Of a stretch of 38,671 nt of DNA, positions 1 through 38,671 are shown in pieces. The notes beneath the pieces were generated by a model, which saw only the letters and a list, made by a program, of their open reading frames with translations, did not search any database and had not been told where the DNA came from. The stretch is from a virus. Numbering within the stretch: position 1 is the stretch's first letter; every line of letters starts with the position of its first letter. The stretch is taken from positions 1 to 38,671 of IMG/VR virus record IMGVR_UViG_3300050821_006909; one strand, written 5' to 3'. A program made the position numbers and the translations under genes.

Positions 1-59
1 TGCATTCTGCTACAAACCCGCAAGGTGCTACATACTTCACTTCACTCCCCCGGAGATAA
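1..59 (+). CDS. C-terminal end of large terminase (partial, 5' end lies at the far right of the window)
   Basis: Codons from base 3 read HSATNPQGATYFTSLPRR and stop with TAA at 57-59, three bases before the ATG of the next gene. This reads like a genuine protein tail, and nothing else explains an open frame at the edge. The large terminase at the right edge is still open at its last base, so this is most simply its C-terminus on a circular or permuted molecule. Direct joining of the two ends puts this piece in the wrong frame: two leftover bases (gc) on the right and two (tg) on the left need two more bases modulo three. I infer a small gap or assembly trim at the junction, not a real frameshift. 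Confidence 0.6.
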   Translation, partial: HSATNPQGATYFTSLPRR

Positions 60-61
60 TC

Positions 62-226
62 ATGGGCGTTTCCCGCAAACCGATCACCCCGAAGTCCCCC
101 TCGCAAAACCCCGTGTCCTTCTACAAGGGCAAGGAACAAGGCGGCGCTGAAGGCAAGCCCGAGAAAGTGGGCGAAAAGCTTGTCGGCGGTCCGATGCGCG
201 AAGTAATGCGTCGCAAGGGTCTGTAA
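62..226 (+). CDS. small basic protein, 54 aa, unknown function
   Basis: ATG at 62 with a GGAGA ribosome-binding site at 52-56. The product starts MGVSRKPITPKSPSQNP and ends in a basic MREVMRRKGL tail. It is rich in Lys, Arg, Gly and Pro with no predicted membrane segment. It is the first of five tiny genes packed between terminase and portal with touching or overlapping ends; the next gene starts at the base after its stop. The position suggests a late, possibly virion-associated product, but I recognise no domain. Confidence 0.7.
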   Translation: MGVSRKPITPKSPSQNPVSFYKGKEQGGAEGKPEKVGEKLVGGPMREVMRRKGL

Positions 227-451
227 GTGATCGCCTCACACGAAGCGAATCCGGTTCGGGTGAACGCCACTCGCATCTTGGAAGTTACCGGGATCGTCTT
301 CCGCTTGGAAGATGGGCGGAACTACGAGGCGCAGGAGGGCATGCTCTCCCGGTATGCTCCGGTCGCGGGCGACTATCTCGTAACGCAGGAAGACGGTTAC
401 GAGTACTTCAACCCGAAAGAAGTTTTCGAGCGCAAGTACAGGAGCCTGTGA
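227..451 (+). CDS. small conserved-looking phage protein, 74 aa
   Basis: GTG start immediately after the preceding TAA, suggesting translational coupling. The middle and C-terminus (GDYLVTQEDGYEYFNPKEVF followed by ERKYRSL) resemble small proteins commonly found near terminase and portal genes in phages. It looks like a compact beta-rich domain; unlike its neighbours it is acidic to neutral. Function unknown. The stop overlaps the next ATG by one base. Confidence 0.75.
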   Translation: MIASHEANPVRVNATRILEVTGIVFRLEDGRNYEAQEGMLSRYAPVAGDYLVTQEDGYEYFNPKEVFERKYRSL

Positions 452-597
452 TGGAAAACAAGAAAGGCCGGATGAACCGGGTTTATACGGCCCCCGGTAA
501 GAAAGCGCCCGAGTCCGCCATCAAGGGCGGCGGTAAGGCAACCGATCCGGCGATGAAGAAAAGCGCACCGCCGAAGACCCCACGCATGGGCGGCTGA
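451..597 (+). CDS. tiny Lys-rich protein, 48 aa, unknown function
   Basis: ATG at 451 overlaps the previous TGA (TGATG). The product begins MENKKGRMNRVYTAPGKKAP and continues with Lys, Gly, Pro and Ala, with no hydrophobic core, so it is probably disordered. It belongs with the row of small basic late genes. It might bind DNA or act in the head, but this is only inference from charge and position. Confidence 0.6.
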   Translation: MENKKGRMNRVYTAPGKKAPESAIKGGGKATDPAMKKSAPPKTPRMGG

Positions 598-598
598 C

Positions 599-742
599 GT
601 GGCGCACCGCGAACCGAAAGACGCGAAGATGAGCGAGTCGGGCGCGAAGGACGTGCGCAAGACCCCAGGCAAGGGCAGCAAGATGCCGCCGATGCCTGCT
701 GCGAAAACGTCGATGAAACCCAAAATGAAGAAGGGGCGGTAA
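599..742 (+). CDS. tiny Lys/Met-rich protein, 47 aa, unknown function
   Basis: GTG at 599, one base after the previous stop; an internal ATG at 629 is an alternative start. The product begins MAHREPKDAKMSESGAKDVR and ends KPKMKKGR. Strongly basic, probably disordered. The stop TAA overlaps the next ATG (TAATG). No recognised domain; retained because it fills the operon without gaps and has the same character as its neighbours. Confidence 0.55.
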   Translation: MAHREPKDAKMSESGAKDVRKTPGKGSKMPPMPAAKTSMKPKMKKGR

Positions 743-960
743 TGGCTACAAAGAAAGACAAGCGCGGCAACAATGGGCGCAACTGGTCGGAATCGGTTGA
801 ATTGCGCCTGGGTAACCCCTACGGCGGCAAGAAGACGGATACGATTTTTGGGCGTACGTCTAAAAAGCCGGAAGAGGACGATCGTAGTGCCCCGACGCCA
901 CGTGACAGGAATTCTGGGTCATCGCTTGAAAGAAAGCTGAAAGGGAAAGTCATTGGATGA
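742..960 (+). CDS. small charged protein, 72 aa, unknown function
   Basis: Starts MATKKDKRGNNGRNWSESVE and ends SSLERKLKGKVIG. Highly charged and hydrophilic with no recognised motif. It overlaps the gene before by one base and the HNH gene after it by four bases (ATGA), so it is part of the same translationally coupled string. Confidence 0.65.
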   Translation: MATKKDKRGNNGRNWSESVELRLGNPYGGKKTDTIFGRTSKKPEEDDRSAPTPRDRNSGSSLERKLKGKVIG

Positions 961-1424
961 AACGCATTCCGCTGACGCAAGGTAAGTTCGCCCTCGTAGA
1001 CGACGCTGACTACGAGGCGTTGTCACGTTTTAAGTGGTACCTTCAAAACGATGGGTACGCCGCACGGAATGTGATGACCCCTACGGGGCGCGGAACAGAA
1101 CTGATGCACAGGCGCATTGCAGGCGCGAAGCACGGCGACGACGTCGAAGTAGACCACCGCGACGTGGACAAGCTGAACAACTGCCGCGGCAACCTTCGGT
1201 CATGCGCTCGCGCAGAGAACCTGAGAAACTACCCGAAGCGTATCGACAACACGTCAGGCTTCAAGGGTGTGACCTTGCGCCGTGAGACCGGCAAGTGGCG
1301 CGCACGCATCGGCTTTCGGAATCGCTACATCAATCTTGGAACTTTCGACACCGCCGAATTGGCGCACGAGTTCTACTGTCTCGCGGCTGATATGCTGCAC
1401 GGCGAATTTGCGAGGCACGCGTAA
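957..1424 (+). CDS. HNH homing endonuclease with AP2 DNA-binding domain, 155 aa
   Basis: The central region has the HNH pattern: VDHRDVDKLNNCRGNLR, with the His/Asp pair around residue 62 followed by the N-rich loop. The C-terminal part (TSGFKGVTLRRETGKWRARI, then LGTFDTAELAHEFY) is a typical AP2 domain. Such genes are free-standing homing endonucleases that cut related genomes and spread themselves. It lies cleanly between small genes and the portal, overlapping both by a few bases, so its insertion disrupts nothing visible. Two other HNH genes occur in the window. Confidence 0.9.
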   Translation: MKRIPLTQGKFALVDDADYEALSRFKWYLQNDGYAARNVMTPTGRGTELMHRRIAGAKHGDDVEVDHRDVDKLNNCRGNLRSCARAENLRNYPKRIDNTSGFKGVTLRRETGKWRARIGFRNRYINLGTFDTAELAHEFYCLAADMLHGEFARHA

Positions 1425-3610
1425 TGGCCCGGAAAGGCGTAAAGAAGAAAGAGAAGTTCGAGGATTTGCCGGTTCTTGAGACCGTGGATAGCCGCGCCAT
1501 CGACGCAGAAAGGCTGGACGAGGAGATTGAGAATTGGGCGGAAGATCAAGGCTCCGACGCGTACATCGACGCGTGCAAGCTCTATCCGAAGATTCAGAAA
1601 AGCTACGAAAATAAGCAACAGCAGTCCGATTGGTGCGAAGAATATTACAATATTTACAACGCAAGGCCTGACGAGAACGCGCAGTACTCAGGCAACAGCC
1701 AGTGCTACGTCCCTGCCGTGCGAGACGCAGTCAATGCGCGGTGCAAGCGCACGTTAGCCACGCTGTTCCCCGCGAACTACAAACACGTCGATGCTGTAGG
1801 TCCGGCCTCAGTGACGCCCTACCCGACACTCGCGCTGCTTGAGCACTATATCCGCAAAACGAATCTTAAAGACATCGTTCGCGCCGACCTACTAGCAGGC
1901 GATGTTACCGGCCAGTGGGCGCTCTACGTCGACTGGATGCGCACCACGCGGCGCATTACCGAACTGGTGAAAAAACCTCCCCTGCTTACGGATGAGGAAT
2001 CCGGCGTTGAGGCAGAAGATATCACCGTTGATGAAGAATGGGATATCGAAGAGAAAGAGATCATCGATGAAATGCCGGACATCACGCCGATCTCGGTTGA
2101 CGACCTTGCGGTTTATCCGCCTACGGTGAACGACATCGAGAAGGCGACGGCTACGGCTATTCGTCTTCGTCTTACGAAAGAATCCGTTCAGCAGTTCATT
2201 GACGAAGGTGTATTCGTCGGTTGGAACGCTAAAGAGATCATGGACAATCTGAACGAACCGGACGGCGGGCGCCAAAAGCGCGTACCGAACAAGCGGCGCA
2301 CAGCGGACGCAGGGGTTCGGACAGAGGGAACGTACAAATACGCATTAATTTATGAAGTTCACACAAACCTCGAACTGGAAGAAGGCAAGGGCAAGGAGCC
2401 GTGTTTTGTCTACTACGCTGGCCCTGAGGTCGTTCTTGGCATTATCCGCAACCCATTTTGGTCTAAGAAGCGCCCGATCATCACCGCGCCGGTTGAGCGC
2501 ATCCAAGGCACGATCTACGGCATAAGCCGCATTGAGCCCGTCAAGTACCTGCAGTGGAATTTGAACGATTTCTGGAATATGGGAATGGATTCTGCGCAAT
2601 ACGCGCTTCTGCCTATTGTGATGACCGATCCGCTCGCGAACCCGAACTACCAGTCGATGGTAATGGGCTTGGCGGCAGTATGGCTGACGAACCCGCAAAC
2701 GACTGAGTTCGCGCAATTCCCGGCGATCTACAAAGACGCCGTAGGCCTGTGCAACGCCATCAAGTCGCAGATCCAAGAATCGATGGATGTGAACGACGCG
2801 ATGCTAGGCAAGGCGCCACCGGGCAAGAAGAACCAGGCGCAAGCCGCCGCGCAAGCGCAGTCGCAGGAGTCGAACATCATCGACCACGCCAAGCGCTATG
2901 AGGGCGTGATGCTGAACCCGCTGCTTGAACGCATGTTCGAACTCGATCGTCAGTTCCGCACGAAGGAATTGACCGTGGTCACGATGGGCGAAGTCGGCGC
3001 GCGCGCCAAGCAGGAAGAGATTCCCGTCCAGGCGTTCAGTGAGCGTTACTTCTTCCGCTGGTGCGGCACGGCCTATCAGACCGGCATGCAACGCATGCAG
3101 CAAATGATCGCGTGGATGAACGTGCTGCGCGGTGTACCGCCGCAACAGCTTGACGGGCGTCGCCTGAACGTCGGCCCGATCCTTGAGATGGGCACCGAGC
3201 AGATATTCGGACCAGAAGTGGCGCCGCGCATTCTGATCGATGAGCGCAACCTCTACCATGTCGAACCGTCCGACGAAAACCTGATGATGCACAACGGCAT
3301 GCCTGCCGAAGTGCATCCAGCGGATGACGACAAACGACACATTACCGAGCACATGCACGGCGCGCAGTTGACCGGCGATCCGCACGGCCTGTTCCGCGCG
3401 CACATTCAGGCGCACCAGCAAGCCATGCAGCAGAAGATGCAGCAGGCGCAAGGCCCGCAACCCGGCCAGCAAGGCGCACCGGGCGGCGCGGGTCCAGGCA
3501 TCGCAGGAACGCCGCGCCCCGGCGCGCAACCCGGCCAGCCGCGCCCGCAAGGGCCTCCAGGCATGGTGCACCCTGATCAGATGGCAGACCCGCAGGCGGG
3601 GCCACGATGA
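1424..3610 (+). CDS. portal protein, 728 aa
   Basis: Recognised from size, position after terminase and before scaffold/capsid, and sequence character. It has a charged N-terminus and a long alpha/beta core with aromatic-rich stretches (SDWCEEYYNIYNARP; VKYLQWNLNDFWNMGMDS), a helical region QAQAAAQAQSQESNIIDHAK matching the portal stem/crown style, and a C-terminal tail rich in Gln, Pro and Gly from about residue 660. The length fits podovirus portals of the P22-to-N4 size range. Portals form the dodecameric DNA channel at the head vertex and dock the terminase. ATG at 1424 overlaps the previous TAA by one base. The Pro/Gln/Gly tail is probably disordered. Confidence 0.85.
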   Translation: MARKGVKKKEKFEDLPVLETVDSRAIDAERLDEEIENWAEDQGSDAYIDACKLYPKIQKSYENKQQQSDWCEEYYNIYNARPDENAQYSGNSQCYVPAVRDAVNARCKRTLATLFPANYKHVDAVGPASVTPYPTLALLEHYIRKTNLKDIVRADLLAGDVTGQWALYVDWMRTTRRITELVKKPPLLTDEESGVEAEDITVDEEWDIEEKEIIDEMPDITPISVDDLAVYPPTVNDIEKATATAIRLRLTKESVQQFIDEGVFVGWNAKEIMDNLNEPDGGRQKRVPNKRRTADAGVRTEGTYKYALIYEVHTNLELEEGKGKEPCFVYYAGPEVVLGIIRNPFWSKKRPIITAPVERIQGTIYGISRIEPVKYLQWNLNDFWNMGMDSAQYALLPIVMTDPLANPNYQSMVMGLAAVWLTNPQTTEFAQFPAIYKDAVGLCNAIKSQIQESMDVNDAMLGKAPPGKKNQAQAAAQAQSQESNIIDHAKRYEGVMLNPLLERMFELDRQFRTKELTVVTMGEVGARAKQEEIPVQAFSERYFFRWCGTAYQTGMQRMQQMIAWMNVLRGVPPQQLDGRRLNVGPILEMGTEQIFGPEVAPRILIDERNLYHVEPSDENLMMHNGMPAEVHPADDDKRHITEHMHGAQLTGDPHGLFRAHIQAHQQAMQQKMQQAQGPQPGQQGAPGGAGPGIAGTPRPGAQPGQPRPQGPPGMVHPDQMADPQAGPR

Positions 3611-3948
3611 TCGCTCGCTCCACACCCTGGGGCACAATACAAACCGGGCCAGAATTCGCCCGGTTGTCTGCGCTTGAGCAGAAAGCGGTGATCGCGCACG
3701 AACGCGGGCATATCCATCATCGGCACTTCTGGAAACGCATTGGCTGGCTTCTGACGAAAGGTATCGGAAAGAAGTCGCTCGAGCATTTTTTGAAGATGTG
3801 CGAGACGCAGGAACTGGAAGCCGATCGCTACGCCGTGTCAACGGGGCACGCCGACGGTCTTGCGTGTTTCTTGCTTCGAAGCCCCCTAGATGTCAAGCTA
3901 GTCGGATATCCTACGCACCGCCAAAGGCTGGAGGCTATCCGTGGCTGA
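3607..3948 (+). CDS. minimal M48-like zinc metallopeptidase, 113 aa
   Basis: The sequence VIAHERGHIHH gives HExxH at residues 31-35, and CETQELEADRYAVSTGH at about 65-81 carries the ExEAD signature that supplies the third zinc ligand in M48 (HtpX/Ste24-like) peptidases. The region between contains one helical, partly hydrophobic segment (FWKRIGWLLTKG). At 113 aa it is far shorter than cellular M48 enzymes and keeps little beyond the catalytic core. It starts in the portal stop codon (ATGA). Placement beside the portal suggests a virion-maturation or injected protease, but the substrate is unknown. Confidence 0.75.
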   Translation: MIARSTPWGTIQTGPEFARLSALEQKAVIAHERGHIHHRHFWKRIGWLLTKGIGKKSLEHFLKMCETQELEADRYAVSTGHADGLACFLLRSPLDVKLVGYPTHRQRLEAIRG

Positions 3949-4846
3949 TGAATTCTTTATCACCCCCTATCGTGTCCGGTCCGCCGGGACCGATGTCCCG
4001 CCAGAGGAAGTGCAGGCGGCAATCAATTCGCTCGCGCAGCAAGTCACGGTCGATCTGAATCTACTGGCGTCAGGCACGTTGCCTTTGAACGCAGTCACGC
4101 AAAACCCGCTGGACAACTCCACGCTAGTAGCGACTGACGCGTTCGTGAACCAACAGAACAGCCGTGCTACAGCGACGGTTCCGTTCGCGGTTACGGGCGG
4201 GCTCTACAATCAGGCGTCGCGCGGCAGCGGCGCGCAGATCGTCATATTCGCTTCAGGCGGCGTGGTCTCTGGGGTTTTGACGATCTCGAATCCCGGCAGC
4301 GGGTACGCAGTGGGCGATCTGCTGATTCTGGCGGCGGGCAACTATGATGCGATCGTTCGCGTAACTGGCGTTTCCGGCAGCGGAATTACCAGTGTCGGGA
4401 TTCCTTATGGTGGAACGGGGTACACGACGGGAGTAGTCGCAGCCGCAGTTGACGTACCGCCTGGCCGTCGCACGGTCACCTTCACAGGCGTGCTCACCAG
4501 CAATGTGACTTTCGTCATCCAGAACGGAACCTACAACACCGCGTCGCGGCAAGTGGAGTTCAATAACAACACGACGGGTGCGTTCACGCTCACGGTTTTC
4601 CTGAGCAACGGCGCGGGGGGCACGACCGGAAACGGTGTCGTGCTGCCGCAAGGCACGAACAACTCCACGGCGATCCTGCTTCAGACTGACGGCGTGAACG
4701 ACGTTTGGCCCGCGGTCTCCCTCCTGGGCGAAGGTACAGCGAACTTCGGCGTAGCGTTTCTCGCGTACTTCAACTCGCTCCCGACCACGCTCCCCGGAAC
4801 AGCGGGCGTGATCTGGAACAACGGGGGCACGCTATCTCAATCGTGA
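3941..4846 (+). CDS. fibre-like virion protein, 301 aa
   Basis: GTG at 3941 inside the end of the peptidase gene. The N-terminal 90 residues (ADEFFITPYRVRSAGTDVPP) resemble a virion-attachment region. The middle has Gly-rich beta motifs found in phage tail proteins (NPGSGYAVGDLLILAAGNYD and GIPYGGTGYTTG), then Thr/Asn-rich beta repeats. The C-terminus ends GVIWNNGGTLSQS, echoed by the next gene product. Likely a tail fibre or tail-associated protein. No enzymatic motif is visible. Confidence 0.65.
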   Translation: MADEFFITPYRVRSAGTDVPPEEVQAAINSLAQQVTVDLNLLASGTLPLNAVTQNPLDNSTLVATDAFVNQQNSRATATVPFAVTGGLYNQASRGSGAQIVIFASGGVVSGVLTISNPGSGYAVGDLLILAAGNYDAIVRVTGVSGSGITSVGIPYGGTGYTTGVVAAAVDVPPGRRTVTFTGVLTSNVTFVIQNGTYNTASRQVEFNNNTTGAFTLTVFLSNGAGGTTGNGVVLPQGTNNSTAILLQTDGVNDVWPAVSLLGEGTANFGVAFLAYFNSLPTTLPGTAGVIWNNGGTLSQS

Positions 4847-5076
4847 CCGGAACACTTCAACCTATAAACGGCAGCGAAGTCGTCATGATTCGCCAGTGCC
4901 AGAACGGGGAAAACGTGCTTTGTGCGGTCAGTTTGACTACACTAGCAGCGCTCCTGTCACCGCCGCCAGTGTGGGGCGGGTTTGGATGGAGCGCGGGACT
5001 CGCGCCTTTACCTACAGTGCAACCCGAAACACCGGGCGTAGTTTGGAATAACGGCGGATCGATTTCGATATCATGA
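4843..5076 (+). CDS. small fibre-associated protein, 77 aa
   Basis: GTG at 4843 overlaps the previous TGA by four bases. The product starts MTGTLQPINGSEVVMIRQCQ and ends PGVVWNNGGSISIS, the same terminal motif as the protein before it. The short beta domain near the N-terminus and shared tail suggest a companion piece of the same fibre or a chaperone-like cap. It ends by overlapping the tailspike ATG (ATGA), so the three genes form one translational unit. Confidence 0.65.
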   Translation: MTGTLQPINGSEVVMIRQCQNGENVLCAVSLTTLAALLSPPPVWGGFGWSAGLAPLPTVQPETPGVVWNNGGSISIS

Positions 5077-7073
5077 AAAAAATACTAGCCCTTTTACTTT
5101 TCGTCTCGACGGTCGCGCTTGCGCAGAATTACCCGAGCCCGACGTACAAGGCGATCAATGGCACCGCGCAGTACACGCCGAGCCAGTTCGGCGCACTTTG
5201 CAACGGATCGCATGACGACGCGACGGCGATTAACGCCGCCATCACACAGGTGCAGGCCGCGGGCGGCGGGCGCGTGGTATTTCCCCCGGGCATGGTGTGC
5301 GCCATTGGTAGCACCCTCGCGCAGACCGCCAGTAACGTAACGCTCGAATGCGCGATGCACGGCGCGAACGTACCGAACAACAACGGGCCGTTCATTTTCG
5401 GCGCGAATGGTTGTCAGTTAAAGTGGATCGGCGCTTCGGCAGGCACGATGGTCTCCATCGTCTCGCCGACCGTGAACACGTCCAGCTTGCCGCTCAACGG
5501 GAACTCCATCATCGGGATGACGTTCAACGGCAATCTCGGCCTAGCAGCGGATGCCATCTTCATCTCTACGCTCAACGGCGGTACGTTCAAGGACATCACC
5601 GCGTACAACTTCAGCGGATCAAGCACGATTGACCTGAACGTTGCGCACGTCACGAACACGAATTTCAACACGGGCGCCACCGCAAGCTCGCAATGGAACA
5701 CGTTTGACAACATCCAGATCCAGAACTTCATTGGCGGGGGCGGCGTTCCGAGCAGCCCGAGCAACGGTATCAATATCGGCGCGTATGCCGGGGGCGGCGC
5801 GCTGACGGTCAACGCCAGCGAGAACATCTTCCGCAATATCTACATGGAACTCGGCGCGGGCGCGGCGGGCTTTGTGATCGCAGGCGATACGAACCACTTC
5901 CAAAACATCTCCGTCAACCAGTTCTCAAGCACCGCGCCATCGGTTGAGTTCATTATCCGCAATGACGGTTCGAACTTCTTCCCCGGGTCTTCGAACGACT
6001 TTCATGGCTTCGTAGGCACGAACCCCGTGCTTGCGACGGGACAAACGACCTATCCGGCTTGCACGTCGGCGTACACGACATACACGGCGAACACCTGCAC
6101 GAACGGCAATTCGTTCTGGGAAGTGGATGATGGCAACGGCACGCCGAGTCCGACCATCGAACCGGGCGCACAACTCATGTGGCGCGTGGAAGCAGGCTAC
6201 TCGATTGGGCAGGACTTCGGGAATATCGCCATCGGCGACTCTTTCGCGAACGCCCTCGGTGCGATCGGCGCGCACACGACGGAATCCCTGCACATTCGGA
6301 ATAACGCCGGGAACCACATCATCCTCGACAACTCGAACGGCGCGGTGGGCTGGGGTATCACGTTCGACGGTTCGAACAACTTCGTCGTGAACTCGCTCAC
6401 AGGGGGCAGCGGGGAGTTCAAGCTTCCGAGCACTACAGCCTCTTCGTCTACCTCCACTGGCGCGCTCGTGGTAGCGGGCGGCGTGGGGATCGCAGGCACG
6501 CTGAACGCAAATGCTTTGTTCACCGGTAGCGCGACGGTGGGCGGCGGCGCGATCAACTCGACGCCGATCGGCGCGACGACCCCGAGCACGGGAGCGTTCA
6601 CCACGCTTAGCGCAACCGGACTGATTACGCCTTCTACGACAGTCGGGATCAAGGGCACGGCGGCAGCGGACAACGCGCAAGCAGGCAGTATCGGTGTAGT
6701 TGCGGGTCCGGCCACGGCCTCCTCGATCTCGCTCACTGCGAACACCCCCGCGAACATCGTCACACTGAGCTTGCCCGCGGGCGATTGGAACGTGTACGGA
6801 ATTGGAGGCATGACGTGCGCAGCATCGACAACCGCGACGGGCGATCTTGTGGGCATCTCGACCACTTCCGCCACGCTCCCGGCATTCGGCAACTATTGGC
6901 AGTGGTCGGTAGGCGCGGCTTCTGCGCAAACGAATCCGGTGTTTAACTACGCTACGCCGCCAGTACGGATAAACGTTTCCGCCACGACCACGGTCTACAT
7001 GGTGGAGCAGGCTGCGTTCGGAACGAGCACATGCACCGGTCAGGGTACGATCTGGGCGCGTACTGCGCGTTGA
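5073..7073 (+). CDS. tailspike with pectate-lyase-like beta-helix and N-terminal signal peptide, 666 aa
   Basis: Residues 1-18 (MKKILALLLFVSTVALAQ) look like a Sec signal peptide, which is unusual for a virion protein. From about residue 33 the sequence TPSQFGALCNGSHDDATAIN matches the start of phage tailspike beta-helices (pectate lyase 3 type), followed by VQAAGGGRVVFPPG. Long Asn/Gly/Ser/Thr-rich beta repeats follow. The last 170 residues form a separate beta domain (from about STPIGATTPSTGAFTTLSAT to GTIWARTAR) typical of tail-protein C-termini. The expected role is binding and perhaps degrading host surface polysaccharide. Catalytic residues cannot be assigned by eye. Confidence 0.8.
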   Translation: MKKILALLLFVSTVALAQNYPSPTYKAINGTAQYTPSQFGALCNGSHDDATAINAAITQVQAAGGGRVVFPPGMVCAIGSTLAQTASNVTLECAMHGANVPNNNGPFIFGANGCQLKWIGASAGTMVSIVSPTVNTSSLPLNGNSIIGMTFNGNLGLAADAIFISTLNGGTFKDITAYNFSGSSTIDLNVAHVTNTNFNTGATASSQWNTFDNIQIQNFIGGGGVPSSPSNGINIGAYAGGGALTVNASENIFRNIYMELGAGAAGFVIAGDTNHFQNISVNQFSSTAPSVEFIIRNDGSNFFPGSSNDFHGFVGTNPVLATGQTTYPACTSAYTTYTANTCTNGNSFWEVDDGNGTPSPTIEPGAQLMWRVEAGYSIGQDFGNIAIGDSFANALGAIGAHTTESLHIRNNAGNHIILDNSNGAVGWGITFDGSNNFVVNSLTGGSGEFKLPSTTASSSTSTGALVVAGGVGIAGTLNANALFTGSATVGGGAINSTPIGATTPSTGAFTTLSATGLITPSTTVGIKGTAAADNAQAGSIGVVAGPATASSISLTANTPANIVTLSLPAGDWNVYGIGGMTCAASTTATGDLVGISTTSATLPAFGNYWQWSVGAASAQTNPVFNYATPPVRINVSATTTVYMVEQAAFGTSTCTGQGTIWARTAR

Positions 7074-7098
7074 CTTTTAGTAACAAACAGCATATAAC
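7070..7098 (+). promoter_or_regulatory. sigma70-type promoter for the head-gene segment
   Basis: TTGACT at 7070-7075, a 17-base spacer, and TATAAC at 7093-7098. Expected start of transcription is about 7105, upstream of the gene at 7126 and the scaffold and capsid genes. The -35 box overlaps the tailspike stop codon. Spacing and box quality make this one of the best promoter matches in the window. Confidence 0.6.
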
Positions 7099-7125
7099 CG
7101 GCGAAAGCCACTATTGGAGCATATC

Positions 7126-7635
7126 GTGCGAAAAATCCGTTTGGCCGAACTGATCGGCTCGTTGTTCCCGGCGATTCAAGGCCAAACCCCCATTATCGCG
7201 GATAATGGCTCCATGCCCGATCAGATCAGTCTGATCAACGCCATCACGTCGCAGAACCCGTGGCCAGCCACCGCGTACAACGTGTATGCAGGCACTGGCG
7301 CGGTTACACTGTCGCAGCAACAGACGATGGCAGCGGAGCAAAGCTACCTGAATCTGTCCTCGCTTAGTGCTCCCGCAGCAATCACACTCCCGACCGTCGC
7401 GACACTGATTGCGACACTGACGCCGCAGCAAGCGCAAGTCGGTTCCACCATCGTGTGGCGCGTCCTGAACAACTCCGGCTCGACCGCAACGATCACCACA
7501 AACACCGGCTGGACGCTCACCGGGCATGTGGCGATTACGACGCTCACCTGGGTCGATTACATCCTCCAGCTGACCAACGTTGGAACGACGCCCACGGCGA
7601 CCCTGCAATCGGTCGGCACCGGCGTAGCCCCATAA
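7126..7635 (+). CDS. putative head-associated beta protein, 169 aa
   Basis: I chose GTG at 7126 because GGAG at 7116-7119 lies six bases upstream; an upstream in-frame TTG at 7114 has no such site. The protein starts MRKIRLAELIGSLFPAIQ and is then Thr/Ala/Val-rich beta sequence (GSTIVWRVLNNSGSTATITT; WVDYILQLTNVG). Lying directly before scaffold and capsid, behind its own promoter, it could be a head decoration protein, but a small fibre protein is also possible. No family recognised. Confidence 0.65.
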   Translation: MRKIRLAELIGSLFPAIQGQTPIIADNGSMPDQISLINAITSQNPWPATAYNVYAGTGAVTLSQQQTMAAEQSYLNLSSLSAPAAITLPTVATLIATLTPQQAQVGSTIVWRVLNNSGSTATITTNTGWTLTGHVAITTLTWVDYILQLTNVGTTPTATLQSVGTGVAP

Positions 7636-7646
7636 GGAAGCGACAA

Positions 7647-8366
7647 ATGTCCAAGTTGCTCAAAAAGATTCTAGGCCTCCTATTTCCGGGGATTGACGGC
7701 GATGATAATGACATCCCTGATGATCTTCCTGCATCTGATTCCGACGACGATCTTCCTGATGATCTGCCTGATGACGATCTTCCTGATGATCCTCCCGTCG
7801 CTGCCCGAACGCGTCGCGATGATACTGCTGACCGTCTGGCTCGCGTTGAGGCTGAAGTCGAACGCCGAGGCCGAGCAGCGGAGGAAGCACGACTCGCTGC
7901 ATCCCGCACGCCAGCGATAGACCCTGAATTCCAGCGCGAGGAAGAACGCCTTCGCGCCGCCGACGTGTCCGAGATGGAACGCTGGCAGATCCAGGCTAAC
8001 CGCACATTGCGCGCAACGCAGGCGCAAGCGCAGCAAGCGCTTTTCCGCGCAGAAGACATGTCGGATCGTGCGCGCTTTGAATCCAAAGTCGCAACCGATC
8101 CGCGTCGCAGCAAGTACACGGAACGTGTGGAAGAAGAGATCCAGCGCGCGCGCTCGCGGGGTCAGCAAGCTTCCCGCGAAGATGTGTACTTCTGGATGCT
8201 CGGCAAGGACATTGCAGACGGAAAGCTCAAGCCTAAAGCCAAAGGCACAGCCGCACCGGCAGTGCCGCGCGGAAAGTCGCCGGGTGTGCGCAGCGACGTA
8301 CAAGGCCGCGGGCGCCCGAGCAGCGGTAGCAAGCTGAAAGCGCGTCTCGAAAATATCGAAATTTAA
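7647..8366 (+). CDS. scaffolding protein, 239 aa
   Basis: ATG at 7647 behind AAGGAAG. Placement immediately before the major capsid gene, an acidic N-terminus with DDLP repeats (about residues 22-51), a long charged helical/coiled-coil middle (RLARVEAEVERRGRAAEEAR; EMERWQIQANRTLRATQAQA) and a basic C-terminal tail (GRPSSGSKLKARLENIEI) are the standard build of a phage scaffold. It would guide procapsid assembly, its basic tail binding the capsid protein, and then leave the head. The acidic repeat is unusual and is listed separately. Confidence 0.75.
   Translation: MSKLLKKILGLLFPGIDGDDNDIPDDLPASDSDDDLPDDLPDDDLPDDPPVAARTRRDDTADRLARVEAEVERRGRAAEEARLAASRTPAIDPEFQREEERLRAADVSEMERWQIQANRTLRATQAQAQQALFRAEDMSDRARFESKVATDPRRSKYTERVEEEIQRARSRGQQASREDVYFWMLGKDIADGKLKPKAKGTAAPAVPRGKSPGVRSDVQGRGRPSSGSKLKARLENIEI
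7708..7797 (+). repeat. internal DDLP-coding repeats in the scaffold gene
   Basis: Short imperfect direct repeats of gatgatcttcctg; a 19-base copy GACGATCTTCCTGATGATC occurs exactly at 7746-7764 and again at 7773-7791. They encode repeated Asp-Asp-Leu-Pro units. Such repeats expand and contract by slippage, so copy number may vary between related phages. Confidence 0.8.
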
Positions 8367-8380
8367 CCCCAGAGGAAACC

Positions 8381-9802
8381 ATGAAATCCTTGCACAAACT
8401 GGGCCTCTTGTGGGCCTCGATGTTCCCCGGTGTAACTAACCAGTCCACCAGTTTTACGGCGGACGTGGAAGCGTACATTCAAGAAGAAGTCGAACCGCTT
8501 GCGCGCCGCCAACTGGTCGCATATCAGTTCGGAAAGCCGCTCAAGCTGGACACGAACCGCGGCACGACCTACACGGCCTCGCGCTATCAGCGTTTGCCGT
8601 TGCCGTTCGCGCCGTTGCAAGAAGGCGTCGCGCCCCCGGGCGAAGCGATGGCACTGCAACAAGTGTCCGCCACCGCGCAACAATGGGGCGATCGCGTCAT
8701 CATCACCGATGTGGCGAACCTGACCATCAAGCACCCCTTGTTCCAACAAGCGTGCGAATTGGTCGCGCTGCAACTGCCGGAAACGCTTGAGCGCAATACG
8801 TTCAACACGTTGCTCGCTACGACCCAGGTCAACTACGCCAACGGCAAGACGAGCCGCGCGAACTTGCTGGCGACCGACGTGATGACCCCGCACGAAAACA
8901 ACCGTATCGTGGGCTCCATGCTCACGTACGGCGTGCCGCGTTTCATGGGCGACGAGCGTGAAGACATGATGATTGAAGCGGGCGCTTACCGCGATCCGTC
9001 GAAGTCACCGGCTGTCATGCAGCACTACGTCGGCCTGATTCATCCGTTGTCCGCGCAAGACATGCGCGAAAACACGACCGTAGCTACCGCCTGGTCGTAC
9101 AGCGATGTGAACCGCCTGTACAACAACGAGCTCGGCCCGTTTGGCGGCACGCGTTTCGTTGAATCGAACCTGATGCCCTACTGGACTGGTGCCGCTCAGA
9201 TCAACGGCACGGCTTCCACGTCTGGCGGCACGCTCGCGACCAATGCGGGCTACCAGATCATCGTGACCGCAGCACCGGCTCAAACGTCGGTCGAACAGAT
9301 CATCTATCAGGTCTCCAGCGCGATCAGCGTCACGGGCCCGACGGGCTCGATCAGCGTTGTACTCCCGCAACTGGCTGGGTACATCTTCAACGTGTACATC
9401 GGCACGTCGGCCACCCCCGGCAACTTGGCTACCGCCATCGGCCTGGGCGTACCGGTTACCGGCCCGCTCGCTGGTCAGGCAACGCAGCTTCTGCCGAACC
9501 AGACCGTCACGTTGACGGGTATTGGCGTGGCGCAAACACCGCCTGCCGCACCGGCTACGGGCGTGAGCGTGTTCCCGACGATTTTCATCGGCAATCACTC
9601 GTACGGCCAAGTGTTGCTCGAAAACCCCGAGTTCCACTACCTGACGGGCGCTGACAAGTCGGATCCCCTGAATCAAACCCGCGTGGTATCTTGGAAAGTA
9701 TTTTATGGAAGTATCATACTGAACCAAGCATTTTTGGCTCGGGTTGAAGCTGGTTCTGCGTTCGCTCCGGGGTATACTGCCGGTACTGTGACAACCCCGT
9801 AA
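8381..9802 (+). CDS. major capsid protein, N4-gp56 family, 473 aa
   Basis: The N-terminal half shows the N4-gp56-type layout: YIQEEVEPLARRQLVAYQFG, then RYQRLPLPFAPLQEGVAPPG, GDRVIITDVANLTIKHPLFQ, and YVGLIHPLSAQDMRE. The expected fold is HK97-type. A segment at about residues 275-390 (NAGYQIIVTAAPAQTSVEQI to YIFNVYIGTSATPGN) looks like an inserted Ig/FN3-like beta domain before the conserved end (LENPEFHYLTG; RVVSWKVFYGSIILNQAFLA). It follows the scaffold gene after a 14-base gap containing AGAGGAAA. Confidence 0.85.
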   Translation: MKSLHKLGLLWASMFPGVTNQSTSFTADVEAYIQEEVEPLARRQLVAYQFGKPLKLDTNRGTTYTASRYQRLPLPFAPLQEGVAPPGEAMALQQVSATAQQWGDRVIITDVANLTIKHPLFQQACELVALQLPETLERNTFNTLLATTQVNYANGKTSRANLLATDVMTPHENNRIVGSMLTYGVPRFMGDEREDMMIEAGAYRDPSKSPAVMQHYVGLIHPLSAQDMRENTTVATAWSYSDVNRLYNNELGPFGGTRFVESNLMPYWTGAAQINGTASTSGGTLATNAGYQIIVTAAPAQTSVEQIIYQVSSAISVTGPTGSISVVLPQLAGYIFNVYIGTSATPGNLATAIGLGVPVTGPLAGQATQLLPNQTVTLTGIGVAQTPPAAPATGVSVFPTIFIGNHSYGQVLLENPEFHYLTGADKSDPLNQTRVVSWKVFYGSIILNQAFLARVEAGSAFAPGYTAGTVTTP

Positions 9803-9818
9803 TCGGAGATTACAACTG

Positions 9819-10301
9819 ATGCCACCGCGCACCCCCCTGGATCCGCCGAAAGGCGGTGACGAGTTCGAAGAGAACGACGAAGCTCAGGGGGAAACCTCTG
9901 AGCAGTTGAAAGCCCGAATCCTCCAACTTGAAGCAGAGTTGGCGCGTTCGGGTGCCGCGCGCCTTATCGCGGAAGAAGAGTCTTCGCGCCTCTCGGCGCA
10001 GGCTCAGAACTCGATGTTCACGACCAACGTTACCGAGCGCTTCTCGCGCGTCGCCGAGGACGGATCGGACGTGTACTGGTACCGGATCGATCTCGCGCCT
10101 TGCGGCGGAACCGAGATCAAGATCAACGGCGTTCCGTACTACCACGGTTCGACCTACGAATTCCGTACCGATTTGCTGCGCTCGATCAAAGAGATCGTGT
10201 CGCGCACGTGGGCGCATGAGAACAACATCATGGGCTCAAACGAAAACGCATACAAAGTCGCGCAAGACCGCATGCTGCGCGGTGGCGAACGTCGACGCTA
10301 G
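9819..10301 (+). CDS. virion structural protein, 160 aa
   Basis: Lies 16 bases after the capsid gene. An acidic N-terminus (GDEFEENDEAQGETSEQLKA) leads into a short coiled coil (KARILQLEAELARSGAARLI), then a compact alpha/beta domain (VYWYRIDLAPCGGTEIKING; STYEFRTDLLRSIKEIVSRT). Likely a head or connector accessory protein by position. I recognise no named family. Confidence 0.65.
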   Translation: MPPRTPLDPPKGGDEFEENDEAQGETSEQLKARILQLEAELARSGAARLIAEEESSRLSAQAQNSMFTTNVTERFSRVAEDGSDVYWYRIDLAPCGGTEIKINGVPYYHGSTYEFRTDLLRSIKEIVSRTWAHENNIMGSNENAYKVAQDRMLRGGERRR

Positions 10302-10309
10302 GAGAAAAC

Positions 10310-10696
10310 ATGGATAAGAACGCAGTCCCGGTTTTGGGAAATTTCCAGATCAGCATGCCGGGTCCGAACGGCGCTTCCCTTTCGATCAGCGGGTACCTCT
10401 ACGCCGACGAGTCGAAAGAATCGCTTGATGAGCGCATGGACTTGTGCCGCGAATCGCTTGAGCGCCAGCAACAAGCGCTGGAAGTGCCTGTTCTGGTCGA
10501 AAAGCTCGCGCAGTTGGAGCGCACGAAGCTTCAAATTCAGGAAGCGTACGCCGATCTGCTGGAAAAGAGCAAGCGCAATACGCTCGCCAGCGCAGAAGCG
10601 CCGCACCTGAAGAACTACCCGATGCAGATCAAGCATATCGATGAAGAGATCGAGAAGGGCCGCACGAAGATCGCTTCCGTCAAGAAGGCCGCTTAA
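10310..10696 (+). CDS. coiled-coil virion-region protein, 128 aa
   Basis: ATG at 10310 behind AGGAGAAAAC. After a short beta start (NAVPVLGNFQISMPGPNGAS) most of the chain is charged helix (ESLDERMDLCRESLERQQQA; LAQLERTKLQIQEAYADLLE), predicting a coiled coil. Between capsid and connector genes it could be a small assembly or head-completion factor. It overlaps the next ATG by one base (TAATG). Function not assigned. Confidence 0.65.
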   Translation: MDKNAVPVLGNFQISMPGPNGASLSISGYLYADESKESLDERMDLCRESLERQQQALEVPVLVEKLAQLERTKLQIQEAYADLLEKSKRNTLASAEAPHLKNYPMQIKHIDEEIEKGRTKIASVKKAA

Positions 10697-11406
10697 TGGC
10701 GTACCTCCAAAGCCAACAGATTGTTGCTCTCGCGTGCCAGATCGCCAAGTGTCCGGGCTTTCTGGCTCAGGGCGGGCAATTCCTGAACATGACTTTGGAG
10801 GACTTGTGGTTGCACCGTGACCTGAAGATCAACCGGGTCGCGGAATTCATTACGGTGCAGGCGAATCTGTACGGGCCGTTCACGCTCCCTCAGAACTATC
10901 AGCGCACCTACGATCTGTTCTTTGAGCAGAACAACCTGCCGTACTTCCTGAACCCGATCAGTACTCAGGAATACGACCAGGAGTTCAAAGACCCGTCGAT
11001 CGCGAATTACCCCTATGAATTCATGACGATCCTGTATGACGAGGATACTGCGCTCGCGCAGGTTCCGCCGTCCGCGGGTCAGCTTTTCATCTATCCGCAG
11101 TCCAGCGGGCAGATCGTGCTCACGCACCGCTACATGGTGAAGCAACCGGACATCACGACTCCGGAAGCGTCCAGCGTCATCCCGTGGTTCCCTGACCAGG
11201 ATTATCTGATCACGGCCACCGCGGCGCGTTTGATGCAGATCACCGACGACGCGCGCCGTCCCGAATTCCTGAAAGAGATGGATGCCATGTTGCGCCTCCA
11301 AATCATCATGGAAGGCGACGAGCAGCAAGTGGTCAAGAGCGTCAAGCTCGATCCCCGCAGGTTCCACTCGAACCGTACGCTAAAACCGACGAAAATCACC
11401 GACTAG
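10696..11406 (+). CDS. head-to-tail connector (adaptor) protein, 236 aa
   Basis: The architecture matches podovirus adaptor/tail-tube A proteins in size and order: an N-terminal helical segment (QIVALACQIAKCPGFLAQGG), a beta-rich centre (ANLYGPFTLPQNYQRTYDLF; SAGQLFIYPQSSGQIVLTHR) and a C-terminal helical end (WFPDQDYLITATAARLMQIT). It would bind below the portal and receive the tail nozzle protein encoded next. The family call is by position and character rather than a diagnostic motif. Confidence 0.65.
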   Translation: MAYLQSQQIVALACQIAKCPGFLAQGGQFLNMTLEDLWLHRDLKINRVAEFITVQANLYGPFTLPQNYQRTYDLFFEQNNLPYFLNPISTQEYDQEFKDPSIANYPYEFMTILYDEDTALAQVPPSAGQLFIYPQSSGQIVLTHRYMVKQPDITTPEASSVIPWFPDQDYLITATAARLMQITDDARRPEFLKEMDAMLRLQIIMEGDEQQVVKSVKLDPRRFHSNRTLKPTKITD

Positions 11407-11415
11407 GAGAACGTT

Positions 11416-13041
11416 GTGCCAATACGCAACGGCCAGCCGGTACGCTTCACCCCCAAGGGATTGTCCGACGCCTATGACGCGACAGACGCGTTCCAGGGGG
11501 CGTGCGCGCTTCTCACGAACGTCGTTTTCGATCAGGCTAACCCGGAAGTGGTCGTAAGCCGTCCGGGCGTGGGCTCTCCGGTCACCTCGTTCGCAGGCTT
11601 CACCGCCCCTACTTTCGTCTCCGTCTCCACGGTCATCGGCACGATCGTCTACGGCATGGTGAGCACTGGGCGCAACCCCGGCCACGATGAGCCCTTCGCT
11701 TACGACCTGATCGCGAACGCCTTCATCACGATCAGCGGCGTGCTCTCGACAAACGTTCCGACGTCGCCCGCAACTTCAGGCCCGTGGACGCCGCCCACGA
11801 TGGCGGTAGTGAGCACCTACATCCTGATCACGCATCCGGGCTTTAGCGGCGCGGGCGCGAACTTCTTCGGCGCGATCAACATCGCGAACCCCGCCGCGCC
11901 GGTTTGGAGTTCACAAAACCTCGCCACGAACCCGCTTCCGAGTGTTCCGACCACGGTTGCGAACTTCAACAACCGCGCGTGGTTCTCGTGCGCGAACGTG
12001 CTGTACTTTAGCGACGTGCTTGTGCCCTTCACGCGCACGAACGCGACAAACTCAGTCACCCTGGGCGATACGACGCCGATCACCGCGCAGTCCGGTCTCC
12101 CGATTCAGACGATCTCCGCGGGCGTCATCGGTGGGTTGATCGCGTTCAAAGGCTCTAGCATTTGGCAGATCACGGGCGATATCACCGAGAACAACCTCGC
12201 ACTGAGTTACATCACGCTCACCACGGGTTGCAGTTCGGAGCGCAGCGTGGTGCAGGGTCCGTTCGGGATCTTCTTCATCGGCGTGGACGCGCCCTACATC
12301 CTGAACTTCCTCGGCGTGCTTTCCCCCCTCTCGCACTCGCCGGGGCAGGACGGGTCGGCCGACGTGCAGGTTCCGTTCCAGAACTCGACTCAGTTTTCCC
12401 GAATCGCGGCTTCTTTCTCAGGAAACATTTTCAGAGTTTGCGTTCCGACCACGTTGTCCGGGGTCTCGCAAACGAACGACTACTGGTACGACATTCGGCG
12501 CAAGCGCTGGACGGGGCCGCACACGTTCCCCTATGACGAGATTTCGCAATTCGGGACAAGCTTCGTGCTATCAGGAGCGGCGAGCGGCGCGGCGCTCTTC
12601 GTGAGCCAAAGCATTCCGAACACAAACAGCACGTACGCGGACAACGGCACGCAGATTATTAGCCATATGAAGTCGTCATCGTTCCCGAAAACCGGGCGAA
12701 TGGCGCAGGTGCAAGTGGTGGAGTCGACGCAGGAGCTTTCGTCTTCAGGCTCGGCGGTTCAATACTCGATCACCGGATACGACGACCAGAACAACACGCT
12801 TGGATCGTGCCTGATCACCACGGCACCCTCGGGCTTCGTATGGGGCAGCGGGGTGCTGTGGGGCAGCGGCGCGAAGTGGTCTTCAGCGCAGCGCATCCCC
12901 CACGTTTACAACATCCCGTGGGCCGCGCCGCTTGTGTTCCAAAAGATGGCACTCGACATCCAGGCGACTTCCTCCAACAGCTTGTCCATCGGGACGTTCT
13001 TCGCCCGGTATCAGGACACCGGATACACGAATCAGGGATAA
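11416..13041 (+). CDS. tail nozzle/stabilisation-type protein, 541 aa
   Basis: GTG at 11416 behind AGGAGAA. A long beta-rich chain with repeated blade-like units (NRAWFSCANVLYFSDVLVPF; GLIAFKGSSIWQITGDITEN; DYWYDIRRKRWTGPHTFPYD) suggests a beta-propeller body, as in the packaged-DNA stabilisation or nozzle proteins of short-tailed phages. It follows the adaptor gene, as expected. Role: closes the head-tail channel and carries the fibres. Assignment by fold style and gene order. Confidence 0.65.
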   Translation: MPIRNGQPVRFTPKGLSDAYDATDAFQGACALLTNVVFDQANPEVVVSRPGVGSPVTSFAGFTAPTFVSVSTVIGTIVYGMVSTGRNPGHDEPFAYDLIANAFITISGVLSTNVPTSPATSGPWTPPTMAVVSTYILITHPGFSGAGANFFGAINIANPAAPVWSSQNLATNPLPSVPTTVANFNNRAWFSCANVLYFSDVLVPFTRTNATNSVTLGDTTPITAQSGLPIQTISAGVIGGLIAFKGSSIWQITGDITENNLALSYITLTTGCSSERSVVQGPFGIFFIGVDAPYILNFLGVLSPLSHSPGQDGSADVQVPFQNSTQFSRIAASFSGNIFRVCVPTTLSGVSQTNDYWYDIRRKRWTGPHTFPYDEISQFGTSFVLSGAASGAALFVSQSIPNTNSTYADNGTQIISHMKSSSFPKTGRMAQVQVVESTQELSSSGSAVQYSITGYDDQNNTLGSCLITTAPSGFVWGSGVLWGSGAKWSSAQRIPHVYNIPWAAPLVFQKMALDIQATSSNSLSIGTFFARYQDTGYTNQG

Positions 13042-13044
13042 GCA

Positions 13045-13809
13045 ATGACCATTATCAGCACGCTACCGAACAACATCCAGGACGGGCAAGTCGCCGACGC
13101 GGCTCCCGTCATGGCGAACTTCAACGCGATCGTGAACGAGGTGAACGCGAACGCGGCCCCGCTTGGTTACACGCCTCTCGGAACGCTTCTGAGTATTCAA
13201 TTCCTTGTGGCTACGGGCGTCTACACCCCGAACCCGGCGGCGACCAAGATCCTCGCGACGCTCCAAGGTCCGGGCGGCGGCGGCGCGGGCGCGACAGCCA
13301 CCGCGTCGAATTCAGTCTCGGCAGCAGGCAGCGGCGGCGCAGGCGGGCGCGCGTTCGCCATCATCACGTCAGGCTTTAGCGGACAGACCGCTACCCTCCC
13401 TGCAGGCGGCGCAGGCGGTTCCAATGGCGGCGCCGGTACGGCGGGCGGCAACGCGACATTCATGGGGTTGACCGCCAACGGTGGTTTGGGCGGTGGAGTC
13501 GCGACCAGCGCAACGGCGTTTGGCGACGGCGGCATCGGGGGCTCGGCTTCAGGTGGGTCGCTGAACACTCAAGGCGCGCAAGGCGGCTGGACAGACGCAG
13601 TGCTGACCGTGGGCCTCTACCACACCACTCCGGGCGCGAGCACCCCTTACGGTTCAGGCGGCGCGATTGTCGCGGCGGGTTCGAACGGATCAAGCGCTAC
13701 AGGGTTTGGCGCTGGCGGCGGGGGCACCACGAACGGTCCTTCGGCGGCGGGGGGTCTTGTAGGGGGCAATGGGTCCGGCTCATTGCTCATCATTTACGAA
13801 TATTCATAA
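13045..13809 (+). CDS. glycine-rich tail fibre/adhesin-like protein, 254 aa
   Basis: The first 75 residues (TIISTLPNNIQDGQVADAAP; VMANFNAIVNEVNANAAP) match a common podovirus tail-fibre N-terminus. From about residue 75 the chain is dominated by Gly-rich runs (GPGGGGAGATATASNSVSAA; GGAGGSNGGAGTAGG) like those of adhesins built from packed polyglycine helices. It ends in a hydrophobic strand (GSGSLLIIYEYS). Probably part of host recognition. Three bases separate it from the nozzle gene. Confidence 0.65.
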   Translation: MTIISTLPNNIQDGQVADAAPVMANFNAIVNEVNANAAPLGYTPLGTLLSIQFLVATGVYTPNPAATKILATLQGPGGGGAGATATASNSVSAAGSGGAGGRAFAIITSGFSGQTATLPAGGAGGSNGGAGTAGGNATFMGLTANGGLGGGVATSATAFGDGGIGGSASGGSLNTQGAQGGWTDAVLTVGLYHTTPGASTPYGSGGAIVAAGSNGSSATGFGAGGGGTTNGPSAAGGLVGGNGSGSLLIIYEYS

Positions 13810-13822
13810 ACCGGAAACGAGG

Positions 13823-14050
13823 ATGGACAATAGATCGCTCAGTGAGGAAGAAGTACGAATCGTCGTCAGAACACTCACAGACGGGGACGTTAAAGCCATC
13901 GTTGACGAATTGGAACGGCGCGCAACTCAGCGCTTCCAATTGAACATCGGCAAAGGCGTGTTATCGCTGGTTTGGAAGTCGCTTTTTTATCTTATCCTAT
14001 GGCTTGCGGCATACGGCGCCGCGGGCGGTTTTCGCAAGTTCTTTAACTAG
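13823..14050 (+). CDS. single-TM protein, possible lysis-control protein, 75 aa
   Basis: I chose ATG 13823 (ACGAGG upstream) over an in-frame ATG at 13769, which lies inside the preceding gene. The N-terminus is soluble and acidic (MDNRSLSEEEVRIVVRTLTD), and the C-terminal third is a membrane helix (VWKSLFYLILWLAAYGAAGG) ending in basic FRKFFN. It sits two genes before the lysozyme, so a holin or antiholin role is plausible, but the clear 3-TM holin is encoded after the lysozyme. Confidence 0.6.
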   Translation: MDNRSLSEEEVRIVVRTLTDGDVKAIVDELERRATQRFQLNIGKGVLSLVWKSLFYLILWLAAYGAAGGFRKFFN

Positions 14051-14059
14051 GAGCAATCC

Positions 14060-14266
14060 ATGTTTGCAGCACTCGAAGCAGAATTCAATGCCATCGTGAA
14101 CGATGCCCGGTCGGTCGGCGAGAAGCTGGAAGCCCTTGTCGGCCTTCACACCAAGAGCGCAGAACTCGAAGCGCTCGCTACGCCGCTGGCGACCGTCATC
14201 GAAGACGCGAGCAAGGCAACCGCGACCAAGGTCACGGAGATCCTCACGATGGTAGGCAAGCTGTGA
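14060..14266 (+). CDS. small helical protein upstream of endolysin, 68 aa
   Basis: ATG at 14060 behind TAGGAGCAATCC. The whole chain reads as amphipathic helix (MFAALEAEFNAIVNDARSVG; ATKVTEILTMVGKL) without a membrane segment. It overlaps the lysozyme GTG by four bases and is therefore coupled to it. It may be a lysis accessory or a small virion protein; unknown. Confidence 0.6.
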   Translation: MFAALEAEFNAIVNDARSVGEKLEALVGLHTKSAELEALATPLATVIEDASKATATKVTEILTMVGKL

Positions 14267-14703
14267 ACTACTCGGCAGCGGGCTTGGCCCTGACAGAAGC
14301 ATCCGAGGGATGCGAGCTTACCGCGTATCAGGATTCGGCGGGCATCTGGACAATTGGTTTCGGGCACACCGCCGACGTGTTCCCTAGCGACACCTGCACG
14401 CAGCAGCAAGCGGCGGCATGGCTCGCGGAGGATATCCAGTGGGCGGCGCACGCGGTCAGCCAATACGTGACCGCGCCTCTTACTCAAAGCGAGTTCGACG
14501 CGCTGGTCGACTTCACCTTCAACCTGGGCGTGGGCAGTTTGGTGCATTCCACTTTGTTGCGTCTGCTAAACTCGCTCGATTACATGGGTGCGGCAGCGGA
14601 GTTTCCGAAGTGGAACATGGCAGGCGGGCGCGTGCTACCGGGACTGGTTACCCGGCGCGCGGCGGAACAGGCGATGTTTTTAGAGGGCCAAAATGGCACT
14701 TGA
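14263..14703 (+). CDS. endolysin, T4-type lysozyme (GH24), 146 aa
   Basis: Near the N-terminus ASEGCELTAYQDSAGIWTIG gives the GH24 triad with T4 lysozyme spacing: Glu15, Asp24 (nine later) and Thr30 (six later). Further family motifs are LTQSEFDALVDFTFNLGVGS and LPGLVTRRAAEQAMFLEGQ. It cleaves the beta-1,4 bond of peptidoglycan. There is no signal peptide or signal-arrest-release segment, so release should depend on a holin, encoded immediately downstream with an 11-base overlap. GTG start. Confidence 0.93.
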   Translation: MNYSAAGLALTEASEGCELTAYQDSAGIWTIGFGHTADVFPSDTCTQQQAAAWLAEDIQWAAHAVSQYVTAPLTQSEFDALVDFTFNLGVGSLVHSTLLRLLNSLDYMGAAAEFPKWNMAGGRVLPGLVTRRAAEQAMFLEGQNGT

Positions 14704-15070
14704 TCCGATCTCGGCGGGGCTCGATCTCGCAAGCACTATCGTCAACAAGATCTGGCCGGACAAGTCGCAGCAGGAGCAGCAGCAACTTGCTGCCGTGCTC
14801 GCGATGGTTCAAGGCCAAATGGCGATTGATCAGGCCGAAGCATCGAGCACCGATCCACTGCAACACTGGCGCGGAGGCTTGGGCTGGGTTTGCGTGATGG
14901 GGTACTTCTGGAACTTCGTTGGCCAGCCTTTGACGAACGCCGTTGCGGTAGCGCTGAATCATCCGCTCGCGCTTCCCGGTTTGGATATCGGCCCGCTCGC
15001 CACGCTCACCCTCGGTATGCTCGGCTTGGGCGGCTTGCACGTGGCGGCTCAAATGAAAGGTGGTTCGTGA
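14693..15070 (+). CDS. holin of the 3-TM type (GTA-holin-like), 125 aa
   Basis: The sequence follows the family layout: MALDPISAGLDLASTIVNKI WPDKSQQEQQQ (amphipathic start), then GGLGWVCVMGYFWNFVGQPL and a C-terminal hydrophobic part (IGPLATLTLGMLGLGGLHVA). Proteins of this type are annotated as holins in gene-transfer-agent-like and many podovirus genomes. It overlaps the lysozyme gene and has its own GAGGG site. It would permeabilise the inner membrane and release the lysozyme. Confidence 0.8.
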   Translation: MALDPISAGLDLASTIVNKIWPDKSQQEQQQLAAVLAMVQGQMAIDQAEASSTDPLQHWRGGLGWVCVMGYFWNFVGQPLTNAVAVALNHPLALPGLDIGPLATLTLGMLGLGGLHVAAQMKGGS

Positions 15071-15630
15071 ACAATCTGGTAAAAATCGCTCAGGGTGTGG
15101 ACACGGCGCCGTTGCTCTTGGAGATCGCGCGCCAGCCTAATCTGTGGAACCGGCACTCGGTGCGCAAGACCGCGCCCGATACGCCGCATGCCGCGATGGA
15201 TGATATCTGGCTCCGGTATAACGACGAGAAGCCGTTCAAGGAATCGGGCGACTACTCGAAGTTCAACGACGAGCACGACGCCAAGTTCTACCCTGAGTGG
15301 TTCGCGCTCCCCAGCGCACGCCCGATCGTCTACAACCTCATGGCGCGCGTCTCGGCGGTGCGCCTGGGCGGTGTGATGATCACGCGCATACCCGCGGGCG
15401 GCAGGATCGAACCCCATGCGGACAAGGGCTGGCACGCGACGTATTACAATACGAAATTGTACGTAGTTCTGCAATCGAACCCACAATGCGTGAACCGCGT
15501 GGAAGACGAGCGCGTTTCGATGGCACCGGGCGAGGTTTGGTACTTCGATAACACGATAGAGCACGAAGTCACGAACGACGGCCCGGATGACCGGATCACC
15601 CTGATTGTCTGCTTGCGGTGCGAGCGATGA
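15067..15630 (+). CDS. Asp/Asn beta-hydroxylase-like Fe(II)/2-oxoglutarate dioxygenase, 187 aa
   Basis: GTG at 15067 overlaps the holin stop by four bases. The core carries the iron-binding pattern HxD...H: GGRIEPHADKGW has His117-Ala-Asp119, and WYFDNTIEHEVTNDG supplies His166; Arg176 in DDRITLIV fits the 2-oxoglutarate-binding Arg. This matches the aspartyl/asparaginyl hydroxylase branch of cupin-fold oxygenases. The substrate is unknown; possibilities are a host or virion protein side chain or a small molecule. Directly followed, with an ATGA overlap, by a small cupin. Confidence 0.85.
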   Translation: MNNLVKIAQGVDTAPLLLEIARQPNLWNRHSVRKTAPDTPHAAMDDIWLRYNDEKPFKESGDYSKFNDEHDAKFYPEWFALPSARPIVYNLMARVSAVRLGGVMITRIPAGGRIEPHADKGWHATYYNTKLYVVLQSNPQCVNRVEDERVSMAPGEVWYFDNTIEHEVTNDGPDDRITLIVCLRCER

Positions 15631-15902
15631 TCAGTTTCCACTCGGCGGGCGGCGTGCTCGCGCGCGAAGAAGCGCTTAAGGCGGGGTACGAAGTCGAAAA
15701 GCACCAGCACGACTACGACCACCTGAGCGTTTTATGCACGGGGTCCGCCATCCTGGAAGTGGACGGCGAGATGCAAGTTTTGCACGGCCCTTGCGTGATT
15801 GAAGTAAAAGCAGGCAAGAAACACCGAATTCAAGCAATATCCGATATCACATGGTTGTGCATCCACGCGGAAGCCGTTGCCGACCCAGCCACAAAGGAGT
15901 AA
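15627..15902 (+). CDS. single-domain cupin, 91 aa
   Basis: ATG at 15627 overlaps the dioxygenase stop. The motif VEKHQHDYDHLSVLCTG corresponds to cupin motif 1 with three histidines, and KAGKKHRIQAISDIT to motif 2, a likely metal site. The length equals one bare cupin barrel. Coupled translation with the dioxygenase suggests a shared pathway or a metal/substrate partner. No specific reaction can be assigned. Confidence 0.8.
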   Translation: MISFHSAGGVLAREEALKAGYEVEKHQHDYDHLSVLCTGSAILEVDGEMQVLHGPCVIEVKAGKKHRIQAISDITWLCIHAEAVADPATKE

Positions 15903-15905
15903 ATC

Positions 15906-16895
15906 ATGCCTTGGGGAGTCGCAGCAGCAGTAGGTGGCGCGGTTGTCTCGTCGGCGCTCGCGCCTAGCCCTTCCAGTGCGGGCACGGGAGCAGGGTCAAA
16001 CTATTACGACCCAAACAACATGGCGGCGGCGAACAGCCAGTGGGCGAACCAGAACACCGGTTCGTACGATACCTATAACCAGACTTCACCCCTTATCGCG
16101 GGCGCCGCTGGCCAATCGTTCAACCAAGGGCAAGCGGCGAACAACGCGTATGGGTGGGCGTACCAAAACGCAGCGGGTAACGCGGGCAACCAGTACAGCC
16201 AGCTCGGATCAAACTTGTCTGGCGCGTCGCAAGGCCTGATCAACGCTGGTCAGCAGGTCTTCAATACCGCGATGGATCCGCAGCAAGCGCTGTACAACCA
16301 GCAACTTCAGCAAACGCAAGACCAGGCGGGCGCCACGAACTCGATGTACGGGCTCGGGTCTTCCGCCGCGGGCGCGGGCGTCGCGAACCAGGCGACTAAC
16401 AATTTCAACCTCGACTGGCAGAATCAGCAGTTGCAGCGTCAGACGCAAGGGTTGCAGGCTTACGGTTCGGCGCTTGGGCAAGCGAGTCAGGTAGGCGCGC
16501 AGGGTGCGGGGTATACGCTCCAGGGCGGGCAGACTCCCTACGGAGTCGGTCAGACGATCGCGGGCGCGCCGGGGCAGCTTGGCAGCACGTACGCAGGGCA
16601 ATTGAACACGGGCGTGTACAGCCCTGCCAGCGCACAGCAGAGCCTCGATTCGAACTACTTGAGCCAAGGCAACTCCGCGATTCAGCAATCGAATACAGGC
16701 ATGTACAACGCCGCGAACAATCAGGCGAACAACTACGCCTCCGCTGCGTCCAACGCCATCGGCGGCTTCGGTTCGCAGTCACAGAACCTCGGGAGCTACT
16801 TCGGCGGAGGGGGTTCGACCTTTGGGAACAACTACGCGGGCACTGGCAACCAGTACTACACTGGCGGCGGCAACACTTACGGCTTTACTAGCTAG
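15906..16895 (+). CDS. Gln/Asn/Gly-rich internal or tail virion protein, 329 aa
   Basis: A hydrophobic Ala/Val-rich start (MPWGVAAAVGGAVVSSALAP) is followed by a chain strongly biased to Gln, Asn, Gly, Ala and Tyr (QQALYNQQLQQTQDQAGATN; NNQANNYASAASNAIGGFGS). It is the first of three large late genes after lysis, the place where podoviruses encode ejection proteins. The bias predicts a flexible or polymer-forming protein. No enzyme motif. Confidence 0.6.
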   Translation: MPWGVAAAVGGAVVSSALAPSPSSAGTGAGSNYYDPNNMAAANSQWANQNTGSYDTYNQTSPLIAGAAGQSFNQGQAANNAYGWAYQNAAGNAGNQYSQLGSNLSGASQGLINAGQQVFNTAMDPQQALYNQQLQQTQDQAGATNSMYGLGSSAAGAGVANQATNNFNLDWQNQQLQRQTQGLQAYGSALGQASQVGAQGAGYTLQGGQTPYGVGQTIAGAPGQLGSTYAGQLNTGVYSPASAQQSLDSNYLSQGNSAIQQSNTGMYNAANNQANNYASAASNAIGGFGSQSQNLGSYFGGGGSTFGNNYAGTGNQYYTGGGNTYGFTS

Positions 16896-16903
16896 GGGTC
16901 AAC

Positions 16904-18526
16904 ATGGCAGGAGAACCGGGCTGGGTCAACGCGTACCCCAACTTCCTCGCGATGCAGCAGCAGCAACAGGAAAAGAACATTCAGGCGTGGCAGTTCCAGC
17001 AAACGCAGCAGCAAGCTCGCCAGCAAGCAGCCGCGCAACAGGCGGCGGGAAACGCTTTGCCGCAGCTTCTGCAAGGCGGACAGGTGGCCGCGCAGCCGAC
17101 GCAAGGTCAAATGCCGCCCCCGCCACAGCCTCCGGCCCCCGGTCAGGCTTCAACGCCGATGCAACCCCCGCCCTCCGGCCCCGCTGGCGGGGGCATTCCG
17201 CCGTTGCCGCAAGGGCCTCAACCCGGCCAGGTGAATCGCCCGCCGATTCCTCCGGGCGGTGTGCCGCAGGGCGCAGCAGGCGCAATGCCTCCCCCCGGCG
17301 TGCCTCCTTTCAAGCCGATGCCGACCACGCCGCCTCCGCAACAGGCGGCTGCACCCGCTGCGATCACGCCTCCCCCGGCGCAAGCTCCACAACAGCAAGC
17401 GCAACAACCCCCCGCTGATGATCAGATGGAAGGCGGGTTCTCGCTTCAGCGGATCGTTCAGTCGGGGCAGAAGCAAGGGCTTACCGGTTCGGACTTGTGG
17501 GCTTACGTGAATACGTTTGAGCCCTACATGACCGCGCAGCAGAAAGCGAAAGCGGAACAGGTCAAGAATCAGATCGAGATCAAGAAGCTGGACGCAGAGA
17601 TCCAGGCGCACCAGATCGCGGCTTCGAATCAGCAGCTTTCGCTTCAGGAGCGAATCAAGCACGACGACGCGCTAGAACGACTGGCGTCACGGCGCGCGGA
17701 TATTCAGCAAGAGAATGTCGATGTCCGCAAGGGCAATGCAGGCGGGGGTGGGGCGCCCAGCGCTCCGGCGCCCGACATCACGCCAAACGCGCAGGGCGAG
17801 TTGCCGCCCCCGAAGGCGATCGGCGGGTTTTCCAGCCAAGCTATTCAGGCCTTGGCTGACGACTATGCTACGCGTGGACCGACCGCACTGGCCGGGTTCG
17901 GGTACAAAAATCTCCCTCCTGCCGCGCGTGCCGAGATCGTGAACTACGCGGCGGCGAAGAACAACCAGACTGGCGGCAACTTCGCCTCCAACAAGATCCA
18001 ATATGCCGCCGATACCGCAGGCGCGCGCGTGAACGCGCAGCAAGCCGCCAAGACAGACGCGGCAGCGAACGCCCTCACAAGTACAGGCGGCATTGGCGAT
18101 CAGTTCCAGAAAGCCATCGATGATTTGGGCCGCACGGGTCTCCCGATCGCGAACCAGGCGCAAATGCAAGCGCTTCGCCTTACGAATGATCCGCGCGTCT
18201 CGACTTACGATACAGCGGTGAACGGCGTTGTGTCCGAAGCCGCGCAGATCCTTGGGCGCGGTACGATCACCGTGAACTCGATGGAGGAAGCCCGCAAGGT
18301 CGTGGAAGGCTGGCATACCTCCGCGCAGGCGCGCGCGGGTCTCGCGCAACTCAAGCGCGAAGCCTCGACCACGGTCAAGGCGTCTAGTGAGGAAGTCGCG
18401 AAGTCGGCGGGCACAGCCAAGGGGCAACCGGGTATCAACGGCGCTCCGAAGGTGGGAACCGTTGAAGGCGGTTACCGGTTCAAGGGCGGCGATCCCGCGC
18501 AGCAATCTAGCTGGGAGAAACAGTAA
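16904..18526 (+). CDS. Gln/Pro-rich probable ejection protein, 540 aa
   Basis: Residues 1-70 are Gln-rich helix (MQQQQQEKNIQAWQFQQTQQ), about 70-180 are Pro/Gly-rich linker (MPPPPQPPAPGQASTPMQPP), and 180-540 are mostly soluble helix (EGGFSLQRIVQSGQKQGLTG; AEQVKNQIEIKKLDAEIQAH). The end reads GGDPAQQSSWEKQ, related to the WEKY motif of the next protein. Likely packed in the head and injected with DNA. The stop overlaps the next ATG by one base. Confidence 0.6.
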   Translation: MAGEPGWVNAYPNFLAMQQQQQEKNIQAWQFQQTQQQARQQAAAQQAAGNALPQLLQGGQVAAQPTQGQMPPPPQPPAPGQASTPMQPPPSGPAGGGIPPLPQGPQPGQVNRPPIPPGGVPQGAAGAMPPPGVPPFKPMPTTPPPQQAAAPAAITPPPAQAPQQQAQQPPADDQMEGGFSLQRIVQSGQKQGLTGSDLWAYVNTFEPYMTAQQKAKAEQVKNQIEIKKLDAEIQAHQIAASNQQLSLQERIKHDDALERLASRRADIQQENVDVRKGNAGGGGAPSAPAPDITPNAQGELPPPKAIGGFSSQAIQALADDYATRGPTALAGFGYKNLPPAARAEIVNYAAAKNNQTGGNFASNKIQYAADTAGARVNAQQAAKTDAAANALTSTGGIGDQFQKAIDDLGRTGLPIANQAQMQALRLTNDPRVSTYDTAVNGVVSEAAQILGRGTITVNSMEEARKVVEGWHTSAQARAGLAQLKREASTTVKASSEEVAKSAGTAKGQPGINGAPKVGTVEGGYRFKGGDPAQQSSWEKQ

Positions 18527-20034
18527 TGGCGGGCCCTTGGGAAAAATATGCTTCGCAAGCGACGGATAGCGCACCGCCGTGGGAGAAGTACGGCGCTCCG
18601 AAGACCGCGCAACCTACCGGCCTTTCCGCTTTGCCCCCCGAAGCCGGTGCTCCGCAAAACGCGGTGGATGCGAGCACGCAACCTGAAGACTCGCTCGTCA
18701 ACAAGGTGAAGGGCGTTGGCGAAGCTGGCGCGGCGCTCGCCACTGGCGCGGTAGCGGGTCCGGTCGGGCAGGCGTACGGCGCGGCCAAGGCGCTCACGAG
18801 CGGCAAGTACGGCACACAAGCGGGCGTAGAGGCGGGCGAGAAGGCTGGTTCGGAACTCACGAACAAGCTTACCTACCAGCCAAAGACGAAGACCGGGCAG
18901 GAAGCCGTAGGCGCAATCGGCAACGCACTGGATGAAAGCCGCTTGGCCGGTTTGCCTGTTGAAGGATCGGTTCTGAACCAGTTCGGCAAAGTTCCTGCCG
19001 CTGCCGCCGAAGCGGAAGGAGCGCTCAAGGCCGCGCCAAAGGCGATCGCGAAAGCCGCTATCGACAAGTTGCCGGGTATCGATCCCGAGACCGCGCAATT
19101 GGCGAAGGACGCGCACTCAATGGGATTCCGTCTGACGCCCGACCAGGTGATCGGCGGCAAGTACGCGAAAGCCTTGGGTGAAGGCGCGGCAGCGATCCCG
19201 CTATCGGGCAGCAATACGAAGTTGAACCAGAATGTGTTCAATCAGCAATTGGTGAAGCAGATCGGCGGCACGGGCGACAAGCTCACGCGCAAGACATTCG
19301 ACACTGCCATGAAGGCTTCGGGCTCAACCATTGGTGATATCGCGGAGCGCACACCCTTGCCGATCAAGCCTAACCTTGTTGCCGGGTTGCGCGAACACGC
19401 GCAGGGCCAATTGCCGGACGTGGCGAATGTGGTGAACCACTATGTCGATCTCGTGAATTCGCAAGCGAAGGATGGCGTGCTCGACGGCACGACTTTCCGT
19501 AAGATCAATACCGACCTCGGAAACCGCATTCGCAGCACGTCGAACGGTGACCTGAAGTTTGCCCTTAACGGCTTGCAGGAAGACCTGCTCGACGCGCGGG
19601 AGCCATATCTGTCCGCAGAAGACGCGAAAGCCTACAACGCCGCGCGCAAGCAGTACGCAATAGGGAAGACACTTGAACCGCTGGTAGCAAAATCACCAAC
19701 TGGCGACATCCCACCTTCTCTATTGCTCGGCGTGATCTCGTCCACGAAGTCGGGCAAGTCTGCTGTTGCGCGCGGTGCGGCAGGCGATCTCGGCAAGCTA
19801 GCCGATATCGGCCAACGCTTCCTGAAACAGAACCCGTCAAACGGTACGGCGGAGCGCAGTTGGGCGCAAGGCATTCCGGCCACGCTTGGCGGATTAGCTG
19901 GAGGCACCGCAGGAGCAGCGGGGGCGGGGGCAGGCGCCGCCGGAGGGCTGGCAGCGGCCTACGGTGCGGCTAACTTGTACAATCGCGTCGGGCCCGCCGT
20001 CACTCAGCAGTTAATCGACCGACCGCCCCGCTGA
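18526..20034 (+). CDS. probable ejection/internal virion protein with WEKY motifs, 502 aa
   Basis: The N-terminus carries two copies of a PWEKY motif (AGPWEKYASQ and APPWEKYGAP), which recurs at the start of large injected phage proteins. An Ala/Gly-rich stretch (GVGEAGAALATGAVAGPVGQ) could touch membrane. The middle is a helical domain (LAKDAHSMGFRLTPDQVIGG; DLGNRIRSTSNGDLKFALNG) and the C-terminus is a Gly/Ala hydrophobic segment (LGGLAGGTAGAAGAGAGAAG). The last 35 bases overlap the tail of a gene on the other strand. Confidence 0.65.
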   Translation: MAGPWEKYASQATDSAPPWEKYGAPKTAQPTGLSALPPEAGAPQNAVDASTQPEDSLVNKVKGVGEAGAALATGAVAGPVGQAYGAAKALTSGKYGTQAGVEAGEKAGSELTNKLTYQPKTKTGQEAVGAIGNALDESRLAGLPVEGSVLNQFGKVPAAAAEAEGALKAAPKAIAKAAIDKLPGIDPETAQLAKDAHSMGFRLTPDQVIGGKYAKALGEGAAAIPLSGSNTKLNQNVFNQQLVKQIGGTGDKLTRKTFDTAMKASGSTIGDIAERTPLPIKPNLVAGLREHAQGQLPDVANVVNHYVDLVNSQAKDGVLDGTTFRKINTDLGNRIRSTSNGDLKFALNGLQEDLLDAREPYLSAEDAKAYNAARKQYAIGKTLEPLVAKSPTGDIPPSLLLGVISSTKSGKSAVARGAAGDLGKLADIGQRFLKQNPSNGTAERSWAQGIPATLGGLAGGTAGAAGAGAGAAGGLAAAYGAANLYNRVGPAVTQQLIDRPPR

Positions 20035-20158
20035 TCAGCACAAACAGAAACATGAAAGGCGCAGTGATGACTAAGGTAAAGTTCCAGCGGAACATGACGC
20101 AAATACCGGCGATCATCACGGCGGACCAGAACAGGAAAGTGGCCCAAGCCTTTACCAT
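20000..20158 (-). CDS. two-TM inner-membrane protein, 52 aa
   Basis: I chose the ATG at 20158; upstream in-frame codons lie inside the preceding leftward gene. The product is almost entirely hydrophobic: MVKAWATFLFWSAVMIAGIC then FTLVITAPFMFLFVLISGAV, ending GRLTAE, so two membrane helices joined by a short basic turn (FRWN). It overlaps the secreted-protein gene by seven bases and the late gene on the + strand tail to tail. Possible superinfection-exclusion or lysis accessory protein; unproven. Confidence 0.6.
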   Translation of the reverse strand: MVKAWATFLFWSAVMIAGICVMFRWNFTLVITAPFMFLFVLISGAVGRLTAE

Positions 20159-20385
20159 TGCCGTGTTCCCTGGCGCATGAGGTTCGTTTGCTGCTGCATT
20201 TGTTCGGTCTGTTGCTGCATCTGCCATAATTGTTGCTGCTGAAACTGCTGTTGCTGGGCTTGCTGCATCTGCTCTTGAGCTTCGTACGACCGGCACTGCA
20301 TATCGCGTGCGGGGTCGTTCGTGTAAGGGCAGAAGGCGCGTGCGGCCATCGGTGCAGCGAGCAGGAATGCGAGAACTAGTTTCAT
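20152..20385 (-). CDS. secreted Gln-rich small protein, 77 aa
   Basis: Start taken at 20385 because AGGAG sits six bases upstream; an ATG two codons earlier almost touches the site. The signal peptide MKLVLAFLLAAPMAARA is followed by FCPYTNDPARDMQCRSYEAQ and then a run of Gln/Met-rich helix (QFQQQQLWQMQQQTEQM). Two cysteines in the mature N-terminus could form a disulphide. It should be periplasmic. The gene runs against its neighbours behind the shared promoter element at 20411. Confidence 0.7.
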   Translation of the reverse strand: MKLVLAFLLAAPMAARAFCPYTNDPARDMQCRSYEAQEQMQQAQQQQFQQQQLWQMQQQTEQMQQQTNLMRQGTRQW

Positions 20386-20410
20386 GGTCATCTCCTCGTT
20401 TTGATGGAAG

Positions 20411-20430
20411 AACTATAGCAGATGCAAAAT
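20411..20430 (-). promoter_or_regulatory. leftward extended -10 promoter element (site A)
   Basis: On the minus strand the sequence reads ATTTTGCATCTGCTATAGTT: TG-N-TATAGT is an extended -10 box. The same 20 bases occur at 31222-31241 in front of the rightward early genes. It lies 26 bases before the secreted-protein start and also overlaps the ATG of the ATP-grasp gene on the + strand. No good -35 box is visible, as often with extended -10 promoters. Confidence 0.55.
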
Positions 20431-21775
20431 GAAAATTCTAGTAATTGATGTAGCCAGCAATGCGCTTGACCTCTGCCAGCGCTGGCAAGCGGCGGGGCAT
20501 GAGGTCAAGTGGTACGACAAACCGCGCGCTGACGGTGGCGTACGGCGTGCCGGTGAAGGGCTGGTAGAGAAGATCCGCGACTTTGACGAACTCCGCAAGA
20601 AGTGGATCGGGTGGGCGGATATGATCTACACGCCCGACAACACCTGCTACCTCGATTTACTGGAACCGTACCGCAGGATCGGCTACCCGATTTTCGGCTG
20701 CAACCTCGAAGCCGTGGAGATGGAGCTTGATCGAGAGCACGGGCAGCGCGTCATGGCGGAGTACGGTCTGAAGACCATCCCTGGCAAGACATTTCACGAC
20801 TACGATACCGCCGCTGCCTACGTGAAGAAGGAAGCCAAGGCGTTCGTGTCCAAGCCTTCGGGGGATGGCGAGCGCGCCATGTCCTACGTTTCGAACAACG
20901 CCGCCGATCTCGTCTACATGCTGCAACGCTGGAAGGGCGTGGACAAGTACCGCAAGGCGGCGAGAGACGAGGGCTTCATTCTCCAGGAGAAGGTGAACGG
21001 TGTCGCGGAGATGGCCGTGGGCGGCTGGTTCATTCCGGGCGTGGGCTTCTCGAAAGCGGGGTGGGTTGAGAACTTCGAACACAAGTCATTATTCGCCGGG
21101 GATCTCGGCGTGGCTACCGGGGAGATGGGCACTATCGTGCGCGTCGTGAAAAAGTCCAAGCTGGCGGACCTAGTGCTTAAACCCGTTGCCGATCACCTGC
21201 ATAAAATCGGGTACATCGGATACGTGGACGTGGCTACGATCATCGATGACAAGGGCGTGCCCTGGCCATTGGAGTTCACTATGCGCGACGGGTGGCCTAT
21301 CCGCCACAATCTGACCTCGCTAATCATCGGCGATCAGGCGCAATGGATGAAGGATGCTTGCGACGGTAAGGACACGCTTAAGATACGCACCGACGTTGTA
21401 AGCGCGAGTGTTGTAATGGCGCTCCCCGACTTCCCCTACTCCCACGTCACGAACCGTGACCTGTGTGGAATCCCGGTCTACGGCGCCGAAGACATGGAGC
21501 ATCTCCACTGGTCCGAGGTCATGATGGGCGTAGCGCCGCGCGGGGTGAACGGGAAAGTGGTTGACCTACCTGGCCCGGTCACCGCGGGCGATTACACCCT
21601 GGTCGCGACTGGCGAAGGCGCAACCGTGTCCGGCGCGCGGCGAAGCGTGTACGCAGCGATCAAAAAGGTTAAGATCCCGAATAGCCCGTTTTATCGAATC
21701 GATATCGGGTCCAAGATGAAGAAACAACTGCCCATTCTTCAGGCTATGGGCTTTGCTACCGGAATGGAGTATTGA
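20429..21775 (+). CDS. PurD-like ATP-grasp ligase, 448 aa
   Basis: The chain follows GAR synthetase (PurD, about 425 aa) end to end: N-terminal nucleotide-binding-like start (MKILVIDVASNALDLCQRWQ), ATP-grasp region with AKAFVSKPSGDGERAMSYV and FILQEKVNGVAEMAVGGW, DLGVATGEMGTIV in place of the PurD GPNTGGMG loop (Glu232 replaces Gly), PWPLEFTMRDGWP in place of LEFNxRFGDPE (Glu282 kept, Asn lost), and a C-terminal domain YTLVATGEGATVSGARRSVY then FYRIDIGSKMKKQ as in PurD. It should ligate a carboxylate to an amine using ATP; the altered loops argue for a changed substrate. There is no clear ribosome-binding site before ATG 20429. Confidence 0.8.
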   Translation: MKILVIDVASNALDLCQRWQAAGHEVKWYDKPRADGGVRRAGEGLVEKIRDFDELRKKWIGWADMIYTPDNTCYLDLLEPYRRIGYPIFGCNLEAVEMELDREHGQRVMAEYGLKTIPGKTFHDYDTAAAYVKKEAKAFVSKPSGDGERAMSYVSNNAADLVYMLQRWKGVDKYRKAARDEGFILQEKVNGVAEMAVGGWFIPGVGFSKAGWVENFEHKSLFAGDLGVATGEMGTIVRVVKKSKLADLVLKPVADHLHKIGYIGYVDVATIIDDKGVPWPLEFTMRDGWPIRHNLTSLIIGDQAQWMKDACDGKDTLKIRTDVVSASVVMALPDFPYSHVTNRDLCGIPVYGAEDMEHLHWSEVMMGVAPRGVNGKVVDLPGPVTAGDYTLVATGEGATVSGARRSVYAAIKKVKIPNSPFYRIDIGSKMKKQLPILQAMGFATGMEY

Positions 21776-21776
21776 C

Positions 21777-21938
21777 ATGCCGATGAAATCGAAAGCGCAA
21801 AACGCCGCCATGCATGCGGCAGCGGCGGGCCGCTCAGGCTTGGGCATCCCCAAGCGTGTGGGCAAAGAGTTCGTGAAGTCGCAAGTAGGCAAGTCGCTTA
21901 AGGGCTTGCCCGCCAAAGTTGCGAAGAAAAAGAAATGA
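21777..21938 (+). CDS. Lys-rich small protein, 53 aa
   Basis: ATG at 21777 lies one base after the ATP-grasp stop, with GGAG seven bases upstream; an upstream in-frame start inside the ATP-grasp gene is less likely. The product starts MPMKSKAQNAAMHAAAAGRS and ends LKGLPAKVAKKKK. It is strongly basic with a Lys4 tail. It resembles the small basic proteins before the portal in charge. It could be a DNA-binding virion component or a substrate of the adjacent ligase; both are speculation. Confidence 0.65.
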   Translation: MPMKSKAQNAAMHAAAAGRSGLGIPKRVGKEFVKSQVGKSLKGLPAKVAKKKK

Positions 21939-22468
21939 CTAGCGAGTCACGCCGCGCCGGACTCGTCTCCGAAGCTTCGATCAAGACTGCCCTCACCGAG
22001 GCCAAAGGCGACCTGTTTCTGGCCGCTTGCGCGCTCGGCTGTACCGCTCGTGAGGTCGACCAGTACGTGAGACGCTCCCCGGTCTTGCAGGCTCACGCTG
22101 GGGCTATCGAGCAGGTTAAAGTTGATCCAGCGTACTCGCGCATGAGCGTCGAGCAATTCGACAATCAGGTCGCAGATTTGGTCCGCTCGTTCCGGGTAGA
22201 CGGGATTAAGGAAGTCCATAAGCTGGCGACTATGGAATTTGGAGACAGTGCAGCCCTCGCCAAGGTTAAGCTCGATGCTGCGCTCGCGTTGAGTGCGGGT
22301 TCCCGGTCGAGTGTCGGAAACAGCGATACTGAGAACGCCCTGTCTGAGTTGAATGCTCTTTATCACGCAAATGCTCCAAGAATTAAAGAGATACGGCAAA
22401 CTGTGATTACGATGACAGATGGTCGGGAAGCGATTCCACAAGTAATCGAACATCGGCCAAGGACTTGA
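21935..22468 (+). CDS. helix-turn-helix protein, candidate small terminase subunit, 177 aa
   Basis: ATG at 21935 overlaps the previous stop by four bases. The N-terminus IKTALTEAKGDLFLAACALG CTAREVDQYVRRSP has the spacing of a Fis/terminase-like helix-turn-helix. A helical centre (VADLVRSFRVDGIKEVHKLA; AALAKVKLDAALALSAGSRS) could be the oligomerisation part. The size fits small terminases, and no other TerS candidate is visible. It lies at the end of the late block, about 14 kb from terL. The last 62 bases overlap a leftward gene. Confidence 0.5.
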   Translation: MTSESRRAGLVSEASIKTALTEAKGDLFLAACALGCTAREVDQYVRRSPVLQAHAGAIEQVKVDPAYSRMSVEQFDNQVADLVRSFRVDGIKEVHKLATMEFGDSAALAKVKLDAALALSAGSRSSVGNSDTENALSELNALYHANAPRIKEIRQTVITMTDGREAIPQVIEHRPRT

Positions 22469-23216
22469 GCGCCGCATTGCGCTCTTTCTCAAGCGCGCGC
22501 CACTTGGGCGTCTCACTCGGGTAGTGGTGCAACTTCTTCAGGCCGATATACCCGAAGCGCCCTAACTCCTCCACCGCGGCGCGGTAGCCCGACTTCGTAA
22601 CTTCGCGCTTCGGAACCGCGCCACCTTCCAGCCAATCCCATGCGGGCATCAACTCGCTACGGTCCGGTTTCAAACGCTTCTGGACGTACCACCATTCCTC
22701 CGGTTTGAAACAGTTCTTCATAAGCTGGACTTGCGACACGGGCCACCCCGACGCTTGCGACAACTCGGAAGGCGACATCTGACGCCCGCCGCAGTGGTGC
22801 CAGATCTCTTTCAGGAAATCCACGGGCGGATGGCGTAGGTCTACCGTCTCGTCGTGCGCAGTCCACGAAACGGGGTTCGGAATCACCCCGTATTCACGAT
22901 TGAACTGGTTCGTGGTTTCCAGCCGGAACAGGTCGTATGGGCACTCGGCCAGCACAGTCACGTCCGGCCCCTCGGGAAGCGTCAGGTGGCTATCCTGGGC
23001 GATCAGCACGCCGCCCCTATCCCACCAGTTCCGAAGCTGCAACTCCGACTCGGGAATCCAACTTGCGTACTGATAGAGGGGCAAGTCCACGATCGTGCGT
23101 GAGTTGAACGGTATCGCGCGGGAAAGCGTGGTCGAACGGTTAAGCACGATGTGCGTGAACTGCCCGTGCGCTTTGTGTATCGACTTGCCCGCGTCGGTTG
23201 TGCTGTAGAGCTTCAC
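22407..23216 (-). CDS. unknown protein, 269 aa
   Basis: GTG at 23216 with AAGGAG eight bases upstream, overlapping the previous gene's stop by four bases. The N-terminal part (MKLYSTTDAGKSIHKAHGQF; RTIVDLPLYQYASWIPESEL) may be an alpha/beta domain, the centre has MSPSELSQASGWPVSQVQLM, which resembles a helix-turn-helix, and the C-terminus is basic helix. No family recognised. It is the last gene of the leftward operon and converges with the HTH gene, overlapping 62 bases. Confidence 0.65.
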   Translation of the reverse strand: MKLYSTTDAGKSIHKAHGQFTHIVLNRSTTLSRAIPFNSRTIVDLPLYQYASWIPESELQLRNWWDRGGVLIAQDSHLTLPEGPDVTVLAECPYDLFRLETTNQFNREYGVIPNPVSWTAHDETVDLRHPPVDFLKEIWHHCGGRQMSPSELSQASGWPVSQVQLMKNCFKPEEWWYVQKRLKPDRSELMPAWDWLEGGAVPKREVTKSGYRAAVEELGRFGYIGLKKLHHYPSETPKWRALEKERNAALKSLADVRLLVESLPDHLSS

Positions 23217-23599
23217 AAGTCGTACTCCTTAACCTCCGGCAACCCCAGCGCGCGGCGCGCCAGCTGGCGCACTTCGAATGTCACCGCGTGGCCGAGATCA
23301 TCCGGGTTGAGCAAGCGCTTCGCGAACTTCGTCAGCGCGAGAATCGCTTCGGTATCTGCGCGCATGGGCGGCGGATAGGCTTCGCTGATAACTGCTTGAG
23401 CTTTAGCCCTGTCGTACCCAAGGGGGTCCAGTCCGGGGCCGATCGGTCCAAGGGCTTGCGCCTTAGCAGCGTCTTCTTTCATTTTCCACTCAGCGATTTG
23501 TGTGTGCGGATAGTGGATGTGCTTTTCCAGTTGGCGGATGCGTGTTTCAAGATTTGCGCCCCACGTGAGCCACGCCTGATCGTGAATCGTTGAATTCAT
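23213..23599 (-). CDS. unknown protein, 128 aa
   Basis: ATG at 23599 behind AAGGAG. N-terminal helix (NSTIHDQAWLTWGANLETRI RQLEKHIHYPHTQI), then a soluble helical body (MRADTEAILALTKFAKRLLN; EVRQLARRALGLPEV). No recognised domain. Follows the helicase gene by 11 bases, so it is part of the replication operon. Confidence 0.65.
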   Translation of the reverse strand: MNSTIHDQAWLTWGANLETRIRQLEKHIHYPHTQIAEWKMKEDAAKAQALGPIGPGLDPLGYDRAKAQAVISEAYPPPMRADTEAILALTKFAKRLLNPDDLGHAVTFEVRQLARRALGLPEVKEYDL

Positions 23600-23610
23600 T
23601 ACTTTCTCCT

Positions 23611-24990
23611 TTATTTATGACGCTTCATCGCCTGAAGCAAAATGTCCTGCACCGAACGCTTGCTCTCAAGCCGTTCCAGCACGTCGAAATCCACCGTGTC
23701 ATTCGCCAAAATGTAGTGGATGAAAACCGGCCTGTTATGCCCTGCTTGCATCTGGCGAGTAGGGCCAATCCGTTCAATGATCTGCTGATGTTCTTCCAGG
23801 TTCCAGTTCACTGAGAAAAACACGATGATGTTGCCGCCATCCTGTAAGTTAAGGCCGTGGCCAGCACTAGCAGGATGAGCAAACAAAACCGGTATTTTCC
23901 CCGCGTTCCAGCTTCTAATAGTTTCTGGATCGGAATCAAGCACGCGGCCCCGAGGAAAAGCGGCGCGCAAACGCACAAGATCATGCTTAAAATGATAAGC
24001 GACAAGTACGGGGGCCCCTCCTGCCTCTTCGATAATGTCGTCAAGAGCGCTGATCTTCGCATCATGTACCTCCGTCCAGTTGCGCGCTTCATCGGTATAG
24101 ATTGCGCCGTTCGCGAGCTGCAAGCACTTCTGGGTCTTCGACGCCGCGTTCAGCGCTTCGACTTCCGTTGGCCCCAAATGCCCCTCCAGTTCCAGGAACA
24201 TTTTCTTTTCCATGTCCCGGTACTGCTGCCGCGCTTTGTGGGGCAGATCCACGATTATCTTGTTGCTTATAGGTATCTTCAAATCGAAGTAATCCCTAGC
24301 TTCGATACTCAGGCAAACATCGGCGAGTAGAGCCTGTATTTCCTTCTGCGAGTGCTCCATGGGCTCCAAGCCGTAACCGTCAAAGCTACTTCTGAACCAG
24401 CGCTGCGAGAACGCTGTAAAACTCTTCCCTAGGCGCTCGCCGCCGTCAACAAACCACATGGGGCCGTACAAATCTTTAAGCCCATTGGGCGCTGGCGTGC
24501 CCGTTAGCCCGATCCACCGTTCGACTTTCTTGTGGGCCACCTCAGCTAGTGCCTTCGCTCGCTTCGTACCTTGTCGCGTGCGAAACCCTTTTAGCTTCGT
24601 CACCTCGTCCGCAACAATCGTCTTGAAGGGCCACGGGCGGGGGTTGTACTTAAACCAGTCCACAACCCAGGGGACGTTTTCGTAATTCAGGGTATAGATG
24701 GCTGAATCTTCGCGCAGTGCTTGGGCGCGCTGCGCTGCATTTCCGACGACTGCCGTGATCGGCAAATCAAACCCCCACTTCTTCACCTCGTCCGGCCAGG
24801 TGCTTTGCGCGACACGAAGCGGAGCGAGAATAAGAATCGGCCCCTCCTCCACCAGTTGGAGCGTTTCAGCAGCGGCTAAGACAGACGCAGATTTTCCGGT
24901 GCCCATGCCTGAAAACACATTGCATCTCTCATGCTCTAGGATGTGGTCGATTATCAACTTCTGATACTCGCGCGGTACAAGGCTAGACAT
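23611..24990 (-). CDS. SNF2/superfamily 2 helicase, 459 aa
   Basis: Motifs in order: LVPREYQKLIIDHILEHER (Q-motif-like), SGMGTGKSASVLA (Walker A, residues 28-34), LILAPLRVAQSTWPDEVKKW (Ia), IVADEVTKLKGF (motif II at 128-131 as DEVT rather than DEAH), WIGLTGTPAPNGLKDLYGPM (III), VLVAYHFKHDLVRL (IV) and QQIIERIGPTRQMQ (VI). Phages carry such SNF2-like helicases beside a family A polymerase and VRR-NUC nuclease, where they likely act in replication or recombination. The start overlaps the HNH gene by eight bases. Confidence 0.9.
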   Translation of the reverse strand: MSSLVPREYQKLIIDHILEHERCNVFSGMGTGKSASVLAAAETLQLVEEGPILILAPLRVAQSTWPDEVKKWGFDLPITAVVGNAAQRAQALREDSAIYTLNYENVPWVVDWFKYNPRPWPFKTIVADEVTKLKGFRTRQGTKRAKALAEVAHKKVERWIGLTGTPAPNGLKDLYGPMWFVDGGERLGKSFTAFSQRWFRSSFDGYGLEPMEHSQKEIQALLADVCLSIEARDYFDLKIPISNKIIVDLPHKARQQYRDMEKKMFLELEGHLGPTEVEALNAASKTQKCLQLANGAIYTDEARNWTEVHDAKISALDDIIEEAGGAPVLVAYHFKHDLVRLRAAFPRGRVLDSDPETIRSWNAGKIPVLFAHPASAGHGLNLQDGGNIIVFFSVNWNLEEHQQIIERIGPTRQMQAGHNRPVFIHYILANDTVDFDVLERLESKRSVQDILLQAMKRHK

Positions 24991-25459
24991 TGTTCTTCAC
25001 CCCGAACTGCTTGTGGTATTTTTCAGCGGCCTCGTCGTAGGCCCGCGCTGCCTGCTCTTCGGTTTCAAAGCGGCCTAACGATATCTTCCTCCCATTCGTT
25101 TTAATCAGGGCGCGCCATTTCTGAGTCTGCTTTTCGAAATGAACGCCCTTGTGTTGCGAGCTGGCGCCTTCTAATTGCTTGACGCGATTGCAACAATTCT
25201 CAGCCTGAACGCAAGCGCGCAAGTTCTCAATTCGATTATTGAGGCGGTTACGATCCATGTGGTCGACTACTGCGGGCAAGTAGCCGTGATGCAGAGCAAA
25301 CGCCAAGCGGTGCGCGTAGATCATCCCGTGCACGCCTGCGTTGACCCGAAGATATCCCTTTCCGTGCGGCGACCCGCAAGGGCGTCCCGTGCTGTTGCGG
25401 GTCAAGATGCCGGTTTCGGGGTCGTACTCAAACAGCAAGCGAAGTGCAGGAATATTCAC
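24983..25459 (-). CDS. HNH homing endonuclease with AP2 domain, 158 aa
   Basis: MIYAHRLAFALHHGYLPAVV followed by DHMDRNRLNNRIENLRACVQ is the HNH core; the C-terminal SSQHKGVHFEKQTQKWRALI then LGRFETEEQAARAYDEAAEK is AP2. GTG start at 25459 overlaps the stop of a membrane microprotein (GTGA). Likely a mobile free-standing homing endonuclease inserted in the replication operon without breaking it. Differs clearly in sequence from the HNH-AP2 protein near the portal. Confidence 0.9.
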   Translation of the reverse strand: MNIPALRLLFEYDPETGILTRNSTGRPCGSPHGKGYLRVNAGVHGMIYAHRLAFALHHGYLPAVVDHMDRNRLNNRIENLRACVQAENCCNRVKQLEGASSQHKGVHFEKQTQKWRALIKTNGRKISLGRFETEEQAARAYDEAAEKYHKQFGVKNNV

Positions 25460-25536
25460 TTGCGCCCCGCCTTGTAGACGAATTCGACTACGAGCGCTGC
25501 AACCGCAATCCAGCCCATAATTCCGATGAAAGTCAT
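25456..25536 (-). CDS. single-TM microprotein, 26 aa
   Basis: ATG at 25536 behind GGAGAG. Product MTFIGIMGWIAVAALVVEFV YKAGRK: one membrane helix and a basic tail, expected to sit in the inner membrane with the tail in the cytoplasm. It overlaps the VRR-NUC gene before it (ATGA) and the HNH gene after it (GTGA). Good ribosome-binding site and double coupling argue it is real despite its size. Confidence 0.6.
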   Translation of the reverse strand: MTFIGIMGWIAVAALVVEFVYKAGRK

Positions 25537-25811
25537 GTTGCTCTCCGCGACGCGATCAGCGCGTCAACCTGTTCCTTGCTGTCGATAACCGAGATCCACG
25601 CGCCCGCGCGATCCCACTTAGCGTGCTCGCGCTCCTGCTCAGGGCGCAGCGGCTTTCCAGGTGCTTTAAATTCTATAAAGTAGACCGTCGCGGCGAGCAC
25701 GAGAACCCGATCAGGCACGCCCCGGTGGCCGGGGCTCACGAACTTTCGCTGCAAGCCCCCCGCTTCCTTTACGCGCTTCACAAAGTACGCTTCGATTTCA
25801 CTTTCTCTCAT
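25533..25811 (-). CDS. VRR-NUC nuclease, 92 aa
   Basis: RESEIEAYFVKRVKEAGGLQ leads to SPGHRGVPDRVLVL and VYFIEFKAPGKPLRPEQERE, giving the GxPD...ExK...Q signature of the VRR-NUC branch of PD-(D/E)XK nucleases. Start at 25811 (MRESE) chosen because it overlaps the upstream microprotein stop by one base; a longer frame to 25865 would cover that gene. In phages this stand-alone nuclease accompanies SNF2 helicases and is thought to process branched DNA. Confidence 0.88.
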   Translation of the reverse strand: MRESEIEAYFVKRVKEAGGLQRKFVSPGHRGVPDRVLVLAATVYFIEFKAPGKPLRPEQEREHAKWDRAGAWISVIDSKEQVDALIASRRAT

Positions 25812-25888
25812 CACAGGCCCCAGACCAGCGCCAAGAAAACAACAAGCGCCAAAGCGAAGACCCAAAACGGTATGTCATTGAAGTCCAT
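25811..25888 (-). CDS. single-TM microprotein, 25 aa
   Basis: ATG at 25888 behind GGAGGGG. Product MDFNDIPFWVFALALVVFLA LVWGL: a short acidic start and one long hydrophobic helix. It overlaps the gene before (TAATG) and the VRR-NUC start after it (TGATG). Second of four such membrane microproteins within 700 bases. Confidence 0.6.
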   Translation of the reverse strand: MDFNDIPFWVFALALVVFLALVWGL

Positions 25889-26064
25889 TAGCCCCTCCAC
25901 CCGATTAGCAAACCGAAAACCACGCCGACGATCAGTACGCCGAGAACCGCGCACAGGCGTTCGTGTTTCTTGCAGACCGCGATGTCGTAGCGGTGGTACG
26001 CGCCGAAGGCTTGCTGGATCGTGCGCGGCGTTGCGCGGTAGTGTTTGTTGTCTCGTGAAAACAT
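25888..26064 (-). CDS. small basic protein with C-terminal TM helix, 58 aa
   Basis: Start at 26064 because GGGAGAAA precedes it and it overlaps the upstream stop by one base. Begins MFSRDNKHYRATPRTIQQAF, contains AVCKKHERLCAV, and ends with a membrane helix LGVLIVGVVFGLLIGWRG. A cytosolic basic domain tethered by its C-terminus. The two cysteines eight residues apart with an adjacent His might bind metal. Unknown function. Confidence 0.6.
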   Translation of the reverse strand: MFSRDNKHYRATPRTIQQAFGAYHRYDIAVCKKHERLCAVLGVLIVGVVFGLLIGWRG

Positions 26065-26159
26065 TATTTTCTCCCGAGTGCTCTTATGATCGTGGTAGTA
26101 ACGAAGTACCCCGCGACCGCCCAGAGGAAACACCAAAGCCACTCTGGCACTAAGATCAT
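26064..26159 (-). CDS. Trp-rich single-TM microprotein, 31 aa
   Basis: ATG at 26159 behind GGAGAAAACAA. Product MILVPEWLWCFLWAVAGYFV then TTTIIRALGRK: one aromatic-rich membrane helix with a basic end. It is the first gene after the palindromic promoter element and overlaps the next gene by one base (TAATG). Confidence 0.6.
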   Translation of the reverse strand: MILVPEWLWCFLWAVAGYFVTTTIIRALGRK

Positions 26160-26178
26160 TTGTTTTCTCCGTTCGTTG

Positions 26179-26220
26179 TTGACGACTTAACTATAGCATC
26201 TGCTATAGTTAAGTCGTCAA
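26179..26220. promoter_or_regulatory. perfect 42-base palindrome with extended -10 boxes (site B)
   Basis: Left arm 26179-26198 and right arm 26201-26220 are exact reverse complements (20 bases each) around the two-base centre TC. Each arm begins TTGACGACTTAACTATAGCA when read inwards. Each strand carries TATAGT preceded by TGC, an extended -10, with TTGACG 19 bases upstream. Leftward, it would drive the microprotein genes from 26159. It also overlaps the last bases and stop of the polymerase gene. It could be a bidirectional promoter, an operator for a dimeric regulator, or in RNA a strong hairpin. Confidence 0.7.
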
Positions 26221-28277
26221 TCTTTTCTGTACCGATATCCTTCGAAACCGGCAGCGGCTAAGGGTAAATCGGGAGCCCAAGCCGGATTGGTCGCGAGTAG
26301 TCCTGACAAATGTTCGGCGTTGAACTCAGGCCGGTCGGGCGCGTAGCATATATCTTCGTCGTGGACCGGGAGTTTGATCTCGTACCCGGCATCCGTAATG
26401 CGAAATGCGTTCGCCTTGAACACATCGCGCGCTACAGCTTGCGTCATGTTTTCCACTAGCTTGCCGCCGTAGGTGCTGATCCTGGACCACTTGCGGCTGT
26501 ACTGGTTGATACCCATGAACGATAGCTTGCCATCTTCTACGCGCGGGGCGGGGTAGGACAACGATCGCCCGCTTGGCAGGATTATGCGCAACCAATTGCC
26601 TTTGCGAACGGCGATGCACTTGCCGATCGGGAACTCTTCCCCTTCCGAGAAAACCGCGCTTGCCGCCGAGCCTTCGGCCCAAGACCATAGGGCTTCCGTC
26701 TTGGGGTGCGCGCGGCGCCACAAGCGCTTGAGCGAATCGCAAGCGATGAACACTTCTTTCGGAAGGCCGAACGTAGGCCGTTTTTTGTCAATAGTCCAGT
26801 TCCAGAAGTTCTCCGCTTCGGCTACTACGTCGCGCGGTAACGACAAACCGGAAGTCATCTTTTCCAAGTCCAAGGCATATGCTGCGGCAAACGTCAGGAA
26901 CGCGCCTACGCCGCCCTGAAAGCCCATTGCTAGCTCCAAGACCTTGCCGACCTGGCGCCGCGCTTCTTCGATCGATACGCCGAAGGTCCGCGCGTAGGAA
27001 GCGAGGTACAGATCCGCACCGATCCCTGCATCGAAGTCCCGAAATGCTTGCAGCTTCCACTCTTCGCCTGCGAGCCATGCGAGCACGCGACCTTCGATGT
27101 TCGACAAGTCGGCGACTACCAGCTTCTTGCCCGGTGGCGCGATGATAACGCCGCGCATGGCGTTCGCGCACAACTCCATGACGTTATCCGTAATCAGGTC
27201 CGCACAACCCGCCTTGATGGCTTCTATGCCTTCGTCAATCTCTTCGGCGGGCAGCGTCGGGCGCATCAAGTTCTGTGGCTGGAATAAACGTCCTGCGTCG
27301 CGTCCAGTGCGCCCAGCCCCAGAGAACTGAATAATCCCGCGCAAGTAGCCATCGGAAGACGTAGAGCGCATCACGCGCTTGTACTTGCTCACCGATGACG
27401 TGGACGCCATCAAGCGCATTCCGATCAGGTCGCGAACACCATCCGGCAACGATGGGTCTTGAAGCCTTCTCTCAAGTGTGTCTGCCCGCATATCTGGCAG
27501 AAGTACTCCATGTTCAGCAAGTATGTGCTTAAGGAGCTTATCTCGTTGTGTCGCGGCAGTGACCTCGCCGCCTGTTGCTTCTGTAACATCTTCTGCAAGG
27601 CCGGTTTGCGCAATGTCAACGGCCTCAATCGCCTTGGCTGCGAGTTCAAGATCGACATATACCCCCGCTTGGTTGATTCGCTGATCGAGTTGCCATAGCT
27701 TCAGTTCGAACTCGTTGCTCGGATAATTCCACTTCGGCATTTTCTGGTGCAGCACGCGCATCGACGTGATATCCGACTTTGCGTACTCGATGAACTCCGT
27801 CCACTCGGCGGGGTGCGTCTCGCGAGTCTTGCGGCGTAGCTTGCTGTTCTTCGCTTGCGGTTTGCAAAAATACATAATCAACTGTCGACCTCGCTTGTTC
27901 TTGGCGAGATCAACGGGCAGGCGGAAAACATCGCACAGAGTATCTAGTTTTCCGGGCAACCCGTGGCACAGGGCCTGCACCATAGAATCTCGACGCTTCT
28001 CCGGCTTCATCTTCTTGTCCAAGAACGGGAGCGCATGTTTCAGCACTACATGGTCGAATCCGCCGCTGTGGTGCCCCCAGTATTCATCCGCCGCGTCTAT
28101 GGCTTCAACCAATTCGTCCGGGGGCAGAAGGCGCGAAGTTCTGTCCCAGCACCGCACCGGCCCATCGTTGACCGCCCACGCGAATAGCAACACCTCAGCG
28201 TTCTCAGCGTATCGATGAGACCCATCGGTAATAGGCGTGTCACAGAACGTTTCCAAATCAAAAAACAGAAGGTTCAT
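26217..28277 (-). CDS. family A DNA polymerase with 3'-5' exonuclease, 686 aa
   Basis: The N-terminal exonuclease domain starts MNLLFFDLETFCDTP (DxE) and ends with EYAKSDITSMRVLHQKM (YxxxD). The polymerase domain has motif A VVADLSNIEGRVLAWLAGE (Asp390), motif B RRQVGKVLELAMGFQGGVGA and motif C LPVHDEDICYAP (His639-Asp640-Glu641). This is the replicative polymerase of phages that also carry DUF2800, DUF2815, VRR-NUC and SNF2 genes. It overlaps the upstream HNH gene by 20 bases, and its stop lies in the 42-base palindrome. Confidence 0.95.
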   Translation of the reverse strand: MNLLFFDLETFCDTPITDGSHRYAENAEVLLFAWAVNDGPVRCWDRTSRLLPPDELVEAIDAADEYWGHHSGGFDHVVLKHALPFLDKKMKPEKRRDSMVQALCHGLPGKLDTLCDVFRLPVDLAKNKRGRQLIMYFCKPQAKNSKLRRKTRETHPAEWTEFIEYAKSDITSMRVLHQKMPKWNYPSNEFELKLWQLDQRINQAGVYVDLELAAKAIEAVDIAQTGLAEDVTEATGGEVTAATQRDKLLKHILAEHGVLLPDMRADTLERRLQDPSLPDGVRDLIGMRLMASTSSVSKYKRVMRSTSSDGYLRGIIQFSGAGRTGRDAGRLFQPQNLMRPTLPAEEIDEGIEAIKAGCADLITDNVMELCANAMRGVIIAPPGKKLVVADLSNIEGRVLAWLAGEEWKLQAFRDFDAGIGADLYLASYARTFGVSIEEARRQVGKVLELAMGFQGGVGAFLTFAAAYALDLEKMTSGLSLPRDVVAEAENFWNWTIDKKRPTFGLPKEVFIACDSLKRLWRRAHPKTEALWSWAEGSAASAVFSEGEEFPIGKCIAVRKGNWLRIILPSGRSLSYPAPRVEDGKLSFMGINQYSRKWSRISTYGGKLVENMTQAVARDVFKANAFRITDAGYEIKLPVHDEDICYAPDRPEFNAEHLSGLLATNPAWAPDLPLAAAGFEGYRYRKD

Positions 28278-28818
28278 CCGGCTTACTCCATTTGTAGCCT
28301 AAAGCATGCGGCCTCTCGCCGGAGAGCACCAAGCGGATCGAAGCAGAGTTCGTCCGGTAGCCTGACACGGCGTGCGCGGCGGCACCTTGGGAGGGGAATT
28401 CGAATCTTTCGCCGTCGCTGATTCGAACGCCAACGACTTTGCAGCACTGTTTTTTAAGACCGGATTCGACGGCATGCAGTTGCTGATCGAGAGGCGTGGA
28501 CCATTCTAGGTTATCCGCGCGGTTATTGGCTTTGTCTCCATTCCTATGGTTGACGCACGTGCCTTTACCGGAGACAAACGCTTTAGCGACTAGGAAATGG
28601 ACTTTGGCGACCTTATGCCCGCCGCCTTTAGTCGGTAGATTGACGAGTTGATATCCCCGTGAATCCCCGTGCTTCAAGATCCGTTCCTTAGTCAGGCGGC
28701 GGCACTCCTGCCCGGTTTTGTCAACAAATCGCACATACCGCGGTAGGCTCTTAACTCTTCCCGCGTCGCTGACTTCATACGCCCCTTCCAGTCCTGATAT
28801 GGCTTTCCACTGCTCCAT
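28258..28818 (-). CDS. NUMOD4-HNH homing endonuclease, 186 aa
   Basis: EQWKAISGLEGAYEVSDAGR VKSLPR is a NUMOD4 module; VHFLVAKAFVSGKGTCVNHR then NGDKANNRADNLEWSTPLDQ is the HNH core; the C-terminal FEFPSQGAAAHAVSGYRTNS then IRLVLSGERPHALGYKW looks like a NUMOD1-type DNA-binding repeat. Start taken at ATG 28818; an upstream TTG adds two codons. It directly precedes and overlaps the polymerase gene, a common target region for homing endonucleases. Confidence 0.9.
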   Translation of the reverse strand: MEQWKAISGLEGAYEVSDAGRVKSLPRYVRFVDKTGQECRRLTKERILKHGDSRGYQLVNLPTKGGGHKVAKVHFLVAKAFVSGKGTCVNHRNGDKANNRADNLEWSTPLDQQLHAVESGLKKQCCKVVGVRISDGERFEFPSQGAAAHAVSGYRTNSASIRLVLSGERPHALGYKWSKPDEPSVF

Positions 28819-28825
28819 AAGCAAA

Positions 28826-28841
28826 CCCCGCTTTCGCGGGG
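28826..28841 (-). terminator. hairpin, possible leftward terminator or attenuator
   Basis: On the minus strand CCCCGC-GAAA-GCGGGG is followed by TTTGCTT. Six GC pairs with a GNRA loop and a short T-run between the DUF2815 gene and the HNH gene. It may partly terminate and reduce expression of the HNH and polymerase genes; an mRNA-stability role is also possible. Confidence 0.5.
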
Positions 28842-28850
28842 CCTCCGTAG

Positions 28851-29423
28851 TTAGGCCAAATCGTCGTCCGCATCCACTGCGTCAAAGTCATCTTGCTTCG
28901 CGCGACCCGCGCCGCCGAAGCTATCGCCGGGGCCCGCAAACTGCACGCCGAGAAGTCCCGCGCGAACGCCGCTGTTCTGGCCTGCCTGGCAGTAAATCGA
29001 GATCTTGGCGTTGACGTAGCAGCCCGCGTAGATGCGGCCTTCGGCACCTGTCAGCTTCGCGGCCTTTCCGGTTTCGGGATTTTTGACGCTGTCCAACAGC
29101 ATCGGACGACCGTCCGTGGCCTTACGGTGGGCACCAATATACATTCGGTCTTCGAAGCCATCGTAGTCCTTCGTGTTGCCGTTCTGATAGCAGTACTTGT
29201 TCGAATTGCCCTTGAGCGATTCCAGCATCGAATCTGCCTTCTTCGCCCAAACGTGCACGGCTTCTGCCTTGATAGCTGCGTCGATCGCCTTGGCGTTCGC
29301 GCTGCCCGGTTCGACCAGGAACGTGGCCGAGTGGCGGAACACGCCGTTGCTTTGATAATCTTCCGGCGCACCGAGAAGCGATTGGCAAAACGCGATGCGT
29401 ACATTCTTCAGCATGACTTCCAT
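28851..29423 (-). CDS. DUF2815 family ssDNA-binding-like protein, 190 aa
   Basis: VMLKNVRIAFCQSLLGAPED, then GVFRHSATFLVEPGSANAKA and YAGCYVNAKISIYCQAGQNS follow the layout of DUF2815 proteins, which have an OB-fold like T7 gp2.5. The acidic C-terminal tail DDFDAVDADDDLA is typical of single-stranded DNA-binding proteins and would recruit replication partners. It sits between the DUF2800 nuclease and the polymerase, as in other phages of this module. ATG 29423 follows AAGGAAATATC. Confidence 0.85.
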   Translation of the reverse strand: MEVMLKNVRIAFCQSLLGAPEDYQSNGVFRHSATFLVEPGSANAKAIDAAIKAEAVHVWAKKADSMLESLKGNSNKYCYQNGNTKDYDGFEDRMYIGAHRKATDGRPMLLDSVKNPETGKAAKLTGAEGRIYAGCYVNAKISIYCQAGQNSGVRAGLLGVQFAGPGDSFGGAGRAKQDDFDAVDADDDLA

Positions 29424-29432
29424 GATATTTCC

Positions 29433-30680
29433 TTAGCAGAGTTCGTCGTCGGCTTCAAAGCCGTCATCGACAGGTTTAATTTCAATCGCCGGACGTTTGT
29501 CCGAATCCAAAACTACATGCGGCTTGCCTTCGGGTTGAATCACAAGTTGTTCGATCTTCTTCAGATTTCGCGGCTTAGTCTTCAGCAGTTCCAGGATCGG
29601 TTTAGGGCCTAAGAGCTTGAGGCTGTACATCTCGGTTTGCTTCACTCGAAGCTTTTTGAGTAAAGCTTCTGCCTCGTCGTCGTCGGCCCAGGCGCGGTTT
29701 CCTTTCTTGCCCGCCACTACTTTGACGCCTGGCACTTTGCGGCCTGCGAACATCTCGAACTCGATGCGAGCGCGCACCGCTTTGATCCAGTCTTCTACGA
29801 GTTCGAGATTCGGGAAGATCTCACCAAGCGTTTCGACGGCGATCCTCTCGACCGCGCCTGTGAATCCGTGGCTGTTGATCGTCTCGAAGTCTGCACCGAT
29901 CGTCTCTTCAACCTTCGCAAGCAGCGCGGGGCAAACCACCTTCGCCTTGCACCACATGCAGGTTTTTTCAGTCGGCGCGAAGTCCTCTTCCTTCAGTGCA
30001 CGTTCGCCAACCATCTTGTGAATCATGATGGCTTTCGATGCCGCTAGCGCCGCGACGTGCTGGACCCACATTTCCAAGTCGGCGGGGGTAATAGCCCATT
30101 CATTACCTGTGCGCAAAGGCTGTTCGATGACCAGATTCAACTCAGTGAAGTCCTCGATCAGTCCGAACTTCTGAAGCACGCCGTGGGCGTACATCATGAG
30201 TTGCGGATTCTCTTCAGCATCCACTTCCTGGTAACCGAACTTCGCATCGACCACGTCACCTGTCGCATGGCCATCGGGCCAAGACACGATCAGCACGATG
30301 TCCACGCGGCCCGTGGCGCCTTTCTCGCCGGTGATCTGGTCGATAGGTACGTCCTGCTCGATCTCGACCGTTACCGTGCAGCCTTGGGCTTCGTAGTTCG
30401 CGATACGATCGTGCACGTTGTTCAGGACCGTTTGCACGTCGTAGGCGAATGAAGTATCAACCTTGTGGCCTTTCTTTAAGATGTGGCCGAGATACTGGTT
30501 TGCGTCCTGCCTAAACTCCAAGCACATCGCCAACAATTCGTGCTTGTCGGTTCCGAGATCCGCGGCTTTCGAATCGCCTCCTGGCTGGCCGATCTCCATC
30601 GCCAGGGAGTTCGCGCAGAACAGCCATCGGTGGGCCCCCGAGGGGCTTGCTAATGCGTGATACTCGACGGTTTCAACCAT
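29433..30680 (-). CDS. DUF2800 family RecB-like nuclease, 415 aa
   Basis: Starts VETVEYHALASPSGAHRWLF CANS, the typical N-terminus of this family. GRVDIVLIVSWPDGHATGDV then VDAKFGYQEVDAEENPQLMM carries the D...DxK...QL pattern of PD-(D/E)XK nucleases, and CMWCKAKVVCPALL is a Cys cluster like that of Cas4/AddB-type iron-sulphur nucleases. Start at 30680 chosen for the GGAAG site and the 8-base overlap with the gene before; a frame to 30704 is longer but lies inside that gene. Likely recombination or replication-linked. Confidence 0.87.
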   Translation of the reverse strand: MVETVEYHALASPSGAHRWLFCANSLAMEIGQPGGDSKAADLGTDKHELLAMCLEFRQDANQYLGHILKKGHKVDTSFAYDVQTVLNNVHDRIANYEAQGCTVTVEIEQDVPIDQITGEKGATGRVDIVLIVSWPDGHATGDVVDAKFGYQEVDAEENPQLMMYAHGVLQKFGLIEDFTELNLVIEQPLRTGNEWAITPADLEMWVQHVAALAASKAIMIHKMVGERALKEEDFAPTEKTCMWCKAKVVCPALLAKVEETIGADFETINSHGFTGAVERIAVETLGEIFPNLELVEDWIKAVRARIEFEMFAGRKVPGVKVVAGKKGNRAWADDDEAEALLKKLRVKQTEMYSLKLLGPKPILELLKTKPRNLKKIEQLVIQPEGKPHVVLDSDKRPAIEIKPVDDGFEADDELC

Positions 30681-31128
30681 GGCTTTCTTCCGGATTGATT
30701 TCACCGGCTTGTACCTTGAGCAGGTAGGCGTGGTACTCCGCCCACTGTTCCTCCTTCAAGCCTTTGGCGCTGGCGACACCGAAGCGCGACAACGCAGCCT
30801 TGGTCTTAGCGAGATCCGTTTTACTCATGGAAATCGTGACTTTCTTCACGTCGTCATAAGTGACCGGCGCGGATTCGGGCTCTGTAGGCTCGGAAGTACC
30901 TGAGATGACTTCCTGGAGTGTCGGTTCCCTCGTCACGTTTGGGAGTTCTTCAGCTTTTCGGGCTTCGTCGGCGCGCTCCACGTCTTTGTGGGCGGTGAAA
31001 TGAGGCTCTCCCAACGTCGTGTCCGGGGCTTGCTGCAAACGGTATTTGCCCTTGGCGATATCCAACATCACATCGCTGTTGCGGTTCAGTGCGTCTACCA
31101 ATGCTTCAAGTGTGCTTTCTAGGGACAT
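30673..31128 (-). CDS. unknown protein, first gene of leftward early operon, 151 aa
   Basis: ATG at 31128 behind AAGGAGAT. N-terminal helix (SLESTLEALVDALNRNSDVM), a disordered acidic/Pro-rich middle (SGTSEPTEPESAPVTY) and a basic helical C-terminus (SKTDLAKTKAALSRFGVASA; EEQWAEYHAYLLKVQ). The C-terminal part resembles a short domain seen in phage recombination-associated proteins, but I cannot name it. Directly downstream of the leftward promoter. Confidence 0.7.
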   Translation of the reverse strand: MSLESTLEALVDALNRNSDVMLDIAKGKYRLQQAPDTTLGEPHFTAHKDVERADEARKAEELPNVTREPTLQEVISGTSEPTEPESAPVTYDDVKKVTISMSKTDLAKTKAALSRFGVASAKGLKEEQWAEYHAYLLKVQAGEINPEESHG

Positions 31129-31168
31129 ATCGTTTATCTCCTTCGGTTGATTGGTTACGACGGAATGA

Positions 31169-31199
31169 ATTATAGGTCACTCGCCTAGGGGCTTGTCAA
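31169..31199 (-). promoter_or_regulatory. leftward early promoter
   Basis: On the minus strand TTGACA (31199-31194), 19-base spacer, TATAAT (31174-31169). Both boxes are perfect sigma70 consensus, though the spacer is two bases longer than ideal. It reads into the gene starting at 31128 and thus the whole replication operon. It is back to back with the rightward promoter at 31213. Confidence 0.6.
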
Positions 31200-31212
31200 G
31201 AAGATTTAGCAC

Positions 31213-31241
31213 TTGCTTTATATTTTGCATCTGCTATAGTT
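31213..31241 (+). promoter_or_regulatory. rightward early promoter with shared element (site C)
   Basis: TTGCTT at 31213-31218, 16-base spacer, TATAGT at 31235-31240 with an extended TGC just before it. Twenty bases (ATTTTGCATCTGCTATAGTT) are identical to site A. It reads into the small regulator genes from 31272. Confidence 0.65.
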
Positions 31242-31271
31242 CAGTCACTTGATTAACAAAAGGAGAACGAC

Positions 31272-31469
31272 ATGCAGATAACGGGGAGAAACCTAGAGCT
31301 GGTCCGCGACGCGTTGTGGGGCGCGTTGGCAGATGTACACAACGCTATCGCGACTTGCCCCGACGTAGTTGCTTACGCCGACGACATTGAAGAACACGAG
31401 AAGGAAAGGCAGGAATACCTGCGGATACTGGCGCGCGTACAGGCAGCTGTGGATAAGGAGTCTAAATGA
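31272..31469 (+). CDS. small helical protein, 65 aa
   Basis: ATG at 31272 behind AAGGAGAACGAC. The protein is one or two charged helices (NLELVRDALWGALADVHNAI; EEHEKERQEYLRILARVQAA). First gene of the rightward early operon; overlaps the Cro-like gene by four bases. Function unknown. Confidence 0.7.
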   Translation: MQITGRNLELVRDALWGALADVHNAIATCPDVVAYADDIEEHEKERQEYLRILARVQAAVDKESK

Positions 31470-31753
31470 CAATTTCGAAGTACAAAGACTGGATGGCAAA
31501 CTCCACAAGCGCGGAAAAGAAGGAACTTGCCATCAAGGCGCACACGTCGCTCTCCACGCTCTACCAGCTGGACTATGGCGTGCGCGGCAACGGCAAGCCG
31601 TTTGTGGCGAGTAGCGAGATGGCGGGGCGAATCGAGAAAGCGATCGCATCTATCAACAAGCGTAAGCGGCATGCCCCACTTCCCGAAGTGCGTCGCGGGG
31701 ATCTGGCTGTAGCGTGCGCTCAATGCAAATTTTATAAATCTGGGGACTGCTAA
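31466..31753 (+). CDS. Cro-like helix-turn-helix regulator, 95 aa
   Basis: The region SAEKKELAIKAHTSLSTLYQ LDYGVRGNGKPFVASSEMAG has the helix-turn-helix arrangement of small phage Cro/YdaS-type repressors. A C-terminal tail CAQCKFYKSGDC contains three cysteines in a possible metal knuckle. Being behind the divergent promoters, it is the best candidate to bind the shared 14-base element. ATG 31466 has AAGGAG upstream. Confidence 0.7.
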   Translation: MTISKYKDWMANSTSAEKKELAIKAHTSLSTLYQLDYGVRGNGKPFVASSEMAGRIEKAIASINKRKRHAPLPEVRRGDLAVACAQCKFYKSGDC

Positions 31754-31926
31754 TGAACCACTATCTTATTTTACGACTCACGAACGCTGCTATCGATCTC
31801 GACCAGCGGGGGCAGGGGAATCTGGCTGCGCTGTTGACGGAGGCGATTAACGAACTGTTAAAGCAAGCGGCGCTGATTGGTGATCTGGCCGTGCGGGGTC
31901 CCGTTAAATTCGGCGGGGAATCATGA
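31753..31926 (+). CDS. small helical protein, 57 aa
   Basis: ATG at 31753 overlaps the previous TAA by one base. MNHYLILRLTNAAIDLDQRG then LAALLTEAINELLKQAALIG predict two helices. Ends overlapping the next ATG by four bases. No family recognised. Confidence 0.6.
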   Translation: MNHYLILRLTNAAIDLDQRGQGNLAALLTEAINELLKQAALIGDLAVRGPVKFGGES

Positions 31927-32243
31927 CTAAACGCAAAGTCTACCTCACGCCTTCTGTTGCCGAAGAAGTGCTCGCCAAGATGAAACCCGGAGTCGCCTGC
32001 ACGACTTTCAACCTGGCGCAGGACTTCGGCGCGACTACCCAAGACATGCGCCACTGGCTGCGAGACCTGGAAGCAGAGGGCAAAGTGCAAGCGTGCGGTG
32101 AGCGGTACCTGGGCAGCGCGTTCCGGCTTGCCGAACACAAGGTGCAGCCGCCGTATGTGAATCTCCGACTAGATGAGGATCTTGTTGGTTACAACTCAAC
32201 CCTGCGCAGTCACGAAAGGCTCGCGATGCTTACAAGGCGGTGA
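31923..32243 (+). CDS. winged-helix DNA-binding protein, 106 aa
   Basis: FNLAQDFGATTQDMRHWLRD LEAEGKVQACGERYLGSAFR has a recognition-helix-then-wing layout. N-terminus basic (MTKRKVYLTP). Probably a transcription regulator of the phage. ATGA overlap with the gene before and two bases before the next start. Confidence 0.65.
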   Translation: MTKRKVYLTPSVAEEVLAKMKPGVACTTFNLAQDFGATTQDMRHWLRDLEAEGKVQACGERYLGSAFRLAEHKVQPPYVNLRLDEDLVGYNSTLRSHERLAMLTRR

Positions 32244-32244
32244 T

Positions 32245-32973
32245 ATGGAGTTCACAGTGCTGGATTTCGTGGATTTATGGCTGAACAAAATGGGGCTTAG
32301 TGAAGCGGTTAATCAGGACCAGCGGGAGACGTTGGAGAGTTTTGGTGACTTCGTGGTTACGCATCTTACAACCGACCGCGCCACCGTCCCTGTATCTGCA
32401 CCCGTTGCGGAGCCGGTGGCATTCAAATATCACGATTTTGGAACTTGGTGGGATCTCCAGACTGATATTGATGATGATTCCTATACGTTAGCTCGCCGGA
32501 TATTCAGCGCCGGTAGATTGCATCAGGTCGCCGCCCAGCCTGCCGCAGATAACGCACCCCAAGCACCGAGCGCGGGTAGCGTGGCGGACCTTTGGCAGGA
32601 GCACTGGCAAGGCTCCCATCCGTACAAAGGCTGGTCGATAAAGTGCGGGCGTGACGAGGTCGTTTGGCTTGGCACCGAAATATCGGGAGATGACGTCACG
32701 GCAATAGTTATGGCACACAACAAACGCCACGGAAAATGCATTGATTGCGACGATAAATCAGGCTGCGTAATGAATTGCAGCGGACTTAGCGATGCGCCGT
32801 CAGCCAATGCGCAAGCCCCTGATAGCGCGGCACCTATTGGCTATGTGAACGCGCGATGGGCCGAGGATCGCAAAGGCACGACGACCGTCTACCCCGAGCC
32901 CCATCCGCGTCTCGCTACATTCCCGCTAATCGCCGCCCCCAGTGCGCACGCAACGAACAAGGACGTATCGTGA
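32245..32973 (+). CDS. unknown protein with Cys cluster, 242 aa
   Basis: ATG 32245 preceded by AAGGCGG; a longer frame from 32173 lies inside the previous gene. Pieces include MEFTVLDFVDLWLNKMGLSE, a linker rich in Ala/Pro, and KRHGKCIDCDDKSGCVMNCS, a CxxC...C...C cluster that could bind zinc. Segments such as DLQTDIDDDSYTLARRIF look like small modules seen in variable phage early proteins. Not recognised as a whole. Confidence 0.65.
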   Translation: MEFTVLDFVDLWLNKMGLSEAVNQDQRETLESFGDFVVTHLTTDRATVPVSAPVAEPVAFKYHDFGTWWDLQTDIDDDSYTLARRIFSAGRLHQVAAQPAADNAPQAPSAGSVADLWQEHWQGSHPYKGWSIKCGRDEVVWLGTEISGDDVTAIVMAHNKRHGKCIDCDDKSGCVMNCSGLSDAPSANAQAPDSAAPIGYVNARWAEDRKGTTTVYPEPHPRLATFPLIAAPSAHATNKDVS

Positions 32974-33086
32974 GCGGCCCGCGCCCTTATAACGCCTTGG
33001 GCTGGTACGGCGTCGCCTGCGCAATCGCGGTGTACTGTTCGGATATGTTTTATCTAGGCCGCTGGTTGTTCCGTCTGATACACTAA
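32970..33086 (+). CDS. single-TM microprotein, 38 aa
   Basis: GTG at 32970 overlaps the preceding TGA. Product MSGPRPYNALGWYGVACAIA then VYCSDMFYLGRWLFRLIH: one membrane helix with an aromatic, basic end. A terminator follows directly, making it the last gene of this transcription unit. Confidence 0.6.
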   Translation: MSGPRPYNALGWYGVACAIAVYCSDMFYLGRWLFRLIH

Positions 33087-33110
33087 CCGCAATCTCCTTC
33101 GTTGTAATTT

Positions 33111-33137
33111 AAGCCCGCCTTCTCAAGCGGGCTTTTT
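33111..33137 (+). terminator. rho-independent terminator
   Basis: AAGCCCGC and GCGGGCTT pair over eight bases around an 8-base loop (33119-33126), followed by five Ts in total (33133-33137). It closes the 31272-33086 operon. Confidence 0.85.
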
Positions 33138-33141
33138 CTTA

Positions 33142-33170
33142 TTGCGCGTTCGGTTCTCTGAGCGTAGGAT
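33142..33170 (+). promoter_or_regulatory. promoter for the AlpA-primase operon
   Basis: TTGCGC at 33142-33147, 17-base spacer, TAGGAT at 33165-33170. It lies between the terminator and the AlpA-like gene. The leader holds a short direct repeat, cggaca-gtac-cggaca, near 33175-33188, which may be an operator. Confidence 0.5.
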
Positions 33171-33205
33171 GCTCGGACAGTACCGGACAACCAAAGGAGA
33201 TTACC

Positions 33206-33376
33206 GTGCTTATCCCTATCGCCGACGTTCTGGCGCTCATACCCGTCGCTCGCTCCACCCTTTACCTTCGCATGGCCGAACCCGACTTCCCGAAACCGGT
33301 TCGCGTAGGCGGGCGTGTCTTCTGGAAGCAGGAAGACATTCTTGCGTATATCGATTCGAAGAAAGCGGAGGCTTAA
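33206..33376 (+). CDS. AlpA-like helix-turn-helix regulator, 56 aa
   Basis: GTG at 33206 behind AAAGGAGA. The sequence VLALIPVARSTLYLRMAEPD then FPKPVRVGGRVFWKQEDILA has the MerR/AlpA family signature. Such proteins act as excisionase-type or transcription regulators. Its stop overlaps the primase ATG by one base, so it probably tunes replication-gene expression. It is read in another frame through the start of a longer, false upstream extension of the primase. Confidence 0.8.
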   Translation: MLIPIADVLALIPVARSTLYLRMAEPDFPKPVRVGGRVFWKQEDILAYIDSKKAEA

Positions 33377-35352
33377 TGCCGCAATACTTCAAAAACCTGG
33401 GCGAGCAGCTACTCGACCAGGGCTATCTCATCGTCCCGCTGCCTCCGGGCAGCAAGGGGCCAAGGCTCAAAGGCTGGCCGTCGCTCAAGCTCGACAAGCC
33501 GACGTTTCACAAGATGGCGGCGAATGGGTCAGCGGACGCGGGCATCGGCGTGCTGGCCCGCCACACGCCTGCAATCGACGTGGATATCCTGGACGAAGCG
33601 GCTGCGCAGGAAATGTCGGATCTTATTGACGAGATCTTCCCCGGAGAAGCGCTGATGACGCGCACGGGTCGCGCGCCGAAGTTCCTGATTCCGTTTCGCT
33701 CCGACGACCCTTTCAAGAAACTGACTTCCAATATTTATACGGACGGCACAAATGATCACAAAGTCGAAATACTCGGCGACGGGCAGCAGTGGGTTGCCTA
33801 CCACGTCCACCCTGAGACCGGACTTCCCTACGTATGGTTTGATGGAGTGGGGACTGACGGAATCCGAGTCGTACAAATGGGCGCCCTACCGCGTCTCACG
33901 CGAGACTTGGCTCAACGCGTTATTGACGCATTCGAGGTACTTGCGGGAAGAATGGTTAGCTTGGGACAGTGGACGCGAAAGTCTGCGGTTTCAGAAGCCC
34001 CCGTTCATGGCGTCGTAGATGATCCTTTCATTGACCACATCGACAAAACCAACCTGACAGACGCCCAAGCCGAATGGGTGGTCTCGCGCATCAAGAACGA
34101 CGAAGACGACTACGACCGGTGGTTCGGCGTGCTGTGCGCGGTGCACCACCAACTGGGCGAAGCTGGCATCGAAGTGGCGCGCGCCTACTCGCAGAAGTCC
34201 TCCAAGCACGTCGATGAAGTCTTCGAAGCCAAGTACGCCTCGATCGGCAGCTACACGGGCCGCATGACCACGCTTCGCTCCTTCCTGCCCGAGACCGGCC
34301 AGCCTCCGAAGGAAGAGCACAAACCGCGGGCCAAGTCCGACAACCCCTTTGCGGTTCACGCTTGGGGCGATTACAAGCAGAATTACCTGAGCGTGCCGTG
34401 GATCATCAAGGGCGTGCTACCCCAAGCCGAAGTCGGGATCCTCTACGGCCAGTCGGGTTCAGGCAAGACGTTCTTCGTACTGGACCTCGCCGCCACAGTT
34501 GCGCGTGGCGCGGACTGGCGCGGGCGCAAGGTATCCGAATGCCGCGTGGTGTACGTGGCGGCAGAAGCCCGCGAAGGCGTCAAAAAGCGCATGGACGCCT
34601 ACGACCAGCATGTATGCCCCGACGGCGCGCGCCCCGACATCATCGCATCAGCACCCAATCTGCTGTCCTCGGACACACAACAACTCGCCGACGCCATCGG
34701 CCACGCGGGCCTGATTATCCTGGACACGATGGCGGCTTCCCACTCAGGAGATGAGAACAGCGCTAAGGATATGGGCCTGTTCCTCGCCGCGTGCAAGGAT
34801 CTGAGCCTCGCCACGGGCGCGATGGTGCTGGCGGTACACCACACAGGCAAGGAGGACAGCAAGGGCATGCGTGGTTCGTCAGCTCTGTTCGCGGGCGCCG
34901 ACTTCGTCATGGAAGTGTTCAAGAACGACAAAGAGCACGGCGCCGTTCTTTCCAAGTCCCGCGATGACGCGACGGGAAGCAGTTTCAGTTTCGTACTCAA
35001 GCGCGTTGTCGTCGGCCACGATGATGAGGGCGACGAGGTCACCACTTGCGTCGTGGAGCCGATCAAGAAAGATGTCGAGAAGACCGGAAAGAGGCCTTCA
35101 AAACTCGCCAATCTGAACGACTCGCGGTACGACTTGAGCCGTGAAGTTCTGGCGGTTATCGAAGACGAATTGCACAAATCCACGACCGGAAAAGTCCACC
35201 AGGATAAGATTTTTGAAATTCTGCTTGACAAATACCCCGGAAAACAGAAAAAAAACATGGCTGTGGTGTTGCTGAGGTTGGAGCAAATGGGGGCCATAAG
35301 GCAAAGCCTTGACTGCTATAGCTTGGATGATTCTGAAGATTTTCTCGGCTGA
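33376..35352 (+). CDS. primase-polymerase fused to RepA-type helicase, 658 aa
   Basis: ATG at 33376 overlaps the AlpA-like stop. The N-terminal prim-pol domain has LPPGSKGPRLKGWPSLKLDK, the metal-binding AIDVDILDE (Asp68 and Asp70) and HKVEILGDGQQWVAYHVHPE. A linker region (VVSRIKNDEDDYDRWFGVLC) precedes an AAA/RecA-like helicase with Walker A YGQSGSGKTFFVLDLA (Lys364) and Walker B LIILDTMAASHSG (Asp450), then LAVHHTGKEDSKGMRGSSAL. The C-terminus is a winged-helix-like part. It would open and prime the origin; the iteron-like repeats begin at its stop codon. Confidence 0.92.
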   Translation: MPQYFKNLGEQLLDQGYLIVPLPPGSKGPRLKGWPSLKLDKPTFHKMAANGSADAGIGVLARHTPAIDVDILDEAAAQEMSDLIDEIFPGEALMTRTGRAPKFLIPFRSDDPFKKLTSNIYTDGTNDHKVEILGDGQQWVAYHVHPETGLPYVWFDGVGTDGIRVVQMGALPRLTRDLAQRVIDAFEVLAGRMVSLGQWTRKSAVSEAPVHGVVDDPFIDHIDKTNLTDAQAEWVVSRIKNDEDDYDRWFGVLCAVHHQLGEAGIEVARAYSQKSSKHVDEVFEAKYASIGSYTGRMTTLRSFLPETGQPPKEEHKPRAKSDNPFAVHAWGDYKQNYLSVPWIIKGVLPQAEVGILYGQSGSGKTFFVLDLAATVARGADWRGRKVSECRVVYVAAEAREGVKKRMDAYDQHVCPDGARPDIIASAPNLLSSDTQQLADAIGHAGLIILDTMAASHSGDENSAKDMGLFLAACKDLSLATGAMVLAVHHTGKEDSKGMRGSSALFAGADFVMEVFKNDKEHGAVLSKSRDDATGSSFSFVLKRVVVGHDDEGDEVTTCVVEPIKKDVEKTGKRPSKLANLNDSRYDLSREVLAVIEDELHKSTTGKVHQDKIFEILLDKYPGKQKKNMAVVLLRLEQMGAIRQSLDCYSLDDSEDFLG

Positions 35353-35446
35353 GGTTGCTGAGGTTGCGCTGAGGTTGCGCTGAGGTTCGGCTGAAGTCTG
35401 AGGTTGCTGAGGTGTCTATAAGACCTCAGCACCTCAGCAACCTCAG
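35349..35446. repeat. iteron-like cluster with 17-base inverted repeat, origin candidate
   Basis: CTGAGGTT or a near copy occurs at 35349, 35358, 35369, 35380, 35391 (CTGAAGTC), 35398 and 35407 (CTGAGGTG), at spacings of 9, 11, 11, 11, 7 and 9 bases. Three inverted copies (ACCTCAG) follow at 35423, 35431 and 35440. Bases 35398-35414 and 35430-35446 are perfect reverse complements around a 15-base loop. The block starts at the primase stop codon. Repeats with near-helical spacing and a dyad beside an initiator gene fit a replication origin; a large hairpin terminator is the alternative, but no T-run follows. Confidence 0.65.
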
Positions 35447-35480
35447 CCAAGACAAAACCATTAAATGAAAGGAAAATGAA

Positions 35481-35669
35481 ATGTTTATAAAAGTGACGAG
35501 AGGCGGAGCCGAAAAGCGTTTTCAGATGCTTATCCCGATCGCCAGCATCGCGATGGTTTGCACGGGCTACGAAAGTGGTAGTCGCGTGCAACTGGCAGAG
35601 AACCGTGTTGAGATCGAAGTGGAAGAAAGCGTCTTTCAGATTTGGGCGATGATGAAGGAGATGAAGTGA
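35481..35669 (+). CDS. small beta protein, 62 aa
   Basis: ATG at 35481 behind AAGGAAAATGAA. MFIKVTRGGAEKRFQMLIPI then ASIAMVCTGYESGSRVQLAE and EIEVEESVFQIWAMMKEM resembles a small beta domain found in many phages with an I-P-I-x-S-I motif. Unknown function. Overlaps the next gene by four bases. Confidence 0.7.
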   Translation: MFIKVTRGGAEKRFQMLIPIASIAMVCTGYESGSRVQLAENRVEIEVEESVFQIWAMMKEMK

Positions 35670-35845
35670 AACGAGATTCGGTTTTTTGTGTTGCATGCTC
35701 CAAGCCGTTTGACGTAGGTCTCTTGGAGCTAGTCCGCTGGTCGGGACCGATGTGGTGCCAGCCGTGCATCGCACTGGCCGATGAGAAGCTGGCAGAAGCC
35801 GCCAGGCGGGTTTCACAGGTCGGGGAGGTACTAGGAGAACGATAG
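35666..35845 (+). CDS. zinc-ribbon-like small protein, 59 aa
   Basis: GTG at 35666 behind GGAG (six bases away); a longer in-frame start at 35642 lies inside the previous gene. VFCVACSKPFDVGLLELVRW then GPMWCQPCIALADEKLAEAA shows two CxxC pairs, consistent with a treble-clef or ribbon zinc site, followed by a helix. May bind nucleic acid or protein. A terminator follows within ten bases. Confidence 0.7.
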   Translation: MKRDSVFCVACSKPFDVGLLELVRWSGPMWCQPCIALADEKLAEAARRVSQVGEVLGER

Positions 35846-35853
35846 AGACAAAG

Positions 35854-35876
35854 AAGCCGCCTCAAGGGCGGCTTTT
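35854..35876. terminator. bidirectional rho-independent terminator
   Basis: AAGCCGCC and GGCGGCTT form eight pairs around a five-base loop (35862-35866), with TTTT on the + side and TTCTTT on the - side. It separates the rightward early operon from the leftward pair ending at 35882. Confidence 0.85.
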
Positions 35877-35881
35877 GCGTT

Positions 35882-36061
35882 TCAGTGAAGCTCTTGGTAG
35901 CCAAGCCACATTCCGGGGTTTGCCGTAACAAAGTCGTCACGGTCTTTGAAGCCTGCGAGGATCGACAAGTGTTCGGTCATGTCCTCGATGCTAGGCGGGC
36001 CGTCTGAGCGAATGTAGCCAAGCGCTTCCTCGCCCGGCGCCACGATGACGTAAGTGATCAT
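35882..36061 (-). CDS. unknown small protein, 59 aa
   Basis: Start at 36061 (MITYVIVAPGEEALGYIRSD) preferred because it overlaps the previous stop as ATGA; an ATG at 36070 adds three codons. The rest (PPSIEDMTEHLSILAGFKDR; PGMWLGYQELH) suggests a small alpha/beta domain. Not recognised. Confidence 0.6.
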   Translation of the reverse strand: MITYVIVAPGEEALGYIRSDGPPSIEDMTEHLSILAGFKDRDDFVTANPGMWLGYQELH

Positions 36062-36243
36062 TGGATGCATATCCTCGTGTAGTCAACGGTCCTGCGGATT
36101 GTCCAGTGCCTTTGCGTCTCAGGCAACCACATGTCAGCGCATGCTACTTCGATGTAGGCGTTCGCCAAGGGCGTGATGACGGTATGAACGAGTGTGCAAA
36201 CTTTTGCGCGTTCAAGGGAAAGTAGCTCGGATTCGGTTTTCAT
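36058..36243 (-). CDS. unknown small protein, 61 aa
   Basis: ATG at 36243 with GAGAGA upstream. MKTESELLSLERAKVCTLVH then TVITPLANAYIEVACADMWL; helical with three cysteines. First gene behind promoter element D. No family recognised. Confidence 0.6.
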   Translation of the reverse strand: MKTESELLSLERAKVCTLVHTVITPLANAYIEVACADMWLPETQRHWTIRRTVDYTRICIQ

Positions 36244-36274
36244 GATTGATCTCTCGGTTCGTTGTGAGCACTTT

Positions 36275-36289
36275 CACTATAGCAGATGC
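36275..36289 (-). promoter_or_regulatory. leftward copy of shared promoter element (site D)
   Basis: Minus strand reads GCATCTGCTATAGTG, carrying the extended -10 TGCTATAGT, 32 bases before the start at 36243. On the + strand the adjoining bases read TGCTATAC (36287-36294), so the site is nearly symmetrical and could also fire rightward into the terL leader. Confidence 0.5.
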
Positions 36290-36294
36290 TATAC

Positions 36295-36776
36295 AAGTCT
36301 TTAGAACTTTTGGTTATATAGAACGCGCGTATGTGTGAGCACGACCTTTGTCCGGTTCGCGACAAACGGTTTGGTTTAGCTGCAAAACGGACACTGAGGT
36401 GGATGCTTGGAATATTGATTACGAACCGTAAATCGTTGTTAGCGAAACGTAAGATAGACGGATGATATTGAAAGGCGGCGCACAGTGATAATCGGGCATA
36501 ATTTGCGGTTTGCGCTAAGTCATTGATTGTTAAGCAATTAAGCAAACGCTTTAGTTGACATAATGGATTTAAACGAACAAATTGTGTTGTCAACGATTCG
36601 GATTCGCCTCGGATGCGAAGGATTCTCAACTCTGGGAACCCTCCGGCCCCCGCCGGACGGGGTGATAAATTTTGCAGACCGCTTTCCCAAACCGCGAACC
36701 GGAAAAACATCGATGGAACTTCCGAAGCGCAAACCGCGATAAACTCGCAACAAATCGCAAACTCCCACGGACCCCA
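36295..36776. promoter_or_regulatory. AT-richer control region before terL, no convincing gene
   Basis: About 480 bases with lower GC than the rest and no ORF with phage-like coding character. It holds TTAAGCAA twice in tandem (36530-36545), a GTTGACA...TGTCAAC inverted pair (36554 and about 36592), GCGGTTTGCGCT at 36505-36516 with its exact inverse AGCGCAAACCGC at 36726-36737, AAACCGCGA at 36689 and 36731, and a GC hairpin at 36639. Candidate late promoter, leader or packaging (pac) region. The last 105 bases may instead encode an N-terminal extension of terL. Confidence 0.5.
36639..36661 (+). other. GC-rich hairpin in the terL leader
   Basis: CCCTCCGGC (36639-36647) pairs with GCCGGA-C-GGG (36652-36661) with one bulged C and a CCCC loop: nine GC-rich pairs. 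No T-run follows, so it is not a standard terminator. It partly covers the strong Shine-Dalgarno-like GGGGTGAT at 36659-36666, so it could control an upstream TTG start at 36672. Confidence 0.5.
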
Positions 36777-38671
36777 ATGGCTTCAATGACCAGCGCTGCA
36801 ACGCTGCACATAATCTCGGAAGACCGTGCGTTGGCAAGTGCAATGGTCTTCCCGCACAGGCATCCCCAGGCGTCACCGCCAGCGCATGTGGAAGTGATGG
36901 ACCTGTGGCGGTCACAAGACGAGTTCGTGCAGATCGAGATGTTCCGCGAGGGCGGCAAGTCCACATTGTCCGAGGAATTCTTACTACTGGAAGCGTGTTT
37001 CCAGAACTTCGGGTACTGCATCATCCTGGGCGAGACCTACACGAAAGCCTGCCAGCGGCTTGAGGCGATCAAGTTCGAAGCGTTGAAGAACATGAAGTTG
37101 CTCGCGCTGTTCGGGAAGTTGCGCGTAGCGGGTAACGTGTGGAATGAGAACCAGATCGAACTAGCCAACGGCGTGATGATTGAGGCTCACGGGTGGGAAG
37201 AGGAAATACGCGGCTTCAAGTGGCACGACTTGCGCCCGGACCGTTGCTATCTCGATGACGTTGAGAACAAGGAGCGCGTGAAGACGAAGGAAGCGGTGGA
37301 CGCTTCCATGCGCAAGATCTATCTTGAACTGATGCCCGCGATGGACAAGGAGAAGGGGAAGATCCGGGTCACCGGAACCCCGTTGGCCGAAGACTGCATG
37401 ATCGTGCGGTTACGGCAGAACCCCGACTGGACGTCCAGAAGCTTCCCGATTTGCAACGGGGACATCGATGACCCGGCAACTGTGGCGCTGTGGCCGGAGC
37501 GCTACCCGATGGAGTGGATCAGGAAAAAGCGCGACCAGGCGGAGCGCGCGGGGCAGCTTCGCGGCTTCTTGCAGGAGTACATGCTGATGGCGATCGGGAG
37601 CGCCGATAAGCCGTTTGAAGCGGAACACATTCATGAGGTGGCAATTGACCCGGCGCCATGGTTACCGAAAGTGCATATTGTGGATCCTGCTCGTACCGCT
37701 AACATTGGGAAGTCTGATCGCACTGGACGTGTGGTTGTTTCCCGCCTCGGTACCAAGATCCTCGTGCACGCAAGCTCCGGCCAGTACTGGAAGCCCGATG
37801 AGATCATCGCGGATGCTTTTGAGACCTCCCGCCGATATGACGGCGCAACGGTTGCGATTGAGAAGAATTCTCTAGACGAGTGGTTGATGCAACCGATGCG
37901 CGCGGAGATGTTGCGCCGCGGCGAGAGTTTGCCCCTGAAGGCGCTTCAGGCTCCGCAGGACCGTAGCAAGGAAGCTTTCATCATGGGCCTGCAACCGTTC
38001 TTCGAAGCGGGCGACATCGTGTTGGTAGGCGGGCGCGGCGCGCATGCGCAACTGGTCGCGGAGATTTTGAACTTCCCGTCGGGCAAGCGGGACATCTTGA
38101 ACGCGCTGGCGTACGCCCAGCGGGTATTCTCGGGAACGGCGATCTATGAAGACTTCGGTGAAAAGAATCTCACCAGCGAGTACGAACCGAGTCAGCGCGA
38201 CGCACTTGCTATTTGCTTCAATGCGTCGGGCAACGAGACAACGGCAGTTCTGGTTAGCGTTGAGGGCGAACGTCTTGTGGCTGTTGCTGATTGGATCAGT
38301 CCTGTTCCTCCGAGCCAAGCTGTTCCCGACGTGATGCAGTTGGTCCGTGCAGCGTTCCCCCGCGCCCGAGTTACGGCATGGCTCCCCGCCGACGTGATGG
38401 ATCAGCAGGACCGCATGCCGCTGATGGCGGCACTGCGCGCGGCGAAGTTGAACCCGATGCGCGGAGCGTACTCCACGATGGCGCGCGGCGCGTTGAGCCC
38501 GATGATCCGCACCGAGATGAAGGGGCGGCGGCTGTTCCTGGTCGACAGCAACGCGCGGCACACCATGAACGCGATGGCCGGGGGTTACAACCTGCCCACG
38601 ATGAAGAACGGCCAGCAAAGCGGGGAACCGGAGCGCGGGCCCCACCGGACGCTGATAGAGGGTTTGGAGGC
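36777..38671 (+). CDS. terL: large terminase subunit (partial, runs off the right edge)
   Basis: ATPase domain: FREGGKST (residues 56-63) is the Walker A-like motif and RCYLDDVEN (Asp160, Asp161, Glu163) the Walker B, with RVTGTPLAEDCMI as the coupling motif. Nuclease domain: VHIVDPARTAN (Asp303), VAIEKNSLDEWL and GKRDILNALAYAQRVF give the RNase H-like acidic set. It packages DNA through the portal and cuts it. 631 codons are present and the frame is open at the edge; 18 more codons appear at 1-59. ATG 36777 has no ribosome-binding site; TTG 36672 in the same open frame has GGGGTGAT five bases upstream and would add 35 residues. Confidence 0.92.
   Translation, partial: MASMTSAATLHIISEDRALASAMVFPHRHPQASPPAHVEVMDLWRSQDEFVQIEMFREGGKSTLSEEFLLLEACFQNFGYCIILGETYTKACQRLEAIKFEALKNMKLLALFGKLRVAGNVWNENQIELANGVMIEAHGWEEEIRGFKWHDLRPDRCYLDDVENKERVKTKEAVDASMRKIYLELMPAMDKEKGKIRVTGTPLAEDCMIVRLRQNPDWTSRSFPICNGDIDDPATVALWPERYPMEWIRKKRDQAERAGQLRGFLQEYMLMAIGSADKPFEAEHIHEVAIDPAPWLPKVHIVDPARTANIGKSDRTGRVVVSRLGTKILVHASSGQYWKPDEIIADAFETSRRYDGATVAIEKNSLDEWLMQPMRAEMLRRGESLPLKALQAPQDRSKEAFIMGLQPFFEAGDIVLVGGRGAHAQLVAEILNFPSGKRDILNALAYAQRVFSGTAIYEDFGEKNLTSEYEPSQRDALAICFNASGNETTAVLVSVEGERLVAVADWISPVPPSQAVPDVMQLVRAAFPRARVTAWLPADVMDQQDRMPLMAALRAAKLNPMRGAYSTMARGALSPMIRTEMKGRRLFLVDSNARHTMNAMAGGYNLPTMKNGQQSGEPERGPHRTLIEGLE

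Follow-up and report, generated by a model that had tools for sequence, protein, structure and literature searches.

The late gene described here lies in a viral DNA of 38,671 nucleotides (IMG/VR record IMGVR_UViG_3300050821_006909, positions 1 to 38,671), which we call the window. Its product is almost certainly not PurD but a relative with the PurD fold and a changed substrate pocket and, judging by the residues that it keeps, this relative is probably still active. In many short-tailed phages the gene lies near those for DNA ejection and the head. There is strong evidence that the product is an ATP-grasp protein other than PurD, and its membership in the carboxylate-amine ligase class of ATP-grasp enzymes is well supported. 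The best explanation of its role, which we hold tentatively and as something short of probable, is that of an amide ligase, made late, that would modify an ejection protein or another protein of the virion; we infer its catalysis, its substrate, and its target.

Reading frame, fold, and family scores

The reading frame is exact, running on the plus strand from an ATG at 20429 to a stop at 21775 and encoding 448 amino acids. A chance ORF or a chance likeness is excluded, because a single family-profile scan returned 375 relatives in viral contigs and dN/dS in the gene family is approximately 0.03–0.08 in informative pairs, a sign of purifying selection. Contaminating host purD was considered and ruled out, the gene being 43–100% identical to relatives in phage late blocks. 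The remaining 14 INPHARED matches show 23–30% identity and are mostly unannotated records resembling bacterial purD.

An AF2 model of the protein (pLDDT 90.5, pTM 0.89) was compared with known structures. Foldseek matched it to 2yw2 (E 1.5e-27), and VIA, run with residues 1–435, placed A. aeolicus PurD at the top with a Z-score of 33.3, an rmsd of 3.3, and 399 aligned residues. PurD fills the first 13 rows of the VIA results (Z 33.3 to 28.9), and PurK, PurT, and biotin carboxylase come next with Z of at most 25.2; the 448-aa protein therefore has the full-length PurD fold. In the viral structure library BFVD, no full-length PurD-like match was found near the top, the best rows having TM values of 0.28–0.57.

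By sequence, the closest PDB match is also PurD (5vev, E 7.8e-14), and identity to PurD is approximately 20%. The Pfam family GARS_A passes its gathering cut-off (32.1 bits against 27), GARS_C falls under its own (27.2 bits against 34.8), and GARS_N gave no match in the Pfam scan. The TIGR00877 purD model aligns over 1–430 with 84.8 bits and does not reach its equivalog cut-off of 288. The preliminary description of this DNA had the protein covering all PurD domains, which holds for the structure and only in part for the sequence profiles.

Active-site residues compared with PurD

The roles of residues in A. aeolicus PurD, including the glycine residues D212, R287, and E292, are given in the part of PMC8880213 available to us, and were transferred to the window protein through its sequence alignment with PurD (5vev). 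Residues were counted in a viral set (137 distinct sequences), in 24 paralogues from cells or plasmids, and in 10 true PurDs. The viral set derives from 199 loci with a profile match, of which six were dropped for a late profile start or the lack of a nearby start codon; the 193 retained include five proteins from bacterial genome records (L132–L136), many near-identical proteins, and at least six loci that entered twice with differing flanking sequence (L250–L252, L254, L256, and L257), and merging identical proteins left the 137. The cellular and plasmid set includes three fragments (L146, L200, and L214), the last of which is responsible for odd letters at three sites.

The ATP residues K143, E192, and K214 of A. 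aeolicus PurD are retained as K142, E194, and K219, Glu 100 as E99, the Glu of the LEFN loop as E282, and the carboxylate-binding R287 as R286. Among the 137 viral sequences, E99, K142, and E194 are found in every one, and K219, E282, and R286 in 136 each. The protein thus has an ATP-grasp fold with the ATP-contacting Lys/Glu set, and the disrupted ATP site that would have spoken against a ligase is not what one finds: the ATP residues are present in 136 or 137 of the viral sequences, and in 133 at Q186.

Other positions have changed, and the changes divide the viral, cellular, and PurD groups almost perfectly. R102 is found in 137/137 viral sequences where PurD has K (10/10; K103 in A. aeolicus), Q186 in 133 where PurD has E (E185), E217 in 136 where PurD has D (D212), E232 in 136 where PurD has G, and T284 in 136 where PurD has N (N285). 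Position 289 is W in 131 and Y in four, against D in PurD (D290); position 291, which is I in the window protein and corresponds to E292 of A. aeolicus, has as its six commonest viral letters I (74), L (31), T (17), S (7), C (2), and H (2), against E in 10/10 PurDs. H360 is a further invariant residue, and with E217, E232, T284, and W289 it may line the pocket.

Of the three glycine residues only R287 is therefore conserved (R286), the D having become E and the E having become I, L, T, or S. Asn is the usual metal ligand in an ATP-grasp site, together with a Glu; here the Glu is retained and the Asn is replaced by Thr in 136/137 viral sequences. The GREH loop of PurD serves in the binding of phosphoribosylamine. 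The G(G/A)REH loop of the N-domain is missing from the viral sequences: R-E-H is present in 10/10 PurDs, whereas the viral sequences mostly have N/C, C/A/G, and L at these places, and R-E-H is absent among the letters listed for the 137. The PROSITE signature PS00184, given as R[LF]GDPEx[EQIM] in the portion of PMC3261824 that we could use, is absent as well; the window protein reads RDGWPIRH, and the D is W or Y in 135/137 viral sequences.

Two loop changes pointed out in the preliminary description are both present, TGEMG for the first and LEFTMRDGW at residues 281–289 for the second. Neither sequencing error nor a peculiarity of this phage accounts for them: they are common to the whole viral and cellular clade, and since such changes separate the groups across the entire set, TGEMG and EFT can be used as clade markers. 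What belongs to the phage branch alone is R[D/P]GW; cellular members mostly have RFG[Y/F]P.

The structure prediction and active-site comparison proposed in that description thus give a PurD fold in which the ATP residues are kept and the substrate residues are changed. On the residues, ATP activation of a carboxylate would appear to be retained and both substrates to have changed: the donor is probably not glycine and the amine acceptor probably not phosphoribosylamine, because the glycine-ammonium pocket and the GREH loop are altered. A ligase acting on some other substrate, as had been suggested, is probable, with the ATP site intact and the specificity residues of PurD replaced.

The family and its cellular paralogues

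Each scan supplied no more than 80 loci, and the loci examined are therefore a part of the 375 relatives from the first. Further scans added a second viral branch around MW202796, whose protein is 43% identical to that of the window, and more distant branches. A tree of 30 sequences separates PurD from all phage and cellular paralogues with support of 100/100; the cellular paralogues form one group (99/100), and the two phage groups are weakly resolved. With its TGE-x-G and E-x-T loops and its grouping apart from PurD, the window protein belongs to this clade of PurD-like paralogues.

Prophage-like copies occur in three Paraburkholderia genomes, among them P. tropica LMG 22274 and P. phenoliruptrix LMG 22037 (loci L132 and L134), and all three hold a PurD of their own; in a genus sample of 97 genomes for one of them, the match was in that genome alone. 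Chromosomal paralogues with approximately 30% identity are found in Patescibacteria-type, Bacteroidota, gammaproteobacterial, and archaeal genomes. Counting the starting genome, they occur in 4/198 genomes from the phylum to which the Ekhidna genome belongs and in 9/192 from that of the Pacebacteria genome. Among 21 paralogue-bearing cellular genomes, PurD scores above its cut-off in 12, has a match of 276.5 bits just below it in one, and is undetected in eight. PurM likewise had no match in seven of these eight and a partial match in the other; these absences are not proof, because the genomes may be incomplete. No shared neighbour was seen around the cellular loci inspected.

A haloarchaeal plasmid homologue (30% identical) has the same TGEMG and EFT loops; in the Halarchaeum CBA1220 homologue they read TGEMG and EFTPRFGYPT. 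In one small-genome bacterium, two copies of the cellular paralogue are adjacent (G441:C3:252249-254942). A distant relative on the Roseomonas plasmid p546-2 (L199) lies between type III polyketide synthase and aminotransferase genes, a placement that may point to a metabolite function in part of the family. Two viral copies, 75% and 83% identical to that of the window (L014 and L069), are on the same 79,073-bp contig, which probably represents two related phages joined or in tandem.

The late block and the position of the gene

The gene had been placed in a phage late block, and its surroundings agree: the portal, MCP, tail, and ejection genes lie upstream and share its strand. The plus strand carries, in order, genes for the portal, head, and tail, an Asp/Asn hydroxylase, a cupin-like protein, three ejection-block proteins, the PurD-like protein, and a 177-aa protein (Table 1); helicase, polymerase, SSB, and exonuclease genes follow downstream on the opposite strand. 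Neighbours were counted only in close relatives with enough flanking sequence.

Table 1. Features of the window in and around the late block (fractions are counts of close relatives with a homologue)
Feature	Positions	Strand	Evidence
Portal/head-tail connector protein	1424..3610	+	phrog_332, phrog_1216
Major capsid protein	8381..9802	+	phrog_1357, E 1e-40
Aspartyl/asparaginyl beta-hydroxylase-like protein	14890..15630	+	PF05118, E 8.5e-17; HxD...H...R kept
Small cupin-like protein	15618..15902	+	PHROG name "tail fiber adhesin"; cupin-like protein of a related locus, E 1.7e-23
First of the three ejection-block proteins	15906..16895	+	No family; 69/69
Second large late protein, ejection-type by position	16904..18526	+	No family; 73/76
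Third ejection-type protein, nearest large same-strand gene upstream	18526..20034	+	phrog_26400 (DNA ejection protein), E 9.3e-31; 52/83
PurD-like ATP-grasp ligase, 448 aa	20429..21775	+	Fold model, residues, profiles
177-aa helical protein, next gene downstream	21935..22468	+	80/80

Among 21 late-strand proteins of the window compared with PHROGs, 13 had no family match, and TerL was not seen at its left end. The 177-aa protein looks TerS-like by eye, an identity that is a guess, because its model is weak (pLDDT 67.7) and a fold search with this low-confidence model gave no significant match. HNH homing-type endonuclease genes are present at 957–1424, 24983–25459, and 28258–28824; in one other locus (L017), a gene related to the one at 957–1424 separates the PurD-like gene from the ejection gene.

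Across the viral loci, the PurD-like gene nearly always comes after the last ejection-type gene. An overlap of exactly 4 bp with the gene upstream is seen in 80/193 loci, namely in 33/108 of the close relatives, 36/48 of the second branch, 10/35 of the others, and 1/2 of the remainder. Among distinct junctions the overlap is found in 41/104, as against 73/799 neighbouring pairs (9%; Fisher p 5e-14) and 45/614 in a second baseline (p 1e-15); these baselines take longest-ORF starts or any start within 120 nt and are not perfectly like-for-like with the junctions. A gap of more than 200 nt separates the two genes in 44/193 loci. The window itself has no overlap but a 394-nt gap that holds small minus-strand ORFs: between 20000 and 20391 there is one of 98 aa with a hydrophobic stretch and one of 79 aa that begins like a signal peptide and ends in a Gln-rich tail. 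These ORFs are moron-like, and small ORFs occur at the same gap in other close relatives.

Other branches hold the position of the gene while the neighbours differ. In L092, L082, and L135, the PurD-like protein is 43–51% identical to that of the window, and no match to the second or third ejection-block protein of the window was found. For most lineages, the term "ejection" describes position, because PHROGs gave no family for five of eight ejection-type upstream proteins and only a ParB-like match for a sixth (L223); PHROGs identifies the upstream partners in L224 and L230 as DNA ejection proteins (E 9e-41 and 1e-31). In two remote members, from phages unlike that of the window, the gene adjoins a portal gene (L216) or overlaps a TerL gene by 4 bp (L217). 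A "ubiquitin" beside the block in MW202796 was set aside for want of Pfam support.

The Asp/Asn hydroxylase is found in the late block in 20/20 close records and in 61/62 loci, and also in some distant loci (L224, L241, L243, and L253). Its HxD...H...R residues are presumably those that bind iron and the co-substrate. In the second branch the hydroxylase was not found in the four records searched, and a GNAT gene is present in 13 of 18 loci with enough sequence. Co-occurrence links the hydroxylase to the ligase as a possible second virion-modifying enzyme, and suggests that the ligase and the hydroxylase or GNAT may form a protein-modification set in the late block.

What the enzyme may do

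If the PurD-like protein is an amide ligase of the virion, ATP would phosphorylate a carboxylate held by Arg286, and an amine would attack the acyl phosphate to give the amide. Made late, from the same strand as the DNA-ejection proteins and beside them, the ligase would add or join a small carboxylic acid, an amino acid, or a peptide to an ejection protein or another virion protein during assembly. Gene position is the one line of evidence that points to a virion protein as the target. The ancestral substrate cannot have been one, because the cellular paralogues have no virion proteins. The C-termini of the upstream proteins have no single motif conserved across lineages that would mark an attachment site.

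Several observations weigh against this explanation. A neighbouring position does not prove a shared pathway. MW202713 has an ejection protein that is 40% identical, but an unrelated protein stands at the place of the ligase, and tblastn of INPHARED found no relative of the PurD-like gene there, which counts against a tight functional bond between ejection protein and ligase. To these may be added the 394-nt gap of the window and the gaps of more than 200 nt in 44/193 loci, the merely positional sense of "ejection" in most lineages, and Thr at the place of the usual Asn metal ligand.

A more elaborate form of the same idea, which we regard as doubtful, is a widespread virion-maturation system of short-tailed phages. 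The PurD-derived ligase, whose translation would often be coupled to that of the last ejection protein, would amidate that protein, and the co-inherited Asp/Asn beta-hydroxylase (or GNAT) would act on the same virion proteins; the toolkit would have been recruited from a cellular PurD paralogue.

It is unlikely, though worth keeping in mind, that the enzyme is instead a fourth ejection protein, which would travel inside the head, leave it along with the DNA, and act on a molecule of the host as the next infection begins. The place of the gene at the end of the ejection block and the many 4-bp overlaps would suit such a role, some upstream partners are very large, one of them with a ParB-like segment (L223), and the sections of PMC5512222 at hand describe injected multidomain proteins. 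Against it, the protein is a compact globule of approximately 50 kDa, the L216 and L217 copies sit with portal or terminase genes, and no virion proteomics for the lineage was found.

The enzyme might also make a small metabolite, an amide or a dipeptide, possibly together with the Asp/Asn hydroxylase, for late use or for release at lysis. The stand-alone chromosomal paralogues of bacteria and archaea, the plasmid relative between polyketide synthase and aminotransferase genes, and the hydroxylases and GNAT proteins of the late block would all be compatible with this. We nevertheless judge it unlikely, since no metabolite pathway is seen around the gene and its position is fixed at the ejection genes.

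A catalytically dead protein, the PurD fold having been reused as a structural part of the virion, would fit a gene among virion genes; the near-invariant ATP-contacting residues and the low dN/dS argue against it and make it very improbable.

A working PurD that raises purine synthesis is the usual annotation of viral PurD, and the accessible text of PMC11097641, PMC11360552, and PMC12043954 reports viral PurD or GART as metabolic genes in viruses of the ocean, snow, and vents. The complete PurD fold agrees with this auxiliary role. The loss throughout the clade of the glycine-ammonium residues, the metal-site Asn, and the GREH loop does not, and we consider it highly improbable. That simple purine synthesis was doubtful had been said from the outset, and is borne out by the missed purD cut-off, the missing PROSITE signature, and the lack of PurF. 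The earlier remark that no other purine gene is present also holds: there is none among the window ORFs scanned, and PurF, searched for specifically, is absent from the window and was found in 0/33 viral records, most of 35–45 kb and of unstated completeness. The Paraburkholderia genomes with copies, moreover, have their own PurD.

Modification of a DNA base or nucleotide, an idea of the preliminary description for which ATP-grasp ligases are chemically able, deserves almost no credence, since the thymidylate-synthase family (PF00303) was found in 0/33 viral records, none of the window ORFs scanned is a base-modification gene, and the gene sits with virion genes, the replication genes being on the other strand or distant. 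The lack of PurF and thymidylate synthase and the PurD of the three Paraburkholderia genomes together make both purine supply and base modification unlikely. Of the targets originally proposed, DNA is thus unlikely, a metabolite is as judged above, and a virion protein is favoured by the position of the gene.

Relation to known systems

With PurD (TIGR00877; 2yw2, 2xcl, and 1gso), the phage protein shares the full-length fold, the ATP lysine, the ribose Glu, the catalytic Glu, and the carboxylate Arg. It differs in that the glycine-ammonium residues, the metal-site Asn, the RFGDPE signature, and the GREH loop are replaced, in its identity of approximately 20%, and in the lack of pathway partners. 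Closer are the cellular paralogues, which have the TGEMG and EFT loops, have lost the signature Asp, and fall on the same side of the 100/100 branch; they differ in having RFG[YF]P where the phages have R[DP]GWP, and in being chromosomal or plasmid stand-alone genes. "Extra" haloarchaeal PurD-like proteins, rrnAC0307 and Hlac_1553, were judged not to be GAR synthetases in the excerpt of PMC3261824 used here; the loops of the haloarchaeal plasmid homologue fit with these two proteins, which we know by description only.

Two phage systems are comparable. The R2K ATP-grasp peptide ligases are, as far as the consulted parts of PMC4431377 and PMC7824862 go, also phage-carried and predicted to modify proteins; they form a separate ATP-grasp clade according to both papers, a distinction that we take from description only. 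The amidoligase/ATP-grasp genes of LUZ24-like phages likewise place an ATP-grasp gene in a podovirus; in the extract of PMC3890496 that we used, the gene encodes 291 aa and belongs to an early module with other amidoligases. While the ligase class is known, a literature search turned up no account of a PurD-like gene among phage ejection genes, nor of a branch of PurD paralogues with a fixed place beside them.

Significance

Several surveys list viral "PurD" among the genes of purine metabolism. The window member passes the GARS_A cut-off and would enter such counts despite lacking the PurD substrate residues. If modification of ejection proteins is true, it would be a new step in the assembly of short-tailed phages, with ejection proteins matured post-translationally by a dedicated phage toolkit. 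The phage branch would also offer a handle on the uncharacterised cellular PurD paralogue, which is present even in reduced genomes without detectable PurD.

Follow-up and report, generated by a model that had tools for sequence, protein, structure and literature searches.

The window analyzed here, the whole 38,671-nt stretch spanning positions 1 to 38,671 of IMG/VR virus record IMGVR_UViG_3300050821_006909, carries a minus-strand series of genes that begins with a family-A DNA polymerase (26217–28277, stop codon at 26217). Downstream of the polymerase stop lie, in order, a 42-bp palindrome, ORF31 (26064–26159), ORF58 (25888–26064), ORF25 (25811–25888), a VRR-NUC-type endonuclease (25533–25811), ORF26 (25456–25536), an HNH endonuclease gene (24983–25459), and a SNF2/DEAD-type helicase recognized from profile matches (23611–24990). 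The original prediction held that four ORFs of 31, 58, 25, and 26 aa, each with a hydrophobic helix and a ribosome-binding site, are chained to one another and to the VRR-NUC and HNH genes by stop-start overlaps, directly behind a palindromic promoter. We recovered the four ORFs exactly where they had been placed on the minus strand, and all of the junctions could be read in the window sequence: TAATG at both ORF31/ORF58 and ORF58/ORF25, TGATG at ORF25/VRR-NUC, ATGA at VRR-NUC/ORF26, GTGA at ORF26/HNH, and an 8-nt overlap at HNH/SNF2. Shine-Dalgarno sequences precede each of the four starts by 5–7 nt (GGAG at 7 nt for ORF31, GGAG at 6 nt for ORF58, GGAGG at 5 nt for ORF25, and GGAG at 6 nt for ORF26). 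The 92-aa VRR-NUC product matches the phrog_93 endonuclease family (E 3.1e-27); its score against Pfam PF08774 (VRR_NUC), 18.9 bits, falls below the cut-off of 23.8. Elsewhere in the window, we noted a phage ATP-grasp protein with phosphoribosylglycinamide synthetase domains (GARS_A and GARS_C; 20429–21775) and a small M48-type metallopeptidase with a HERGH motif that adjoins the portal gene (3607–3948).

Each of the four microproteins is predicted to contain a single transmembrane (TM) helix. Kyte-Doolittle maxima over a 19-residue window are 1.6 for ORF31, 2.9 for ORF58, 2.4 for ORF25, and 2.2 for ORF26, making the ORF31 helix the weakest of the four. ORF58 has a basic N-terminal tail, FSRDNKHYRATPRTIQQAFGAYH, followed by a C-terminal helix, and both ORF31 and ORF26 have a basic C-terminus. 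The positive-inside rule is an established basis for predicting membrane-protein orientation, and it predicts an N-in/C-out arrangement for ORF58 and an N-out/C-in arrangement for ORF26 and ORF31. ORF25 contains no basic residue, and the rule therefore assigns it no orientation.

To define chance expectation, we counted ORFs of 20–70 aa that have a Shine-Dalgarno sequence, an ATG or GTG start, and a 19-residue hydrophobic stretch scoring at least 1.6. The 804-nt region containing the microproteins yields four such ORFs, compared with a mean of 0.01 and a maximum of 1 in dinucleotide shuffles (n = 2000). Because shuffles miss some features of coding DNA, the count over the whole window serves better as a control: the remainder of the window, read on both strands, holds six further ORFs that pass the same filter, and judged by this count the microprotein ORFs are strongly clustered. 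Codon-position GC in the four ORFs resembles that of the adjoining genes (GC3 0.62–0.76). These compositional and contextual signals support the assignment of ORF31, ORF58, ORF25, and ORF26 as real genes. An alternative is that ORF58 and ORF26 alone are genes and that ORF31 and ORF25 are chance or decaying ORFs. Both were found in this record only, with no homologue in the collections searched (back-translated patterns returned nothing, and local tblastn gave chance matches only), as this alternative would predict. We nevertheless consider it quite unlikely, given the good Shine-Dalgarno sites, the start-stop overlaps, the coding-like GC3 values, and the excess over shuffle expectation; moreover, relatives have different small ORFs at the equivalent positions, some of which encode TM helices.

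Using VRR-NUC and polymerase queries, we gathered more than 130 IMG/VR loci, from which a comparison set of 35 distinct loci was drawn (the window and 34 relatives sharing 59% polymerase identity or more). A nucleotide search of phage records gave no match. The order polymerase, VRR-NUC, SNF2 is constant across the 35 loci. Two of the gathered loci, L110 and L117, lie about 40 kb apart on one 79-kb contig (IMGVR_UViG_3300037852_000046) as divergent copies of the module; this contig is perhaps two phage genomes joined.

The promoter proposed for this operon is also kept among the relatives. In the window, perfect 20-bp arms (26179–26198 and 26201–26220) form a perfect 42-bp palindrome (26179–26220) that overlaps the DNA polymerase stop codon, and the minus-strand promoter, TTGACG followed by the extended -10 element TGCTATAGT, comes immediately after the stop. 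The -10 element lies in the arms in both orientations, so that the plus-strand copy points into the polymerase gene, antisense to it. The extended -10 element (TGCTA[TC]A[GCT]T) stands ahead of the operon in 35 of 35 loci and always before ORF58; it is right behind the polymerase gene in 31 loci and follows an inserted gene in 4. TTGAC usually lies upstream of it, separated from it by TTTTGCA. Among the loci read, the full perfect palindrome was seen in the window only. As judged from this sequence comparison, a putative promoter conserved in all relatives takes the form of the palindrome in the window. The TGCTATAGT element recurs in the window at 20420(-), 26201(+), 26198(-), 31232(+), and 36284(-), and GCATCTGCTATAGT occurs six times, compared with 0.15 occurrences expected by chance (up to 2 mismatches). 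The recurring TGCTATAGT element probably marks one promoter class serving several operons.

The four microproteins differ in how they are conserved. ORF58 lies between the polymerase and VRR-NUC genes in all 35 loci, the window included; none was seen in more distant clades (polymerase identity below 52%). In three loci of a distant clade (L041, L045, and L048), this polymerase–VRR-NUC gap carries an unrelated ORF, 38 aa long and with a single TM helix. Comparison of the window ORF58 with that of the nearest relative, L083, gave 11.8 changes over 41.2 synonymous sites and 4.2 changes over 132.8 nonsynonymous sites, an excess of synonymous change that indicates purifying selection. The pooled-pair ratio for ORF58 is 0.54, an estimate weakened by saturation; that for ORF26 is 0.74. 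Nucleotide identity to L083 is uneven along the operon, with 160 of 177 positions identical in ORF58, 92 of 137 and 80 of 125 (64–67%) in VRR-NUC, and 90 of 94 in ORF26 with its Shine-Dalgarno sequence. This mosaic pattern suggests that exchange within the operon has probably occurred.

Both flanks are readable in 32 loci; in 29 of these, VRR-NUC is followed by an ORF26-type ORF of 22–32 codons, which L003, L008, and L016 lack. Little of its sequence is kept, while its size and hydrophobicity persist, with C-terminal positive charges in 27 of 29. ORF26 is accordingly best marked as a gene by positional and physico-chemical, rather than sequence, conservation.

ORF31 and ORF25 behave differently. 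ORF31 is absent from L083, where a gap of exactly 96 nt is bordered by GGAGAAAA repeats, which are the Shine-Dalgarno repeats, and the flanks of ORF31 are intact; in the same relative, the position of ORF25 is taken by an unrelated 30-residue hydrophobic ORF. Across the comparison set, the site before ORF58 (slot 1) is empty in 13 of 35 loci and the site between ORF58 and VRR-NUC (slot 2) in 9 of 35, slot 2 being filled by other ORFs in the remaining relatives. In loci with nothing in slot 2, the ORF58 stop and the VRR-NUC start share 4 nt; an inserted slot-2 gene typically shares 1 or 4 nt with the end of ORF58. Only some of the slot-2 genes are membrane-type. One cassette family, beginning MGWEWSYC, occupies slot 2 in L009 and L013 and slot 1 in L113, and HNH-type genes occur in slot 1 and in slot 3, between ORF26 and SNF2. 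Ten slot cassettes were compared with Pfam, and no significant family was found. The start of ORF25 (25865–25888) reads MDFNDIPF, which recalls the C-terminal tip of bacterial SSB, DFDDDIPF; since the motif is at the wrong end of the protein and is unconserved, the likeness is likely a coincidence.

The HNH gene in slot 3 of the window matches PF13392 (HNH_3; E 3e-15) and PF00847 (AP2; E 4e-12). It is absent from L083, in which the same ORF26 stop marks the start of SNF2, and from most relatives. These two domains, together with sporadic presence at a fixed site, identify it as a homing-type endonuclease. A second HNH-AP2 homing-type gene lies at 957–1424 of the window, and the two are 44% identical over their C-terminal part. 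From the comparison of relatives, ORF31 and ORF25 are swappable passengers, and the HNH gene is an optional insertion at the ORF26/SNF2 boundary.

These losses bear directly on the original prediction, which expected conserved order and hydrophobicity in relatives, proposed a substitution-rate check, and named broken frames between intact flanking genes as evidence against it. The expectation holds for ORF58 and ORF26 and fails for ORF31 and ORF25. Frames lost between intact flanks were found for ORF31, for the ORF25 slot, and for ORF26, and ORF58 is kept throughout; the rate check was run on ORF58 and ORF26 and found purifying selection on ORF58 relative to L083. A single membrane complex, made up of the four microproteins together with the nuclease, had also been put forward as a possibility. 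Gene order, coupling, and the shared promoter in the window are compatible with such a complex. However, ORF31, ORF25, ORF26, and the HNH gene are each missing in individual relatives whose neighboring genes are intact, and in the operon of L008, ORF58 is the only membrane microprotein found. Relatives that do without three of the four proteins make the complex highly improbable. Genes of the ORF58 family also occur in phage regions where no VRR-NUC homologue was detected, and a tblastn search with the window ORF58 of 1,224 phage records that have VRR-NUC homologues returned no convincing match.

The wider ORF58 family emerged from a profile search of viral contigs. Its core reads FSRD..H.R.TPR[TS]..AFGPY, followed by a basic stretch and then one hydrophobic helix. 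We defined members by this motif at the N-terminus and a single hydrophobic helix at the C-terminus, and the window ORF58 has both. The search recovered members in loci without matches to the VRR-NUC, SNF2, or polymerase queries, where the neighboring genes encode RecT, ERF, or PD-(D/E)XK proteins. Profiles of the polymerase-clade and recombination-operon groups align with 99.4% probability (hhalign, E 9.7e-22), and the homology covers mainly the ~24 N-terminal residues. In 11 recombination-operon loci, a membrane-directed gene (10 TM, 1 lipoprotein-like) lies directly upstream of the ORF58 homologue at a spacing of -4 to +2 nt; ORF31 is placed likewise in the window. Xanthomonas phage PBR31 gp54 (QIN95365.1, hypothetical protein) is the sole homologue found in an isolate phage, and all other members come from virus contigs without annotation. 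No convincing family match was found in Pfam, PHROGs, NCBIfam, or PADLOC, and profile searches of bacterial genome collections found no member. The family was also unnamed in the results of a limited literature search of open-licence papers. By these comparisons, ORF58 represents a new, unannotated family, common to unrelated phages and unmatched in the family libraries searched.

An AlphaFold2 model of ORF58 built from 32 sequences (mean pLDDT 76) has unstructured residues 1–15 and helices at 16–26 and 29–56. The TM segment falls at residues ~37–55 of 58, and no folded domain is predicted. The net charge of the N-terminal tail is +2 to +6. Weak PDB matches that the ORF58 profile gave to prion protein (E 0.12 or weaker) were dismissed as chance similarity to a glycine/alanine-rich hydrophobic stretch. 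A holin or lysis role was also rejected: the window has a lysozyme and a GTA_holin_3TM holin at 14263–15070, ~10 kb from the microproteins.

We favor, at a probability of about 0.4, a reading in which the locus is an early operon with a conserved core and exchangeable cassettes, and ORF58 is an early membrane effector directed at the host. By sequence comparison, the operon runs from the promoter at the polymerase stop through slot 1, ORF58, slot 2, VRR-NUC, ORF26, and slot 3 to SNF2, with ORF58 and ORF26 as its constant membrane microproteins and ORF31 (slot 1), ORF25 (slot 2), and HNH (slot 3) as passengers. Stop-start overlaps would let genes be added or exchanged with translational coupling kept. 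ORF58 would sit N-in/C-out in the inner membrane, its conserved basic tail facing the cytosol, where the tail might bind and modulate a membrane-associated protein of the host. ORF26 and the microproteins of the slots would then act either as optional partners or as small effectors in their own right. Because the tail is constant while the DNA enzymes differ (PolA/VRR-NUC/SNF2, RecT, ERF), its ligand is likelier to be a conserved host membrane component than one phage enzyme.

The main rival is that ORF58 is a membrane tether: its basic tail would contact DNA or the replisome and bring replication or recombination to the inner membrane, in the manner of phi29 p16.7 or p1, which provide a precedent (PMC4974454). 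The ORF58 family is found in DNA-metabolism operons of both groups (PolA/VRR-NUC/SNF2 in one; RecT, ERF, PD-(D/E)XK, and SSB in the other), and its tail is net positive. We regard this as possible and lean against it: the adjoining DNA enzymes vary between the groups while the tail stays constant, ORF58 has an unstructured N-terminus and a short helix in place of a folded DNA-binding domain, and its TM helix is C-terminal, in contrast to the N-terminal anchor of p16.7. The linkage of ORF58 to DNA genes may reflect only a shared early operon, or else a role of ORF58 in phage DNA metabolism. A broader version, rather doubtful to us, would make the family a dedicated membrane-docking device for phage recombination or replication. 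Unrelated proteobacterial phages would use it alongside differing sets of DNA enzymes and pair it with exchangeable single-TM proteins (ORF31, ORF26, and, in the recombination-operon loci, the product of the TM gene upstream).

A block on competing phages at the membrane, by superinfection exclusion or otherwise, would also suit small early single-TM proteins, and fast turnover of the slots fits phage-phage competition. Exclusion proteins usually diversify, whereas the ORF58 tail is strongly conserved. There was also no match in PADLOC, whose models are unlikely to cover every exclusion protein. We consider exclusion unlikely. The strongly conserved and predicted cytosolic motif of ORF58 gives experiments a compact target: a short motif, a single helix, and one operon. 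Among the tiny ORFs of such operons, ORF58 first and then ORF26 are the most worth study. As an early phage operon, the locus also illustrates seamless one-gene cassette slots, whose boundaries are set by stop-start overlaps.

Among known systems, PBR31 gp54 shares with ORF58 the FSRD..HYR.TPRS tail and a C-terminal TM helix, and the gp54 operon includes SSB; unlike ORF58, gp54 is 65 aa long and has no polymerase, VRR-NUC, or SNF2 gene annotated beside it. The replication module of BPP-1 and BcepC6B has the same polymerase, VRR-NUC, helicase order, with a homologous polymerase (55–57%), VRR-NUC, and helicase and with small genes between them. It differs from the window in having no ORF58 match and in the number and arrangement of the intervening small genes. 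At the level of protein architecture, phi29 p16.7 combines an N-terminal anchor with a DNA-binding domain. ORF58 does not fit this layout of an N-terminal TM helix and a soluble DNA-binding domain, as its TM segment is at the other end of the protein, behind a 38-residue tail, and no sequence relation to p16.7 or p1 was shown. Both phi29 proteins are early membrane proteins reported to anchor viral replication (PMC4974454). Small phage membrane proteins encoded in early operons are a known kind.
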